Shown here: one piece after another, positions 1-64,000 of the stretch
Position numbering within the stretch: position 1 is the first letter of the stretch
Layout of the letters: the number at the start of each line of letters is the position of its first letter
NCBI GenBank assembly: GCA_900095095.1
Contig: FMBT01000449.1
Coordinates: forward strand, 34,715-98,714
Length of the DNA: 64,000 nucleotides
Source of the DNA: Fragilariopsis cylindrus CCMP1102
Taxonomy: Eukaryota > Bacillariophyta > Bacillariophyceae > Bacillariales > Bacillariaceae
Direction of reading: 5' to 3'
Notes under the pieces: model-generated
The model's database searches: none
Told to the model about the DNA's origin: nothing
What the model saw: only the letters and a program-made list of their open reading frames with translations
Made by a program: the position numbers and the translations under genes

Positions 1-3000
1 TACTCTACGGTGTACCAAAGCATTTCGTTGCTCTCTCCATCTAGAAATGATGTTCTTTTCTTGATTGCCGAATGTTTCATAGATTTCTTCAGGTCTTGAG
101 CTTTTCATCATTCGTTTCCAAACATCAGGCGAGCTCTCGTCAACCTCCTTTTGTCGATACCAAGAAGAGTAGAAAAAGCGGTATCAGATTTAAGAAACCA
201 AATACATACTCGAGTATATCCAGGAAATACGCTCAGTCAGATATATAATATATACACACATACACACATACACGCATATATATATATTATATATATATAT
301 ATATATATATTCTTACCTGTTCAACCTCCTCTTGGACTCTATCTGTCAATCTTTCCATCACTTTCAGTTTTCTACTTTCGAATTCTCTTCGCAAGGCTTC
401 TTCTTCTTGTACTGTTAAGACTTGACTGTTGTGCTCACTTTTCTCGTAGTATAACATAGGGTACACCCGCTGTATAAAAAGACGAATCGCGGGAATGTCC
501 CCTCCCCCAGGGACTGCATCTGAGATACGCTTTACTAGGAGGCGCCCATTCGACATTCGTTCATTATTTGTGGCCTTAACGAATCCAAGTTTAGCATTCC
601 ATCCTGCCAAACGGCATGCATTAGCCGTGAGTTGAAGTGCCCCCTCGCAGTTTTCACAGCTCGTACCATCACCTTCATCCAATGGGTCGACACCTTCCTT
701 AAGACCCATAAGGCGTGCGTTCGAAACAAGAAGTTTTGTCCCTACTGTTATAAGACCGACATCGATATATTCTGACATCTTTTTATCCAGGCAACCTTTC
801 ACAGAGTACCAACCGTCAGAAAGTTCAACTATCTTAAGTGGCTGTTGTGTGTCGTCGCTTTTTGATTTGGTCGAAGGAATTATTCGACATACAACAAGAC
901 ACATCATCTTGCTGGGGGCAATGTCGCGATTCAGAATTTTGCGAATGGCTGGTCGAACACCCTCAATGAGTTCCTTTCGAAAGCGAGAAGTAAGATTCTG
1001 TATCAACATTTGGTACGTCAAATGATTACCACCCAAAAATCTCGAGAAACTTCTTTCGTATGATGCAAGTTTCCAGACGATCCACCTAGTATGATTACGG
1101 ATCCACGAATCTTTAATTCGGCTTGAGTCACAGCCATTGGTAATCAAGGCCTCTCTAATCAATTCCATCCTTCCTAGGGTAGCAAAGTGATCGTCTTCAG
1201 TATTCAAAGCAAACACTACCGGTAGGCCTTCATTATCAAATCGCAACTGCAGAGCATTTTCACAATTAACTGACATCGTTACTTCGCGTACTCCATTAAG
1301 ACGACATACTTTTGGACATTTACTCATGACTCCGAGGCGAATGGCATCTTGAAGGGTCGGGCAGTCTTCTGTATTTGGCGAATTGTAGCCAGGAGTCGAC
1401 TCACTCAACCCGGGGGTTTGAAAGGCATCAGGTGTGCCCAATAATTTATTGCTAAAATTAATTGGAACAGGAGTCATTGCACCATTTTGTTCGCCCTTTC
1501 GCTTACGGACTAGGATGCTATCACCAGCTGACATAGTAACATTAGCGGATTTAGAAGCCATGTTGTATTCTTTTGGAGAGGAATGTAGATCTTGTACCGA
1601 AACGGTAGCTTGGATTTGACAATCACCTAGAGCACCATCCTCAGACACTGGTTTTAATGGTACCACATAATCGCGATCATCATTGTTCGAAAATGCCAAA
1701 GGTGTCAAGCCATATGTCGCCCGTCTAATTGAACCAAACCTAACAATATTTTGATGAGGCGTTACCATGACATCTTTCGTTGGAGTGTACAGTCTGCCTT
1801 CCATGGCATTTGAACTATCTCTCTTTCCAACTATTTCGTCGTCGACATTCTTCATAGCCGATTCCTTACTGGATGACGATGGTTTATTGAGCCTTCTTCC
1901 CGCATCTTCAAGTCGTTCCTCAGATACAGAAATGGCACCACCACTCCCAGCTGTTTGAAACATAGCTATTGCTTTTCTTCTTCCATCAGTTTCGTCGTCA
2001 ACATTCTTCATATCCGTCTCCTTGCTGGATGACGATGATTTATTGAGCATTCTTCCCGCATCTTCAAGTCGTTCCTTAGATACAGAAAGGGTAGCACCAC
2101 TACCAGCTGTTTGAAACATAGCCATCATTGCTGCAGATATATTTGTTTCTGCTGCTTCGGCAGAATTATTCTTCGTGATAGTATCTGATCTTGGTGTTTG
2201 AAATGAGGCAATTGCAGTTCTACTTGGAGACGAGGCTCCTCCCGAGAAAGCGACCTTTTTAGAAACTGAATCGTTACTGGATGACGACGACTTATTGAGC
2301 ATTTTCCCCCCCTCTTCAAGTCGTTCCTCAGATACATGAATTGCAGCACCACTACCTGCTGTTTGAAACATAGCCATCATTGCTGCCGATACATTTGTTT
2401 CCATTACTCCAGCAGAATTATTCATCGTCATAGTATTTGATCTTGGTGTTTGAAATGAGGCAATTGCAGCTCTTGTTGGAGACGACACTCCCGAGAAAAC
2501 CGCCTTTATAGAGGCTGAATCGTTACTGGATGACGGGGACTTTTTGAGCATTCTCCCAGCATCTTCAAGTCTTTCCTCAAATACATGAATTGCAGCACCA
2601 CTACCAGCTGTTTGAAACATAGCCATTGCTGCGATACATCAGTTTCCGTTGCTCCAGCATAATTATTCTTTGTGATAGTATGTGATCTTGGAGTTTGAAA
2701 CGAGGTCATCGGTGTTCTTGGTAATACTGACATTTCCGAGAAAGTCTTTTTAGAGGCTGGAGCATTACTGGATGACGATGACTTCTTCTTTAATATTCTT
2801 CCCGCATCTTCAAGTCGTTCCTCAGATACAGAAATGGCAGCACCACTACCAGCCGTTTGAAATATAGCCATTGATAAATTTGTTAATGCTGATGAAGGAG
2901 GAGAATATTTGTATGACGCTTCCGGTAGAATCTTTGTAGAAGCCGATTCCTTCCTATATGTGGAGGACTTGCTGAGTATTTCTCCCATCTCTTCAACACT

Positions 3001-5857
3001 TTCTTTGGACACTGAAATGGAAGACCCAGTTCCAGCTGTTTGAAACATAGCCATTGGTGCTTTTGTTGAAGATGGTGCTAATGCTGCTGCTACTGCTGCT
3101 ACATTTTTTGACGTTGTTGTTGGATACGTTGACGACGTTGATGATTCTTCCAGTAGAGTCTTTCCGGAATCTGGCTCCTTTCTAGATGAAGTATTGAGTA
3201 ATTTTCTCGCCTTTTCGACGCTGTCTTTGGACACCGAAATGGAAGAACCAGTTCCAGCTGTTTGGAACATAGCCATTGGTGCTTTCGTTGACGATGGTGC
3301 TACTGTTTTTGATGTTGTTGTCGATGTTGTTGGAAACCTTGGGGGCGTTGATGAAGCTTCCTGTAGCGTCTTTCTGGAATCTGGCTCCTTCCTGGATGAC
3401 GTATTGAGTAATTTCCCGTACTTTTCAACTGTTTCTTTGGATACTAAAATAGAAGACCCGGTTCCAGCTTTTTGAAACAAGGCCAATGGTGTTTTTGTTG
3501 ACGATGGTGCTACTATTTTTTCTGTTGTTGTTGTTGTTGTTGTTGGAAATGTTGGTGGCATCGATGATGATTCAGGTAGAGCCTTTCTAGAATCTGGCTT
3601 CTTCCTGGATGACGTATCGAGTAATTTTCCCGCCTTTTCGACACTTTCTTTGGACACTGAAATGGAAGAACCAGTTCCGGCTGTTTGAAACAAGGCAAAA
3701 GGATTTGATATTATTATCTCTGATGCTACTGTAGAATGAGTCTTTGTAGAAGCTGACGTTGATGTTGATGTTGTTTGGAATGGAAAATTCATATTTGATT
3801 TACGTCCACCTTCAATCGTCACGGCTGATGCATGCTTTCTTTTATTATTGTTGGCGGTTGTTTCTTCTTGCAAACAAGTCCGATTCGTAGCTAATGAACT
3901 AGACGATATAGAATTTTCTCCTGGGTGATTGGATAATGAGGATGACGATACGTCACTCATTTTGAGATCTCCTATACCGGATTTGTTGTCCGTATCTCTT
4001 TGTGATACCTGCATACTTTGACGATCCATGTGTTCATTTCTTTGTAGGTCGTGTTGTTGTTGTTGTTCCTGTCGGCCAGCAGCAACATAAGAGAATTGTT
4101 TTAGTCCAGTAGTCGAGTTCCCCTGTTTTTGTTCATCACCATTATCATCGTCATCTTCTCCTTCTGCCATTCCTTCTTGAGAAGATTGCGTTCCTGTACC
4201 GGGTGGAGTGTATGCGAAGCTTGTTGACATTAGATAAGCAAAGGGTGAAGATTGAGATTGAGTACTTGACGGATCATATTTGTTTTCGTCGATACACAAA
4301 TCAACAGCCTGAATGTTATCTTGAATTTGTTGTTGTTGTTGTTGTGTAGACGGTGATTGTGGATTGATCGTTGTATGGATAGTATCCTCGGTACTCCTTA
4401 GAGAAGGCGTGTGTCTCATGTCATTGTTATCAAATTCACCAACGTCGTCGTTGTCGTTATTATGGTTCGTATGACCTAGTACTTCTTTCCTCGTATCCAT
4501 TATTATTTCCCTCATTCCTTCGGTAGCACTAGCAGTAGCAGTAGTAGATGCGGATGATGTTTTATCTACCCCACTTGCACGCATTTTCGATTTTGATATT
4601 GTTTCTGGTATCATGACGGTTGTTGTACTTGTACTACTCGTTATTTGTATTGCATTGTCAAAATTATGTCTTTCTATACTACTGATATTATTATTTTCTT
4701 CTTCACCGACACTACTACGAGTGTTCGATGTCATCGTCATCGTCATCGTCGTTGGTTCGATTCCATCGTTGTCGTTGGTGCTATTTAGCAACATGTGCTC
4801 ATTATTACTCTGCTGCTGTTTTCCTTTTTTCTCCGTAGATTCTGTCTGTTGTAGTCGTAATGAACTTTCTATTATCATTTGTTCACTTTGTTTTTCATGT
4901 ACTGCTTTTTCCTCATCATCGTCGTCGACTACAGGACTATGACTCGAACTTACAACATCACTCTTCGATTGTTGCTCTCTTTCTTGTTCTTGTTCTTGAC
5001 GTTGTTTGTTGTTGCTGAAAATTGTGATGATTTTCTATATCTACATGATGATTAATTTTACTAGCAGATTGTTCATCTTGCTGCTGTTGCTGCTGTTCTT
5101 TTTCTTCTTTGGCAACATTGGAATCGTTATCCAAGCACAATAATTGTGAAGATTTTGCCACTGATTCTAATTTGTAGCTGTTACCGATATTATTGTTAAA
5201 ATTGTTGTCATCGGTAGAATTGAAATTACTCCCGTTAGTAGTACTCAGAATACAACTTGCAGCACTTGCAGTTGATGCATTAATATTATCAATGGTACTA
5301 TTATGAATCTTCTTCGTACTCTCTATCTCTCTATGGATATCGATATTGATGTTATCGTGCATGTCGTTCACGGGGACATCTTCATTCATCATAGTTCCTG
5401 ATACTGTGGTATCTATTTCCCCGTCGTCAATGTTGTCACCGATACGATCATCAGAAGACGTTTTTTTATAGCGTTTTTTACGTCGTCCCCTTTTATCACT
5501 TTCATCCGTTGTCGTTGTCGTTGTCGTTGTCATTGTGCTTTTATCGCTTATACTATTGATATCAGTGGTGAATGTATCGACGGTGGAGGTTTTTCTCTTC
5601 GATGCTTTCCTTTTATGATTCTTAGTCGTCTTCGTTTTAGTACTAGTACTACTAGTCGTCGTCGTCGTCGCCGCGGTTGCTGTCGAATTATTAGCAGTTT
5701 CAAAAGGATTTACTACTACTACCTGCTGTTGATGTTGCTCAGTAACAGGTTTACGACTATTACAAGCTTCACATCGTCGTTTCGTGATCGGATTATGTAG
5801 GGTACACGTTGTACATGACCAACATGAAGAAGATGAAGATGAAACCATCGATGACAT
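1..5857 (-). CDS. BRCA2: BRCA2 homolog with N-terminal RanBP2 zinc finger (3' end off window)
   Basis: Recombination mediator that loads RAD51 on single-stranded DNA. From the ATG at 5857 the protein starts with a RanBP2-type zinc finger (about residues 11-37, pattern W-x-C-x2-C-T-x2-N-x6-C-x2-C). A long Ser/Thr/Asn/Gln-rich acidic region follows, then nine BRC repeats (about residues 720-1310; core FQTAGSGxxIxVSxERLEDAG). Next come the BRCA2 helical domain (motif NHTRWIVWKLASYER near 1080) and OB1 (from about 960 down). An intron at 148-316 (donor CAG|GTAAGA, acceptor AAAAG) leads in phase 0 to an exon at 1-147 that probably begins the tower region; the rest lies outside the window. Two one-base frame breaks interrupt the ORF: one C too few near 2632, seen by aligning neighbouring BRC units, and one A too many near 5005 inside a poly-Gln stretch. 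With both corrected, the zinc finger and BRC parts form one ORF of about 1,847 codons before the intron. BRCA2 identity is very secure; the zinc-finger linkage is inferred. Confidence 0.9.
148..316 (-). other. BRCA2 intron containing TA/CA microsatellites
   Basis: A 169-bp phase-0 intron. The donor GTAAGA reads leftwards from 316 and the acceptor AAAAG ends at 148. It holds a (TA)n run at about 279-310 and short ACACAT runs. The small plus-strand ORF over this region is a product of the repeat. Confidence 0.75.
1900..3720 (-). repeat. Nine-unit BRC repeat array
   Basis: BRC cores lie near 1950, 2107, 2359, 2611, 2861, 3034, 3259, 3463 and 3679. Two adjacent intervals are each 252 bp and nearly identical, which indicates recent tandem duplication. 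The five N-terminal-most units fall into two subtypes: four read FQTAGTGSSIxVSK-like and the remainder FQTAGSGAAIxVSEERLEDAG-like. Short motifs of the form SFQTPRS alternate with the C-terminal set. Confidence 0.9.
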
Positions 5858-6470
5858 TCTTTATTTATTATTTAATCACGATGAATGGTCCTGTACTTTA
5901 GTATTAGTAGGACTTCAAGTAGACTAGTCCGATTTTTCCTAAAAAAAACTGCTACTTCTCTTACTCCACTCCACTCTCATTCAGATATTATATTTGTCTC
6001 TCTTTGTCGAAATACAATCTACGTCTTATATTGAGTGTTGATAGAGTATTGATAGGGATGAGCAGGTGAAGTACAGTATTATCGAGATCAATGCTTTTAT
6101 TGATGATGATGATGCAAAATGCGAAGAAGAAATAGCTCGGATACTCGCCGGCATTTTCCTCGTGATAATTTACACTTTAAAAAAATGGCGCGGAAAAACG
6201 AAAAAGCCTAACCAAACCCTAACCCTAACTGTAGGATAAGGATCAAATATATTTAAAGGATCAAACAAAATAAAGAATTTATTGTACTGTAATTATTATT
6301 TATTTTGTTAAAACTTGCTTGTACCTGCACTTGCACTTAAATCGACACTCTTGTAGCGGTTTCAAGTACTGTAGCGAATGAGTGGAACGGTCGATTGATT
6401 CCCAAACCAAGTAGAATCAGAAATTGACTATACAAATTAAGAAAAAACAAACCAACACACATCTCTTTCT
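5858..6470. other. Intergenic, shared 5'/3' flank with a short telomere-like tract
   Basis: Lies between the BRCA2 start (upstream side) and the stop of the CTL gene. It holds an (A)n tract and, near 6211-6228, about two and a half CCCTAA-type units (AAACCCTAACCCTAACT). No gene is seen. Confidence 0.5.
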
Positions 6471-8306
6471 TTACCAAGGAAGATCGGGCCATGCTGACAT
6501 CCATGACGATCGCATCTCTCCAGAAAGCTGGGGATGGTTCGCCTCAAACTCGGCTGGTGACTCTGCGAAGCAAACAATAACTGTATTGATAGCAGATCCA
6601 ACAACACTCATAAGGATACTGCAGAATACAAGACCAATCATAAAACCGATAAGGAAGCCAATAGAAGCTACATTTTCTTCAATACCTAAATCACCCAAAA
6701 TACTTTGATCGGCGAGAGTAATTGCCAAACCAGCAAATCCAGTCAATACACCTACACCGATGCTAACCATCATTAAAACTCTGTCCGTGAGATCATCAGT
6801 AATTATAACGGTCCAGCCCTTCTGTTGAAACAGTTGAACTACGTTCCGTCCAGCTTCGATATAACCAAAACCGTATAAACCGACGTACACGTATGCCCAT
6901 TTGTTGAAATATTCAATGATATCTTGAATACAACCAAGAATACATTCAATTAAACAGTATAAAAGTTGCATGTCCTCGTTTTGTCTTGCCTGGTGAGCTA
7001 AGGCTCTGAGCGCTTGTACAACTGCGACCAGTAATGAACCCAAACAAATCGATCCAAAGCTATATGTTGTTGCACGACAGAAACTATCTGTGATAGCAGT
7101 CGACCAGCACCCATTCGCTTCTCCCGGAACAAACCACCTATTGTTATTGTTATTGTTGTTAGAAATCAATTATATTTCCGTTTGTAATTGATAGTTAGTT
7201 ATTACATCACGATAGCAACATCGGGAGACGAAGAAGAAAAAGAAGAAAAAAGTGAGTGAGTGAGTGCACCATGATCATTCGATAAAAGTGCTAGCTTTGT
7301 GTACATAATTTTTTTCTTTCAAAGTCGTACCATGTTCCTACAGTACCCGCGGTTGTAACATGTATAGTGTTGCTAAGAACTTGATGTACCCAATAGTACG
7401 ATAGAAGGAGAAGAAATACAATTCCGGTATTACTGGTACTCAACGATTGGGCGAATCCCAAAAACCAGAAGCAACTCCAACCGAAAGCCAATAACATAAC
7501 GAAGTATGCGATGAATGCAAGTCCCATGTTACTTTTAACAGCAGTTAATGCCGTATTTAGATTTGCTAGGAAAATAAAAGGTATAAAAAAGATATAAATG
7601 AATAGTAATAGGAATTGATGAGAGGTAGAAGGAAAAAATAAGCGATAGATAGATACAAACACCATGAGTAGTACAATTTGTTATTTTTGCTGTTGGAAAG
7701 ATTTAAAAAAAACTTACAAGCCGCGAAAGGAATTCTATGCCAAACTGATTTGGCGTAACAGCATGTAATCGCAAAGAAAAAAAGTCCAATAGCACCAGCA
7801 AATACGCTCCCAATCATAAATCCAGCAATGGCCATTACCAATAGGAGTATTGTGCTAAATATGAGTGCAGTTTTGATCATTGCAGTTGGATATTTCATCA
7901 TTAAACTGATGGTTAATGAGGAAAGAGCTACAGATGTTAGAGCAGTAACTCCTACAAGAAATAATAGACCACCGTAACTACCGCCATCGCCATCACCATC
8001 ACCGCCATCACCACCATTGCCACTGGCAATGTTCATGGTAATTAAAACGAACATTGCACCTAGATGGACGACAAAAGCAACTGCCCAGATAACATCTTTA
8101 AATTGTTTTGGTTGTTGAGATTGTTGCTGTTGCTGATCATTGTTAGCAAAATGAATCGTATTATCTTGATTATTTTGATTATAATCATTATTGAGTTGTC
8201 CATAATTTCCCCCGTTCGTCGGCGCTGGATTATAAGAATTCTTATTGTATTGATCATCAGGAACAGCTGTTCCTTGGACAATGGGAATGCTACCGTGAGA
8301 GTTCAT
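6471..8306 (-). CDS. Choline-transporter-like (CTL/SLC44/PNS1) membrane protein
   Basis: Polytopic plasma- or organelle-membrane protein of the choline transporter-like family (PF04515). Three exons: 7718-8306, 7565-7331 and 7137-6471. The introns have a GTAAGT donor with CCTAG acceptor and a GTACGA donor with AATAG acceptor. Both junctions restore family sequence: ...FAAS|NLNTALTAVKSN... and ...GTVGTW|WFVPGEANG.... The spliced product is 496 aa. A hydrophilic Asn/Gln-rich N-terminus (about 75 residues) precedes about ten hydrophobic segments. The Cys-containing CxxDxxxYFNKWAYVYVGLYG block and the C-terminal ITLADQ / VGSAINTVIVCFAESP region are diagnostic of PNS1/CTL. Length is normal for the family and there is no frame break. 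Substrate cannot be read from sequence; family members move choline or related cations. Confidence 0.9.
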
Positions 8307-8895
8307 TGTAGTTTCAATATCTTATTTTATAGAGTTACGTTTATGTTCTTTGTTTTTGTGATCGTTCGATGAAGGAATAATAATAATAGTAATAGTAATA
8401 ATACTTTCGATGTCAACAAGTTAAAAGTGCTGCGCTTTTCTTTGTTAGTTTCTTTAGTAGTTTTGTTTGTGTCGTGTTTGGTGCTGTTTTCTATGAAGTC
8501 GCATCACACTGAAATACTGTACTACTTGGAGGACTACTAGTATTTTCTTAGTAACGTTTGCCATTCCGTATTTTCGTACTGTAACGTTATTTTTTTTGAA
8601 AGAGAGAATTCGGAAAAAAATATTTCTTGTCAGGGCCCCTCCTCGCTCAGACACGCGGGATCTAAATATCAAAATCGAAGTCATTAATTTAAAATTTATT
8701 TTTTGAATTTTGACAATAAGCACCACTTTACTCGATCATACCGTAATAGTCAATACTGTTCGGTTCGGTTCGGTTCTGGGACTACAGTATTCAAAGCTAT
8801 TATACTAGCTAGCTTCAGTTTATTTATCAAGAATAAATTCGAATTATATAGTCGTCGTCGTCGTTCAGTCGTAAAACATTGGCAAGGCTAGAAAT
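8307..8895. promoter_or_regulatory. Divergent promoter region
   Basis: A 589-bp region between two divergently transcribed genes, CTL to the left and the O-fucosyltransferase-like gene to the right. It therefore probably contains both promoters. It shows ATA/TAA microsatellite near 8377-8403 and the tandem CGGTT run GTTCGGTTCGGTTCGG near 8759-8776. No confident core-promoter motif is seen. Confidence 0.4.
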
Positions 8896-9716
8896 ATGAG
8901 TACACGTATAAATAATGACAAGAATAACAAAAATGCGAAGATACCGCCACCGTCGAAACAAGAAAAATCCAATTCAATGAAGACAGTGGGTCGGAAAAGA
9001 GGTTTCGGTACAGGCTTGAATGATTGGTTTATTATAATCTTTGCTGTCGCATTTGCTCTCAGTTTTTCTTTAAATTTGATGCATATGACGATGGAAGGTG
9101 ATGATGACATTTCTGACGAGAAAGGTACGACGAAAAAGAATGCAGCACGGTTGGCCCTACATCGTGCTATGAAGGGTTTCAAGGACAGTCCCACTTCTCC
9201 GATACTACGCAAACAACGACAAAAAGAATTAATGAAACCATTTATTAATTTGCAAAATAGTAATAAAAAACTACCAGGAACAGAAAAAGAAAAAAACGAA
9301 CCAGAAGAGGGGCGCCATTTGATGAGGATGGCTGAGCTTGATTGTAAAGCATACGGAGGACCGTCTCCCGAGGATGCACAAGAGATGGTGTATTGGCGAG
9401 ATATACCCTCTGATTCTCTATATGTTTCACCTTTCTTCAAAACCAATCGAAAACAAAACGAACAAAGAGAATATTTAACCTTCGAACCAGATGGTGGAGG
9501 TTGGAATAACATCCGAATGGCGATGGAATCTACTATAGCCCTCAGTGTTGCAATGGGCCGAACACTTGTGATGCCTCCTCAAAAGGTGCGACTGGCTACG
9601 CAACATATCTTAATATTTAATCTAAGTATTCGACAGAAAAATAGTACGATGGACTCATACTCACTCTCACACAATTATATTTCAAACTTCCATCTTTTTA
9701 CTTTTCTTCTACTTTT

Positions 9717-9767
<51 letters not shown>

Positions 9768-11407
9768 TTTATCAACTTGAAAGAAAATGTATTTGTTAGG
9801 GAAAAATAATGGGGGACAACGGCATCATTTTTCTTTCGTCGATTTTTTCCCCATTGAAGAAATGGCAAAAGACAATAATGCATTTGAAGTTGTGAGCATG
9901 AAAGAATATCTCGAAGAAGAAGGTATGAAAGGAAAATTGATTAATCAGGTATGTTACGTGTGTATGCACTGTTATTATTATTTACCAGTGTAATGAAGCT
10001 TGTGAGTGACTACTACAAAAGGGTATCATCCGTTCTGTAATCTTTAAAGATGTATATTAAACATTTCTAATTATTTTTCTATAATAATATGTCACAGGAA
10101 ACGGGCCAGGTTGAATTTCCTCCTGGCAATCGTACTGAATGGGATGGGATCGATCAAGCGGATTACGATTTGCTGCGTGGATATCTTCGTAACGTCAGCA
10201 ATACACTTCGATGGGAACCTGGCAAGTGTCTTCCAGCCTTTCCGTCAAGCGGGAAACACCAAGATGTCGAAATTTTACAAGGGCTCGTACAAGAACTCCA
10301 AAAGAAGAAGACCAATAAGAAATCAGACGGTACAAGTTTATTTCAGGTTGATAATCCCGATCCTACAGAACGTTTAGAGGACACCCTCGCTGGACGAAAA
10401 AAACTTTGTGTGTACGATGAAAGCATCCAAAAAGAAAAAGTCGTACATTTTCAATGCAATCACAAAGAGCATTTACGACTCCTGGTTCATTTTTATGCAT
10501 TTTTGTTCTTTGAGGATTGGCGTGAAGATTTATGGATGAAACGTTTCGTTAGAGATCACTTGCATTACCAGGATGAGATACAATGTGCGGGGGCTCGTAT
10601 CGTTCATAGTATTAAACAACACGTCATGAAACGAACGAATGGCAAAACCACCGAATTCGACACGTTTCATATTCGTCGTGGAGATTTTCAATTCAAGGAT
10701 ACTCGTGTTGATATTCAAACGATCATTGATAATACTAACGCGGAATTGAATCCTGGGTCAACAATTTTTATCGCCACAGATGAGCATGATAGGAATTTTT
10801 TTAAGCCTATGGGGGAAATATACGATTTGTTGTTTTTGGATGACTTCAAAAAAGAATTGGAAGGAGTAAACTGTAAGTATGTCAAGTCAAGATCGACTGG
10901 CAAGACGGAAATACAATAATTCAAATCATCACCCACTCATTGTCTCTCTCTTTTCTCTCTCTTTTTCTCCCTCTTTGTTTGTAGCTAACTATTATGGGAT
11001 GATTGATCAATTGGTAGCAAGTCGTGGACGTATCTTTTTCGGTTGTTGGTGGTCGACTGTGAGTGATTCATATAATTTAATTTTTCTTTGTTTCGTTAAA
11101 TTTGATGCGCTATACATTATCATCGTCGGTCTCTTCTCACAATATTGTTGCGTTGCGATTCAAAATACGCCAGTTTACCGGATACATCAACCGGATGCGC
11201 GGATATCATTCTACCAAAGATATGGCCCCAGGATACAAGAATGGGGAACTACCGAAAACTTTCTATTACATAACTAAAGATAGAAAATTCGAGATGCACA
11301 AGTACGCTCCACTTAGGGGTGGCTTTTTTAGTCGAGAGTACCCAACTAGTTGGAGAGATATTGATAAAGGCATTGAAGAATTGACAGCTATAGCCAGACA
11401 TCATTAA
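8896..11407 (+). CDS. O-fucosyltransferase-like glycosyltransferase, type II membrane protein (paralog A)
   Basis: Predicted Golgi glycosyltransferase of the GDP-fucose-type GT-B superfamily. Five exons: 8896-9585, 9784-9948, 10098-10872, 10985-11058 and 11174-11407. All junctions are GT-AG and in phase; the product is 645 aa. A cytosolic basic N-terminus is followed by one membrane segment (about residues 43-62) and a stem. The catalytic part has YLTFEPDGGGWNNIRM (donor-loop-like, cf. the GGxxNxR motif of O-fucosyltransferases), then FHIRRGDFQ (the HxRRxD motif) and IFIATDE. The C-terminus has FGCWWSTFTGYINRMRGYH. The first intron carries a (TA)n microsatellite. Paralog at 35236-37331. Substrate is unknown. 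The family assignment rests on motif resemblance; the exact CAZy family is uncertain. Confidence 0.83.
9717..9768 (+). repeat. (TA)n microsatellite in intron 1
   Basis: About 26 TA dinucleotides with TG interruptions, lying between the 9586 donor and the 9783 acceptor of the glycosyltransferase gene. Confidence 0.85.
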
Positions 11408-11721
11408 GTTTTCGTTTGTTTGACAGTTCGCTATAACTTACTTTTCGAGTAACTATAAGAAATAATCATTTCCAAATGAAAATATATGGATGCTGTAGAG
11501 CTATTTCCCGTGGCAGAAAATAATAGTCCCCTTTATAATTTGCATTTCAAATAATCACTCAGGATTTTTTCAAGTATCCTCATATTTTCCCTCCCTTCCC
11601 TGATCTTATAAAAACTGCGACCTAAATGGAGACAACGTTCAAATGATAACGTATGTCTACATATTATTGAAATAATTCCAGATTGTTCAGTAGTAATATA
11701 ATGATTTCCGTTCTACCTTTA
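11408..11721. other. Convergent intergenic spacer
   Basis: 314 bp between the 3' ends of two convergent glycosyltransferase genes. AT-rich; no ORF or RNA gene is seen. Confidence 0.5.
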
Positions 11722-13498
11722 TCAACCAATCCTTATACCCCTGGGCTTCTTCTTTTCTTCTGGGAGTTTCCAATCTTTTTCGTATGAATGTGTTTTTTCC
11801 ATTTGCCAATCTTGTGTCCTATAAAAATGGTGGACAGATTTTTTGGATCGTGTACTTATTGTATCCGGGTCTTCAATTATTGATTTAGTATCATCCTCCA
11901 CGCAATTGACGTTGTACAGCACGTAGTCATCTGCCGCTGCTCGCTCAAAGTCGTAGCATTGGTTCGGCTTGTTAACCACAAAACGACTAAGGATGTCAAT
12001 AACGGCGTCGACAGGGACGGTGAAATCGCGGTCGCTCCACATATTTCCTTTTTCTAATAGACAATGCTTTAGTGTAATCTGCTGCTGCTGCTGGACATTC
12101 TTCTTTGAGCAAGCAATATGCGCTATGCTCCGAACGTCAAGAGCGTATCCAATATGGTCTAAGTCAGAATCATTATATATTATTCCCAAGGGTGTTGGCT
12201 TGTCAACGGATCTTGTCCAATGTCCCATTCTATTCACTCCCAACACAAATGGTAGTATTTCTACCACCAGCGACCCTTCTTTCATGAAAATTGCTTCAGT
12301 CATCTGTGCACCATGAATACCAATGAGAGCATCTAATCCTCCATGGACCACCATATGTTGGATTGGTGAATTCATTTCGTCGTCCTCTAGATTCACAACC
12401 ACGCATAACACCTTGTGACTAGAAAAGTTCTTTCGACAGGCCTTTAATGACTGATCAATATCCATCCATACCCGGCGTAACGTTCTCTGAGTCAACCCAA
12501 CGACTTTCCATCTTTCCAGGATACCATCTTGGTCGAATGCAGTCATGCTTAGAATTTTCTTATCAACATGTTCCGCATACATTGAAAGACGTAGCTGACG
12601 GACAAGGGAGTGCATTGGTTCGTTTCTATCGATCGCTCTTGTACGGACGTCTTTCTTTAAAACACCATAATCAACAATCGAATTATTAATATTTTTTTTG
12701 TAAGCACCAACTAGGGTGCTGTCCTCCGACTCGTCATTTGAAGAACTAGAATCAACATCATGGTAATTGGTAGTAAAAATCTGATCCGAAGGTTCCACAT
12801 TCAAGACGGTAGTCAATCCACGATGCAGGCGCTCCGTTCCGCTAACTTCTTTAAAGCCACAGAAGAATATGCGCTTCATACATTGGCAGTTACTAGATTC
12901 CATTAATGACAGAAATGGTAGAGGGTAATTATCACTGTATAAACCTAGAAATGCTCGATGACTCTCCAATAGTGTATTTCTCCATTTTCTTTTCGAGTAG
13001 TCGTATGAGGGGAACATATAAAGTTGAGAGTTCTTCCGGAACGAAGCATCAGTATTTGAATTGGAATCGACGATCGAGTGGAATAACTGTACAAATGGGA
13101 GAAGGATTCGACTATAGAACTCTCCAAGCATATGTGTATGGACTCCATTCAGCACAATATGGTTGGTAACAGTCGAATATAAACATTTCTGCCTGCTACC
13201 ATTTCCAAATACGTCTTCAACATCACGCATAAGTCGTATCGATGTCGTATTTGTTGGGGTGATTAATCCAACTGTTGGTCGAGCTTCTCCCCTTTTCCGG
13301 AATGCAATATTCAGTGTTGGATGGTACCCATTATTATCATTGTCCTTACTACTACGGTCGTAGTATGCCCATTTTTCACCGAACTGACATGCATCTTCTA
13401 TATAAAAACATTTTTCAAATGCTGGGCTAACAACGTTTTCGGAAGAATGTGAATTCCATCGATCACGGTCAAACCAATCGTCGTCATCATCTATTTCG

Positions 13499-13530
<32 letters not shown>

Positions 13531-13749
13531 CTTGTACCTTGGCTCGTCTCGAAGACGTGCCAAATGTTGTTGTGTAAAGCTATCCAGTGAATAATTAGGA
13601 TACGGCACGCCATTCTCGGTACTTGTAATTTCTGGAAGATGACCCAACTGGTATACGACCAGTGTTAGACTCGTAATATTAAGAAGTAGGAATATCAGCA
13701 TCCATCGAGTGTTGATAATAGTAATGATCCAACGCTTACGAGTCATCAT
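11722..13749 (-). CDS. GT61-family (DUF563) type II membrane glycosyltransferase
   Basis: Single-exon 675-aa protein. Residues 1-13 are basic and are followed by one membrane anchor (about 14-37), typical of a Golgi type II enzyme. A long Lys run (about residues 78-88, from an AAG microsatellite at 13501-13532) lies in the stem. The C-terminal half carries the GT61 signature region: GLDALIGIHGAQMTEAIFM, then GSLVVEILPF. The usual motif is HGAGLTN..F, so Gln replaces the Gly here. Family members (plant xylosyl/arabinosyltransferases, animal EOGT) transfer sugars in the secretory pathway; the donor and acceptor here are unknown. The gene is convergent with the fucosyltransferase-like gene, so 8.9-13.7 kb is a small glycosyltransferase pair. 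No frame breaks. Confidence 0.8.
13501..13532. repeat. AAG microsatellite encoding a poly-Lys run
   Basis: About eleven TTC triplets on the plus strand, read as consecutive Lys codons in the glycosyltransferase stem. Length is likely polymorphic. Confidence 0.85.
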
Positions 13750-14440
13750 TGCCTAAATGAACCGCTAATAACTGAACGGTACTAGATTAGGATATTGAAC
13801 TTGTATCGTTCCTCTCTCTCTCTTTTGCTAACTCTCACTCTGCCTCTTTCGCGTTTAGTGTTTCTCACTAGCGATTGATCTCGGCATTCCCTTCTTTCTC
13901 CGTCCTGAACTCTTTTCGACTCCCTCCCATTGTTGCTTCACATCAATATACTATCGATAATACATCCCTGATGAGAGGTATTTTATGAAAGCGATCTTTG
14001 GAATCTTTGGGCCTTACTCAAAACCACGTTTGAAATATCAAACGTGCATCGGGTTCGCTTTTTTATGAAGGTTCAAAGTACTGTAGGGCATACAGGAACA
14101 TGTTCAGCTATGTAAGTAGCACTTATTATATTTTTTTGTACAGTTGGTATAGGGTGTTGATGCCATTATTTGGAGGTTGTCTGATCCCAACTGCAAGAAG
14201 AATTTTATCTTTGTCTGCAATCCAGAAAATCAGCATTACTGTACAAGCGCAGCATATGTAAATGCATGGAATCTTGTGATAACAGTGAATGGGGCTTACA
14301 AAATTGGTGTTGATACGTTTTTAAATCAAGTCTCTGTCCTTATATTAAAAAGGCCAAATTTTATGATCTGGTGAATGGATGTGAAATGGATGTGATATGG
14401 ACCACCCAGATGTGGAATGTGTGTACCCAGATGTAGAATA

Positions 14441-14529
14441 CGAGAGAGAGAGCGTGTGCGTGCGTGAGAGAGAGAAAGAGTTGTTCAAAGAGAGAGAGAG
14501 AGAGAGAGAGAGCAGAGAGAGAGAGACAA
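14441..14529. repeat. GA microsatellite
   Basis: Interrupted (GA)n over about 90 bp. The Arg/Glu-rich and Ser/Leu-rich ORFs on the two strands here are products of the repeat. Confidence 0.9.
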
Positions 14530-14829
14530 GAGTAAAATCATACATACATTGTGGTGCACATGGACTGGAACAGAAAGTTCTTGTATTAACATGTTATATA
14601 TCACAACTTTCGTTCTGTCCTAAACTATCATCTACTATATGCTATGTGTGTGTCTAGAAATAGTGCAGAAAAAGGAAATTGGGTATTTAGCTCGTGAAAA
14701 TATTTGTATTGCATAACATATAGATAATATACACTGTATTGTATAAAACATATATAACACGCAAACATATTACATCTACACACATACATTTATTTGATAA
14801 CTCTCCAGCTGGGACTAACAAAGAATCCA

Positions 14830-14859
14830 TCCCAGCAGAAGGATAATTTTCTGCTGGGA
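14830..14859. repeat. Perfect 11-bp stem hairpin
   Basis: TCCCAGCAGAA pairs with TTCTGCTGGGA across an 8-nt AT-rich loop. No T-run follows, so it does not look like a simple terminator. Confidence 0.7.
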
Positions 14860-16192
14860 ATAATGAGCCAGCACTTTCTTGCTTGTGTCATCATTTGGCC
14901 ATCCTCTCATGGCAAAAATGCTGGAATCAGAAGTGCAGAGATTCAAAGAAATAAGGGATGTCATGGTCAGCAATCCAGCACAAATAATTTAGGTCCAGGC
15001 ACACAATATCATCATCATCATCATCATTATTAGTAATGATAATTATTGATAGTAATAATTAACAATAATTAATAGTAATAATAGTATGAATTTATGATTT
15101 ATTATGATCATCATTAAAATTGCAATCATTGTCTCCCATCACCATGGTCAATTGAATGATTCTCCTTACTTTCTTTTCATTATTTGATCTTGATCTATTA
15201 CTATTGCTTTTTAGGGGACTGTAAACTGGCTGGGGCACAGAATTCATGACAGAAGTTGGAGTGGAAACCAACGTAAGGATTGAATTAATTGTTTCTTCTG
15301 CATTATTGGTGAAGAGAGATGGGAGAGTTTTTTACTGCATTCAGATGCGCTACTATTCTTTGTTTTTTTGTTAATTTATAAATGGTTAGGTCTTCATTGG
15401 AGCTGGTATGAACTTTGGTGCTTAATAATCCTTCTTGTGACCGTTGTACGTGACCGTTGTAGGTACAGAACAGTTTCTAAGGGTTATGTTGACAGAGAAG
15501 GACTCAATAATTTTAAAAAACTTTGTGTAGTACTACAAAACACTATGTATTACCCACTGTACTTAGGCAAGGAAAAGGGTATTTCTCCGCAATGGAACTA
15601 TTTCTTGACCAAAGGGTTGTATAATCTAATGTTCTGAGAGTCACGAGCTCAGTCATCAGAAGGAATAGGAAGCCTTCATGAAGGATGCAGATTTCAATTT
15701 TGTAACCTCAAGAAGATCAGAATTTGTGTTTACATAGGCAAAATGATGGCCATATTCTTGTCCCTGCTTTGTTGTTTGTCATGATCCTGCTTCTAGGTAC
15801 GATTCAAGTTGGTTCAAACCTCTGTTCAAATGAATCTATTCCCAAATAACACCCCAACTGGTGGAGGAGACATACCATTATCATTCTATATACATATTAT
15901 CATTAAAAGAGCAATTCTTCTGTTACAGCAATTATTGTATATGCAAAATGATTTATTGTAGCAACTAGTTAAATACTGCTGAACTATGAGATATTTAATA
16001 GAATCATTATGAGGAGACAAATAGTTCAACTATTTGTACCCTTGTTTGTTAAAGGATATGAGTGAATTATGTACAAGCAACATATTCCTAGCAGGAGCAC
16101 CAGATTGTAATATGGACAAGGAAGCCTTATAGACGATCTTATTTGTGCAAGCCATCCCCATCCGTTCTTGTTCCAAATTGCTATGATTTTCT

Positions 16193-16840
16193 TTATATGA
16201 CAATTTCCATAGTAGCGAACGCAGTAATGACGCTTACTATGGCAGTCGCTATAGTAAGAAATCCTACCATTTTGATACCCCCACTGATAGATTTGCTGCA
16301 AGCATCGATCGCAACGCCGCCCCAAAAACAACGACATCCACCAGTGACGTTTCCTTTATATCCACCATCTACGTCATTAAGGTCTATAAAGTCTTTAAAG
16401 ACAACATCGTTACAATATTCAGAGCAACGGGTAGCATTAAATTCATCGAGTCCAGCGTCAGAACAAGTTTCATTGGAAGTATTGGGCAAATCGATATAAA
16501 CCTCATCATACTTGCATGCTTCTTCTGTATCTGTTCGGAAATTTATAGTTACAGAATCGTCGTTCGAACCAACAGATGCACTACAAGCACATACTTGATA
16601 CTGATACCCTCCCACACCCTCGTCGTAGGTAGATCGATATTGACCAACACTTCCGTCCGTACCACAAAATGAATCACAAGGCGATCCATCAGAGTCTCTA
16701 GCCATCGTACTCCTGCATGCGGTAGGCCACGTCATGTTCGATACGAATCGTTGTCCATTCGTTCTAATACCGGGGATAGCGAGAAAGAGAAGAACGACTC
16801 TGATGAATGGCGAACAAAAGTTCATCATGTTGGCGGCCAT
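16193..16840 (-). CDS. Cys-rich secreted or anchored protein, unrecognised
   Basis: 215 aa, single exon. A probable signal peptide covers about residues 1-29 (FIRVVLLFLAIPGIRTNG). The luminal part has about 14 Cys in clusters such as CDSFCGTDG, CACSAS, CSEYCND and CRCFWGG, plus several N-glycosylation sequons (NMT, NTSNET, NAT, NVT). The last ~25 residues are hydrophobic (VGFLTIATAIVSVITAFAT...), giving either a C-terminal membrane anchor or a GPI-attachment signal. I recognise no family. The paired-Cys spacing suggests a disulfide-stabilised cell-surface protein. Confidence 0.7.
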   Translation of the reverse strand: MAANMMNFCSPFIRVVLLFLAIPGIRTNGQRFVSNMTWPTACRSTMARDSDGSPCDSFCGTDGSVGQYRSTYDEGVGGYQYQVCACSASVGSNDDSVTINFRTDTEEACKYDEVYIDLPNTSNETCSDAGLDEFNATRCSEYCNDVVFKDFIDLNDVDGGYKGNVTGGCRCFWGGVAIDACSKSISGGIKMVGFLTIATAIVSVITAFATMEIVI

Positions 16841-17361
16841 ACTTTCCTAGTTAGATATTGCTTAAGGCAGCTCAACGACACTACAATAAGTATTTATGTA
16901 GTAATATATTATTCTACTGTAATGGCTTATAGTGCGATCAAACGAAGTGAGAAATACACTTTGAATTTGTAGAACGATGCCATTATTCCAATGAAAAATT
17001 AAAAAAGAGAAGAAAAAAAAAGAGAAAATGCCACCAATTATAGTTACTCATACACATCATGCCCACATCTCATTTTTTGAATCTTGTGCAAATCTGTTAA
17101 ACGTTGTTATTGTACGGGTAAAAGAAGGGAACGGAGATAATGTTTTGATTTTAATTAAGGGGATGAAATAATGTTACACAATTCATACTTAACTTGAAAT
17201 CCACCAAAGCATCGCACAACAATAATATAACAACAACATATTATTATTAAACATATTGCCCAAGATGGTAAGATCCTCTGTAAATGGAAAGACAACACAT
17301 TAGAGATTTAACAAACAAAACAACAATAGTGGTGGTCTTTATATATATTCAAAGTACTGGG
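16841..17361. other. Divergent intergenic region
   Basis: 521 bp between the divergent Cys-rich protein and PAP2 genes; probably holds both promoters. AT-rich with A-runs near 16990-17030. An in-frame upstream ATG at 17284 could lengthen the PAP2 protein by 26 residues, but the ATG at 17362 gives a more typical N-terminus. Confidence 0.4.
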
Positions 17362-18770
17362 ATGACGGAACAAAACAACTTACAAAATCCGTTATCGTCT
17401 TCATTGAACGACCCCGCTGAAAAAAATAAGAAGGGAGGAATCATCAATGTGTTGACGAGATATCTTGGCGCATTATTCTCTTCGTCGTCATCGTCATCGT
17501 CATCGTCATCAACAACGACATCAATGTCATCGACACGCAACCTAGTTGGATCTACTCTTTTTTGGATTGGATTTGGTTTATTTGGTTGGTACTTTCCACG
17601 TTTCCTAATACATCGAGAAACATCGATAGTGAATAAGCAACCACCGTATCAAATTAGTGGAGAAGATACTATTATTGTCGATTTTGAACTAAATCATCCA
17701 CTTGTCGATCCACCGACTGTCAATGGTGAGTTTCCTTTATTATCTTGTTATCTTAGGCGACTTATATTATTATTAACAGTCATAGCACTTCGAAGTGAAT
17801 GTCTCATTCTAATAATCTTCTCCTCTCCTCTACTCTCTCCTCTTCCAATAGATTTTTTACTGCGAAGCACATCTGTCTTCTTTCCTTTCATCTTTTTGGT
17901 TCTTCATGCTTGGTACTCAACACCATCATCTTCTCTTAATTCTGGCACGGACTACCATAATTCAAATAATAGAGCTCAGAAAGTTGGAACAGTTATTTCT
18001 TCATTCTCTGCAGCACTAGGTATGTCCGAAGGTTTCACCGTTATGATTAAACTATGGGTACAAAGACGTCGACCAAATTTTTATGAACTTTGTGGTTTCA
18101 ACCATACTACTAAACAATGTACAGCTAATCTCAAACGAATACGAGAGGTAAGGGGTTTGTTTTGTTTTTGTTCTGATCGATTCGATTTCTATTATCTTTG
18201 TGAACTTACGAATTTATTGTTGTATTCTTTACTTCTATGATTGCTTCGTAGGCAAACTTTTCCTTTCCTTCTGGTCATTCTAGTTTGGTATGCTGTGCCA
18301 TGACATTTTTAGTTTGGTATTTGCATGGTGCGAGAAAAAGTAGTAGTACTCATCATTGTCACAGCAGAACAAATCTATTGTCAAGGATATCTTCCTTGAT
18401 CATCACTTGTCTCCCGTTAGCGTGGGCTTTATTTGTCGCCGCTTCTCGTCTCGTCGATCAGTGGCATCATCCATCTGATGTTATTGCTGGATTAGGGCTT
18501 GGATTTGTTACATGTACGATTGCTTATCATCATTGGTATCCTCATATTTGGTCGTCAAATGCTGGAATTCCGCGTGGTTTATTGCTTAAAAATAATGAAT
18601 ACATGGAACCATCGACAATGGTAGTAGGACCAGAAATATCGAACATTTCTACAATAACGACGATACCAACTACTAAAAGACGGCAAGTCCAAGACCAAGA
18701 CATTGGTAACAATAACAAGAACAACAATAGCTCCAACTATGAAATAAGGACTTATGAGGATTTGACATAA
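17362..18770 (+). CDS. PAP2-type lipid phosphate phosphatase
   Basis: Integral membrane phosphatase (PF01569) that dephosphorylates lipid phosphates such as phosphatidic acid. Three exons: 17362-17725, 17852-18147 and 18252-18770. Donors are GTGAGT and GTAAGG, acceptors AATAG and CGTAG, and all are in phase; the product is 392 aa. All three catalytic motifs are present: KLWVQRRRP (K-x6-RP) in exon 2, FPSGHS (PSGH) at the start of exon 3, and SRLVDQWHHPSD (SR-x5-H-x3-D), whose His is the nucleophile. About six membrane segments. The N-terminus carries a Ser run from a TCR/TCG microsatellite. The C-terminal ~60 residues are hydrophilic and Asn-rich. The missing reading frame in introns 1 and 2 argues these are true introns. 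Confidence 0.92.
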
Positions 18771-19931
18771 TAACATTTTTTCTATAGATAAAGCTTTGCA
18801 TGATTATACCCCCATTGATTATTCATCTTCAAGATAAACTAATACAGTTTTTAGTAAACTCATCTAACAAAGTGTAAGATATGCAATCAAATAATAGATG
18901 AAAAATCCATTATACCTGATTTTTTCTAGCTATCACTATAAGCTCGGAGACTGAGTTTCGTGCTTTAGAAAATAGGAAGATTTCAAACAATTTAGCTAGG
19001 ACTTATATCAAGAATTGTCTGCCTTCACTTCTTTCCTCCTTCTTCAATTTGATAAAAATAGCAAACATAACAATCTACGGTATTAACCTGGTAAATTGTA
19101 TTTAGAGCTACTACATATACTGTGTACTATGATATATGCAGTGTAGCATCATACTATACTGTATGCAGAATGGAATACATTCAGTCGTAAAACTAATTTT
19201 TAGTTACGTACTTGAAGTACACAAAGAGCATACTCCTATTTGTAATTACTCGTGCAGGAACATGCCGAGTATACTCGACATTTTCAAAAGGGGCATATAT
19301 AATTTCTATTTTTAACGGCCGTTCAGTACAGTAAACCAAAAACTACGGGTTAAGAATACTAAAATAAGCGATTAATCATCAAATATTCGCCAATTCGGAT
19401 CTCAAAATTTAGTAGCTCCCCGTATTTGGCATATTCGAACCACATTACTTATTAACAACCCGCGCATTATATTGAAGTAACTGGCAGCATAAACTTCCCT
19501 AAACTTTTGAGATTAAGATAATTCGGTGCACCAACCAACGACCATGGAAATAATAGTTTATAAGTTGGCATTGAATAGTATACATTTTAACATTCAAGTT
19601 GAGTTAGAATTAATCAAATAGGTGCTTGAAAGAATCCATTTAATTTTGAAACGTTAGATTTACGGGGGTAGTATATTTACACTACATTTGCCTCCAATAT
19701 CCTAAGAGAGAGAGAGAGCGCGAAAGAGAGAGAGACTTACTGTTTACAGTGAGTGCGATCGCGAGTCCGCAATTTTCAACAGTACCTCGTACGTACAAGT
19801 AATAAAATAACCATTGCTCATTGACGAACAACTTGCTTTGCAGTATACTATCATATACATTGTACAATACAATACAACAATAGACTAATCCAATTCAATC
19901 AATCGATCGGGAAGAAGTATCACATTATAGC
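18771..19931. other. 1.16-kb intergenic region
   Basis: AT-rich, with no credible ORF or RNA gene. A GA microsatellite lies at about 19704-19735. The last few hundred bases are presumably the promoter of the DUF6824 gene. Confidence 0.5.
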
Positions 19932-22900
19932 ATGGCGTCATGTGTGGGACAATTCTCGTCCACACAGAAAGTTGATAGTGGTGGTGAGACGATTGTACGA
20001 ATTGATACACCTAATCCCAATGATGTGCTATGCGGTCGTGGTGGTAATATCAATTCACATAGAGGGAATGAACAATTCCGTGCATTTGTAGAAAAACGAA
20101 AAAGAGTCTATCTAACAGCACGATTTAAACGTGAAAAACGATTAATTGCATCCTCCATTGTGAATGAAATACGAGCGATGGATCCACCGGGACGGTTTCT
20201 AGCACGGATGGGTAGTTTGAAAGATAATAACGGGTACTGGTACGATATTGGAAATGAAAAGGCACGAGACAAAACCTCACAGGCCTTACGAGAAAATGCT
20301 CCATCGATACGAGCAGAAATTGAAACAGAAATTAATCAACAACGAGCAGAAATGAGACGGCAAGAAACGGGTGAGCCACAGCAAGAACAACAACAACAGC
20401 AACAGCAACAACCGTCTACGATAGCATCATCATCGGGGGGAGGAGTAGGCTCATCAAAAGATGTTCATGGTCGTCCCATTCCAGGAAGTGCGCCATCGTC
20501 TTCGATGTATCCACCTCCTCCACTTGGACATCATCATCTTCATCCTCCTGGTGCACCTATTCATCATGGACATGGACATCCTCCCCCTCCTCATCCACCA
20601 CCGCCGCCGCCGCCACATCCGTCTGCGTACAATCCTCATCAACAAAGTCATGCTAGCTACACACAACAGTATTATGACTATTATTACCATTACTACGGAT
20701 ATGGAGCTCCACCACCGCCTCCACCACCCGGCTATCAGACTGGTAGTGTTCCTCCTCCTCCTCATAATCCTAGTGTGGCGGCAGGACCTGCAGGAGCGGT
20801 TCCTCCTGCACCACCACCACCAGGAGCTCCGCCGTCGGGATATCCTCCCGCACCGTCTCCGTATTGGGCTGCTACTCAACCACCACCAAGTAATGTGAAT
20901 GACGTTAATCCAGCTTCAGCTCCAGGTCATCTGACTCATCCAGCGACTGGCTACGTCTCAACTATCTTCGGAATAGCGCTACAAGTGCTATTACATCACA
21001 GGTAAAATTAGCAGCTATGGCACCGGCAACAATAGATATGAATAATGATAAGAATAATAGTAACGTAAACCACAATCAAGAAGAAGATGATCGACGTATG
21101 GCTATGGCTTTGCAACAACAAGAAAATGTTATGGCATTTGAAGAACGTAATCGTCGTTTTGGTTCAGATCGAAAATCATCACGATCTTCCGCATATTGTT
21201 CACCGGGGTACCGTCCTCGTTTATTGAACGACAGAACACCTTCCTTGGTAGATGGTGGTATTGGTGCTAATGGCGAACAAACTGCAGGAGGAACGCCGAC
21301 ACGAAAAAAACGACCAGCTATGTCAGACAGTCACTTTTTTAGTAATAGAAATCCAAGTGGTAGTCATCCTGCTTCGCTTGGCCATAACAGCCATAGTACT
21401 AGTATGAAATCTGCGCCACAACCGGTCGGTGCTTCTTCAGGTACAGGAAGTAGCAGCAGCTCCTTCACTGATGTCGCAACAAGGTATTATGGATCATCGT
21501 ATGGCGGTGGCGCTTCAACATCAAGAAGACAACGCACACAGTCATGTTAGTAATGCTTCTCGTAAAGTCTCTCAGTCAAAACGTGGCAGGATTGGAAGCC
21601 TGTTTGGAGATGTCCCTGCAAACTTCATGGCATGGTCTCGTGGTGGTGTTGCAGAAAACAATGACTCAACAGCTACTACCGTTTCTTCTACTATGGAACC
21701 CAATAACAACAGAAACAACAGCATGGAAATGAACATGAGCACAAACCATCATAGGGAAAGTCACGGCTACGATATGGATCGAAAGCCCGCTGCTGCTACT
21801 ACTCGTGATGATGGAAATAAGCAAGAACTTGAAGGTCTCTATAAACAAGAACTCGATGGTCTTGATCATCACAATGACTTTTCGTGCTCATCCTTCAATT
21901 CCAGAGTTCGAGTGCAATTCAAGGATGACAGTGACATGCTTAGTATGTCTGGGGAAGGGGATATTATCATCCCTCTAGCAGGTATCAACAGTACGGGATC
22001 GTTCACTAGAGTAAGGAATACTTTCGCCGCTAACAATAGCAGCAATAGCAATAGCAATAGCAAAAATAATCACTTTAGTCCTATCGCTCTTAACGAGAGA
22101 AATCAGCATCAGTCTGATCATCATCATCATCAGCGTGATGATCTCAATCGTGATAATAAAAATGATAATAATAATAGTCAAATCCACCAGCACAGACAGC
22201 ATCAGCAACAAGACCCGTCTCTGTTATCACAAGTGGCTACTCACATCCTTGGAACTCTTGGGGGTGGTGGTGGTTCGTGGAAAGATTCTGATGCTGGTCC
22301 CTCGAAACGTGTGACGACAACACCGACGACGATGCCTCATCAAGATCACCGACAGGGTAGGAACAACCGTAATCGTTCTCCTGAAACGGGAGTGGAATTG
22401 GGCCAAGAAGTTGTCATGGAAGTACGAGACGAATCTAGTATGCCACCACCCCAGCCAAGAGGATCTGGTGTCCAAATCGACTGGCCCTCGCGAGCGGGCT
22501 GTCATACGTGGATCCCCGATACAATTGGTGCCAGCGCTTCAGCCATGTTTGGACATAATGGTGATGGGAACGAGCAACATCATGATCATCATCAGGAAAT
22601 GGCTCACGCTAACGATCACTCACTTACTCGCCACAGCATTTATGGTCGTGCAGATATTTCTCCCATCAATTCAATGGATATGGATTTCTCGCACTCTTCG
22701 CACGTAGGAGAATCACGACGGAGGAATCACGACGACGGTGGTGGTGGTAACTCCTCATTGTTGAATGTCTTCGATCAAAAGCATGATGATCCGAATCCTG
22801 AAGAGCTTTTACCACATATTCATAGATCTGTTCTACAACAAGTACCATCGTGGGATCGATCCTTCCGTAGTAGATCGCCTCTAGGAGATGCATCAGTTGG

Positions 22901-23168
22901 CGGCGCTGACGAGATGGACGATTCACTGATCAGAGTGCATTCGCACGATGCGATGAAGCCAATGGGACATGATTTCCGTCAACGATACCAACAACCACAA
23001 CACCATCATTCACAACCAGCTCAACCACAAACGAATCATCATCATTCGCAGCATCAAGATCACCATCAACAAACGCAATCTTCACCACAACCACAGCAAC
23101 AGCAACAGCAACAAACCTATCATCACGAATCACGCGACATGGACTGGGAAGAACATGCAGGGGAATAA
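19932..23168 (+). CDS. DUF6824-domain protein with Pro/His/Gln-rich tail
   Basis: Residues 30-125 match the DUF6824 block common in diatom proteomes: NDVLCGRGGNINSHRGNEQF, then YLTARFKREKRLIA and GYWYDIGNEKARDKTSQALR. Function is unknown; the basic, helix-like block followed by low-complexity tails suggests a nuclear or regulatory protein. A Gln run, a Pro/His/Tyr-rich stretch (about 175-330) and a long Asn/His/Gln/Ser-rich tail follow. The frame changes twice. Near 20980 one added A would join ...VSTIFG to NSATSAITSQVK. Between 21440 and 21480 a one-base excess separates ...SSSSFTDVA from the frame holding HRMAVALQHQED. That motif echoes RRMAMALQQQEN upstream, so the second frame is truly coding. 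Introns of 58-59 nt (CAG|GTAAAA at 21002; AAG|GTATTA at 21484) would also restore frame; I prefer indels. About 1,078 aa if corrected. Confidence 0.8.
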
Positions 23169-23409
23169 AACTTCAATTTTTGGCTTATAGATACAATTAT
23201 ATTATTTTCGATTCATATAATAAGAAGTATAGAGTACAGCATATTTGTTCATCTTTTAGTAACTATATCTTTTTCTAATCTATACTGAATAGTACATTCT
23301 ACTAGCTGTGGTAGCTTCTTCCGGTGATGAAGTCGTATTAAATAACTGTGTAGCTGTAGGTATAGTAGCAGCATATCATTTATATACGCGGCAATTATAA
23401 TCAATACTG

Positions 23410-25701
23410 TTATTGTTCAGACAGACCAAGTCTTACGCGAAGAACACCACGTCCACCGGTCGTGCCCTTGCTTTTCCCTTTCTCTGCATTTGGATCATCT
23501 TTTGAGTGGTCGTGTAGCCTTAAAAATAGAGCATGCTCCCTCTGATCAGTCAATATTCCGAGCGGCACGATACAAGAACCGATGTATTCATCGTCTGCTC
23601 TCCAAACGACAGACATCATGTACGATAATAATAGACCAGTAATTACACACAAAGCCAATGTCATCATCATCGCTTTCCACTGCCATTGTTCATTTGTCAA
23701 TTCTATGTAAAAAATAAAATCAATAGTGCCCGTAACGTAACCAAAGATCAGAGCAGACGCAATGCAAATGCCAAAAATCGAAATATTTCTAGTGCTATAC
23801 CCCATTTCCCACAGTCGGCATCATAAGCATCGGCAAGTAGTATTTGTGTTTTCCTTCATGGTTGCGATATTTTCCATCTGAGTCCAGTTCTCCGCCATTA
23901 ATTGATATTTCCATTATTTCATTCCACTTTGGTTCAAGTGTTCGATAAGCAATTCGAGATGTCACTGATTGATCCTGACTCCTGAATCCTGTCATTCCCG
24001 CTAGATTCATCGCGAAACTATGATTTGAGTTCTCTTTATCTTAGGACAAACTAGAGAAAATTTACGTAGCAGTCTGCTGCACCATTTTTGTCCATTATTG
24101 GTAATCTTCCATCTGGACCAGGCTTGGTACTATTGAGATGAATGTGCAAAAACTTTGGCTGGAAGGAAAAATAGGAGCTGCCCGCTCGAGGAGTAGGGCA
24201 ACGGAGTTGTTGGTCAATTTTTCTTCCATTTCTTGCATACCTTCACTACTTAAGATCCATTTCGATACAAGAAATAATCTTTCTTCGGCATCAAGTGATG
24301 TTCGTATAATTCCTGTTTTTGGATCTGTGTAGTCGTATTCCCAGCAAGCTTCCATTCCTATCACGTCATTAGAAATCATAAGACTAGAGTTTCTTCTGGA
24401 AGGATTACCTTTAAGTTTCCTTTCAAGGATAGAAACCCGATCGATAAGCAGTTGTCCTCCTATATCTATCATCGCATCTAGTTGGTTTTGAGCAGTGATT
24501 CGGTTGCGTTGATATAGAATACTAGCAAAAAAGGGTAACCAATGAGATAACTTTCGTCGTAATTTTCGATACACAACTGTGGCGCCATCAAAAAATATCA
24601 ACCAAACGATTAGTACCAACTTAGCTTGGTAGTACAAGTGGAATTTAGATAGTAATACACGGGCAAAGGTCTGAAAGGAGGTATATGAAGGAGCACACGG
24701 ATAATTGAGACATTGTTTGAGGAAACACTTTCATAATAATGATAATAGTAACTATGAATCACATCGTTACGATAAGATATGCATTCACCCAGTACGCCGT
24801 ACCACCTACCTGTTCCAAAAACATCGAAGCCACGAACATAACCCAGAACGTCAGCCATTGTTGATCGTCATCGCCACCTGGTGTTTCTATCGCTACAATC
24901 GAATTATATCCCCCATATAAAAGTGAAAGCACCCAACCTAAAGATTCGGCAACTTGTCCTAGACCACTAGGTTTCGCAATACAATACGGCCCTGCATCAA
25001 CTTCATCACATCGTTTTGGTGTATTAGTCCATTTGCCAATGCGGCAGTATGTATACTTGCGGTCTTTTTCATATGTATCCATCGACTCACACCAGGTTTT
25101 AAGTCACACGTATATCGCAAACCTCTTCGTTTTTTTCGACAAAACTTCTAGGTTCACACGAATACATAGGTCCCTTTTTGCAATCGCCTTCCTTTAAGAA
25201 AACTTGCATGATTTTCATCTCCATTATCATCATCGTCTCCTTCTTTACAGTACCCAGCCGCTACGCAGGGAAATATTCCTGACGTTTCGGAGACTTCTTG
25301 TATCTTTCTAAAGAGATAAATGTACATTGGAAAGGAACATGTTCGAATATACGATGTATTACGATAAGATGAGACAAGACGCGCATAGCAATTGTGGAAT
25401 CGAATCGGAAGGAATCATATATCATATATCATACATCATACGTACCTGCACATCTGAGTGCATTTTGTTGTCTCAAACAAATCCATGAACACGGTACGGC
25501 CTCCAGTCCCTCACTTCCTCGTAATATATTTTCCATAAGGTCATCACATAAATCACATATCGTTTCGGGATTTTCTTCTCGTCGATTAAAAGTAGATGCA
25601 CCAACAAGACGAAATACTTTTATAACGACCGATATGTCATCAATAAAATTCAATGACGCCCAAATATAGAGAAATGGTTTGAATAGTTGCAAAAAAACCA
25701 T
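23410..25701 (-). CDS. TB2/DP1/HVA22 (REEP-like) protein fused to a C2 domain
   Basis: Probable ER-membrane-shaping protein. Exons: 25446-25701, 25108-25296, 24810-25055, then from 24674 leftwards. Junctions CAG|GTACGT, CGT|GTGACT and CAG|GTAGGT are in phase. An N-terminal hydrophobic segment is followed by a Cys-rich region (CVAAGYCKEG, GDCKKGPMYSCEP, YTYCRIGKWTN). The hallmark comes next: SLLYGGYNSIVAIE, DDDQQWLTFWVMF and YYQAKLVLIVWLIFFDGATV, the TB2/DP1/HVA22 pattern (YPxYxSxKAIE, DDxQWLxYW, YyxxKlxxivWL). A C2 domain follows across 23410-24180: KFLHIHLNSTKPG, MDKNGAADCYVNF, TLEPKWNEIMEIS, DDEYIGSCIVPL and VLRVRLGLSE. Two hydrophobic helices are apparently inserted inside it. One-base frame breaks near 24185 and 23810, and a junction near 24020-24060, could not be resolved; exon ends there are approximate. 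Confidence 0.7.
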
Positions 25702-26340
25702 GGTTACTACTAGAATGAATATTATATACTATTCTTCAATTCAACCTTTCCTTCTTGTGTAGTACTCATAGCTCATAGTGCATTGTCCTATCTACCGGTA
25801 TTTTGTTGTCATCTGTCAGCTCGTATACCGTACAAGGAAAATAATAGCAAGATGCGATATACAATTTCAAGTATCCTAATCTCAAATCTCTTTTATTGTC
25901 GGCGCTTTTTCAACTCGCGTTTTCTTTTTCGCGACATGAAAATTAGAAAAATATAGTTTTCTCGCACACCCTCCAAGTGAAGTCTCTATTACTACTTCCT
26001 CCAGCGAACGCTTAATTCAAGCCGCTATCGTTTGAAATTTATCTATAATAAGACGTCCAACGACAAATTTTCAAGGAGGATGAGGAAACTCGTGACTTTA
26101 ACCCTCTATTTGTGAGTAGATCTAATATTTTAAGTTTCTAGCGTACTTTTACAAACGCTAAATTTTCAAACGATAGCGCGTGCGAATCATGCGTTGCACG
26201 GGAAGTACAACAGCTAACTACTAAGTCAGTAAATATCGTTCGCTTGTAATAAGATATGTTCTGTTTCAGTAAGTATTACATTTTCATTCTTACCAAGCAA
26301 ATCGTTATTGTCACAGACAAGTTTGTACTCAATTAGTTAA
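25702..26340. other. Intergenic region with a 19-bp inverted repeat
   Basis: AT-rich, no gene. CGCTATCGTTTGAAATTT at 26023-26040 is repeated inverted, with one extra base, at 26160-26178 (AAATTTTCAAACGATAGCG). The arms enclose about 120 bp, the size of a small MITE-like relic. Confidence 0.5.
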
Positions 26341-28227
26341 AATGGCTACCGCGAAGAAGAAGGATTCGATCGTCTCAAACGAGTCTCGGAGAAACGAAAG
26401 AATGGGCAACTTACCATTCTAGAAAAACTTGCGATTTGGAAGAAATTCAAAAAATCATGACGATTGATTGAAATACGAAGATTGGAGAAATCATGACAGG
26501 AACCGTAAAATGATGGGTTTGATACCGATACAATCGAAGGTAACTGCGAGGTGAGCAACAGATGTTGGCAACGATACTAGTAGTCAAGACTATTGTTAAT
26601 GCTATGGTCCTTGCTTACAGGATCCGTGCGGGATAGCGTCGCCTCCCAAAGAGTTAACGAAAGGGAATTTCAAAACAAGGAAGGCACCAAATGGACAAAT
26701 AGTTGTGAAGACCTTCCCAACCTTCCAGGAGAATCAACTGGTCTTTTTGCTGCATTTAAAGGAGAGGTTTGGTTGGACTCATCGAAATTCAAGACGAATC
26801 TCAGGTAGAAGCATTTGATTTTGAAAATGCATGGAAAGACGGAGCGGCTGATAACGAAAGGGTTCACTTATGTTTGTATTAGGTGCAGGTAATCAATCAT
26901 TCTTGACCATTCTTGATATCCTACAGGGTATGTTCGTCGGTAACTATGTTGTGTATATGAAGCAACATCCGATTCGTACATATGCAAATACTTTTATTAG
27001 TAGACTATATGCGCCTTTGATATCAAGAGGTTACCTAGGCATAGAAGCACACACCACAATCGAACGATCGTCGGCGTTAGTTTACCATCCAGATGTTGAT
27101 GCTCTACACATGACAGGAGGTAAGGCCACCCACGATTTACTTGTATGGGGAGCAGATCCAATAGAACGTGAACGTAACTTGAAGGCTAAGACACCATACT
27201 TAAGGCTACAGTAACTTCAGAGTTGGGCGCTGTTTCGCCATGATTGTAGTTCTTCAAATATAAAAAGACTGAGCTCAAATCACAAGCAGCTAAGATTGGC
27301 AAATTACATACATAACAATGCATCGTGCAACTGCAATACGCCAAAAATTATCATAGTTGCAGATGAGTGGGATCAGAAGGATGATTTTCTTAAGATCATC
27401 GAAGATGAACTAATTGGTCATCCAGCACCGGTTGCATATTATCCCAACATAAAGAAACGATGGGAAAATTTTGCCAATCGTTATCCGATTGTAAAAGACT
27501 AGAAACAAACACCGGTTTGGGAATTAAGGAAAGAAATCTATCCGCCGGTGGTATGAACGAGAAGCCACTATTACTGCCTTATCTTCAAATCGTAACCAAG
27601 GTCGATTTGAAGACAGATTCGGAAGAGAAGCTGCTTCGAAGAGTATGCTTCACCAACGAACCATTTGCCCCGTGTACACAATTACAACCCTCCAAGGAAC
27701 CAGTCAAATAATATTCTAAAATTTGGGCAAATTGCTTCAACGTTCTGTAACGAATATCTGTTTGGCAGCTTAAGCGGATCTATATCATGTCCAGAAAGCA
27801 TTCTTAACGACGATAGTGTTCAATCATTGTTAGCAGAATTAAAATATGGCAGTATATGTGTCAACAATTCTGCCGCACACAATTATGTTGCGATGCCTAA
27901 TGGTATGTGGGGTGCTTTCCTGGTGAAACCACTGATGCAGTTGAATCCGGTATTGGTAAACTTGGCAACATCATAGCAATCCCTCATATGGAAAAGTTTG
28001 TTATGGTAAGTCCGATTGATCCTCCCGGTGGTTTTGGCGAACTGAAGGATGACTTGGAAAACTGGCAACGTATTTGCGAAGCAATTAACAGGTGGTTGCT
28101 TAATGGTTCGGTTGGCAATTTAATCAAGCTGTTAAGTGTCATCATAGGTATTAACTTTATTGGTGTAGGAGTGGCTTGTACGAGTTTCGCAGCTGCTGGC
28201 TTGGCATATTTCATGAAGCGAAAGTAG
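26341..28227 (+). pseudogene. Aldehyde dehydrogenase pseudogene with C-terminal membrane tail
   Basis: Family sequence is spread over all three forward frames. Pieces in order: EEGFDRLKRVSEKRKNGQLT (near 26360), FAAFKGEVWLD (26750), LGAGNQSFLTILDILQGMF with HPDVDALHMTGGKATHDLLVWG (26874-27150), KATVTSELGAVSP (27200), NNASCNCNTPKIIIV with the candidate catalytic Cys (27310), AYYPNIKKRWENF (27436), and ELKYGSICVNNSAAHNYVAMPNGMWGAF (27838). They match the ALDH superfamily in the right order. The end (28128-28220) encodes a hydrophobic helix plus KRK. At least eight frameshifts or stops occur, including several near 27200-27300 and a TGA near 26457. Some lie at homopolymers and could be sequencing errors, but the density is far above that of neighbouring genes. 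I infer decay. Confidence 0.75.
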
Positions 28228-28240
28228 TAGGTAGACACGG

Positions 28241-28290
28241 CAAGATAGTTTGATTCCACAAATGACAAGATAGTTTGATTCCACAAATGA
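28241..28290. repeat. Perfect 25-bp tandem duplication
   Basis: The 25-bp unit at 28241-28265 (beginning CAAGATAGTTTGATTCC) is repeated exactly at 28266-28290, just after the aldehyde dehydrogenase remnant. Confidence 0.9.
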
Positions 28291-28507
28291 AGGAGAATTT
28301 TAGCGAATGCAAATTCTAATGCGTTGTTTAGAGATGAGGAGGTTTACAATATTATAGCAGCGGATATAAGAATAGTCATGTTGTGCTCGAGTTATTACAG
28401 ACTTCAGTAGAAAAGTTGATAAATTAGTAATTAACCTAAGAAATTCCACGGATAAGAGAAAGAGCGATATCTTCCTGTTGAGAACATCCATATCGTTGTT
28501 TTCGTCG

Positions 28508-30760
28508 TCATCGGATTCGTCGTCGCCTGAGAAGCTTCCGAAGAAGAAGATTCTGATGATGCAGAGTTGACTCCATTACCAACGCCCGATGCCTCTGTGG
28601 TATCCAATGTGGCACTTGAATACTTTCATCGTCTTCCCCGTCAGAATTGTCTTTCTTTTCTTTCATTCGTTTCTTCTTATGCTTGGCACGGATACGTTCT
28701 CTTTCCTCTTGCTTATCAAGATCCTTCGTTTTCTCCAACCGCTGTCGAACTTGCTCCAAGTAACCATCATTAGCTCCACGCAAAGCTTCCGCTACTTCCT
28801 CGTTGTCAACACTACCATCTTCGCTATCGTCACTACTATCATGTTCCGCCTGTAACATAGTTGGTTGTGCTGTTCCATCTTCTTCAAAGACTGTATGCTT
28901 ATTGAGATCGGTGTTACCACCATCAATTCTGATCTTTTTTGGCTTTCTTGGTTTTGCGAATGACAATGGAACATCTTCTTCTTCGCCAGTGTCGATTGGT
29001 TCATGTCGTGCCTTGACCACTAGAAGACCGTCATCTTCATCATCTTCATCTACTTTACCGATAGTTTTCATCATTTTCGCTTCTGATCGTTCATTCTGTG
29101 ATTCTCGTTTCCTCTTCTTTTTCTTTTCTTCCTTTTCTAATCGAATCTGTTCCTTAAGTTTTTGCAATTTACGATTGACATTCTTAACTACTCTTAAACC
29201 ATCACGACTAGATACATTTTCTAACACTTTTTCCAGGTCTCCTGGAATATTTGGCAGTCCAAGTGAGTGAGCATATTCCTCAAGATGAAAGTCCCGTATT
29301 TGTAAATCACTCCATATACCATCCTTGGGCAAAAGAGACATTGATCGTACATACGACCAGAATGCTTTTTTCGCCAGTGCATACAACGTATTGTGTTCAG
29401 CTACCAGTGAAGCTGAACGTTGAGTGACCAACATAGTTTTGGTAGGATTGATCGACTTCTTCTGTAGATTCGTCTTTAATTTTTTCTCTTTCGCCTGTTT
29501 ATTCTTCTGTATGAACGATTCTTCCTCAATCGGGTCAAGCAATAAGAGTGCCTGTCCGTCTTGTTGAAAACGCGCTGTCCGTCCAACTCGATGAACGTAC
29601 ATATCATAATCCTCGGGTGCATCATTTTGGACAACCCAATCTACGTTTGGAAAATCAAGACCACGACTTGCAACGTCTGTGGCGAACATAACCGAGTATG
29701 GTGTGGTTGTAAACTTATCATAAACTTGCAATCGTTTCGTTTGAGAAAGTTTCCCATGAATTGCCAAAACACTCAATCCGGGCCGTAATCGACAAATAGA
29801 TCCCACGCGTGTCGAACTTGACTACAGGTAGCAAAAAAGACAATAGTCTTACACTTGAGATGGCTTTTTAGAAAGGAGTATAAGCAGTTCAATTTGTGTT
29901 CGACGGGGACTAATACATAAGCTTGTTTGAGTCGATCGGGAGTTGTCATGGCCTCGTCATCGTGGACACCAACATATTCAACCGTTTTGCGATTAATACT
30001 TAACGTTGCTAAATGTTTGACGTCCTTAGTTTGTGTAGCACTGTAGAGTAATGTTTGTCTTGCTGTTCCTTGCGGAAGATAATCTAAGATCTTAACCAAT
30101 TGATCACGGAATCCCATATCTAAAATACGATCAGCCTCGTCAGGACTAACATTTGTAACGAGTCGACATTAAAATATGGAGTCTGTTCTAAATGCTGCAA
30201 AAGCCGTCCCGGTGTACAATGAGGATATTAGTTGTTGGAATCGATTGCTGTTCTCTAGTAAAATCATTTGTGTCCATATTCTGTTTGTTTTTATGTCGTC
30301 CACCCATTAATAATCCCAATGAAAAAGTGTGTTGTTGTCCAATTTTTCGTAGAACAGCAAATATTTGACCAGCCAATTCTCGAGTTGGTGATAAAACAAT
30401 CGCACCAACACCATCGTGGGGTGTCCAACGTTGTCGGAATAATAATTCAAGTAAGGGGATCAAAAAGGCTAAAGTCTTTCCTGAACCTGTTTTGGCTGCT
30501 CCTAAGATGTCTCGTCCAGCTAGTGCATGTGGGATACTCCCCGACTGGATAGCTGTCATAGTTGTATATTTATTATTTTCTAATCCCTGAAGAGTAGCCC
30601 GTGACAAAGGCTGAGATGCGAAAGATACAACTGAGTTCTTAGCATGGGCAAGACTACCCCGTGCAGGAGTTTCTTGTTCAATACGGGCGTTAATCGCGGC
30701 AATCTCCTCGGAGGGAGAAAGCCTCTTGAAGCTCTTTTTCTTGTGCGATTTTGTCACCAT
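28508..30760 (-). CDS. DDX10: DEAD-box RNA helicase DDX10/Dbp4
   Basis: Nucleolar ATP-dependent RNA helicase needed for small-subunit rRNA processing. Motifs in order: Q motif region [21 protein letters not shown] (I), SPTRELAGQ (Ia), the TPGR and DEAD segments, SATQTKD (III), then [20 protein letters not shown] (V) and HRVGRTAR (VI). The [14 protein letters not shown] block and the basic/acidic tail are typical of DDX10/Dbp4, not of DDX54. Three one-base contractions break the frame: near 30218 (ATT-TGT, before TPGR), near 30141 (CTG-GAC, just at DEAD) and near 29795 (TTT-TGT, before [14 protein letters not shown]). Restoring one base at each gives continuous family sequence, so sequencing error is much likelier than three lesions in an essential gene. 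The C-terminal end is uncertain: an acidic frame ending in NNDMDVL continues to about 28460. Confidence 0.9.
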
Positions 30761-32630
30761 CTTACCTGCAATATAGTTGAATAGATTATTTATTTATAAT
30801 GAGGATTGCAGAGCACAGAGCAGACTACGGACAACACACTCCTCAATTCAATAATAGGAAAGGGTGTGTTTGTTCTTTATTAATTAATTGTTGTGTACAT
30901 TTTTATTGACGATTGTCGTGTTGGGGTATGCGATTTCGTGATTTTTTATTGAGCGCCGCGAGTTGGTTGGTTGTGAAAAGGGGGGATTATGGACGCAAAA
31001 ACAAAATCATCCCCCCTATTCTAGAATATTATTTATTCTGTACTTGATACTTTGCATACTTTACTATGACATGTCCTACTACTAATAGCACTGTGCCGTA
31101 GCACCATGGTTTATACGACATGCATGTACTAGTACAGCCATACGGCCGCCAAGTAATGAAACGACGTAAAGTGCGAACAAAATGCTCATTCTGACTTTTT
31201 ACCCGTTCTTCATTTTACACTTAAATCCAAGGCATTTTTTGTATCAACAATCCCTACCACTTGATGATACTATCATTGATTAGGATTGATGACTTCTCCC
31301 AGGTTGACTATTCATCAATTGTTTGACAAGTATCAACCATTTTAATCCTCCACTCTTCCCGTCCAACTTGGCACATAGCATCACTCATGTAAGCAGAGTC
31401 CAAGACAACACAACAATTACTGATGCTACTATGGAAATGATGCTATCTTCATTATTACATTCAACAACTGATTTGCTCTCATTATGAACAATGGTTTGGC
31501 TAAGATGGACTACAGGACAAAACATTGAGTTAGAATGGATATCTCATCAACTGGTTGTGTATTCTTATGTCTTTGACAGCACTATCAAAGATGACGGATC
31601 ATAATATTATAGTTGTTTTGATTTGTTTGTTTGCAGGGATGCAAACAAACAATAATGCCTTAGTATAGGAGACATCATCAGTACAATTTATTTTACAGAT
31701 AGTCTATGTTGGTATGGAGGTTATGGTACTGTCAGATTTAAAGCTTGACATACATGTTGCTGTTGTTGTTGTTGTTGTTGTTGTAATATACTACTGTTGT
31801 TGTTGTTGCTCCACAGACAGTCTAGCCTTAGATAGTACAAGTAGTATAGCAGTCTTGTGTCCCTATTTGTGCTGGTGGTCACTCACATCATAGCTAGCTA
31901 GCTTCTATATGGAATTTGGTAATATCACACTCTACTAGCTTCCAACTTTTCTCTGCATTAATTCATCTGATTTAGTTTAGTTTAGTTTAGGAGAGTTTTG
32001 ACTATTATTTTTTTAAGTTTTAGTAGTAATGGCTAATGATAAATTTGGAGTTTCGAGATACCGTGAATGATAATTACATAGTAAAATCATGATAAAATTA
32101 GGTGTTAAACCGTATCGTAAACAAGTTTCAAACAAGACAAAATAATTATTTTATTTGTGTATTGACTTCGCTTATTTTTTGGCTGCTAACAAGACCATTT
32201 CTCTCACACTTACTTCAATTCCGATGTAAAAAAGTCTTCTCGAAGCCTCTCAAAAAATTTTTGAGACATATTGATCGTGGAGAAGAATAACTTTTCAAAG
32301 CTTAATAGCCGCCGCCAGCATCGAAATAAAGAAGAATAGAAATAGTAACGGCGTTTGTCGTTTAAAAATTTATGATGACCTATTAAGCTCTCATGTTCAT
32401 ATCACGTTGACATTACGTCTCAAATTTACTGTACGGTATTCAATGAAAGGACACGACGAGAGAAGAAAATACACGAATTTACATTGATTTATGTTGCGTA
32501 CTTTTTTATCTTCATAAAATATATAGTATATACAGAGAAAAGTAATACAAGGTTTCTCATCCTATTCTTTGTCGATAACAGTATTCTGTTCATCATCATC
32601 AAAAAGCAAACGCAAAAGCCATAATAAAAG
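30761..32630. other. 1.9-kb divergent intergenic region
   Basis: Between the divergent DDX10 and MORN genes. Holds a TTG/GTT trinucleotide array (31757-31812) and a TAGTT pentamer run (about 31974-31990). No supported ORF longer than ~60 codons, and no RNA gene recognised. Confidence 0.5.
31757..31812. repeat. GTT/TTG microsatellite
   Basis: Two blocks of GTT repeats interrupted by ATATACTACT. Confidence 0.85.
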
Positions 32631-34736
32631 ATGTCGTCGCATTTGTATTATTCTAGTGGTGGTAGTGGTGAGAACCATAATAGTAGTAATGACGATGATA
32701 GCAACAACAGCAACAGCAACAACAACAACAAGTACTATAATGATAGAAGTACCATTACTATGACTGCGACCGCTACTACTACTACTACTACTACAGCTAT
32801 GGCAAGCACCAGTGGATCCTCCTCCTCTAATTCCTCTTCGTCTAATTGTACTTTTGACGATTACGATTACGGTTCCAGTTACGATTATAATAGTGGTTTT
32901 GAATTATTGTCATCGTCGCCGCCTATTAATATTACTTCGGTTTTATCAAAATCATCATTGTACGAGACTCTTCAAGCAGAAGCAAAGTTGTGTTGTCCTC
33001 TTTGTGGATTTCAAATTATTTCACGACCATTAATATCATCATCACGATCATCATCACCATCACCATCACCATCATCGTCGTCACCACTATCGAAGCCAAA
33101 TGGCGATGACACGTCTACATCGTCATGGTTAATGTCATTATTGGTGGAACAACAAGAACACGCTTTGAGCACTACTACTGGTGGTAATAGTGACGGTCCT
33201 CAACATCAACATCAACATCAACATCAACTTCCAGTTGGTACCTGTTGGATTTGTATTCAAGCCGATGAAAAACGTCATGAAGAGGACCATAAATTAGCAT
33301 CATCATTATCTGCTATCATCCTTCACAATAATTCTGCACACGATAATACTAATCTACATGATGATGTTGATGTTGATGTTGATGTTCACAACTACAACTA
33401 CAACTACAATAGTAACTACACTACTAACAACGAGAACAACAAGGAGAAGGAGGAAAAAAATCTAGATACATCCCACAATGGAAATTATCTTAGTGATTTC
33501 GTTGCTCCGAACAATGCCTCGACATCGGGTGCGGTGGGAATGACCGATGGTGGTGGAGGAGGAAACCAAGAATGGTTATTAGAGGAAATGAGAAAGGAAC
33601 ATCATCCTCATCCTCATCCTCATCCTCATCATTATCAACAGCATCAACAAGAAGATGATCAGAGGAAAGACATCACCAGAAACGACGATAACGATTATAA
33701 TATCGATACAAGTATTACTACTAATATTACTGCTACTCCGAAACAAGTTTATATAGGTGACTATAATGCATTTGGACAACGTCATGGATCCTATGGTGAA
33801 ATGATTTGGGAGGATGGTCATCGTTATGTGGGTACATTTGAAAGTGATTTAAGATCAGGACAGGGTACATTCTTCTTTCAAGACGGTTCCGAATATACCG
33901 GCGATTGGTTAGAGAATCAAATGCATGGTTATGGTCAACGTCGTTATGTGAATGGTGACGTGTACGTTGGTCAATATCAGTACGATCAACGTGGTGGTCC
34001 AAAAGGAAAAATGAAACTGGTGAATGGTGATTTATATGTGTAAGTTTTTTGTATTCACTTTTCTTTCATTTTCATTTTCATCGAATGAATACTACGTCAT
34101 ACACTTTCTAAAGCACTGTAAATGGCTCCCTTTCTCTCTCTATATCACGACTCATTCACTCAACCCTTCGTCCGTTCATCCGTTCCCTCGTTTCATCTAT
34201 TCCACCCTCGATTAATTAATTTATATTTATATTGTTATAGAGGTGAATGGAAATCCGATAAATTCCATGGTATAGGTCGATACTTTTTTAAGGATGGGAC
34301 TGTATTAGAAGGTATGTGGATCAAAGGGATGAAACATGGAAAATTCAAGAAACAACTACCCACAAATGAACTAGATATTATACGATATGAAAAGGATCAT
34401 ATTGTTATTGATATTGGTGGTGTACGATGGAATTCAAAAAGAACAAAAACATGGATATTAAAAATTACTGAAACAACACCAAAATTGAAAACAAACAGGC
34501 CAACAATGAGCAGGAGTCGTAGTATCCGCCATGCTATCACAAGTAAATTCTCACGTCGTCATCATCATCATCATTGTCGTAGCGACCCAAGCAACAGCAA
34601 CGACGGCGGAGATGACAACAATACCAACAACAACATCGCCGTGACAACTACAAAATCGCCTCCACCGCATTCAGCATCGTTATCATCATCATCATCGGTA
34701 CCGGTAGACAACGTTGTTCCTTTACCCCTCAAGTGA
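32631..34736 (+). CDS. MORN-repeat protein with low-complexity N-terminus
   Basis: Two exons, 32631-34039 and 34241-34736 (donor GT|GTAAGT in phase 2, acceptor TTATAG), 634 aa. About 365 residues of Ser/Asn/Thr/His-rich sequence come first. They contain two Cys pairs, CCPLC (about 124) and CWIC (about 205), which might form a zinc site. MORN repeats follow: YIGDYNAFGQRHGSYGEMIW, YVGTFESDLRSGQGTFFF, YTGDWLENQMHGYGQRRY, YVGQYQ and, across the splice, LYVGEWKSDKFHGIGRYF. The splice junction restores the VGEW consensus, which supports the intron. MORN repeats usually bind membranes or scaffold proteins, and in PIPKs regulate the kinase; no kinase domain is present here. The C-terminus is basic then Ser-rich. 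Confidence 0.85.
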
Positions 34737-35235
34737 AAACAAAAATTAAAAAGTCGATCCGTATTCCAATTTCACAAGCTGTTTCTATTGGATACGATTG
34801 TGAAATGGGAACCAAGAGCGTTGCGTCATAAACAAGACACACAAAATGTCACCAATGTCACGAGTCATCGCCTCAATCGTTTCACAAGACATGACTATTA
34901 TGATTATTCGAACAAAAATACAAATAAATAGATTAAAATTGAATTAAGTTAATTAGTAAAGAACCACAAACTTTTGATGATGTAGATGTAGATGTAAATA
35001 ACACTATTGTAGCGACAGGGATACGTCATGATAATTGTTATTCTGTCAAAATATAATACACAAACGACCCCAATCGTGATGATTTGACGAGCAGTTTATG
35101 CCAACTTTGATTTATTCGTTCACTCTTTGTAACCGATACTCTCTTTTTTGACGTTTGGTATACACCAATAATTTAAATAATTCTAAATCATTTGCAGTAT
35201 AGTATAGTGACTTTTTTTTAACTCATTAAATAGTA
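34737..35235. other. Convergent intergenic region
   Basis: 499 bp, AT-rich, between the MORN and second fucosyltransferase-like 3' ends. No gene. Confidence 0.5.
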
Positions 35236-37331
35236 TCAAGGTTCCAGAACATCTAGGTCTAATTGTCGCCACGATGTGGGATATTCTCTTGAGTAAAAAT
35301 TCTGTTTCACTGCACCATATTCGTGCATCCTTGTTTTAAACTCCTCCAGAGCGTAATAGTAGCTGTTCGGTAGACGACCTTCGCTGTAAGCTTTGGCATT
35401 CGTTTCGTGATCCGGAAGCATCCCAATCGGATTATGTGTTTGAGAATGATAACCACGTATTCGATGAATGTAACCCGAGAAGGTACTAAACCAACAACCA
35501 AAAAAAGTACGTCCACGACTTGCAATCAATTGATCGATCATACCATAATAATTAGGATTGATGTCTCCCAATATATCTTTGAAATCGTCCAAAAATAACA
35601 ATTTCCAGCCATGTTTCTTGAGAGGATCAAAGAAACTCTTATCTCGTTCATCTGTTCCGATGTAAACCGTATTTCCCACTGATATTTCATCTTTCGCTAC
35701 AGCCACAATTTCCGCAGCGGTCACCCTTGTCTTTTTGTATTGGAAGTCGCCTCGTCGAATATGAAAAGTATCGAATTGATGCAGTTCATCACTATTTTTG
35801 CTACTCCGAATCGCATGGACGATTCTAGCTGCTGCACATTGAATTTCATCTATATATCTCACGTGATCTCTCACGAATCGTTTCATCCACAAATCCGTGT
35901 GCCAATCTTGGAAGAATAAAAAGGCATAAAAATGCACGAGAAGCCTTCCGCCTGTTTCAGCTTTAGATTTCCCATGAAAATGAATTATAGATGCCTCTTG
36001 AAGAGGCTTGTCGTATATACATAATTTCTTGCGCTGAGCTAATAATTCTCTCAGTCGATCCTTTGTGGATGCGTCGACTGGAGTAGGTTTGTTAATGTAA
36101 TGTTCAAATGCCATTTTCCCAGCGAAATCTCCTTCTTCTTTCAAAATCTCACTCATTGACTGTTGTAGCATGTCGATATTCTGTTGATCACCGTCTTTTG
36201 GAAATGTAGCTATACAATGATTCGGATCCCAATTCGGATCGACTGCTATTGAACGCAACCACGGAGCTAACTTGCTTTTGAAACCAGTATCTCCATCCCA
36301 CTTAGTCTTTTTGTTGTCGGGAGGGAAAACAATCTTCTGCGACTTCATGTCCTTCGTCTTTCCCATGGTTTCTTCTAGAAATTGTTCCATAGTAATAATA
36401 TCAAATCCTGCATGTTCTTCTGCCAACTCTTGTAGAGGGAAAAAATCAGCAAAATTAAAGGTCGCTTGCCCTTTCCCAAGCAAATACATTTTTTGAGACG
36501 GTGGTAGTACAAGTACTCGCCCCATCGCCAAAGCCATCGTCAAAACAGTTTCCATACTCATTCGAATATTATTCCTATGAACAAGAGGAATGAAGCAGGG
36601 ATTTTTAACAGATTAGCAATGATAAATAGATATTCCAAAATTCGTCCGTTCAGAGATAAAAGAGAGAGCGAAAGATATTCGATATACCGCACTTACCAGC
36701 CACTATACAAAAAATAATGAAGTGGAAGGAAGAAGTTTGAACAAATTAGAAACGACGAAATAAATTCATTTTAAAGGAGAGGGAGAGAGATAGGCAAAGA
36801 TTCGTGCACGTACCCTCCATCCGATTCGAATGTCATATATTGGCGTTCATTTTTCTTCAAAAATGGTGATTCCCATTCATTGTCTTTAGGTATATCTTCC
36901 CAAAAGACCATCTCTTGTACGTCTTCTGCTCGGTTTGGACCTCCATGCGATTTGCATTCTAATCCGGCAACAGAATGGATCATATTGTCATGATTAGATG
37001 CAAGCTTCTGCTTTGCTACCACACGCACTGCTGATGATGATGGTGCTGCTTCTTGCGGTATGCCTGCAATAATTGAAGGCGAATGCTGTTTTTTTGAATA
37101 CAAAACCTTGTTAGGTCCTGCGAAATTATCACGAAATGACGGCGAAGAATCCAATCCATCGAGACTTGAAAAATCGTGTAAAAAATTCAGCAATACTGTA
37201 GTCATGCAGCATCCTGTCAAAAATGCTGCTATGACGTGAAGACGAGTGTAGATGAAACGACGACGGCGAGTCGTTTTTGCCGTCAAGTCATTTTTCATAG
37301 TAGCTACTTCTGATTTCTGGACGAGGGTCAA
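35236..37331 (-). CDS. O-fucosyltransferase-like glycosyltransferase (paralog B)
   Basis: Same family as 8896-11407. Exons 36814-37331 and 35236-36574, intron 36575-36813 (donor GTACGT, acceptor CATAG), 618 aa. Basic N-terminus, membrane anchor about residues 29-48, stem, then LECKSHGGPNRAEDVQEMVFWEDIP, which mirrors DCKAYGGPSPEDAQEMVYWRDIP of paralog A. Catalytic motifs: TFESDGG|GNNIRMSMET across the splice, FHIRRGDFQYK (HxRRxD), VYIGTDERD, and FFGCWFSTFSGYIHRIRGYH near the C-terminus. The single intron interrupts the GGGxNN motif. Paralog A has no intron there, and this gene has none at paralog A's four positions. No frame breaks. Likely a Golgi type II enzyme; acceptor unknown. Confidence 0.83.
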
Positions 37332-37856
37332 TATGTTGCTCGGTTGTCGTTCGCTTTACAGTACTATTCACAAAAAAGTATGTTTCCAATCTGCATGATC
37401 TGTGATCGTTTCCGACATGCAACAACAGGCACTAATAAGTTACTTTGAAATGGTCTACTTATGTTAAAAATATACTAGTAGAAGATGTCTAACTCTTTCT
37501 GATTTAGGACTAAATCATACCCTTTATATGTTTTTTTGACTATATTATTATTAATCTATATATGTGAATACGTAAGCACACAATAGACGAAGGCACGAAA
37601 AAAATTTAGAATTGTTTTTTCGTCGTTGTATCATCCTTGATATTTTCTTTTGGTCCTTTCGAAAAGATACCAAATCATGGTTCTTCTTTATTGTGTCCTT
37701 TTCTATACAATTTGTAAGATTTTTGCCCGTGACAATATCTATGTCTAGTACTCTGCTGAAGAGCTATCACTGTACCAAAAACAATATAGTTGATGATGTA
37801 ATACCCAATATGTTCGATAAAAAATATCTTCATGTTCGCACGTTCGCTCGTTGGAA
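37332..37856. other. Intergenic
   Basis: 525 bp upstream of paralog B and downstream of the LRR gene. AT-rich, no supported feature. Confidence 0.4.
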
Positions 37857-40088
37857 TCACGATTGAAGAAAAAGTACAGCAACATCTGCGACACTCTTAG
37901 GGCTACTTGCTTGAGGCATTGTCTTGAGAGACACTGCGTTATTTTTACCTTCATTCTGGGGCAGCTGTTGCGGAGCAAAAATTAAGTCTGGACGTTTGTG
38001 CAAAAAGTAATAAAGTGCATCGGCTCCATAAACAAGATCCGCATCTTTCAGTATGATAGGCCATAAATTGGTGTCTATCTTTTTATCATTGGTACTGTTC
38101 CTGCCGTTGGTATCAATATTGTGATTCATACGAATACCATCATTTCCTTGTCATTCACATCACGGTCACCGTCAACAAATAACGCGAATCTTCCAGCTTG
38201 GTTTAACAATAGATAGTGCTGCATTATTTGTTCTAATTCGCTCCAGGCATCTGCTGACTCGACGTAATGGCTCCGTCATTCCACACCTCCACCGATTCAA
38301 GACGTCTGGAATGTACCAAACCGTCTTCGACAAACACCCGAAATACATCTACCGAAATTACATTGGATTCCATGTGCAGACTTTTAATGAAGGCAGACAT
38401 TGTTTTTCATACTCCGAGCCAACGTCAAGGCACCAACATCGCCAATGATATTGGACGCCAAATATATCTCCCTCAGTGAAGAAGGTTGTCGCTGGTTGCT
38501 TGGGATGGCACCACCCAACAATTCTATTATCCCCTCACCTTCTATTTGACAGCCCACTAAAATCAGGACCTTCAAGGAAGTAAACATTGACAAATTTTCA
38601 AGGTTTTCTTGGTGATAGTACTACCCGATAGGTTGAGTCTTTCCAATGGTCGTCGTCGCTCGTTACGACAACTATCACTCTCTTCACTCAATAATTCAAC
38701 CAGGAAATTTCTTAGACCTCTCTCCTCTGTATACTCATTAGTATTTTCATTGCATGTAAGTCTTTCGAATTCGCTTTTACTTTGTTCGAACATGTTTTCC
38801 AGGACAATTTCTGTCAAATTCTCCAATTGTGTCAATGGTAAGAGATCTGAGGCTAGCGCTGGATTTTCTGATAAGTCTAAGGCCTCCAGCCAGCAAAATG
38901 TATCGGCCATATGTTGCAAGTCACTAGGAATCAATCCACAGTTTCGTATGCTCAAACGTCTAACTGATTGGTTTACTGTCCCGCATAGATCGAACATACC
39001 ACCCTTGGAATCGCCTGCATCCCTGCAATTATGGAATATTTCAGGACTGTTGATAGATTAAGTTCCACAAGATTGGACAGCGAATCTAACCAAGATGATA
39101 GAAAAATCATACATGAAGGAGAAGGTATAATTGGTCTATCATCGAAAGATTCATTCTCATCGTTATTGTCTACGACTCTTCCTTCGTCTTTTCCCTCTCT
39201 GAAGGTAGCAACCATTCATTATTCGATAGGTCCAATACTTGAAGAGGATTCTTTCGAAGCTTTTTTACTTCCCCATTGGATTTTCGAGAAGAATTCTGAT
39301 GATCAGTAGTTGTTGACATGGATAGATAACTTCGGATAGGACCTTAATAGTTCCATCGGATATTTGACAGTTAGTAAGAGCCAATTTATGCAGGTTCTGA
39401 ATACACAAGGTAGCCACGCTGTATTGTCTCTCGTTAGAATACAGTCTTCTATCGTCAAGTATTGCCATGAACATGGCATCATAACGCGACCCTGGTAGTC
39501 GAATAATGTGGAGGATATTGACGATATTTGAGGGGAAAGACCCCTGAGAACGACACGTGATAATGGCATCAGACCTTTTAAGAATATTTCGTGGATATCT
39601 AAATTAGGACTGTCGGTATTGTTTTCCTTACCCTCCTCTTCTATTTTGTCGTCGTTCTCGTCAGGATAACAGTAATCCAACTCAAGACTTGACAAGCTAG
39701 TGTTATAACAAAGATTTTTAGCAAAATCTTCAAATACATGAGCAGATTGTATTGTGACGCATACTTCATCTAGTGCACAGTTCTGGTGCGTCAATATCAT
39801 ATCCCAGTCTAACCCAACTACTGCCTCGATTTCAAGATAGCGAAGATTTGATTTGCCGAGAGATTTTGAAAGTAGCTGAAGTTCGTCTTGAGAATACTCA
39901 GAGAGAGGAAGAGATTTCAGGGATAGTTCTGTGTGGTCTTGTAATGTATTGTTATCGTCCTCTTCTAAGCTAGAGTTTGTATATTCACCATCATTGTCAC
40001 TGACACCTATCAGACTCTGATCTCCAGCATCAACAAGTTGACGACACAAATTGAAAAGGAATGGATCTAAATCTTCAGTTGCCGACAT
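37857..40088 (-). CDS. Leucine-rich-repeat (RNI-like) protein, frame-broken
   Basis: Starts at the ATG at 40088 (MSATEDLDPFLFNLC...). An N-terminal acidic region leads into LRRs: SLSSLELDYCY, NLHKLALTNCQISDGTIKVL, LQVLDLSNNEW, NLVELNLSTVLK, VRRLSIRNCGLIPSDLQ, WLEALDLSENPAL, LERLNLSGSTI, LKVLILVGCQIEGEG, and SLREIYLASNIIGDVGALT. The C-terminal block QMQHYLLLNQAGR ... LWPIILKDAD ... DALYYFLHKRPDL is a conserved ending seen in many diatom LRR proteins. About eight one-base disruptions (near 39491, 39320, 39195, 39014, 38605, 38390, 38273 and 38135) fragment it; most are undercalled homopolymers. With them fixed, roughly 745 aa. No signal peptide or kinase domain. Function unknown; probably protein-protein interaction. 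A real pseudogene cannot be excluded. Confidence 0.75.
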
Positions 40089-41002
40089 TAGTATTATTTA
40101 TTATACCCAGTAGTGCTGGTAGTAGTCAACTTTCTTCGTCCAACAGCTTGTTGTGTAGTAATACTAGCTTTTTCAGATGAAAATGTTGGTTTCGTTTCGA
40201 TGTTACTTTGTGGAGGTAATAATTATGCATTATGCATTTCTTATTTCTTTCTATTTTCAAGTTTTCACAGAATAATAACGACATCAGATTTGAAATTTTA
40301 CTTGCGAAGATTGATATTTTTTGTAACGATATTTCAGTCACGTTGAACGAATCATTTCCAATCACGAGTGACTAAACCCTAATCATAAACAATTCTCTCC
40401 TACCAGTATATTTAATATATATTCATATTATTATTCAATATATATATATACAGTATATACATTGCTGCTTATCTTTTTCCAACAACTCAAGCAAAATCAG
40501 GACAAAAGAGAAACCAAGGCTATACCGTATAATATTCAAGTTTGTAAGTTTATATTATTTGTCCTGTCTATGTGATTGTTTGTACTTTCTTTCTGATTAT
40601 TTTATCTTCGAGCTTTTATCACCAATTTCAAATTATTTGGTAGCTTTTAGACTGTGCATTAGAATGTTGTCCATCAGCCATAAAATACGAATGCTAGCTA
40701 CGCAGTAGAGACTCGAGAAAAAAATAGCAGTTCTTTATTTTTGCTTGGCACATTCCACCTTCCGGCATAATAATAATATCGCATCGCATCACATCGCATC
40801 GCATCGATTTTTGGTGGAACTTCGTCTTCTTCTTTTCCTTCCCATTAGGTGGCAACGATGATATGTTGTAATGCTATCGAAATGATTTCTTCTATAAATT
40901 CGTCACGTCATATGAGAAGTACGCTTATCTTGATATTTTTGCATATTGTATTAATGACGACGATCTTGGATACCCCCAATATAATAAATCATTTTGTTCA
41001 TG
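40089..41002. other. Intergenic with TA microsatellite and CATCG tandem
   Basis: 914 bp without a supported gene. Contains TA runs near 40420-40460 and a CATCG/CACATCG tandem at about 40780-40806. Confidence 0.45.
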
Positions 41003-41633
41003 CTATATTGTCATGTCGAATTCTTGAAAAGTTTTCAGTACTACTGTTAAATAATCATAGAATGATGATACTGCCACTCTTAACATCTTAAGTTCTTTGC
41101 TCTCAAATCGGCTAGAATTTAATTGTATATAATATTATTATATTTATTTTCAATTCAGCCATTCCGTTCAGTTGAAATAATGTCGATAATAATAGAGGAA
41201 ATAATTTAGTGAGGAAAGAAACCTGATTAGAAGATCAACAAATATGCTAGTGATGCTTATTTCTCGAAGCCATCGTCCAATTCCATTCTCCGAAACTAAG
41301 CAATATCAGATACTATATTACGCATGCACTTATATATCTTTTTATGATATGGTTAACTCACACTTTCATTTTACAAATCGCCGTTCCTTCTTCATCTTTC
41401 GTCCTCACCAAATGAAAAGATTTCGATGCACGATCCGTGGGTTCCTTATCTACTTGCAAGATTTGTAGAGCTTGTTCTGCTTGTAGACCAGTTGGAAATG
41501 TTATTTCGATTTCACATGCATGGATACGATCGCGAATATCTTCCTTCGTTGCAGTAGTAGTAATAGTAGTAGTACTGCCAGCGCCGTTTTCTTCACATTT
41601 CATCGACGAACTACTCTCACCACTTTCGTCCAT
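41003..41633 (-). CDS. PCC1: Pcc1/LAGE3-like KEOPS (EKC) complex subunit
   Basis: Small subunit of KEOPS, which makes the t6A modification of ANN-decoding tRNAs. Exon 1 (41364-41633) encodes an acidic Ser/Thr-rich N-terminus, then CEIEITFPTGLQAEQALQI, then LQVDKEPTDRASKSFHLVR, the Pcc1 fold's first strand-helix. Donor AAA|GTGAGT. Exon 2 (about 41003-41101) encodes KELKMLRVAVSSFYDYLTVV and ends LKTFQEFDMTI, matching the Pcc1 C-terminal helix (LRxxxxSfxd.l..v..t...f). The ORF after the donor is non-coding, so the second exon is needed to complete the domain. The exact acceptor is uncertain (TTTGAG|AGC assumed). Product about 122 aa. Confidence 0.82.
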
Positions 41634-42949
41634 GATTACAATAATTCCAACTAGTTGGCGTGTTTATAGATATACTTCCGTCTCTTTTTTATCAACTTGT
41701 TCAATGTATGTACGATGTTTTTTGATTTGTGTTTGTTTGTGATTTATTTTGATGAGTTTCAATTTCATTCTCTCGTGTATATATTACGGTAGAGGAGAAA
41801 CAAAAATTGAGCGATAATCATATTTTCTCTAACCCCCCTTCCAAACAAAATATATATATCCTATCCTATCCTATATCCTACTCTATGCTATACTTTACAT
41901 TTGCTGTAGTTGTTATCCTATTCCATGTTCTGAGACACTACTGCTCTGCTTGTACTGTGAGTGAGCATCTACTGAGAATTTTTATTAAAGTCGTATTAAC
42001 TTGTACTATCATCACTTCTTGCTGCAGGGTATTTTTTCCAATTTTTCCTCCCAAAAATCTAGCAAATACTTCCCTAGCCTTTTCAAATGACAGCATCAAT
42101 AACTATAATCTGGACCATAGGTCTATTTTCCCCACCAATACATAAAAATGTAGTGGTGGTCGGCACCATCATTAGCATAATATTACTGCTGAGAGAGAAA
42201 CAACCTTCTTCTTCTCTCCTCCATAAGTTTTCTGAGACTCTTTATAGCTGTTGCTGTTGTTGTTGTCGTCTTCTTCTTCATCCTCTTCCCTTCTTCTTGC
42301 TCTATTGCTGTAACTTCTAATATCATTATCATCACCATTTATTTTAAATATGTATGTTGTCAGAGTGTCCAGTCAGTCCGTCTGTCTTTGGTAAAACTTG
42401 GTTCACCATCCCTACCTGGTTCTTCTCTATCAGTTGGCGGATTATCAGTAGCAATCCATTTATATTCCTGGACCAGGGTATTATTGTTCCTACAGAAGCA
42501 ACATTGAAATACTGTAGAAGAAGTACATCTCTTTGATACCTGTACGTGCTCGATGTACAAGGCCAGTAAAAAATAAACTCAAACAGTCCCTCTTTTTTTT
42601 GCGCGCACCTTCAACGGCTACAGTATTGTGTCAAAATTTAGTAGTATGAGAAACATCATGAATTTATCCTGGTACTAGACTAGTAGTCAACTCTTGAAAA
42701 ACAACGTAAAGCATTGGACGCGATGTTATCACCGTACATATTTATTGACACGTCATATCCTTATCTTGGACGAAATGAGGCTTAACAAAATAAACCGAAC
42801 ACATTATGAAGTGCACGTGCGCTTTGCCTCATACCGTTCACTGGAACGGTTGATATCAGCATAACACGTTCACATGTTGTAGGACCTATGTTGTATCATG
42901 TATCTATGAATTTATAATTTTTATTAAGTTTTCACAACATCATTAATCG
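41634..42949. other. 1.3-kb intergenic region
   Basis: Divergent promoter region between Pcc1 and the SET fusion gene. Includes a GTT/CTT trinucleotide stretch at 42248-42300. Short ORFs have no family resemblance. Confidence 0.45.
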
Positions 42950-45900
42950 ATGACTGGTATTATGGTACCGTATGTCACGATGAAGTCTTCCTCTCTTGTT
43001 TCGTTTGTTCAACCGATCCTTTTAGTGGTGGTAGCAGTATGTTGTAGTTCCTTCCCTTCCGCCACTGCCTGGGAAGATCCTCAAGTCGAATGGCTCCGTT
43101 CGAAACCAAATGGATTTTTTTCAGATAAGATTTCATTCCACCAATTAGATCCTAACGATGCAACTAGCTCATATGGTATGTTTGCCTCTGAAGGTATCAA
43201 AAAAGATGAACGTCTCATCGTAATTCCTCAGGTTGCATTGGTTACGTCTCGTGGTACGGATTTGAATTGTGATACGGTGACAATGCTTTTGGAAGAACTA
43301 GAGAAGGGTAAAGACTCGGATTATTATCCGTACATTAATTATATGTTTGGGGATGAAACCGCACGAGGTAAAATGCCCGTTGCATGGAGTAAATTAGGGC
43401 AAAATCTTCTATCAGAAATAATCGGAGACAGTTTACAACCAAAAATATTTAAGGATCATATATGTGAAAAATTCTGTGGAAACGTACCGGAAGACGTAAA
43501 GAACGTGTCTCAACTAGAACAAGACGCCTACCTCTTCATGATTTCACGATCATGGGACGATGTTATGATACCGGGTAAGTTATATTCTCAAAAATAGCGT
43601 TATATAAACAGCATGTTGGTTGTTCGACTGTTGTTGTTGTCTTCTTCATACTTGCACTATTATTATTACTATTAATCACTTTATTTTTGTGTATTATCTA
43701 TATTTATCAACTCAATCTTGCTGTTGTTGCTGTTGTTGTTGTCGTCTTATTTTACTTATCGCCGCCTTTCCATCCATCGACCCAACAGTCTACGACATGA
43801 TCAATCACCGTAATGGAAAATGGCGAAATGTAGAAGCCACCTCGGCGCACGTGGGGGAAGATATCAGAGTGTTTGCTTACCGCGATATCGAAGCCGGGGA
43901 ACAACTTTATATGTCCTATAATGAATGCGAAGATGAAGATTGTCGTGGGTTGAAGTACAAATATATAACTCCAAGTATCTTAGTTGATTATGGGTTTGTT
44001 GAACAATACCCGAGAAGGTTCGTCCTTGTAGACAATTCTCAATTAGTTGCCGAAGTAGATATCGACGAAACGACAGGTGAAACATTCTTGACATGGCCCT
44101 TAGGTACCTATCCCGACATGGACGAACTGAATTATATTCATGCTCAATTGAAACGTTTGAGCGATTTGGATGATCTTATTTCCAAAGGTGTGGCTAAGTT
44201 GGACTCGGTTCACGAACGTGATGTTATTACAGGATATCATCATGCATTGAAAGAAGTTATGGAACTTGCGATTGCTCATCGAGAGGATCGTACATTTGAT
44301 ACTGCGACGAAAAAGTATGACTCGCTATCCGAACCGAAGGGAGCCGGTGTGGATGGATTAAACATTGAAACTTGTTGGGATAATCCCACCGACCGAGACT
44401 GGCACACGAACGATGAGTCCGAATCGCAGTATCAAACTATCGAATTTACTTATAATAAGGATAACGATAATACCTGCTTGCAGTTAAGTAGTTGGCTTCA
44501 AACATGTACCAATTTCCGACCCCATTATCACGAAGCCTTTGTCCATGTTCCGGCGCAATACGTTGATGACGTTAAGAGAGTAGTTTTTTGGGTGGTGGTG
44601 ACAATATGATCTTACATGAGATCTTGAAATACCCTAATTTAGAGCTTGTGGTTGGTATGGAACTTGATCAGCAAACCGTTCGATCGTCTTTCAAAAATCT
44701 TGGTACATTGCCTTACTTCGACGATCATCGTGTTAACTGGTGGTTTGGTGATGCTACCAAGTCGTTGTTTGCCCTACCTGAATCATACTTTGGTAGTTTT
44801 GATCTTGTCTTGGTCGATTTACAAACTTTGTTGCTGACGCTCTCAAGGTAACTGACAAGTTAACTATTATGGAAACAGCCATATTATTGATGAAACAAGA
44901 TGGTGGTGTAATCGCGAAGAACGAAGACTTCAATACTCGTACCAATGTTGGTTTTGCCAAATATACCGTTGATTTAGAGTACCATGATTTGCCTCATATT
45001 TGCCAGCAATCGATTACGATGGGAAGCAATTCGATTGATTTTGTCAAAGCATTGCCCAAAGACCATGGCGTTGAGACTAAGGCTATTGATTTGGCGGGTA
45101 GCGACAGCGCCGATCCATATCATGCCTGGTACAGTTACCGTCAAACAGTCCGTGATACATGCAAAAATGAAGATACGAATGATGACGCATCTTCTAAATC
45201 GAGCGAACAAAGAGGTATTTTGGTTATTTTAGAGGCAGAAAATATTAGGCGCCCCCTTGGACCTATCACCGAAGTTAAAGCCATGATTAGCGCTGCTGTC
45301 AAAGAAGTAGGCCTCATGGAGATTTCGGTATCGAGCGGTAGCGAAGATAGTATATTTTTCGTAGTCATGAAAGAAGGATACATCGCAACCCGTGTGTTTG
45401 CTGAAGAGAAGTATATTGCTTTTGACGTGTTATTATGGGATAAATTAGATCTCATCGAAATTGTAAACGAGGTATTGATCAAGGCCGTGGGCGGCAATTC
45501 TCAAAAGTCATCTTCGTCCTTTCGCTTCGTAACGGGAGGCATGACTGGATTAGAATCTTCACAAAATGATATGTTGACTCAGATTGCGATTGACACAGAA
45601 AAATTATTATGTCAAGATGCAGCTTCTGATGCAGCTTCTACAGATACGGAAACCACAATCCAGAATGATACGACTCTTATCCTCCATGAATTGATTTCAT
45701 CTTTGAAACCACTTCGCAAGGATGGATCAACCTCAGTCGTTGGTATTTTTTGTGGTGACGAAACCAGTGCATGCTCAAGCCTAGAAACAGCCAAGGAACT
45801 CGAGTCCGCAAAAGTAATCGTGGTTCCCATTTACACATGCAAATCTCTTGATGACATGCCCGCATGTGAAAAGGAAACGGTAGAAAGTATGAAAGCTGCT

Positions 45901-47184
45901 GTCAAGCAACATAAAAAGCTAGATGTTGTGGTCATGGACGCTAATCTTCCATTTGCAATGGGTCAGATTATCGAAAGTATATTCAGCAACAAAATTACCC
46001 ACCACAATCTTATGGAAGGGTCTCAGTTGGTACTGACTCCTGTTGTTGAAGAGGAGAATTGGAGAAACGTACTGATAGATCGTTTCCGGACCGATATTGT
46101 CCTTTTTAATCCTGCATATCGTGCTGACCTTCAATTTTTTGTGGTAGAATCAGGCAAGAAAGTATCTCATTCCAAATGGAGTCTTTTTTCTTCAGGAGAC
46201 CAATCTTTTTTTAAACGTTTGTCCTCTGTACTATCGATTATCAGAGAAAAGGCTAATATCGAGTCAGAGGTAGAAGAGGTAGCAAACGGAATTGTCAATT
46301 ATATACCAGACTTTAGTCCCTCAAAAGTGTTTACGGACAGCGACTACGACAAGACTCGTTCAAAAGCACAGTGGTCGACCCAAAAACCAATGGGCCACCA
46401 GACTATTTTTCAAATGAACGTCCAGCCTCCTAAGACTCGCTTGGATGAAGGCGAGTCGGTGTTGGCAGAACATGAACCAGGTCCATGGGATGTTAAGTAC
46501 GGCGAGCTGTGGTGCAGGAATATCTAGACGATGAAATGTATTTGGTACTTTATGAGGGGGATGAGTTCCCGGAGCCGATCAGTCGCAGCCAGATTCGTAA
46601 ATTTTCAGATGCAGATAGAGACATGTCGACAACGTTTGAGGTTGGAGATCTCATCTTTTACCAGAATGATGAGAGAATACACCGGAATGGTGTTATTTCT
46701 CATGCTGAAGACGATGGCACCTATTCACTTTACCTTCTCAATACATCTGGTACCAAACTTTATGGCGTTTCAAGGAACAAGCTGATGCATCAGTTTGAAA
46801 GCGCAGATTTCTATCAGGAGATTCCCTCTTTATCCGCATCTAATCTACTTGGTGCCTTCGAAAAAACGCTCAAAGAAGAAGTCGCTGGAGTCACCTATAG
46901 AGTCCTTTCCTATTGGAGCGGGAGTAATAATGACCGCATTCTGGAATGAGGGACATGCCATTCTAAAATGGGATGGTATGAAACGCGTCGATATCAACTT
47001 TTTTACATTCAACGAGGATATGGATATTAGGCTTGTTTTCCAGGACGCTTTTTGCGACCAGATTGACTACATGGTAAGCGTTGCGCGGGATGAGCATCCC
47101 AGAGGCTACGGGAGTATTGTTAACTTTGAAAGTGAAACAAAAATCCTCCGCACTGGGTTAAGCATAGCTAAACAAGAAAATTAG
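42950..47184 (+). CDS. Multidomain fusion: SET, spermidine-synthase-like, AdoMetDC-like, Tudor-like
   Basis: Exons 42950-43574 and 43789-47184 (ATACCG|GTAAGT ... CAACAG). About 1,340 aa after frame repair. Signal peptide from the Met at 42980 (ILLVVVAVCCSSFPSATA|W). SET domain: GMFASEGIKKDERLIVIP, YYPYINYMFG, then across the splice IPVYDMINHRNGKW and IEAGEQLYMSYNE. Spermidine-synthase-like Rossmann domain: HYHEAFVHVPA, RVVFWGGGDNMILHEIL, LVVGMELDQQ, FDLVLVDLQ. AdoMetDC-like module (about 45080-45500) with FFVVMKEGYIATRVFAEE, lacking the usual Ser/His processing site. Second Rossmann-like region (45740-46410). Two SH3/Tudor-like repeats (46450-46790). Second AdoMetDC-like module with GVIMTAFWNEGHAILKWDG (46900-47060). 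Four one-base breaks: 44591 (G), 44828 (T), 46508 (T, all undercalled) and 46909 (C, overcalled). Each repair restores domain sequence. Catalytic status of each module is inferred from motifs only. Confidence 0.78.
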
Positions 47185-47490
47185 ACTACATCAATGAATA
47201 ATTATATAGAGGTTTTAGTCTAGTATTTATAAAGAAAATCAGTATTATTATATGCATGAATAGTTTTAGTTGAGAGATGTGCGTTTGTACCCAACCACCA
47301 AGAAAAAGAGATGGTACCTGGGACTAGCAACGTAATATAGTTCCGATGCGCGATGGAATGAACTTGTTCTATTAATAGGGGTATTTACTCAGGTCTTCCA
47401 TCTGGAAAGCACTTGTCAGTAAACCGCCAGGTATTTGGTTTAGTCTTCTCTAAGATCTTCATTTTTTTTCCATGTAGGAGATGTTATAAC
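47185..47490. other. Convergent intergenic
   Basis: 306 bp, no feature seen. Confidence 0.45.
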
Positions 47491-48343
47491 CTAGCCCCTT
47501 GACTTCAAATTCGCATATCCTGTGGCGCTAGTAAATTCTGTGAGCTCATGGTCTTTCCCATCGCTTAAGATTTCAAAGATTTGTTTAGTTTTTTCATCAG
47601 TTCCCTCCTTGCATCCCTTTCGGAGTAGTTTGAAAAAATGGTCCTGCATTTCGGTGTTGCCTTTAGGTTTTTGAAACGAAACCGCATCAGTTGGTAAGGA
47701 GGAGATACCGAGATCCGTCAATTTCCCTTATGAATCATCCCCTCATCTACGAGATCTTTGTATGCATAAAAGAACCCGTGACTGCCGGTCTTCATGTAGC
47801 CGCAAACTTCAGCAAGCTCCTGTTTTTTGACATCTGTACGATCCAAGGTCTGGAGCTGATCTCCCAAGTAAGCCAGGATCTTGATTAAAGCAAGGATAGA
47901 AAGAAGAAAATTTAGAAAAATATTAGACGAGAAGAGACGAACGACGTTATTGTTGTTTATTTGTGGTGGCAAAGAATGCTCCTATATATTCTATGGAATG
48001 TATTTGTCGTGAATGCACTTACTTTTTTCTTGTTTTCCGATTTCTTTTTTCCACCTCTCACTTTGGGCTCCTTCTTGATTGCCTTTGCTGTAGACTGCGA
48101 TGAACGTTCCTTCTTTACCTTGAGATCCGAGCTCGATTTCCCTCCTTTACAACTGTCTTCCTCCTTCACGAGTTTGGCTTGGGGCTTCTCCTCGACTACC
48201 GCCGACGATTCCCTGACAATGTCTGGTGGTGAGACAATGTCATTGTCATTGTTGCCATCTTTTTTGTTCACCTTTTCGGCATCCTCCTCCACTTTGGTTG
48301 TATCGCTAACATTCTGGACCTTATCTTCCACTTTGATAGTCAT
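47491..48343 (-). CDS. Basic/acidic linker protein with possible winged-helix C-terminus
   Basis: Exon 1 (48023-48343, 107 codons) is Lys/Glu/Asp-rich with several VKxE/IKxE-type motifs (VKEED, VKKER, IKKEP), which could be SUMO sites. Donor AAA|GTAAGT. Exon 2 (47491-47879; acceptor AATCAAG) encodes ILAYLGDQLQTLDRTDVKKQ, ELAEVCGYMKTGSHGFFYAY and KDLVDEGMIHKG. A second similar half follows: IFEILSDGKDHELTEFTSATGY. A missing A near 47724 (GGAAATTG) splits exon 2; repair gives 236 aa. The helix-helix-turn spacing around ELAEVCGYMKTGSHGFFYAYKDLVDEG resembles a winged helix, so a chromatin or DNA-binding role is possible. I do not recognise the family. Confidence 0.6.
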
Positions 48344-49319
48344 CTTTTGAATACTGGGTCCAATAGTACGAGTTGTGATAATGCGTTGCTTAGATTAAAT
48401 GAGCTGAATTAAAAGTCAATTTATTTTCCCTTCCTTTTTTTAAATTATGCATCAAATTAGAAATTATCAATTTCGACAGATGAAGAACTAAGAATTTACA
48501 CAGTTGTGTCAAAAGAAATCGAGAGAGAAGAGAGATCCAGTCAACTATCACTAAAGTTTATACAAACATTCTACCGTAAATGATCGATAAAACGGAGTAA
48601 TTTGTAGTGTAGTCAACCTCGGAGGTGGTCACAGCGTTACCGAACGATAGAAAATTGAATCGATTTTTGATCCCACGATGACTATATTATAGCCTCCCAT
48701 TGTTAAGTGTACTAGCATATTTATTCTCTGCACGGGAGTGGATGTTTCCCTATCTTCGATCGGAGATGTTCTCGATTTTGATCCCACGATGATTTTATAT
48801 CCTCCCATCATCGCTTATTTCGTTCATACATCGTCGTTTTTCTTCTTTTCCACGATACTTGTACAGGAGCACGCTACAGTAGTGTAGTGTAGTGTTGTAG
48901 TGTAGTGGTTATAAAACCTAAAATACTATGATGGCAGAAATAATCAAGAAGAAATTGGTACGAAGTAAAATCCGAATTTCTAATAATAGGGGGATCACTA
49001 GGATTCCTCCAGGGTATAATGGTATTTTTCGGGTTTTTAATTAAAAAATTCAACCTCACGGGACCCAATATAAATTGAATCCCCAACATTGCCAATCGTT
49101 TAAATTGGTTGTAGTATATAGCCAGGGTATAAATGACCCTGAGTATAGCTGGTTACTATTCTAATTTTCATTGCTTGTGAAACTTTATTCATACCAGTAA
49201 AGAATCAAAGGTAGATTGTATTGGAATAGAATGAATGTTCTTGTACTCAGCCAATGTCGTCACTGCTGGCAATGATAGACCAATTGTAGTAGCACCAACA
49301 TATGTCTCGTGTCATCTCC
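48344..49319. other. Intergenic with an imperfect ~45-bp direct repeat
   Basis: No gene. GATTTTTGATCCCACGATGA with a following TATAGCCTCCCAT (about 48661-48702) recurs about 115 bp away at 48774-48812. A GTAGTGTA run lies at about 48880-48908. Confidence 0.5.
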
Positions 49320-50756
49320 TCAACTTTTTTCGTTATCGACTGAATCGCTATCAACAGCCGTGTTATTATCTTCTAAACTAAATTCATCGTCCAGGGCTGC
49401 TGTTGGATTTTGGAGATTGCGTCTCCTTTCTCTCCAGCGAAAAAAGCAACAGCAGCACATTATTAGAACAAGAATAAGTAAAGGAACGAGCCAAATCATA
49501 ATTCTGATCTTCTCTTCAATCAAACATGTATCACTCGTAGGGCCAATCTGTTGTTCGTGAGGATCAATGTAATATCCAGCAAAATTTCCATCTTTATCTT
49601 CCATCCAAACGGCAACAGCCATGTTTCGATCGTCACATGAGCTAAAATATTTTGTGTCTTGCCACATTGTTGTGCAATCGGCGTGCCAAACAGACGTCAA
49701 GCTATTTTGCTTTGAAAATTCGTGAACATCACATGTTTTGCTTCGTTGCCTATTGAATTGCTTTGATTTTTTTGCAACATGCCATCCAGCACGGATGGTG
49801 ACGTTTGGATCGCACGGAGCCACGGTCCAGGATTTGAATTCTGATCTCCAGCATTGTTCGGGGAAACATTCCTCCTCGAACGGTTGTGCCAACTCAGGTT
49901 GTTCGGCGTAGGTATCCCAGCAACACTCCTCGGTGCAGTAAGCGTTGAACCACTGGCACTCGTCGATACAATAGAGCCGATCTTGTCTCAAGCTTTTAGA
50001 TGGGTAAGCATAGTAGCAGTTTTGGTCCTCCTGGAAATAGCCGCCGCAAGAGGCACAGTTTTGTGTTCCGGCAAAGTCAAACTTTTCGCGTTGTCCCTTG
50101 CAATACTTATTTGCGAACGGCTCATCACAAGCGGCGAGAATATCAGGTAGATTCGTCACAAAGGAAGGAGGTAGAAGCACTCTATCAATCTCATAGATGA
50201 CGTTTCCATTAGAAGTCGCAATGGTGGACATACCATCATTGACGACGACACCGTTGACGGTAACAATAGATGTATTCCCACTAATCTCGACGCTTTCTCC
50301 GTTCATGGTCGGTATCATTTTTTCATTAATAAAGTCGGAAGAAAAGACCACGGTACCTTGGATGACATGGTAGAGCAAGATGGATGCCAAATTGTTGGTC
50401 TTATAGTAATCATTATATTCGTTATACTCTTTTTCGTTAGTGCCAAATAAGAGACATTTCGTTGGAACCGTATATCCCAACGTTTCGAAAGCAGCCAACG
50501 AGGGAACAAATATGGTAGAGGGTCCATTGGATGCAGATAAAGCATCTTTGAGACTGGCCACGTATTTTGAGTAATGGTAAAACGAAACCCAATCTAGAAA
50601 CTCTGCATCCCCGCGGATATCTGGATCTTCTAAAAATGTGCTATAGGGAGCAGTACTGCTTACTGACGAGACTCCGGCTCCAGTAGAGTCACTAGAGACG
50701 TTCGACATTGCAAGCAATAGAAGAAGCAATCGAAAGAAGGCTGATCGAACAAACAT
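49320..50756 (-). CDS. Fasciclin (FAS1) Cys-rich type I membrane protein
   Basis: The Met at 50756 is preferred to 50801 because it gives a proper signal peptide (FVRSAFFRLLLLLLAMSNVSS). One FAS1 domain follows: LKDALSASNGPSTIFVPSLAAF, then LLYHVIQGTVVFSSDF, ISGNTSIVTVNGVVVNDGMS and NGNVIYEIDRVLLPP, the H1/YH/H2 order of fasciclins. The next ~230 residues have some 20 Cys (CASCGGYF, CIDECQWFNAYCTEECCW, CFPEQCW and others), then one membrane helix (MIWLVPLLILVLIMCCCCFF) and a short basic/acidic cytoplasmic tail. FAS1 proteins mediate adhesion to surfaces or matrix; in a diatom this could serve cell-surface attachment. About 478 aa, single exon, no frame break. Confidence 0.88.
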   Translation of the reverse strand: MFVRSAFFRLLLLLLAMSNVSSDSTGAGVSSVSSTAPYSTFLEDPDIRGDAEFLDWVSFYHYSKYVASLKDALSASNGPSTIFVPSLAAFETLGYTVPTKCLLFGTNEKEYNEYNDYYKTNNLASILLYHVIQGTVVFSSDFINEKMIPTMNGESVEISGNTSIVTVNGVVVNDGMSTIATSNGNVIYEIDRVLLPPSFVTNLPDILAACDEPFANKYCKGQREKFDFAGTQNCASCGGYFQEDQNCYYAYPSKSLRQDRLYCIDECQWFNAYCTEECCWDTYAEQPELAQPFEEECFPEQCWRSEFKSWTVAPCDPNVTIRAGWHVAKKSKQFNRQRSKTCDVHEFSKQNSLTSVWHADCTTMWQDTKYFSSCDDRNMAVAVWMEDKDGNFAGYYIDPHEQQIGPTSDTCLIEEKIRIMIWLVPLLILVLIMCCCCFFRWRERRRNLQNPTAALDDEFSLEDNNTAVDSDSVDNEKS

Positions 50757-50801
50757 CGTGTTGTTCAGGGGTACCCCTGATGGTGTTGTTTTTGACGACA
50801 A

Positions 50802-51260
50802 ATATAATATTTTTTTTTATGATATTGAATTTGATGAGAAACAGAAGTTCGAAATAAGGGGCGTAATTTTTTTAATTAATAACTCGCCGACTAATCACCG
50901 TTATTATTATTGTTGACTAGAAATCTTTATCTTTTTATTAATTGGTAGCCTCCGGCATGTGGTGCGTCTAAGTTCATTGCGTGCACTTTGCTGAAATACT
51001 GTACACAGTCTCTCTCACTCTCTCATTCTCTAATAATAGATTGTGACAAATAATACAGCATACCCTGACATGCACAGACACTGGCAAACACACAGACAAA
51101 CACACAGCACAAATACAAAGACATGAAAGACAAAGAAGACTGTTGGAACAAAAATGTGTGTGCTATACTGTGTAATTGTATATATAATAGTAGATAATTG
51201 TAATTGCTTATGTAATTTAAAAATAGTAATGCTGTAACGCATAGAACATGAATTATATTT
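50802..51260. other. Intergenic between fasciclin gene and Helitron
   Basis: 459 bp with CA-rich runs (CACAGACAAACACACAG near 51090-51105). Probably contains the Helitron's 3' end, but I could not identify a CTRR-plus-hairpin terminus by eye. Confidence 0.4.
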
Positions 51261-54200
51261 TTATGTTGGGAATCCCATGTATCTGTTTTCGTCTATGTTT
51301 GTGTCAGGTGATTTTGTTGCCCTGAAATGTTTGTGGAAGTCAAGCAAATCCTTTGACATTCCCCTTGTCTTTTGATGAATCAACTTGTGACGCACAAAGA
51401 TTCCTTTTAGTGATCTGCATCTAGAAAGTACTACATAGATCCAATTATCAGTGTAATCCCATGTAGATATCAATATGTTTTCAATTGTTCTGCCCTGCAG
51501 TTTGTGAACTGTACGGGCATGGGCTATGTTTAATGGAAATTGAGTCAACTTGATTGTTCTCCTAAATCTTTTTGTGTTGTAGTTTATAGTTGATTCAATG
51601 GGTGTTGGAAAATTGGCACGTGCATAGTAATTGTTGGCTGTTAAGCTAATAATTCTTGGTGCTTCACCTTCTTTTACGTTTTCATCCAGGTACACTTCAA
51701 TTGATTTAAGCTGATCTACGCATGCACTTCTTACGTGGTACCCATCAATCACTATTGTTTTCAAATCAGTAATAGATATATTCTCTTTGAGAGTGAGTCC
51801 CTTAAATCTGCACATGGAGCCATTAGCTAATGACTTTTCAACATCGATGTTGTCGGTTATCATCACAGGACAACCTGCATAAAGTTTCAACATTGGATCA
51901 ACTCCTCTCCCACCATTTCTTTTGACGTGTGCATCTGCACAAGCTGCGTATAGAATGTCCTTTCCAAAAGGTGCCATAGGAACGTATGCGTTTGTCTCTC
52001 CAAACTTTTTCCAACATATTTTAGAAGCCATGATGGACACAGTGTGCAGAGGTGGGTAGTCTGTTGGATTGGTGGAGTGTGTGTTGTGGCAAATGCCTTG
52101 AAAAAATTGCGTCATGGATAGCGCACCGATCTATGTTTGTTTTTGTTGCAATGACTATATCATCTGGTAAGTCGCTCTCGTATATGTTATTTTCTTTGCA
52201 TACAATTCTTGAGTTTATTTTTACCGAATCATTTTCTTCCAGTCCTGTTTCAGATCTGTATCGTGCACACATCTCTCCATGTTCTGGGTCCTTTGAGAAT
52301 CTATGATTTGTTTTCAATTCCAAGAAGGTGTGAACTGCTGACCACCACAATGAAAAATCCTTGAACAGAAAAAGAGGTTTTGCTCCAACAGGCTTCAGTT
52401 GCATGAAGTCTCCAGCAAACAGTACATGAAGGCCTCCAAATAACATGTGACTTCTCATATCTTTCAGCAGGTTTAAATTCTTGTTCATGGTTTCTACATC
52501 TTGTTTCTTGGCAATGATATCTCATCAATAATGATCATAATTGTGTCATTCCATTCTTCTGATTGGGTAACGACAGTACTGTTGAGTTTACATGCGCTGT
52601 GTGTAGTTTCACCATTTATAGCAATAGCTGCAGAACCTGTCAATGCAGTGACTACAATAGTCCTTCTATCAAATTTAACATTTAAATTGTCGCACAGAGT
52701 CTTGCAGTAGGTTTTTACCGTATCAATAACTTGGCTCTTTCCAGTACCTCCTGCACCAGAAAGAAATGCAATGAACTGTTTTTTCCCCTTGTGAAGCTTT
52801 AATATATCGCGTAGATTCTTGTCCCTTGTTCTCTTTCCCAGCATTGTACATTTCTCGTGAAGGGACATAACAAATGAAGATGCTATGAAAAGAAATGCCT
52901 GTTCCTGGTCCTTATCACCGCCAAATGAATGCTGAGCGTATTCCTGATGTTTTCCAGAGTGCCAGTAACATTGACTCCAAGTGCACTGCCATCTCTCTTT
53001 GTGATCACTTTGGTTACTTTGCAGTGCAAGGTTGCCAATTCCTGTGCTGTTAAGTTGTTTATGGATCGCTGCATTCTGGTGCAGTCTGTCGTCGTGGGAC
53101 TAGATGTAGTTTCTGCTGAAGGGGTGTAAATGACGGATTTTCTCTTGTTTACTGAAATGTTCTTGATCAATCTCTGGCCGCATTTCCTTGACCCTGCTTT
53201 GCTTATAATGGAAGTATCCACGGATAATTTCTGGTCTTGTGTTCTGAATGATATGTCTTCTGACCTGTTTAAAGCATTCATGTTTGTGATCAATTCCTCG
53301 TAGTAGGAATCAATTGGGTCATCTTTCTTTCTGTTCTTCTCTTCCAATGTTGCTGCCTTTGGTGTATTCGTAACTCCTTCAAGAGGATCACACGGACGTC
53401 CAGCATTCATGCTGTTTCTGCACTCCTGTATGTTCCTGAGAATGAATTCATGTTTTGTTTTTAAGTGTTTCTCCCTGATATAATGTCTAAATTTTGGTAA
53501 AAATTTGCTGCCAGACTTCAAATCTGCTATTTTGCGAAATGGACAGAAGCATATACTTGCTTTCTTTGCATTGTTCTCCAGGGCAATCATGTGGATGTCA
53601 GAATCTTGTAGTGTATCTATTCCGTCCATTGTTATTCCACCAAATGATTTGCTATCTTCAAAATCAAGGTAATTTATGCAGGGTATGTATGCGTGGAGTC
53701 TCTCTTTCACACGCAGGTTGTTATTATGTGGGTGGGGACATGCCCATTTCATGGAGCCAACGTTAGCATATGTGGTGTTGTAATGCGAAACAAAGTCATG
53801 TAGACATACATTGTCCAATTCTTCAGGCCGGTACAGGTAATTAGCAACAGAAGATTTCAGGAAGGGGATGTTATCTTCGTCGGATGTGCATTGAAAGTCT
53901 TGTATAGAGCCGTCCTCAAAATCATTTATATTAAGCCATGCAAACTTGTGAGAGAATTGGAACCTGGATGTATTTTGAACCAAGTACGATGCCATAGGTG
54001 CTGCTACTTTGTGGCTGCTTGTGAGTTGCATGACTGCTGATATCATAGCGCGCATTCCTTTTATGCTATGATCAGCAGAATGTTCCCCATCTGTGCTATT
54101 GTGGGAGGTACTGTGTTCATTTGATGATGCACTGTCCTGCTGTTGGTCCAATTGGGTTGTAGTACCATTGCTGTTCTCATTCTGACGGTGCTGCTCCTCT

Positions 54201-57200
54201 ATCTCTTGCTTTCTCAGCTCTATCAGTTTATGCAACACTTTCCTTGCCACCCTGACGTACTGGTCATTATCTTCCTTCTGTGTGTTTTTTGACACGTACA
54301 AGGTGCAGTATATGACACTGCCACCATCAACACCCGTTATGACATTTGTGTTGCATGAAAATACTGCACTGGCTACTTCATTGTGGACATTTACAAAGCT
54401 GTCAACGAATTGCCGTTTTGGTTCTGAAATGAACAGTTCTCTCTGAGTTTTGTTTCCTTTCCAATCATACCAATCTTTTGGCTTTGGATCAAATGTTACT
54501 TGTGCTCATTGGATACCTTGGTTGGTAGTTTCATTCTGCATTCACATCTGCCATTCTTGAAACATGTTCTGCGGTGGTCTGATCTGTGTAAGTTTCTCAG
54601 TGCAGTTGTAATGAAAAGAATATCCCTGTAATTAGGACTGTTCATCTCTGGTGGTATTGAATCTCCCTTCATTTGACTGACAGTATCATTTAGTAGTTTT
54701 ATTGTCATCATGACCTGCCTCTTAGCTATTTTGGTGCTGTTAGACCAGAGATCGTGTATGTCCAAGGGCCCACCCACATCAGATGGGTCAATGCAAATGT
54801 TTAATTTTTGATCAAGGCTTTGTTGTACCAGATCTTCACTTGAGTATTTGTAGTTGCATTTGGTGCATCTGAGTATTGATTTATCACCAAATTTGGTGAC
54901 TCCTTTTGGACATCTTAATTCTCTGATATCCTGGTTGCAGCATGGCTCGTGGTTGTCCCGCAGTAGTTCCTGGCACTCAGAGCAGGACATCGTATCAAAC
55001 GAATCATGTAGTTTTGCCGACATTACCTTTCCAGCAAAGTCCTTCAACTTTTCAGCAAATTCACCACGGCGCTCTGGATCTGCAAGTGCATCTAACATAG
55101 TGTGCCAGTCTTTAACCCACAGCAAGAAATGAGCATGGAGTGTTTTTCTACCTATGAAAAAGAAAGCAAATTTAAGAAGGAGTTAAGAAGTCAGGGGCAT
55201 ATATACATATTTGTGTGACATTCTAGAATAGAAAATACAGAAGGTAAAGGGAAATGGTGTGTCACATACTTTGCTCTTCCACCGCATAGCACCACCCATC
55301 CAAATTGCCAAACAAGCCTCCCTCCTCACTTATGTTGTCTTGGGTTGCTTTATCCCACCCCAAAAAGTGTCTAATAGTTATGGCAATCACATTTTGAAAA
55401 TCAATTGCGCACAGTCCTGGATAAGTCATCCTCACACTACTGCAGTCAATAACAAATTCTGATAGAACCTCGTCGCTGCTATCCAATGATGGTGGATCTT
55501 CATAGTTCAAATCTTTGTAGTCAGTCTTGTTCATTGACATTATCTTGATCCTAAAATTGATGTCATCGTTGGGTGTTATTGTGAATAAACAGCTAGGCAA
55601 ACCAAAATGGGCTATCATGCAAAACATGCTCCGACGTGCCTGTTTTGCTGCCTGTTCAGTGTGTCCCATGCATCCAGTAACTGCTTTGAGCTTTGAAAGA
55701 AACATATCCGCTGGTCCGGTCCCCTTCTTTGATGACAGGAAGTTTGCAATTGCTACTTCCAGCTCTCTTCCTTCCAGCATTCCAATCTTATATTTTTGCT
55801 CCTCTGTCAAGCGCAAATATGCACCATTCATCATCTTTTTCCTCTCAAACAAGTTGTGAATTATTGTTACAAATTCTGCCCTGTGAAAGTTTGGAGAAGA
55901 GAGCTGGACAAGATACTTATAATATCCAATTCCTTTGTTTTCATCTCCGTCAATATCAGTGCTTCCTACTCCATAAGGGAATTGAAGAGGAAATGCAAAC
56001 AAAAAATTTGCCCCTTCATAATCCTTCAGTAGGGTACAGGTGGGCCTTCCAATTAAAGTGGAACTGCCATTGAACAGGTTATCAACTGTGCTGTGCTTCA
56101 AATCAGATGCTGTCTTGCATCCCCCGTTTTGTTGAGTGGGTGAATCTGGGTCAGGGAAGATGGATGTCACCTCAAATACTTTCTCTACATTTGAATCCAC
56201 AGACTGTGCACTTTCGGTGCAATCAACCATCTCCGGTTGAATAATTTCTTTGTCTGATAATTCATAGTTTCTGTACAGGATATTATTTTCCTTCAACCAA
56301 CGAAAGGCAGCCTTTACAAACCTTGGTCGTACAGCAGTCCTATCTTTGGCCAATGCTTTCTGTGTGGTTGTGAAAGGACCCACCAGTATTACAGAAATAC
56401 TTTTTCCACTATCTGTTGTGTCTGGTTGATTCTGATTTTCATTTTCATTATTTGGTTCCATTTCAATATTATCATTGTCATCATCATCCCTGTTACCATC
56501 ATCATCATTGCTGACTGTAGATGAAGAATCACTATCCATATCTTCATTTTCTGATGATGTGATTATGTCTTGTTTGTCCAAATGAGGATCATCATCCATG
56601 CTGCTCAGATAATTGAAAACACGATTTGTCTTTTCTATATCTGAGTAGAACATACTGTGCCAACCCTGAATTGATTTGTGGGCCCCTGCTGTGTAACAGA
56701 ACATGTGCTTGTTTATTCTAGCCGGAGATATGAGTGCTAATTCAACTTCATTGAGCCTGAGGAGCACTCTAGGTGCATAACCATGCATTTTCCCATTAGC
56801 AATTGCATATTGAGGAGGTTTAGGATCTTTGGTGTCCTTTCTTTTAATTTTAAGAACTCCATTGTAGCATTCTTTACATGTCCCAAGACAGACTTTTTCT
56901 GTCCATCTTGATGACTTTATTTTGTAAGATCTGGGTGAGAGCAGAAATCCATTCAGTTCTCGGTCCTGTACACAATGCTGAGTGTATTGAAATTTCAGTC
57001 TTCTCTGGATGTGATCCTCCTTAGTTATCTCAGACCAGTCAATAGTATCTTGGTGTAAGTATGGCTTTATGACTGGGTGTTTTAGATAGTCTACTGAAAG
57101 AGCCATTTCTTCACCATATTCAATGTGCCGATCACATATCGCACATACTTTGGGGTGCAATTTATTTTCAGCATGGTGCAATAAATTGTTTCTAGCATGA

Positions 57201-58444
57201 GTAGCACTGAGATACGATTTTGTTATTGCACGGCTGGTAACTTTCATTTGAATTTGATCAGAGCTAGGAGAAGCACTCAGATCAACACTCGGTGCTGCGC
57301 TTGGATCCGCACTAGGATCTGAACTAGGAACCTCACTGGGAGCAAAGCTAGGGGCAGCGCTCGGATCAAGACTTGGGATGGAACTGGGTGCAGCACTTGG
57401 CAATAAACTTGGTTCCAAACTGGGCAAGCTACTTGGTGAAAGACTGGGACCTGCGCTTGGGTCAAGATTTGGAGCAGAACTGGGGTCAAGACTTGGAGCA
57501 GAACTAGGACCACCACTTGGAAGACCGCTCGGATCAGAACTAGGACCACCACTTGGAACTACACTTGGAAGAGAGCTGGGCAAATTACTTGGCTCCCCGC
57601 TCGGATTAGCACTTGGAATGGCACTCGGAATGGAACTTGGAAGGGAGCTGGGTTCCAAACTAGGGACAGAACTCGGTGCACCACTCGGATCAGAGCTAGG
57701 TGAAAGACTAGGAACAGAACTTGGTGAAAGACTGGGACCTGCACTTGGGTCAAGACTTGGAACAGAACTTGGAAGAGAACTTGGTGAAAGACTGGGCCCG
57801 AAGCTTGGTCTGGAACTAGGAGCAGTACTTGGGCCAGCACTTGGGACAGAACTCGGTGCGCCGCTCGGATCCAGACTAGGAGCAGAGCTAGGAGAAGCAC
57901 TCGGATCAACACTCGGTGCTGCGCTTGGATCCGCACTCGGATCTGAACTAGGAACTTCACTGGGAGCAAGGCTAGGGGCAGCGCTCGGATCAAGACTTGG
58001 GATGGAACTGGGTGCAGCACTTGGCAATAAACTTGGTTCCAAACTGGGCAAGCTACTTGGTGAAAGACTGGGACCTGCGCTTGGGTCAAGACTTGGAGCA
58101 GAACTGGGATCTAGACTTAGAGCAGAACTAGGACCACCACTTGGAAGACCGCTCGGATCAGAACTAGGACCACCACTTGGAACTACACTTGGAAGACCGC
58201 TCGGATCAGAACTAGGACCACCACTTGGAACTACACTTGGAAGAGAGCTGGGCAAATTACTCGGCTCCCCGCTCGGATTAGCACTCGGAATGGCACTCGG
58301 AATTGAACTTGGAAGGGAGCTGGGTTCCAAACTAGGGACAGAACTCAGCAAGCAAGGAGGAATACAATAAGGTAGATGGAATGCAAACTCATACCAAAAA
58401 GGCAAATGCAAATAATAAATGCTATATTCTAAAGTAATTTTCAA
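51261..58444 (-). CDS. Helitron Rep/helicase polyprotein with N-terminal PSxPS repeat domain
   Basis: Rolling-circle transposase. Exons 55270-58444 and 51261-55151 (GTATGT donor, TCATAG acceptor); about 2,355 codons after repair. Order: hydrophobic start, PSxPS repeats (57258-58350), a Cys-paired DUF6570-like region (CAICDRHI, YAIANGKMHGYAPRVLLRLN), a Helitron_like_N region (SPNFHRAEFVTIIHN, FGLPSCLFTITPNDDI), the HUH motif TLHAHFLLWV at the splice, Zn-type Cys clusters, HRRTCFKNGRCECRMKLP, the two-Tyr motif IYCTLYVSKN (about 54300), then Pif1 helicase: GAGGTGKS (Walker A, about 52760), IIIDEIS, LFAGDFMQLKPVG, HARTVHKLQG and YVVLSRCRSLKG. One-base breaks near 54500, 52937, 52511 and 52104 are homopolymer-type; repair joins family sequence. 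All catalytic motifs are intact, so it may be active. The N-terminal start is uncertain. Confidence 0.87.
57258..58350 (-). repeat. PSxxPSS repeat array with a 672-bp higher-order duplication
   Basis: About 90 units of a 12-bp Pro-Ser-x-x motif (variants PSSDPS, PSLEPS, PSGGPS, PSANPS). The block ending SSIPSAIPSANPSGEPS occurs twice, offset by 672 bp (anchor GGTTCCAAAC at 57651-57660 and 58323-58332). PS repeats are frequent in diatom surface proteins but unusual at the start of a Helitron Rep. Confidence 0.85.
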
Positions 58445-58840
58445 AATAAAAATGGTTTAAGAGTTTTAAAATATAATTTTATGAACTAAATATGAATTTT
58501 TATTTTTAGATGTAATCTTTGATCATTTTTTTCCAACAAAAAGAACAGGCAAAGAACATTGGTGTCAAGCAAAGAACATTGGTGTCAAGCACTGAAGACG
58601 TTGGTACATATCTGTGTTGTCTAGCAGAAAGAACATTTTGGAGTCATTAATATGTAATATAATAGTATGGTGATAGTATGTATATATGCAGTATATGGAT
58701 ATAGATTGTACATTGGGCCTAGAGGTAGTAGTAATCACTGCTGGCATTGAAGCAAAAGGTTTATGTAAATGTTTCCCTCTTTTAGATCCAATCATAGACC
58801 ATATGGTGGAGGGAGGCATTGCATAAAACTGAAGCAAAAG
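58445..58840. other. Intergenic with 20-bp tandem duplication
   Basis: About 400 bp between the Helitron start and the next stop. CAAAGAACATTGGTGTCAAG is repeated twice head to tail at about 58551-58590. A related GAACATTGGCATCAACATC occurs near 61733-61751. Confidence 0.55.
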
Positions 58841-61547
58841 TTAGTTAGTTTCATCTTGTTTTTCCTGTTTGATGCTATCACTGGGAAATCCAAATTCATG
58901 AACAGCATAGAATGAAAAACGGCCATCAGAGATTTTCCTTGTATAAATACCTCTGATTTCACTTAAAAGCAAGAAATCATGTACTTTTTTGCGCTCCTGC
59001 CCTTGAGGTAGGTAGTAGTTAGTCAAAACTTGGTCCACAGACTGATCTGTCATGCATTCATCCAAGCTATCAAATGGGCTTCTGGTTAGGCTGTGACTAT
59101 TATTCCATTTAGTGTAGTGCTTTAATGGATTTTTATTGCTATCAGCGCAGCAAATAGAAACTAAATAGTCCCTGAATTGTTCCTCAATAGAGATACCAAT
59201 CTCGCCATCTTTGTTGGAATATCTGTCTGAATTTGGCATAGAGATTGTAAGAGTCTGGTTGTACTCTTTGCCCAATTTAGTCTTGTATCCATTTGGGACC
59301 ATGGAGTCACCTTCATGGCTTTTGCGCTGGAATAGTAGGCCTCCATATGCAATGTCCCAATGTGACCTGGTATATTCTTGTGGAGGTGTGGCATCTCTTA
59401 GGATACGCCGGTGGATAGGCCACATAAACCCAGCAGTTTTAGAGACTTCATTTGTCAACCAGGCAACAATAAACTCTCCCTGTCCACCAACTCTCTTTGT
59501 AAACACAGTCTCTTTGTGTTGCTGACCTGGTTTTACCATTTCAGACTTGACAATGCGTTTGGACTTATAAGGGACTGGTTTCTTGAGTGCCAAAATATTC
59601 TGTTGGGACACGCCTTGTGTTTTGTGAGCTGTGAGGGCCGCACCAGATGATCCACCTTTTTGCTGCTTTGTATCAGATGAACTACCTTCTTGCTGCTTTG
59701 CATTAGAGGACCCACCCTGCAGCTTGAGAGGTGCAACAGGAGCAGCATCCTGTTAAAATATAGAAAAATAAATGAAACAGTTTTTTATTGTGAGTCACCT
59801 ACTACTAGTACTAATAATAAGAAGCATATTATATTATATTAAAAGAAAGGAAGCCTACTGGTACTAATAATAAGCATATTATATATTCAAAGAGAGACGT
59901 CAAAATCACCTGGCACCAACATAGACGAAAACAGATACATGGGATTCCCAACATAAATACACAGTACACAGTACACAGTACACAGTACACAGTACACACT
60001 ACACAGTACACAGTACACACTACACAGTACACAGTACACAGTACACAGTACACAGTACACAGTACACAGTACACAGTACACATTACACAGTACACAGTAC
60101 ACAGTACACAGTACACATTACACATTACACACAGTACATAGTACACATTACACACAGTACACATTACACAGTACACATTACACAGTACACAGTACACAGT
60201 ACACATTACACATTACACACAGTACACAGTACACAGTACACAGTACACATTACACAGAACACAGTACACAGTACACAGTACACATTACACACAGTACACA
60301 GTACACAGTACACAGTACACAGTACACATTACACACAGTACACAGTACACAGTACACAGTACACATTACACACAGTACACATTACACACAGTACACAGTA
60401 CACAGTACACAGTACACAGTACACATTACACTGTACACAGTACACAGTACACAGTACACAGTACACATTATACAGTACACAGTACACAGTACACAGTACA
60501 CATTACACAGTACACAGTACACATTACACAGTACACACAGTACACAGTACACACAGTACACAGTACACAGTACACAGTACACAGTACACATTACACATTA
60601 CACAGTACACAGTACACAGTACACATTACACAGTACACACAGTACACAGTACACACAGTACACAGTACACAGTAGGGAGGCGCACTGTGAAGACGAGTTT
60701 TTCGCCAAAAAAAAAGTAGCCGCGTGCCAACTCTTTTTTTGAGGATGCGATGCAAGTGAAAAAAATGAATCACAAATAATTTTGAATCACAAATAATTTC
60801 GCGCACAGAAACAAATGCAGTTATTGAAAACTGCAAATTGAAATTTGATATGAAATATTTTTTCGACCAAAAAAATAAATTTTCGCTGTACACAATGAAC
60901 CGAGATTAACAAGAGCCCCTAAGTAAAAAAAAATCACTTTTGAAAAGTACGAATTTTGGACCAAAAAAATAAATTTGCGCTGTACACAATGAACTGAGAT
61001 TAACACGAGCCCCTAAGTAAAAAAATCACTTCTGAAAAGTGCTAAGTAAAAATCCAAATTTTCGACCAAAACAATAAATTTTCGATGTACACAATGAACT
61101 GAGATTAACACGAGCCCTTAAGTAAAAAAAAATCACTTAAAGAAAAGTCAGAATTTTCGACCAAAAAAATAAATGTTCGCTGTACACAATGAACTGAGAT
61201 TAACAAGAGCCTCTAAGTAAAAAAAAATCACTTTTGAAAAGTACGAATTTTGGACCAAAAAAATAAATTTTTGCTGTACACAATGAACTGAGATTAACAC
61301 GAGCCCTTAAGTAAAAAAAATCACTTTTGCTAAGTAAAAAAAAATAGTTTTTGAAAAGTGCTAAGTTGAAAGTGCTTTATTCGCTAAGTTAAAAAAATCA
61401 CTTCTGAAAAGTGCATTTTTCACTAAGTTAAAACGTGTTTCATTTGCTAAGTTAAGTTAAAATATAATAATATGATAGGATACTTACGATTACCTCAGTA
61501 ACATTATCGTTTCCTTTCGTGTTATGTTTTTTGGTAGTTGAAGGCAT
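58841..61547 (-). CDS. Unrecognised two-exon gene with repeat-filled 1.74-kb intron
   Basis: Exon 1 (61488-61547; MPSTTKKHNTKGNDNVTEVI) and exon 2 (58841-59749; acceptor TTTTAACAG before GATGCTGCT) join in phase 0 with donor ATC|GTAAGT, giving 322 aa. Residues 21-70 are Gln/Ser-rich with repeated SSxxKQQ units. The rest is a compact globular region: QGEFIVAWLTNEVSKTAGF, MWPIHRRILRDA, HWDIAYGGLLFQRK and a C-terminal IRGIYTRKISDGRFSFYAVH. I recognise no family. The 1.74-kb intron contains the helicase-tail copy, the 7-bp minisatellite and a ~95-bp array. It is codirectional with the Helitron and 400 bp upstream, so it might be a Helitron-captured or Helitron-associated gene. The splice model is inferred from consensus sites and phase only. 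Confidence 0.55.
59900..59957 (+). repeat. Inverted copy of the Helitron helicase 3' end
   Basis: About 57 bp nearly identical (two mismatches) to the reverse complement of about 51259-51316, which encodes the last residues of the helicase including RYMGFPT and the stop. The copy on the plus strand runs straight into the 7-bp minisatellite. Confidence 0.9.
59957..60674. repeat. 7-bp minisatellite (ACACAGT)n
   Basis: About 100 units, dominated by ACACAGT with interspersed ACACATT and ACACACAGT variants. The long Cys/Tyr/Val ORFs on the minus strand here are translation artefacts of the repeat (7 bp is not a multiple of 3, so all frames look alike). Confidence 0.95.
60860..61350. repeat. ~95-bp tandem array, five diverged units
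   Basis: Units start with GACCAAAA near 60865, 60957, 61060, 61160 and 61252 and share GTACACAATGAACTGAGATT, followed by AACACGAGCCC and an A-run TCACTT tail. Spacing is about 92-103 bp. Degenerate TAAGTTAAAA pieces continue to about 61460. Confidence 0.85.
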
Positions 61548-62228
61548 TGTGGAACAATTTAGTAGGAAAACACTGTTTTGTAGGATGTATTTTCTTACAT
61601 TAAAATGAATTTTGAGATTATGAGAACATAAAAATGCTGAAATTTACACATACATATTCTCAAATTAATTTTTATCTCATGCAGATACGACAAGGAACAA
61701 AAAGAACATTGCCATCAGCATCAGAACAGAAAGAACATTGGCATCAACATCAAGACATTAGATGACCCACACATAAATGGCATCTTCATTGAATGCGTCT
61801 CCGATGGTTCACTGAATTTTAGTGGCCACTACAACAGGTGATGAACTTAATTTAAGAGGACCATAACGAGATAATAATAGTTGTTATACTAGTACAACAA
61901 GGGCCACTACAAGGGCCACTACAAGGGCCACTACAAGGGCCACTACAACAATCGATGGGATTAATTTTGAGACAATCATAATGAGATAATGATAGAGGAG
62001 ATACTAGTACAATAAAAAGAGATACTAGTAGTACAATAAGAAGAAAGAACAATACGACAACAAGAAGGAACAACAAGAAAGAACATTCATTTTAGTAGAC
62101 TTGAGGTGAAGGAAGTTTTACAATGCAGATCGTTGCATTAGTAGTACCAAATGCCATTGCTTATTATTAATGTGTGAATGTTGTCATAAAAAAAAAAACT
62201 TGTTATTGTAAAGACAAATTTTATCATT
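61548..62228. promoter_or_regulatory. Divergent intergenic region with 12-bp tandem repeats
   Basis: 681 bp between two divergent genes, so probably two promoters. Contains four perfect GGGCCACTACAA units (61901-61948), a partial earlier copy near 61821, and several AAAGAACATT motifs (about 61699, 61730 and 62075). No ORF is supported. Confidence 0.5.
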
Positions 62229-63081
62229 ATGGTGAAATTTTCGTTAAAAATTGATAATCTCCAACATTGGTTACCAGTAGGATACAAAAAGATGGATCCG
62301 AAAGACATCAAGGAGATGTTGTGTCCAAAACAAAGAGATCCAAACGATGGATTAACTTCAGTGAAGCTTCTTGTAGCTCTACATCAGGTAAAAACAATGA
62401 TGTTCCATGTAGTAAACTTACGTGATCCTGCATGTCCTATTGTTCTTCAAGTATCTCTTCAAGCTTTTGCATCAATGGTGATGCGTCCATTCAGTGGGAA
62501 CAGGTACAGAACTTCTGAAAAACCATCTTTTCTATACTGCTCTCACCAAAATCATGGATCTTGGATTTGCTAGTCTTGATAGTGAAGGAGAATTATTTCT
62601 ATTCTCTCCCAAAATCAAATCATGGTTTATCGCTCATGGCAAGGATGGAATCCATTTATCTCCATTGCTCTGGGACAAATCACCATCACTTGAAGAAGAG
62701 GAAGCGGAAGAAGAAAGGAAGCAGCACATGCTGTATGAAGAACAATGTAGAACCAAATTGGAAGAAGAAAAGAAGAAACATGATGAGAAAGTAAAGCAAG
62801 AAGAAGATATGCATATGATGTATGATCACATTGATGATGCTGATCCACTCCAGGTTTTTTCAGGAAATACAGGTGCGGAAGAGATGGTTGGCCAATTTGT
62901 CACACTCACCAAAGACGAAGAAGACGTTGGCATGCCGGTAGATGTCATCAAGGTCACAGAAGATGAACACGATGACATAGAAGATGAAGAAATTGTTGGT
63001 TCAGTTGTTGGTTCAATCGGTACTATTAACTTACCTTCTGATGACATGAATTCTCTACATTCTATGGACTTTAAATGGTAG
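62229..63081 (+). CDS. Unrecognised acidic protein
   Basis: ATG at 62229. The frame changes near 62495, where a run GGG should be GG. The join ...MRPFSG|TGTELLKNHLFYTAL is then continuous and gives about 283 aa. The N-terminal part is compact (NLQHWLPVGYKKMDPKDIKE); the middle reads FASLDSEGELFLFSPKIKSW. A Glu/Lys coiled-coil-like segment (about residues 150-195: EEEEAEEERKQH...) and an acidic Asp/Glu tail follow. I recognise no family. An alternative 73-nt intron with a GTGATC donor would also restore frame but seems weaker. Confidence 0.6.
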
Positions 63082-64000
63082 AAAGGATATTACTTGCATA
63101 TCATACATCATAGATCATACATAATTAATTATATTTGATTTTTCCTTATCACCACTTTATAATACTACATTTGAAATTGATGCAACACAACAATAATAAA
63201 TAAAACACACTTTAATAAATAATATAACTCAATACAAATTTTCATATACAACATACCTCTGTTTGCTTTTAACCACCTCTTCTATTTCCCTCTGTAACGT
63301 TACGTTACTTGTTAACAATTTGTAATTTTATGAAAATCTGGAAAAGTGTGGTTTTTTAGAACTAGGCTAAAATACCTTACTAGTAGTTTGTTAGGTGAAT
63401 TTTTGATAAAACTTTCACAAAGGGTAAAAATTAATTTTTACCCGCTAATTACGTGCTAAATACAGTGCAAGTAGTTAATTTTCATGATGTATTTTTTTCC
63501 CTCGTGCATACACTAAATTCTTCATAATACAAAAGTGCATAGAATTGTTCGTCACTCAAGGGCATATATGTCATGTTGAATCAATTCATATTCTAAAATA
63601 AATATTATATGAATAATGACAGTTCGATTCAAAAAATAATTCAAATCATATGGTACTTAGAGAAATAACTCAAATGCAAAACAATCTCCCAACAGCTTAT
63701 CTTACTGGTTGTAAAACAGTCCCACTGGCAAGATTGTTAGACTAATCATAATAGATGATTAATCGTGTGAACACATGGGATTTAGCCTAGGTACAAACAA
63801 AGTCAAAGCCAAGGCAAAGGAAGATGGGCATAGCAAAAATAGGGCAATTCAATAAAATAAGGGTGTGATACTTAAAAAAAAAATGAGGAGTCAACCATAA
63901 ATCATATAAAAGTTCCATTTTTGAACTGGTCATTAATCTCACGAAGGTACGGTAGAGATTCCATGGGCCTAATTGTTTCAAAATATATTGACATTTTTAA
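63082..64000. other. AT-rich intergenic region at the right edge
   Basis: No supported ORF. Contains a perfect 22-bp palindrome at 63422-63443 and a TAACGTTACGTTAC repeat near 63294-63308. Confidence 0.5.
63422..63443. repeat. Perfect 22-bp palindrome
   Basis: GGGTAAAAATT followed directly by AATTTTTACCC, with no loop. Role unknown. Confidence 0.85.

Follow-up and report, generated by a model that had tools for sequence, protein, structure and literature searches.

A SET-domain protein of the diatom Fragilariopsis cylindrus joined to a spermidine-synthase-like domain and a probable AdoMetDC-like module, with altered catalytic residues in both polyamine-enzyme parts

In a 64,000-nucleotide stretch of the Fragilariopsis cylindrus genome (hereafter the window), positions 42950-47184 of the plus strand encode a single protein in which a SET domain is followed by a spermidine-synthase (aminopropyltransferase, APT) domain and by a third module of probable AdoMetDC ancestry. 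In alignments, catalytic residues of both polyamine-enzyme parts are lost. The interpretation that we favor, at about even odds, is that of a secretory SET-APT-AdoMetDC fusion in which only the SET domain acts on a substrate. With AdoMet, this domain would most likely N-methylate amines, these being the side chains of lysines in silica proteins or long-chain polyamines that sit on these or close by. The APT-like and AdoMetDC-like domains would be non-catalytic parts that may bind AdoMet, dcSAM, MTA or a polyamine-bearing substrate, and/or form an oligomer, in the manner of the inactive AdoMetDC-like domain of human spermine synthase. Both the methylation substrate and the docking role of the degenerate modules are what we infer from these features of the protein:

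42950..43574, plus strand: exon 1, from the first in-frame ATG to the donor GT, with the frame open up to the GTAAGT at 43575
42980..43069, plus strand: signal-peptide-like segment MKSSSLVSFVQPILLVVVAVCCSSFPSATA, followed by W (hydropathy; cleavage site placed by eye)
43172..43922, plus strand: SET domain, intron included (PF00856)
43575..43788, plus strand: GT-AG intron of 214 bp, the spliced product joining MIP to VYDMINHRNG
44415..44946, plus strand: APT domain, with N-terminal strand domain and Rossmann core (PF01564, profiles)
44588, plus strand: frameshift 1, at a T homopolymer
44822..44823, plus strand: frameshift 2, within the APT catalytic loop
45256..45504, plus strand: first AdoMetDC-like module, catalytic residues lost (PF02675 below cut-off, shuffles)
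45667..46160, plus strand: region originally read as a second Rossmann-like domain (open frame only)
46433..46797, plus strand: region originally read as Tudor/SH3-like repeats (strand-rich, low-confidence model)
46498, plus strand: frameshift 3, a frame change in the translation
46798..47184, plus strand: region originally read as a second AdoMetDC-like module, with frameshift 4 and the stop codon
46915-46930, plus strand: frameshift 4, within that last region

The gene is real. The original prediction of one protein interrupted by four indels agrees with a single frame-joined reading of about 1,342 residues, including four X at the frame joins, once the one intron and the four frameshifts are read through (coding length about 1,340 codons). 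The spliced MIP-VYDMINHRNG segment aligns without gaps with LIPLWDMCNH of SETD3 and MVPAADILNH of SETD6, and the SET part is continuous across the intron and, after frameshift 1 is read through, into the APT domain. Each frameshift amounts to one base modulo three. These are probably assembly errors, because another gene of the window, which codes for a conserved DEAD-box rRNA helicase, is broken likewise: in a three-frame translation read by eye, the frame changes three times or more over the stretch of the core motifs. The BRCA2 gene in the window also changes frame, an intron being a possible alternative cause there.

The predicted secretory start is recovered as a signal-peptide-like segment, which has a Met at 42980, a hydrophobic core and an ATA-W cleavage site, and is the only stretch of the protein in which the 19-residue hydropathy mean exceeds 1.6. 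From these features we infer that the protein enters the secretory pathway. Acidic residues behind a cleavage site argue against plastid targeting, and delivery to the plastid via the ATA-W site is less likely for this protein because such residues come after its predicted cleavage site.

The SET domain anticipated from the DMINHRNG and GEQLYMSYNE strings was confirmed by a PF00856 match at residues 75-253 (E 6.1e-11; 43.1 bits against a Pfam cut-off of 22.4). All 11 solved-structure matches to this part are SETD6 or SETD3 chains, at weak E-values of 0.087-0.95, and a sequence search of the PDB with the 475-aa SET piece gave no match at 0.01. In SET enzymes the N-H motif and the C-terminal Tyr are functional residues, and SETD3 is an actin-histidine methyltransferase. 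Like the SETD3/SETD6-type methyltransferases, the window protein bears D-M-x-N-H and G-E-Q-x-Y-x-x-Y in its SET domain, the N-H and C-terminal Tyr being aligned to 3smt and 3qxy, but unlike them it has a secretory-type start and C-terminal modules related to polyamine enzymes. As judged from its motifs, the SET domain looks like the only module with a complete active site.

The spermidine-synthase-like assignment of the next domain also stands. The middle piece of the protein matches PF01564 (E 1.9e-9; 37.8 bits against a Pfam cut-off of 22.9), residues 418-596 score 65.7 bits with a profile built from 77 bacterial APT segments, and hhalign gives a probability of 98.7%, which none of 60 shuffles equals or exceeds. 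A PDB search with the region matched spermidine synthases, and the homology spans both subdomains. In spermidine synthase (SpeE) the GGGD, E-I/L-D and D-G/A motifs bind dcSAM, and the Asp of the D-x-x-D-P loop is catalytic. The alignments show that YHE, GGGD, E-L-D and G-D-A are retained, and that the catalytic loop reads D-L-?-N-F, as the suggestion of an altered Asp motif had it; two or three loop residues are uncertain because frameshift 2 falls inside it. Among bacterial APT segments of at least 200 residues (4 shorter ones of the 77 being excluded), 68 of 73 carry the D..DP string. The domain is probably non-catalytic because the Asp-Pro loop is lost, while the nucleotide-binding acids are kept.

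The original prediction also included two AdoMetDC-like modules, of which the first is upheld by faint similarity and the second is not upheld. PF02675 gives the first an E of 0.0055 (17.5 bits against a cut-off of 25) and, in another search, of 0.0071, again below the cut-off. The excised segment scores 10.1 bits with a profile of 82 bacterial sequences, a value reached by none of 1000 shuffles, as against only 7.4 bits for a longer piece around the module, and hhalign aligns 27 columns at a probability of 7.5% (0/60 shuffles as high). The 122-aa piece found no AdoMetDC among PDB sequences, the one weak match being ribosomal protein S8 (0.74), and tblastn against phages gave no relatives. In a Foldseek search with a modest single-sequence structure model (pLDDT 55.5, pTM 0.52), human spermine synthase ranked third (E 0.0051) and the Aquifex AdoMetDC eighth (E 0.015), in a list mixed with unrelated folds (a phosphoglucomutase first, a domain of a kinase second) and without any match at or below 0.001. 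An AdoMetDC ancestry of the module is probable.

In class 1b AdoMetDC (SpeH) a Ser forms the pyruvoyl group, and a His and a Cys are also required. Alignments place EGYIATRVF of the first module opposite ESHxxIHTW, and LLW opposite FTC, thereby replacing S by G, H by R and C by W; the proposed alteration of the Ser and His is thus seen. Among the bacterial sequences ESH occurs in 82/82, ESHxxIH in 79/82 and F/Y-T-C in 80/82, and the conservation counts used here favor canonical sites because the relatives were retrieved with a canonical probe. The module is probably non-catalytic because the pyruvoyl serine is lost.

Downstream of this module, the proposed families found no support. The second Rossmann-like region has no Pfam match above cut-off; weak thiol-peroxidase matches occur near 45793-45996 (E 0.048 and 0.042), the latter being one of the two weak matches from a PDB sequence search with the 574-aa piece, of which the other was Roquin (0.8). 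That it is another APT-like copy is unproven, 2 of 60 shuffles (hhalign) and 744 of 1000 (pairwise) comparing as well with the APT domain. The two SH3/Tudor-like repeats have no Pfam or NCBIfam match, and their self-comparison is equalled by 62/1000 shuffles. The supposed second AdoMetDC-like module has no Pfam match, with 31/1000 and 16/60 shuffles scoring equally high, and a tandem duplication of the AdoMetDC module was rejected (250/1000 shuffles as high). A model of the Tudor and second AdoMetDC piece (pLDDT 36.9 overall) gives a strand pattern only, and its structural matches are unusable.

The connection that had been drawn between such fusions and the long-chain polyamines of diatoms has been published before. 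According to excerpts of papers that cite it, Michael 2011 described diatom proteins that fuse AdoMetDC with APT and in some cases also carry a histone N-methyltransferase domain (PMC3820600, PMC12029483, PMC6356823, PMC12533330). They are proposed there to make and N-methylate long-chain polyamines (PMC6356823, PMC3820600, PMC12029483), and are called uncharacterised or in need of study in the excerpts of PMC6356823 and PMC12803844, the latter reporting 32 APT-containing fusions in Nitzschia inconspicua. Two transcriptome papers, as excerpted, cite Nemoto 2020 as placing diatom-specific SET proteins in silica formation. The window protein looks like a further member of this fusion class, having a SET-type methyltransferase, an APT and probably an AdoMetDC-like module on one chain; its APT and AdoMetDC sites are degenerate, the likeness to the published fusions being one of domain content as citing papers describe it. 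The exact SET-APT-AdoMetDC-Tudor order was not seen in the literature searched, which covered few subscription papers, and we claim no priority for it. Pieces of the window found no relatives in viral_contigs.

An inactive yet needed AdoMetDC-like domain has a precedent in spermine synthase, as excerpted from PMC12803844. The animal enzyme, third in the Foldseek ranking above, likewise has an activity-less AdoMetDC-like domain beside the APT, but it is N-terminal there, whereas the window protein has the reversed order with the APT first, a degenerate APT and an added SET domain. In bacteria, too, AdoMetDC and APT occur fused on one chain, as at Pontibacter loci among L001-L080. Among the bacterial AdoMetDC open frames, 25/82 exceed 350 residues, and the five inspected carry both modules; these five differ from the window protein in their AdoMetDC-APT order and complete catalytic motifs, and no SET was seen in them.

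An active long-chain-polyamine machine, in which AdoMetDC makes dcSAM, the APT adds aminopropyl units and the SET domain N-methylates the product, would accord with the set of domains, with the proposal published for the class in the excerpts cited above, and with the retained nucleotide-binding residues of the APT. We nevertheless consider it unlikely: the first AdoMetDC-like module is without the Ser, His and Cys, the second is not demonstrable, the Asp-Pro loop of the APT is lost, and a PTYPTGTWSF-type motif is not seen in the window protein. The multi-enzyme making and using its own dcSAM that had been envisaged for this protein is unlikely because of the same losses in the AdoMetDC and APT parts, and the better half of that statement was its other option, that the modules are repurposed or inactive. 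Those losses, with the four frameshifts taken as genuine, would also fit a decaying pseudogene whose active sites have drifted. This is improbable in our judgment and was set aside because the helicase control shows the same frame breaks, so that the shifts look like a property of the assembly; the frame change in the BRCA2 gene, where an intron is possible, points the same way, an open frame of 558 codons lies between the shifts, and the SET motifs are intact.

It is also conceivable, if rather doubtful, that the protein methylates protein lysines and that its APT-like domain simply regulates it by binding AdoMet or MTA, with no functional relation to polyamines. The kept nucleotide-binding acids beside a lost catalytic loop are consistent with this, as are the diatom-specific SET proteins of silica formation (Nemoto 2020, as cited in the excerpts), but it leaves the joint retention of AdoMetDC- and APT-derived modules unexplained. 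The favored SET-APT-AdoMetDC fusion with non-catalytic polyamine-enzyme parts might be extended to a writer-reader, a secretory SET methyltransferase whose inactive APT and AdoMetDC modules would form a clamp that recognizes lysines of silica proteins bearing polyamines and offers them up for N-methylation; to this version we assign a low probability.

With the polyamine-making sites gone and the SET site whole-looking, the protein suggests that part of the family methylates or binds and does not synthesise, a distinction that can be tested protein by protein across the diatom fusions. The fusion class itself being already known, the degenerate active sites are the feature of note in this member. 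Elsewhere in the window we observed a DUF6824, a domain that is diatom-rich.

The gene at 42950-47184 (+) has the module combination of a published class of diatom proteins, in which an AdoMet decarboxylase (AdoMetDC) is fused to an aminopropyltransferase, or spermidine-synthase, domain (APT), sometimes with an additional histone N-methyltransferase domain; the class is known here through passages of papers citing Michael 2011 (PMC3820600, PMC12029483), where the role proposed for these fusions is the synthesis and N-methylation of long-chain polyamines. What can be added for the present copy is the degeneracy of its active sites, a feature that the 2011 paper may already describe. Passages elsewhere in the literature describe several fusion homologues in one diatom genome, with uncharacterised functions (PMC6356823), three SAMDC-APT fusions in P. 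tricornutum (PMC10968388), 32 APT-containing fusions in Nitzschia inconspicua (PMC12803844) and an increase of one such fusion with aluminium (PMC12533330). Diatom-specific SET proteins have been tied to silica formation (Nemoto 2020, as cited in passages of PMC11554505 and PMC11151724), and a passage of PMC4742977 reports that no homologues of the modified polyamine genes of this class turned up in a silicifying haptophyte's transcriptome.

The predicted protein comprises about 1,342 residues, with four frame joins written as X, and the 5' part of its gene was read as follows:
42950-43574, + strand, exon 1
43575-43788, + strand, intron of 214 bp with GT-AG borders, joining MIP/VYDMINHRNG

The intron is very likely right, because the spliced junction aligns without a break to both SETD3 and SETD6. 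Exon 2 changes frame four times on the + strand (near 44588, at a T run, and near 44822, 46498 and 46915-46930), and these frameshifts are most likely assembly errors. The core motifs of a DEAD-box rRNA helicase (28511-30793, -; DEAD 5.4e-22, Helicase_C 3.3e-21, CTE_SPB4 also matched) run through frames 1, 0, 2 and 1 in a three-frame translation inspected by eye, amounting to at least three changes, with no GT..AG pair in the frame overlap of the last one; judging by this gene, single-base indels appear to be frequent in the assembly of the window. The BRCA2 gene (287-5034, -) and a gene of the diatom-rich DUF6824 family (19884-23168) likewise resume in another frame, and since GT..AG pairs are present in their listed overlaps, introns may lie at these changes. 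The DUF6824 family, together with the likeness of the SET-APT gene to the published class, suggests a diatom host. As the helicase shifts frame as well, the SET-APT gene was treated, with reserve, as intact.

Two of the originally predicted domains were recovered by Pfam profile searches. The SET domain (PF00856, 6.1e-11) has its N-H and Tyr motifs, and all 11 of its matches among solved structures at E up to 10 were SETD6 or SETD3 chains, albeit weak ones (0.087-0.95); a longer SET-containing piece gave no match to solved structures reaching 0.01. The middle piece of the protein matched the APT domain (PF01564, 1.9e-9) and, in the PDB, spermidine synthases (E 6e-5 and up). A profile of 77 bacterial APT segments aligned to residues 418-596 with 65.7 bits, covering the N-terminal strand domain and the Rossmann core, and hhalign gave a probability of 98.7% (0/60 shuffles as high). 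The alignment retains YHE, GGGD, E-L-D and G-D-A, the first three corresponding to strings found in 65/73 (YHE), 63/73 (GGGD) and 64/73 (E-I/L-D) bacterial segments; no PTYPTGTWSF-type motif was seen in the APT region when aligned to bacterial relatives. The loop D-x-x-D-P, a string present in 68 of the 73, reads D-L-?-N-F, in agreement with the predicted alteration of the Asp loop, and the frameshift near 44822 falls within it; the loop length there matches that of relatives, and the residues after the frameshift are unlike D-P-x-G-P.

The first AdoMetDC-like module probably has AdoMetDC ancestry. Its Pfam matches to PF02675 (0.0055 and 0.0071) are both below the cut-off; a profile of 82 bacterial sequences scored 7.4 bits within a longer piece and 10.1 bits on the excised segment (0/1000 shuffles as high), and by hhalign 0/60 shuffles scored as high, but the probability was just 7.5% for an alignment of 27 columns. 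A single-sequence structure model (pLDDT 55.5) gave 1312 structure-search matches, none at or below 0.001, in which human spermine synthase ranked third and Aquifex AdoMetDC eighth, with unrelated folds between them; we assume that the former match falls on the AdoMetDC-like domain of that enzyme. AdoMetDC catalysis involves a pyruvoyl Ser, a His and a Cys. The stretches aligned to ESHxxIHTW and FTC are EGYIATRVF and LLW, and the module thus lacks all three residues, the loss of Ser and His having been anticipated. Bacterial relatives carry ESH in 82/82, ESHxxIH in 79/82 and F/Y-T-C in 80/82 cases, counts biased to canonical sites by retrieval with a canonical probe (best 80 of 542 relative-encoding stretches).

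The remaining parts of the original prediction, namely a second AdoMetDC-like module, a second Rossmann-like region and Tudor-like repeats, were not borne out: none had a Pfam match above the cut-off. Shuffles scored as high in 31/1000 and 16/60 cases for the second AdoMetDC-like module, in 2/60 (APT profile) and 744/1000 (pairwise with the APT domain) for the Rossmann-like region, and in 62/1000 for self-comparison of the Tudor-like repeats; the predicted structure of the Tudor-like and second AdoMetDC parts reached a pLDDT of only 36.9. Weak thiol-peroxidase matches at 45793-45996 (+), in the second Rossmann region (NCBIfam 0.048; PDB 2yzh 0.042), may indicate a thioredoxin-like fold or reflect chance. 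All three parts may be genuine yet diverged modules.

Judging from these residues, both dcSAM (aminopropyl donor) production and aminopropyl transfer by the predicted protein appear unlikely, and hence the SET domain would be its likely catalytic module, acting on a substrate that we can only infer. The N-terminus is signal-peptide-like, which would direct the protein into the secretory pathway; this is where silica proteins come together with polyamines. By analogy, the degenerate APT and AdoMetDC modules might serve as binding and oligomer parts, perhaps in docking; a passage of PMC12803844 describes an inactive AdoMetDC-like domain acting in dimer formation in animal spermine synthase, and a similar role is proposed here.

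Elsewhere in the window, the BRCA2 homologue (OB1 7.5e-32, helical domain 3.8e-13) contains a run of MAMFQTAGSG-type repeats, BRC-like in look (PF00634 0.0037, below cut-off), coinciding with tandem repeats at 1834-3693. A fasciclin-domain protein (49323-50816, -; 5e-17), in which inspection by eye shows a hydrophobic start, a part rich in Cys and, at the C-terminus, a membrane segment, is a possible cell-wall or silica-vesicle membrane protein. A broken mobile-element-like gene set at 51261-58456 (-), Helitron-like by eye, weakly matches the Pif1 2B domain (0.0036, below cut-off), and a single open frame runs through both its 5' part and a region of PSxxPS repeats. Two repeat arrays were also found:
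59958-60674, 7-bp satellite TACACAG, about 99 copies
60860-61326, 94-95-bp tandem repeat, following the satellite

Two O-fucosyltransferase-like genes lie in opposite orientation at 10071-10916 (+), slightly under the Pfam cut-off, and 35239-36612 (-).
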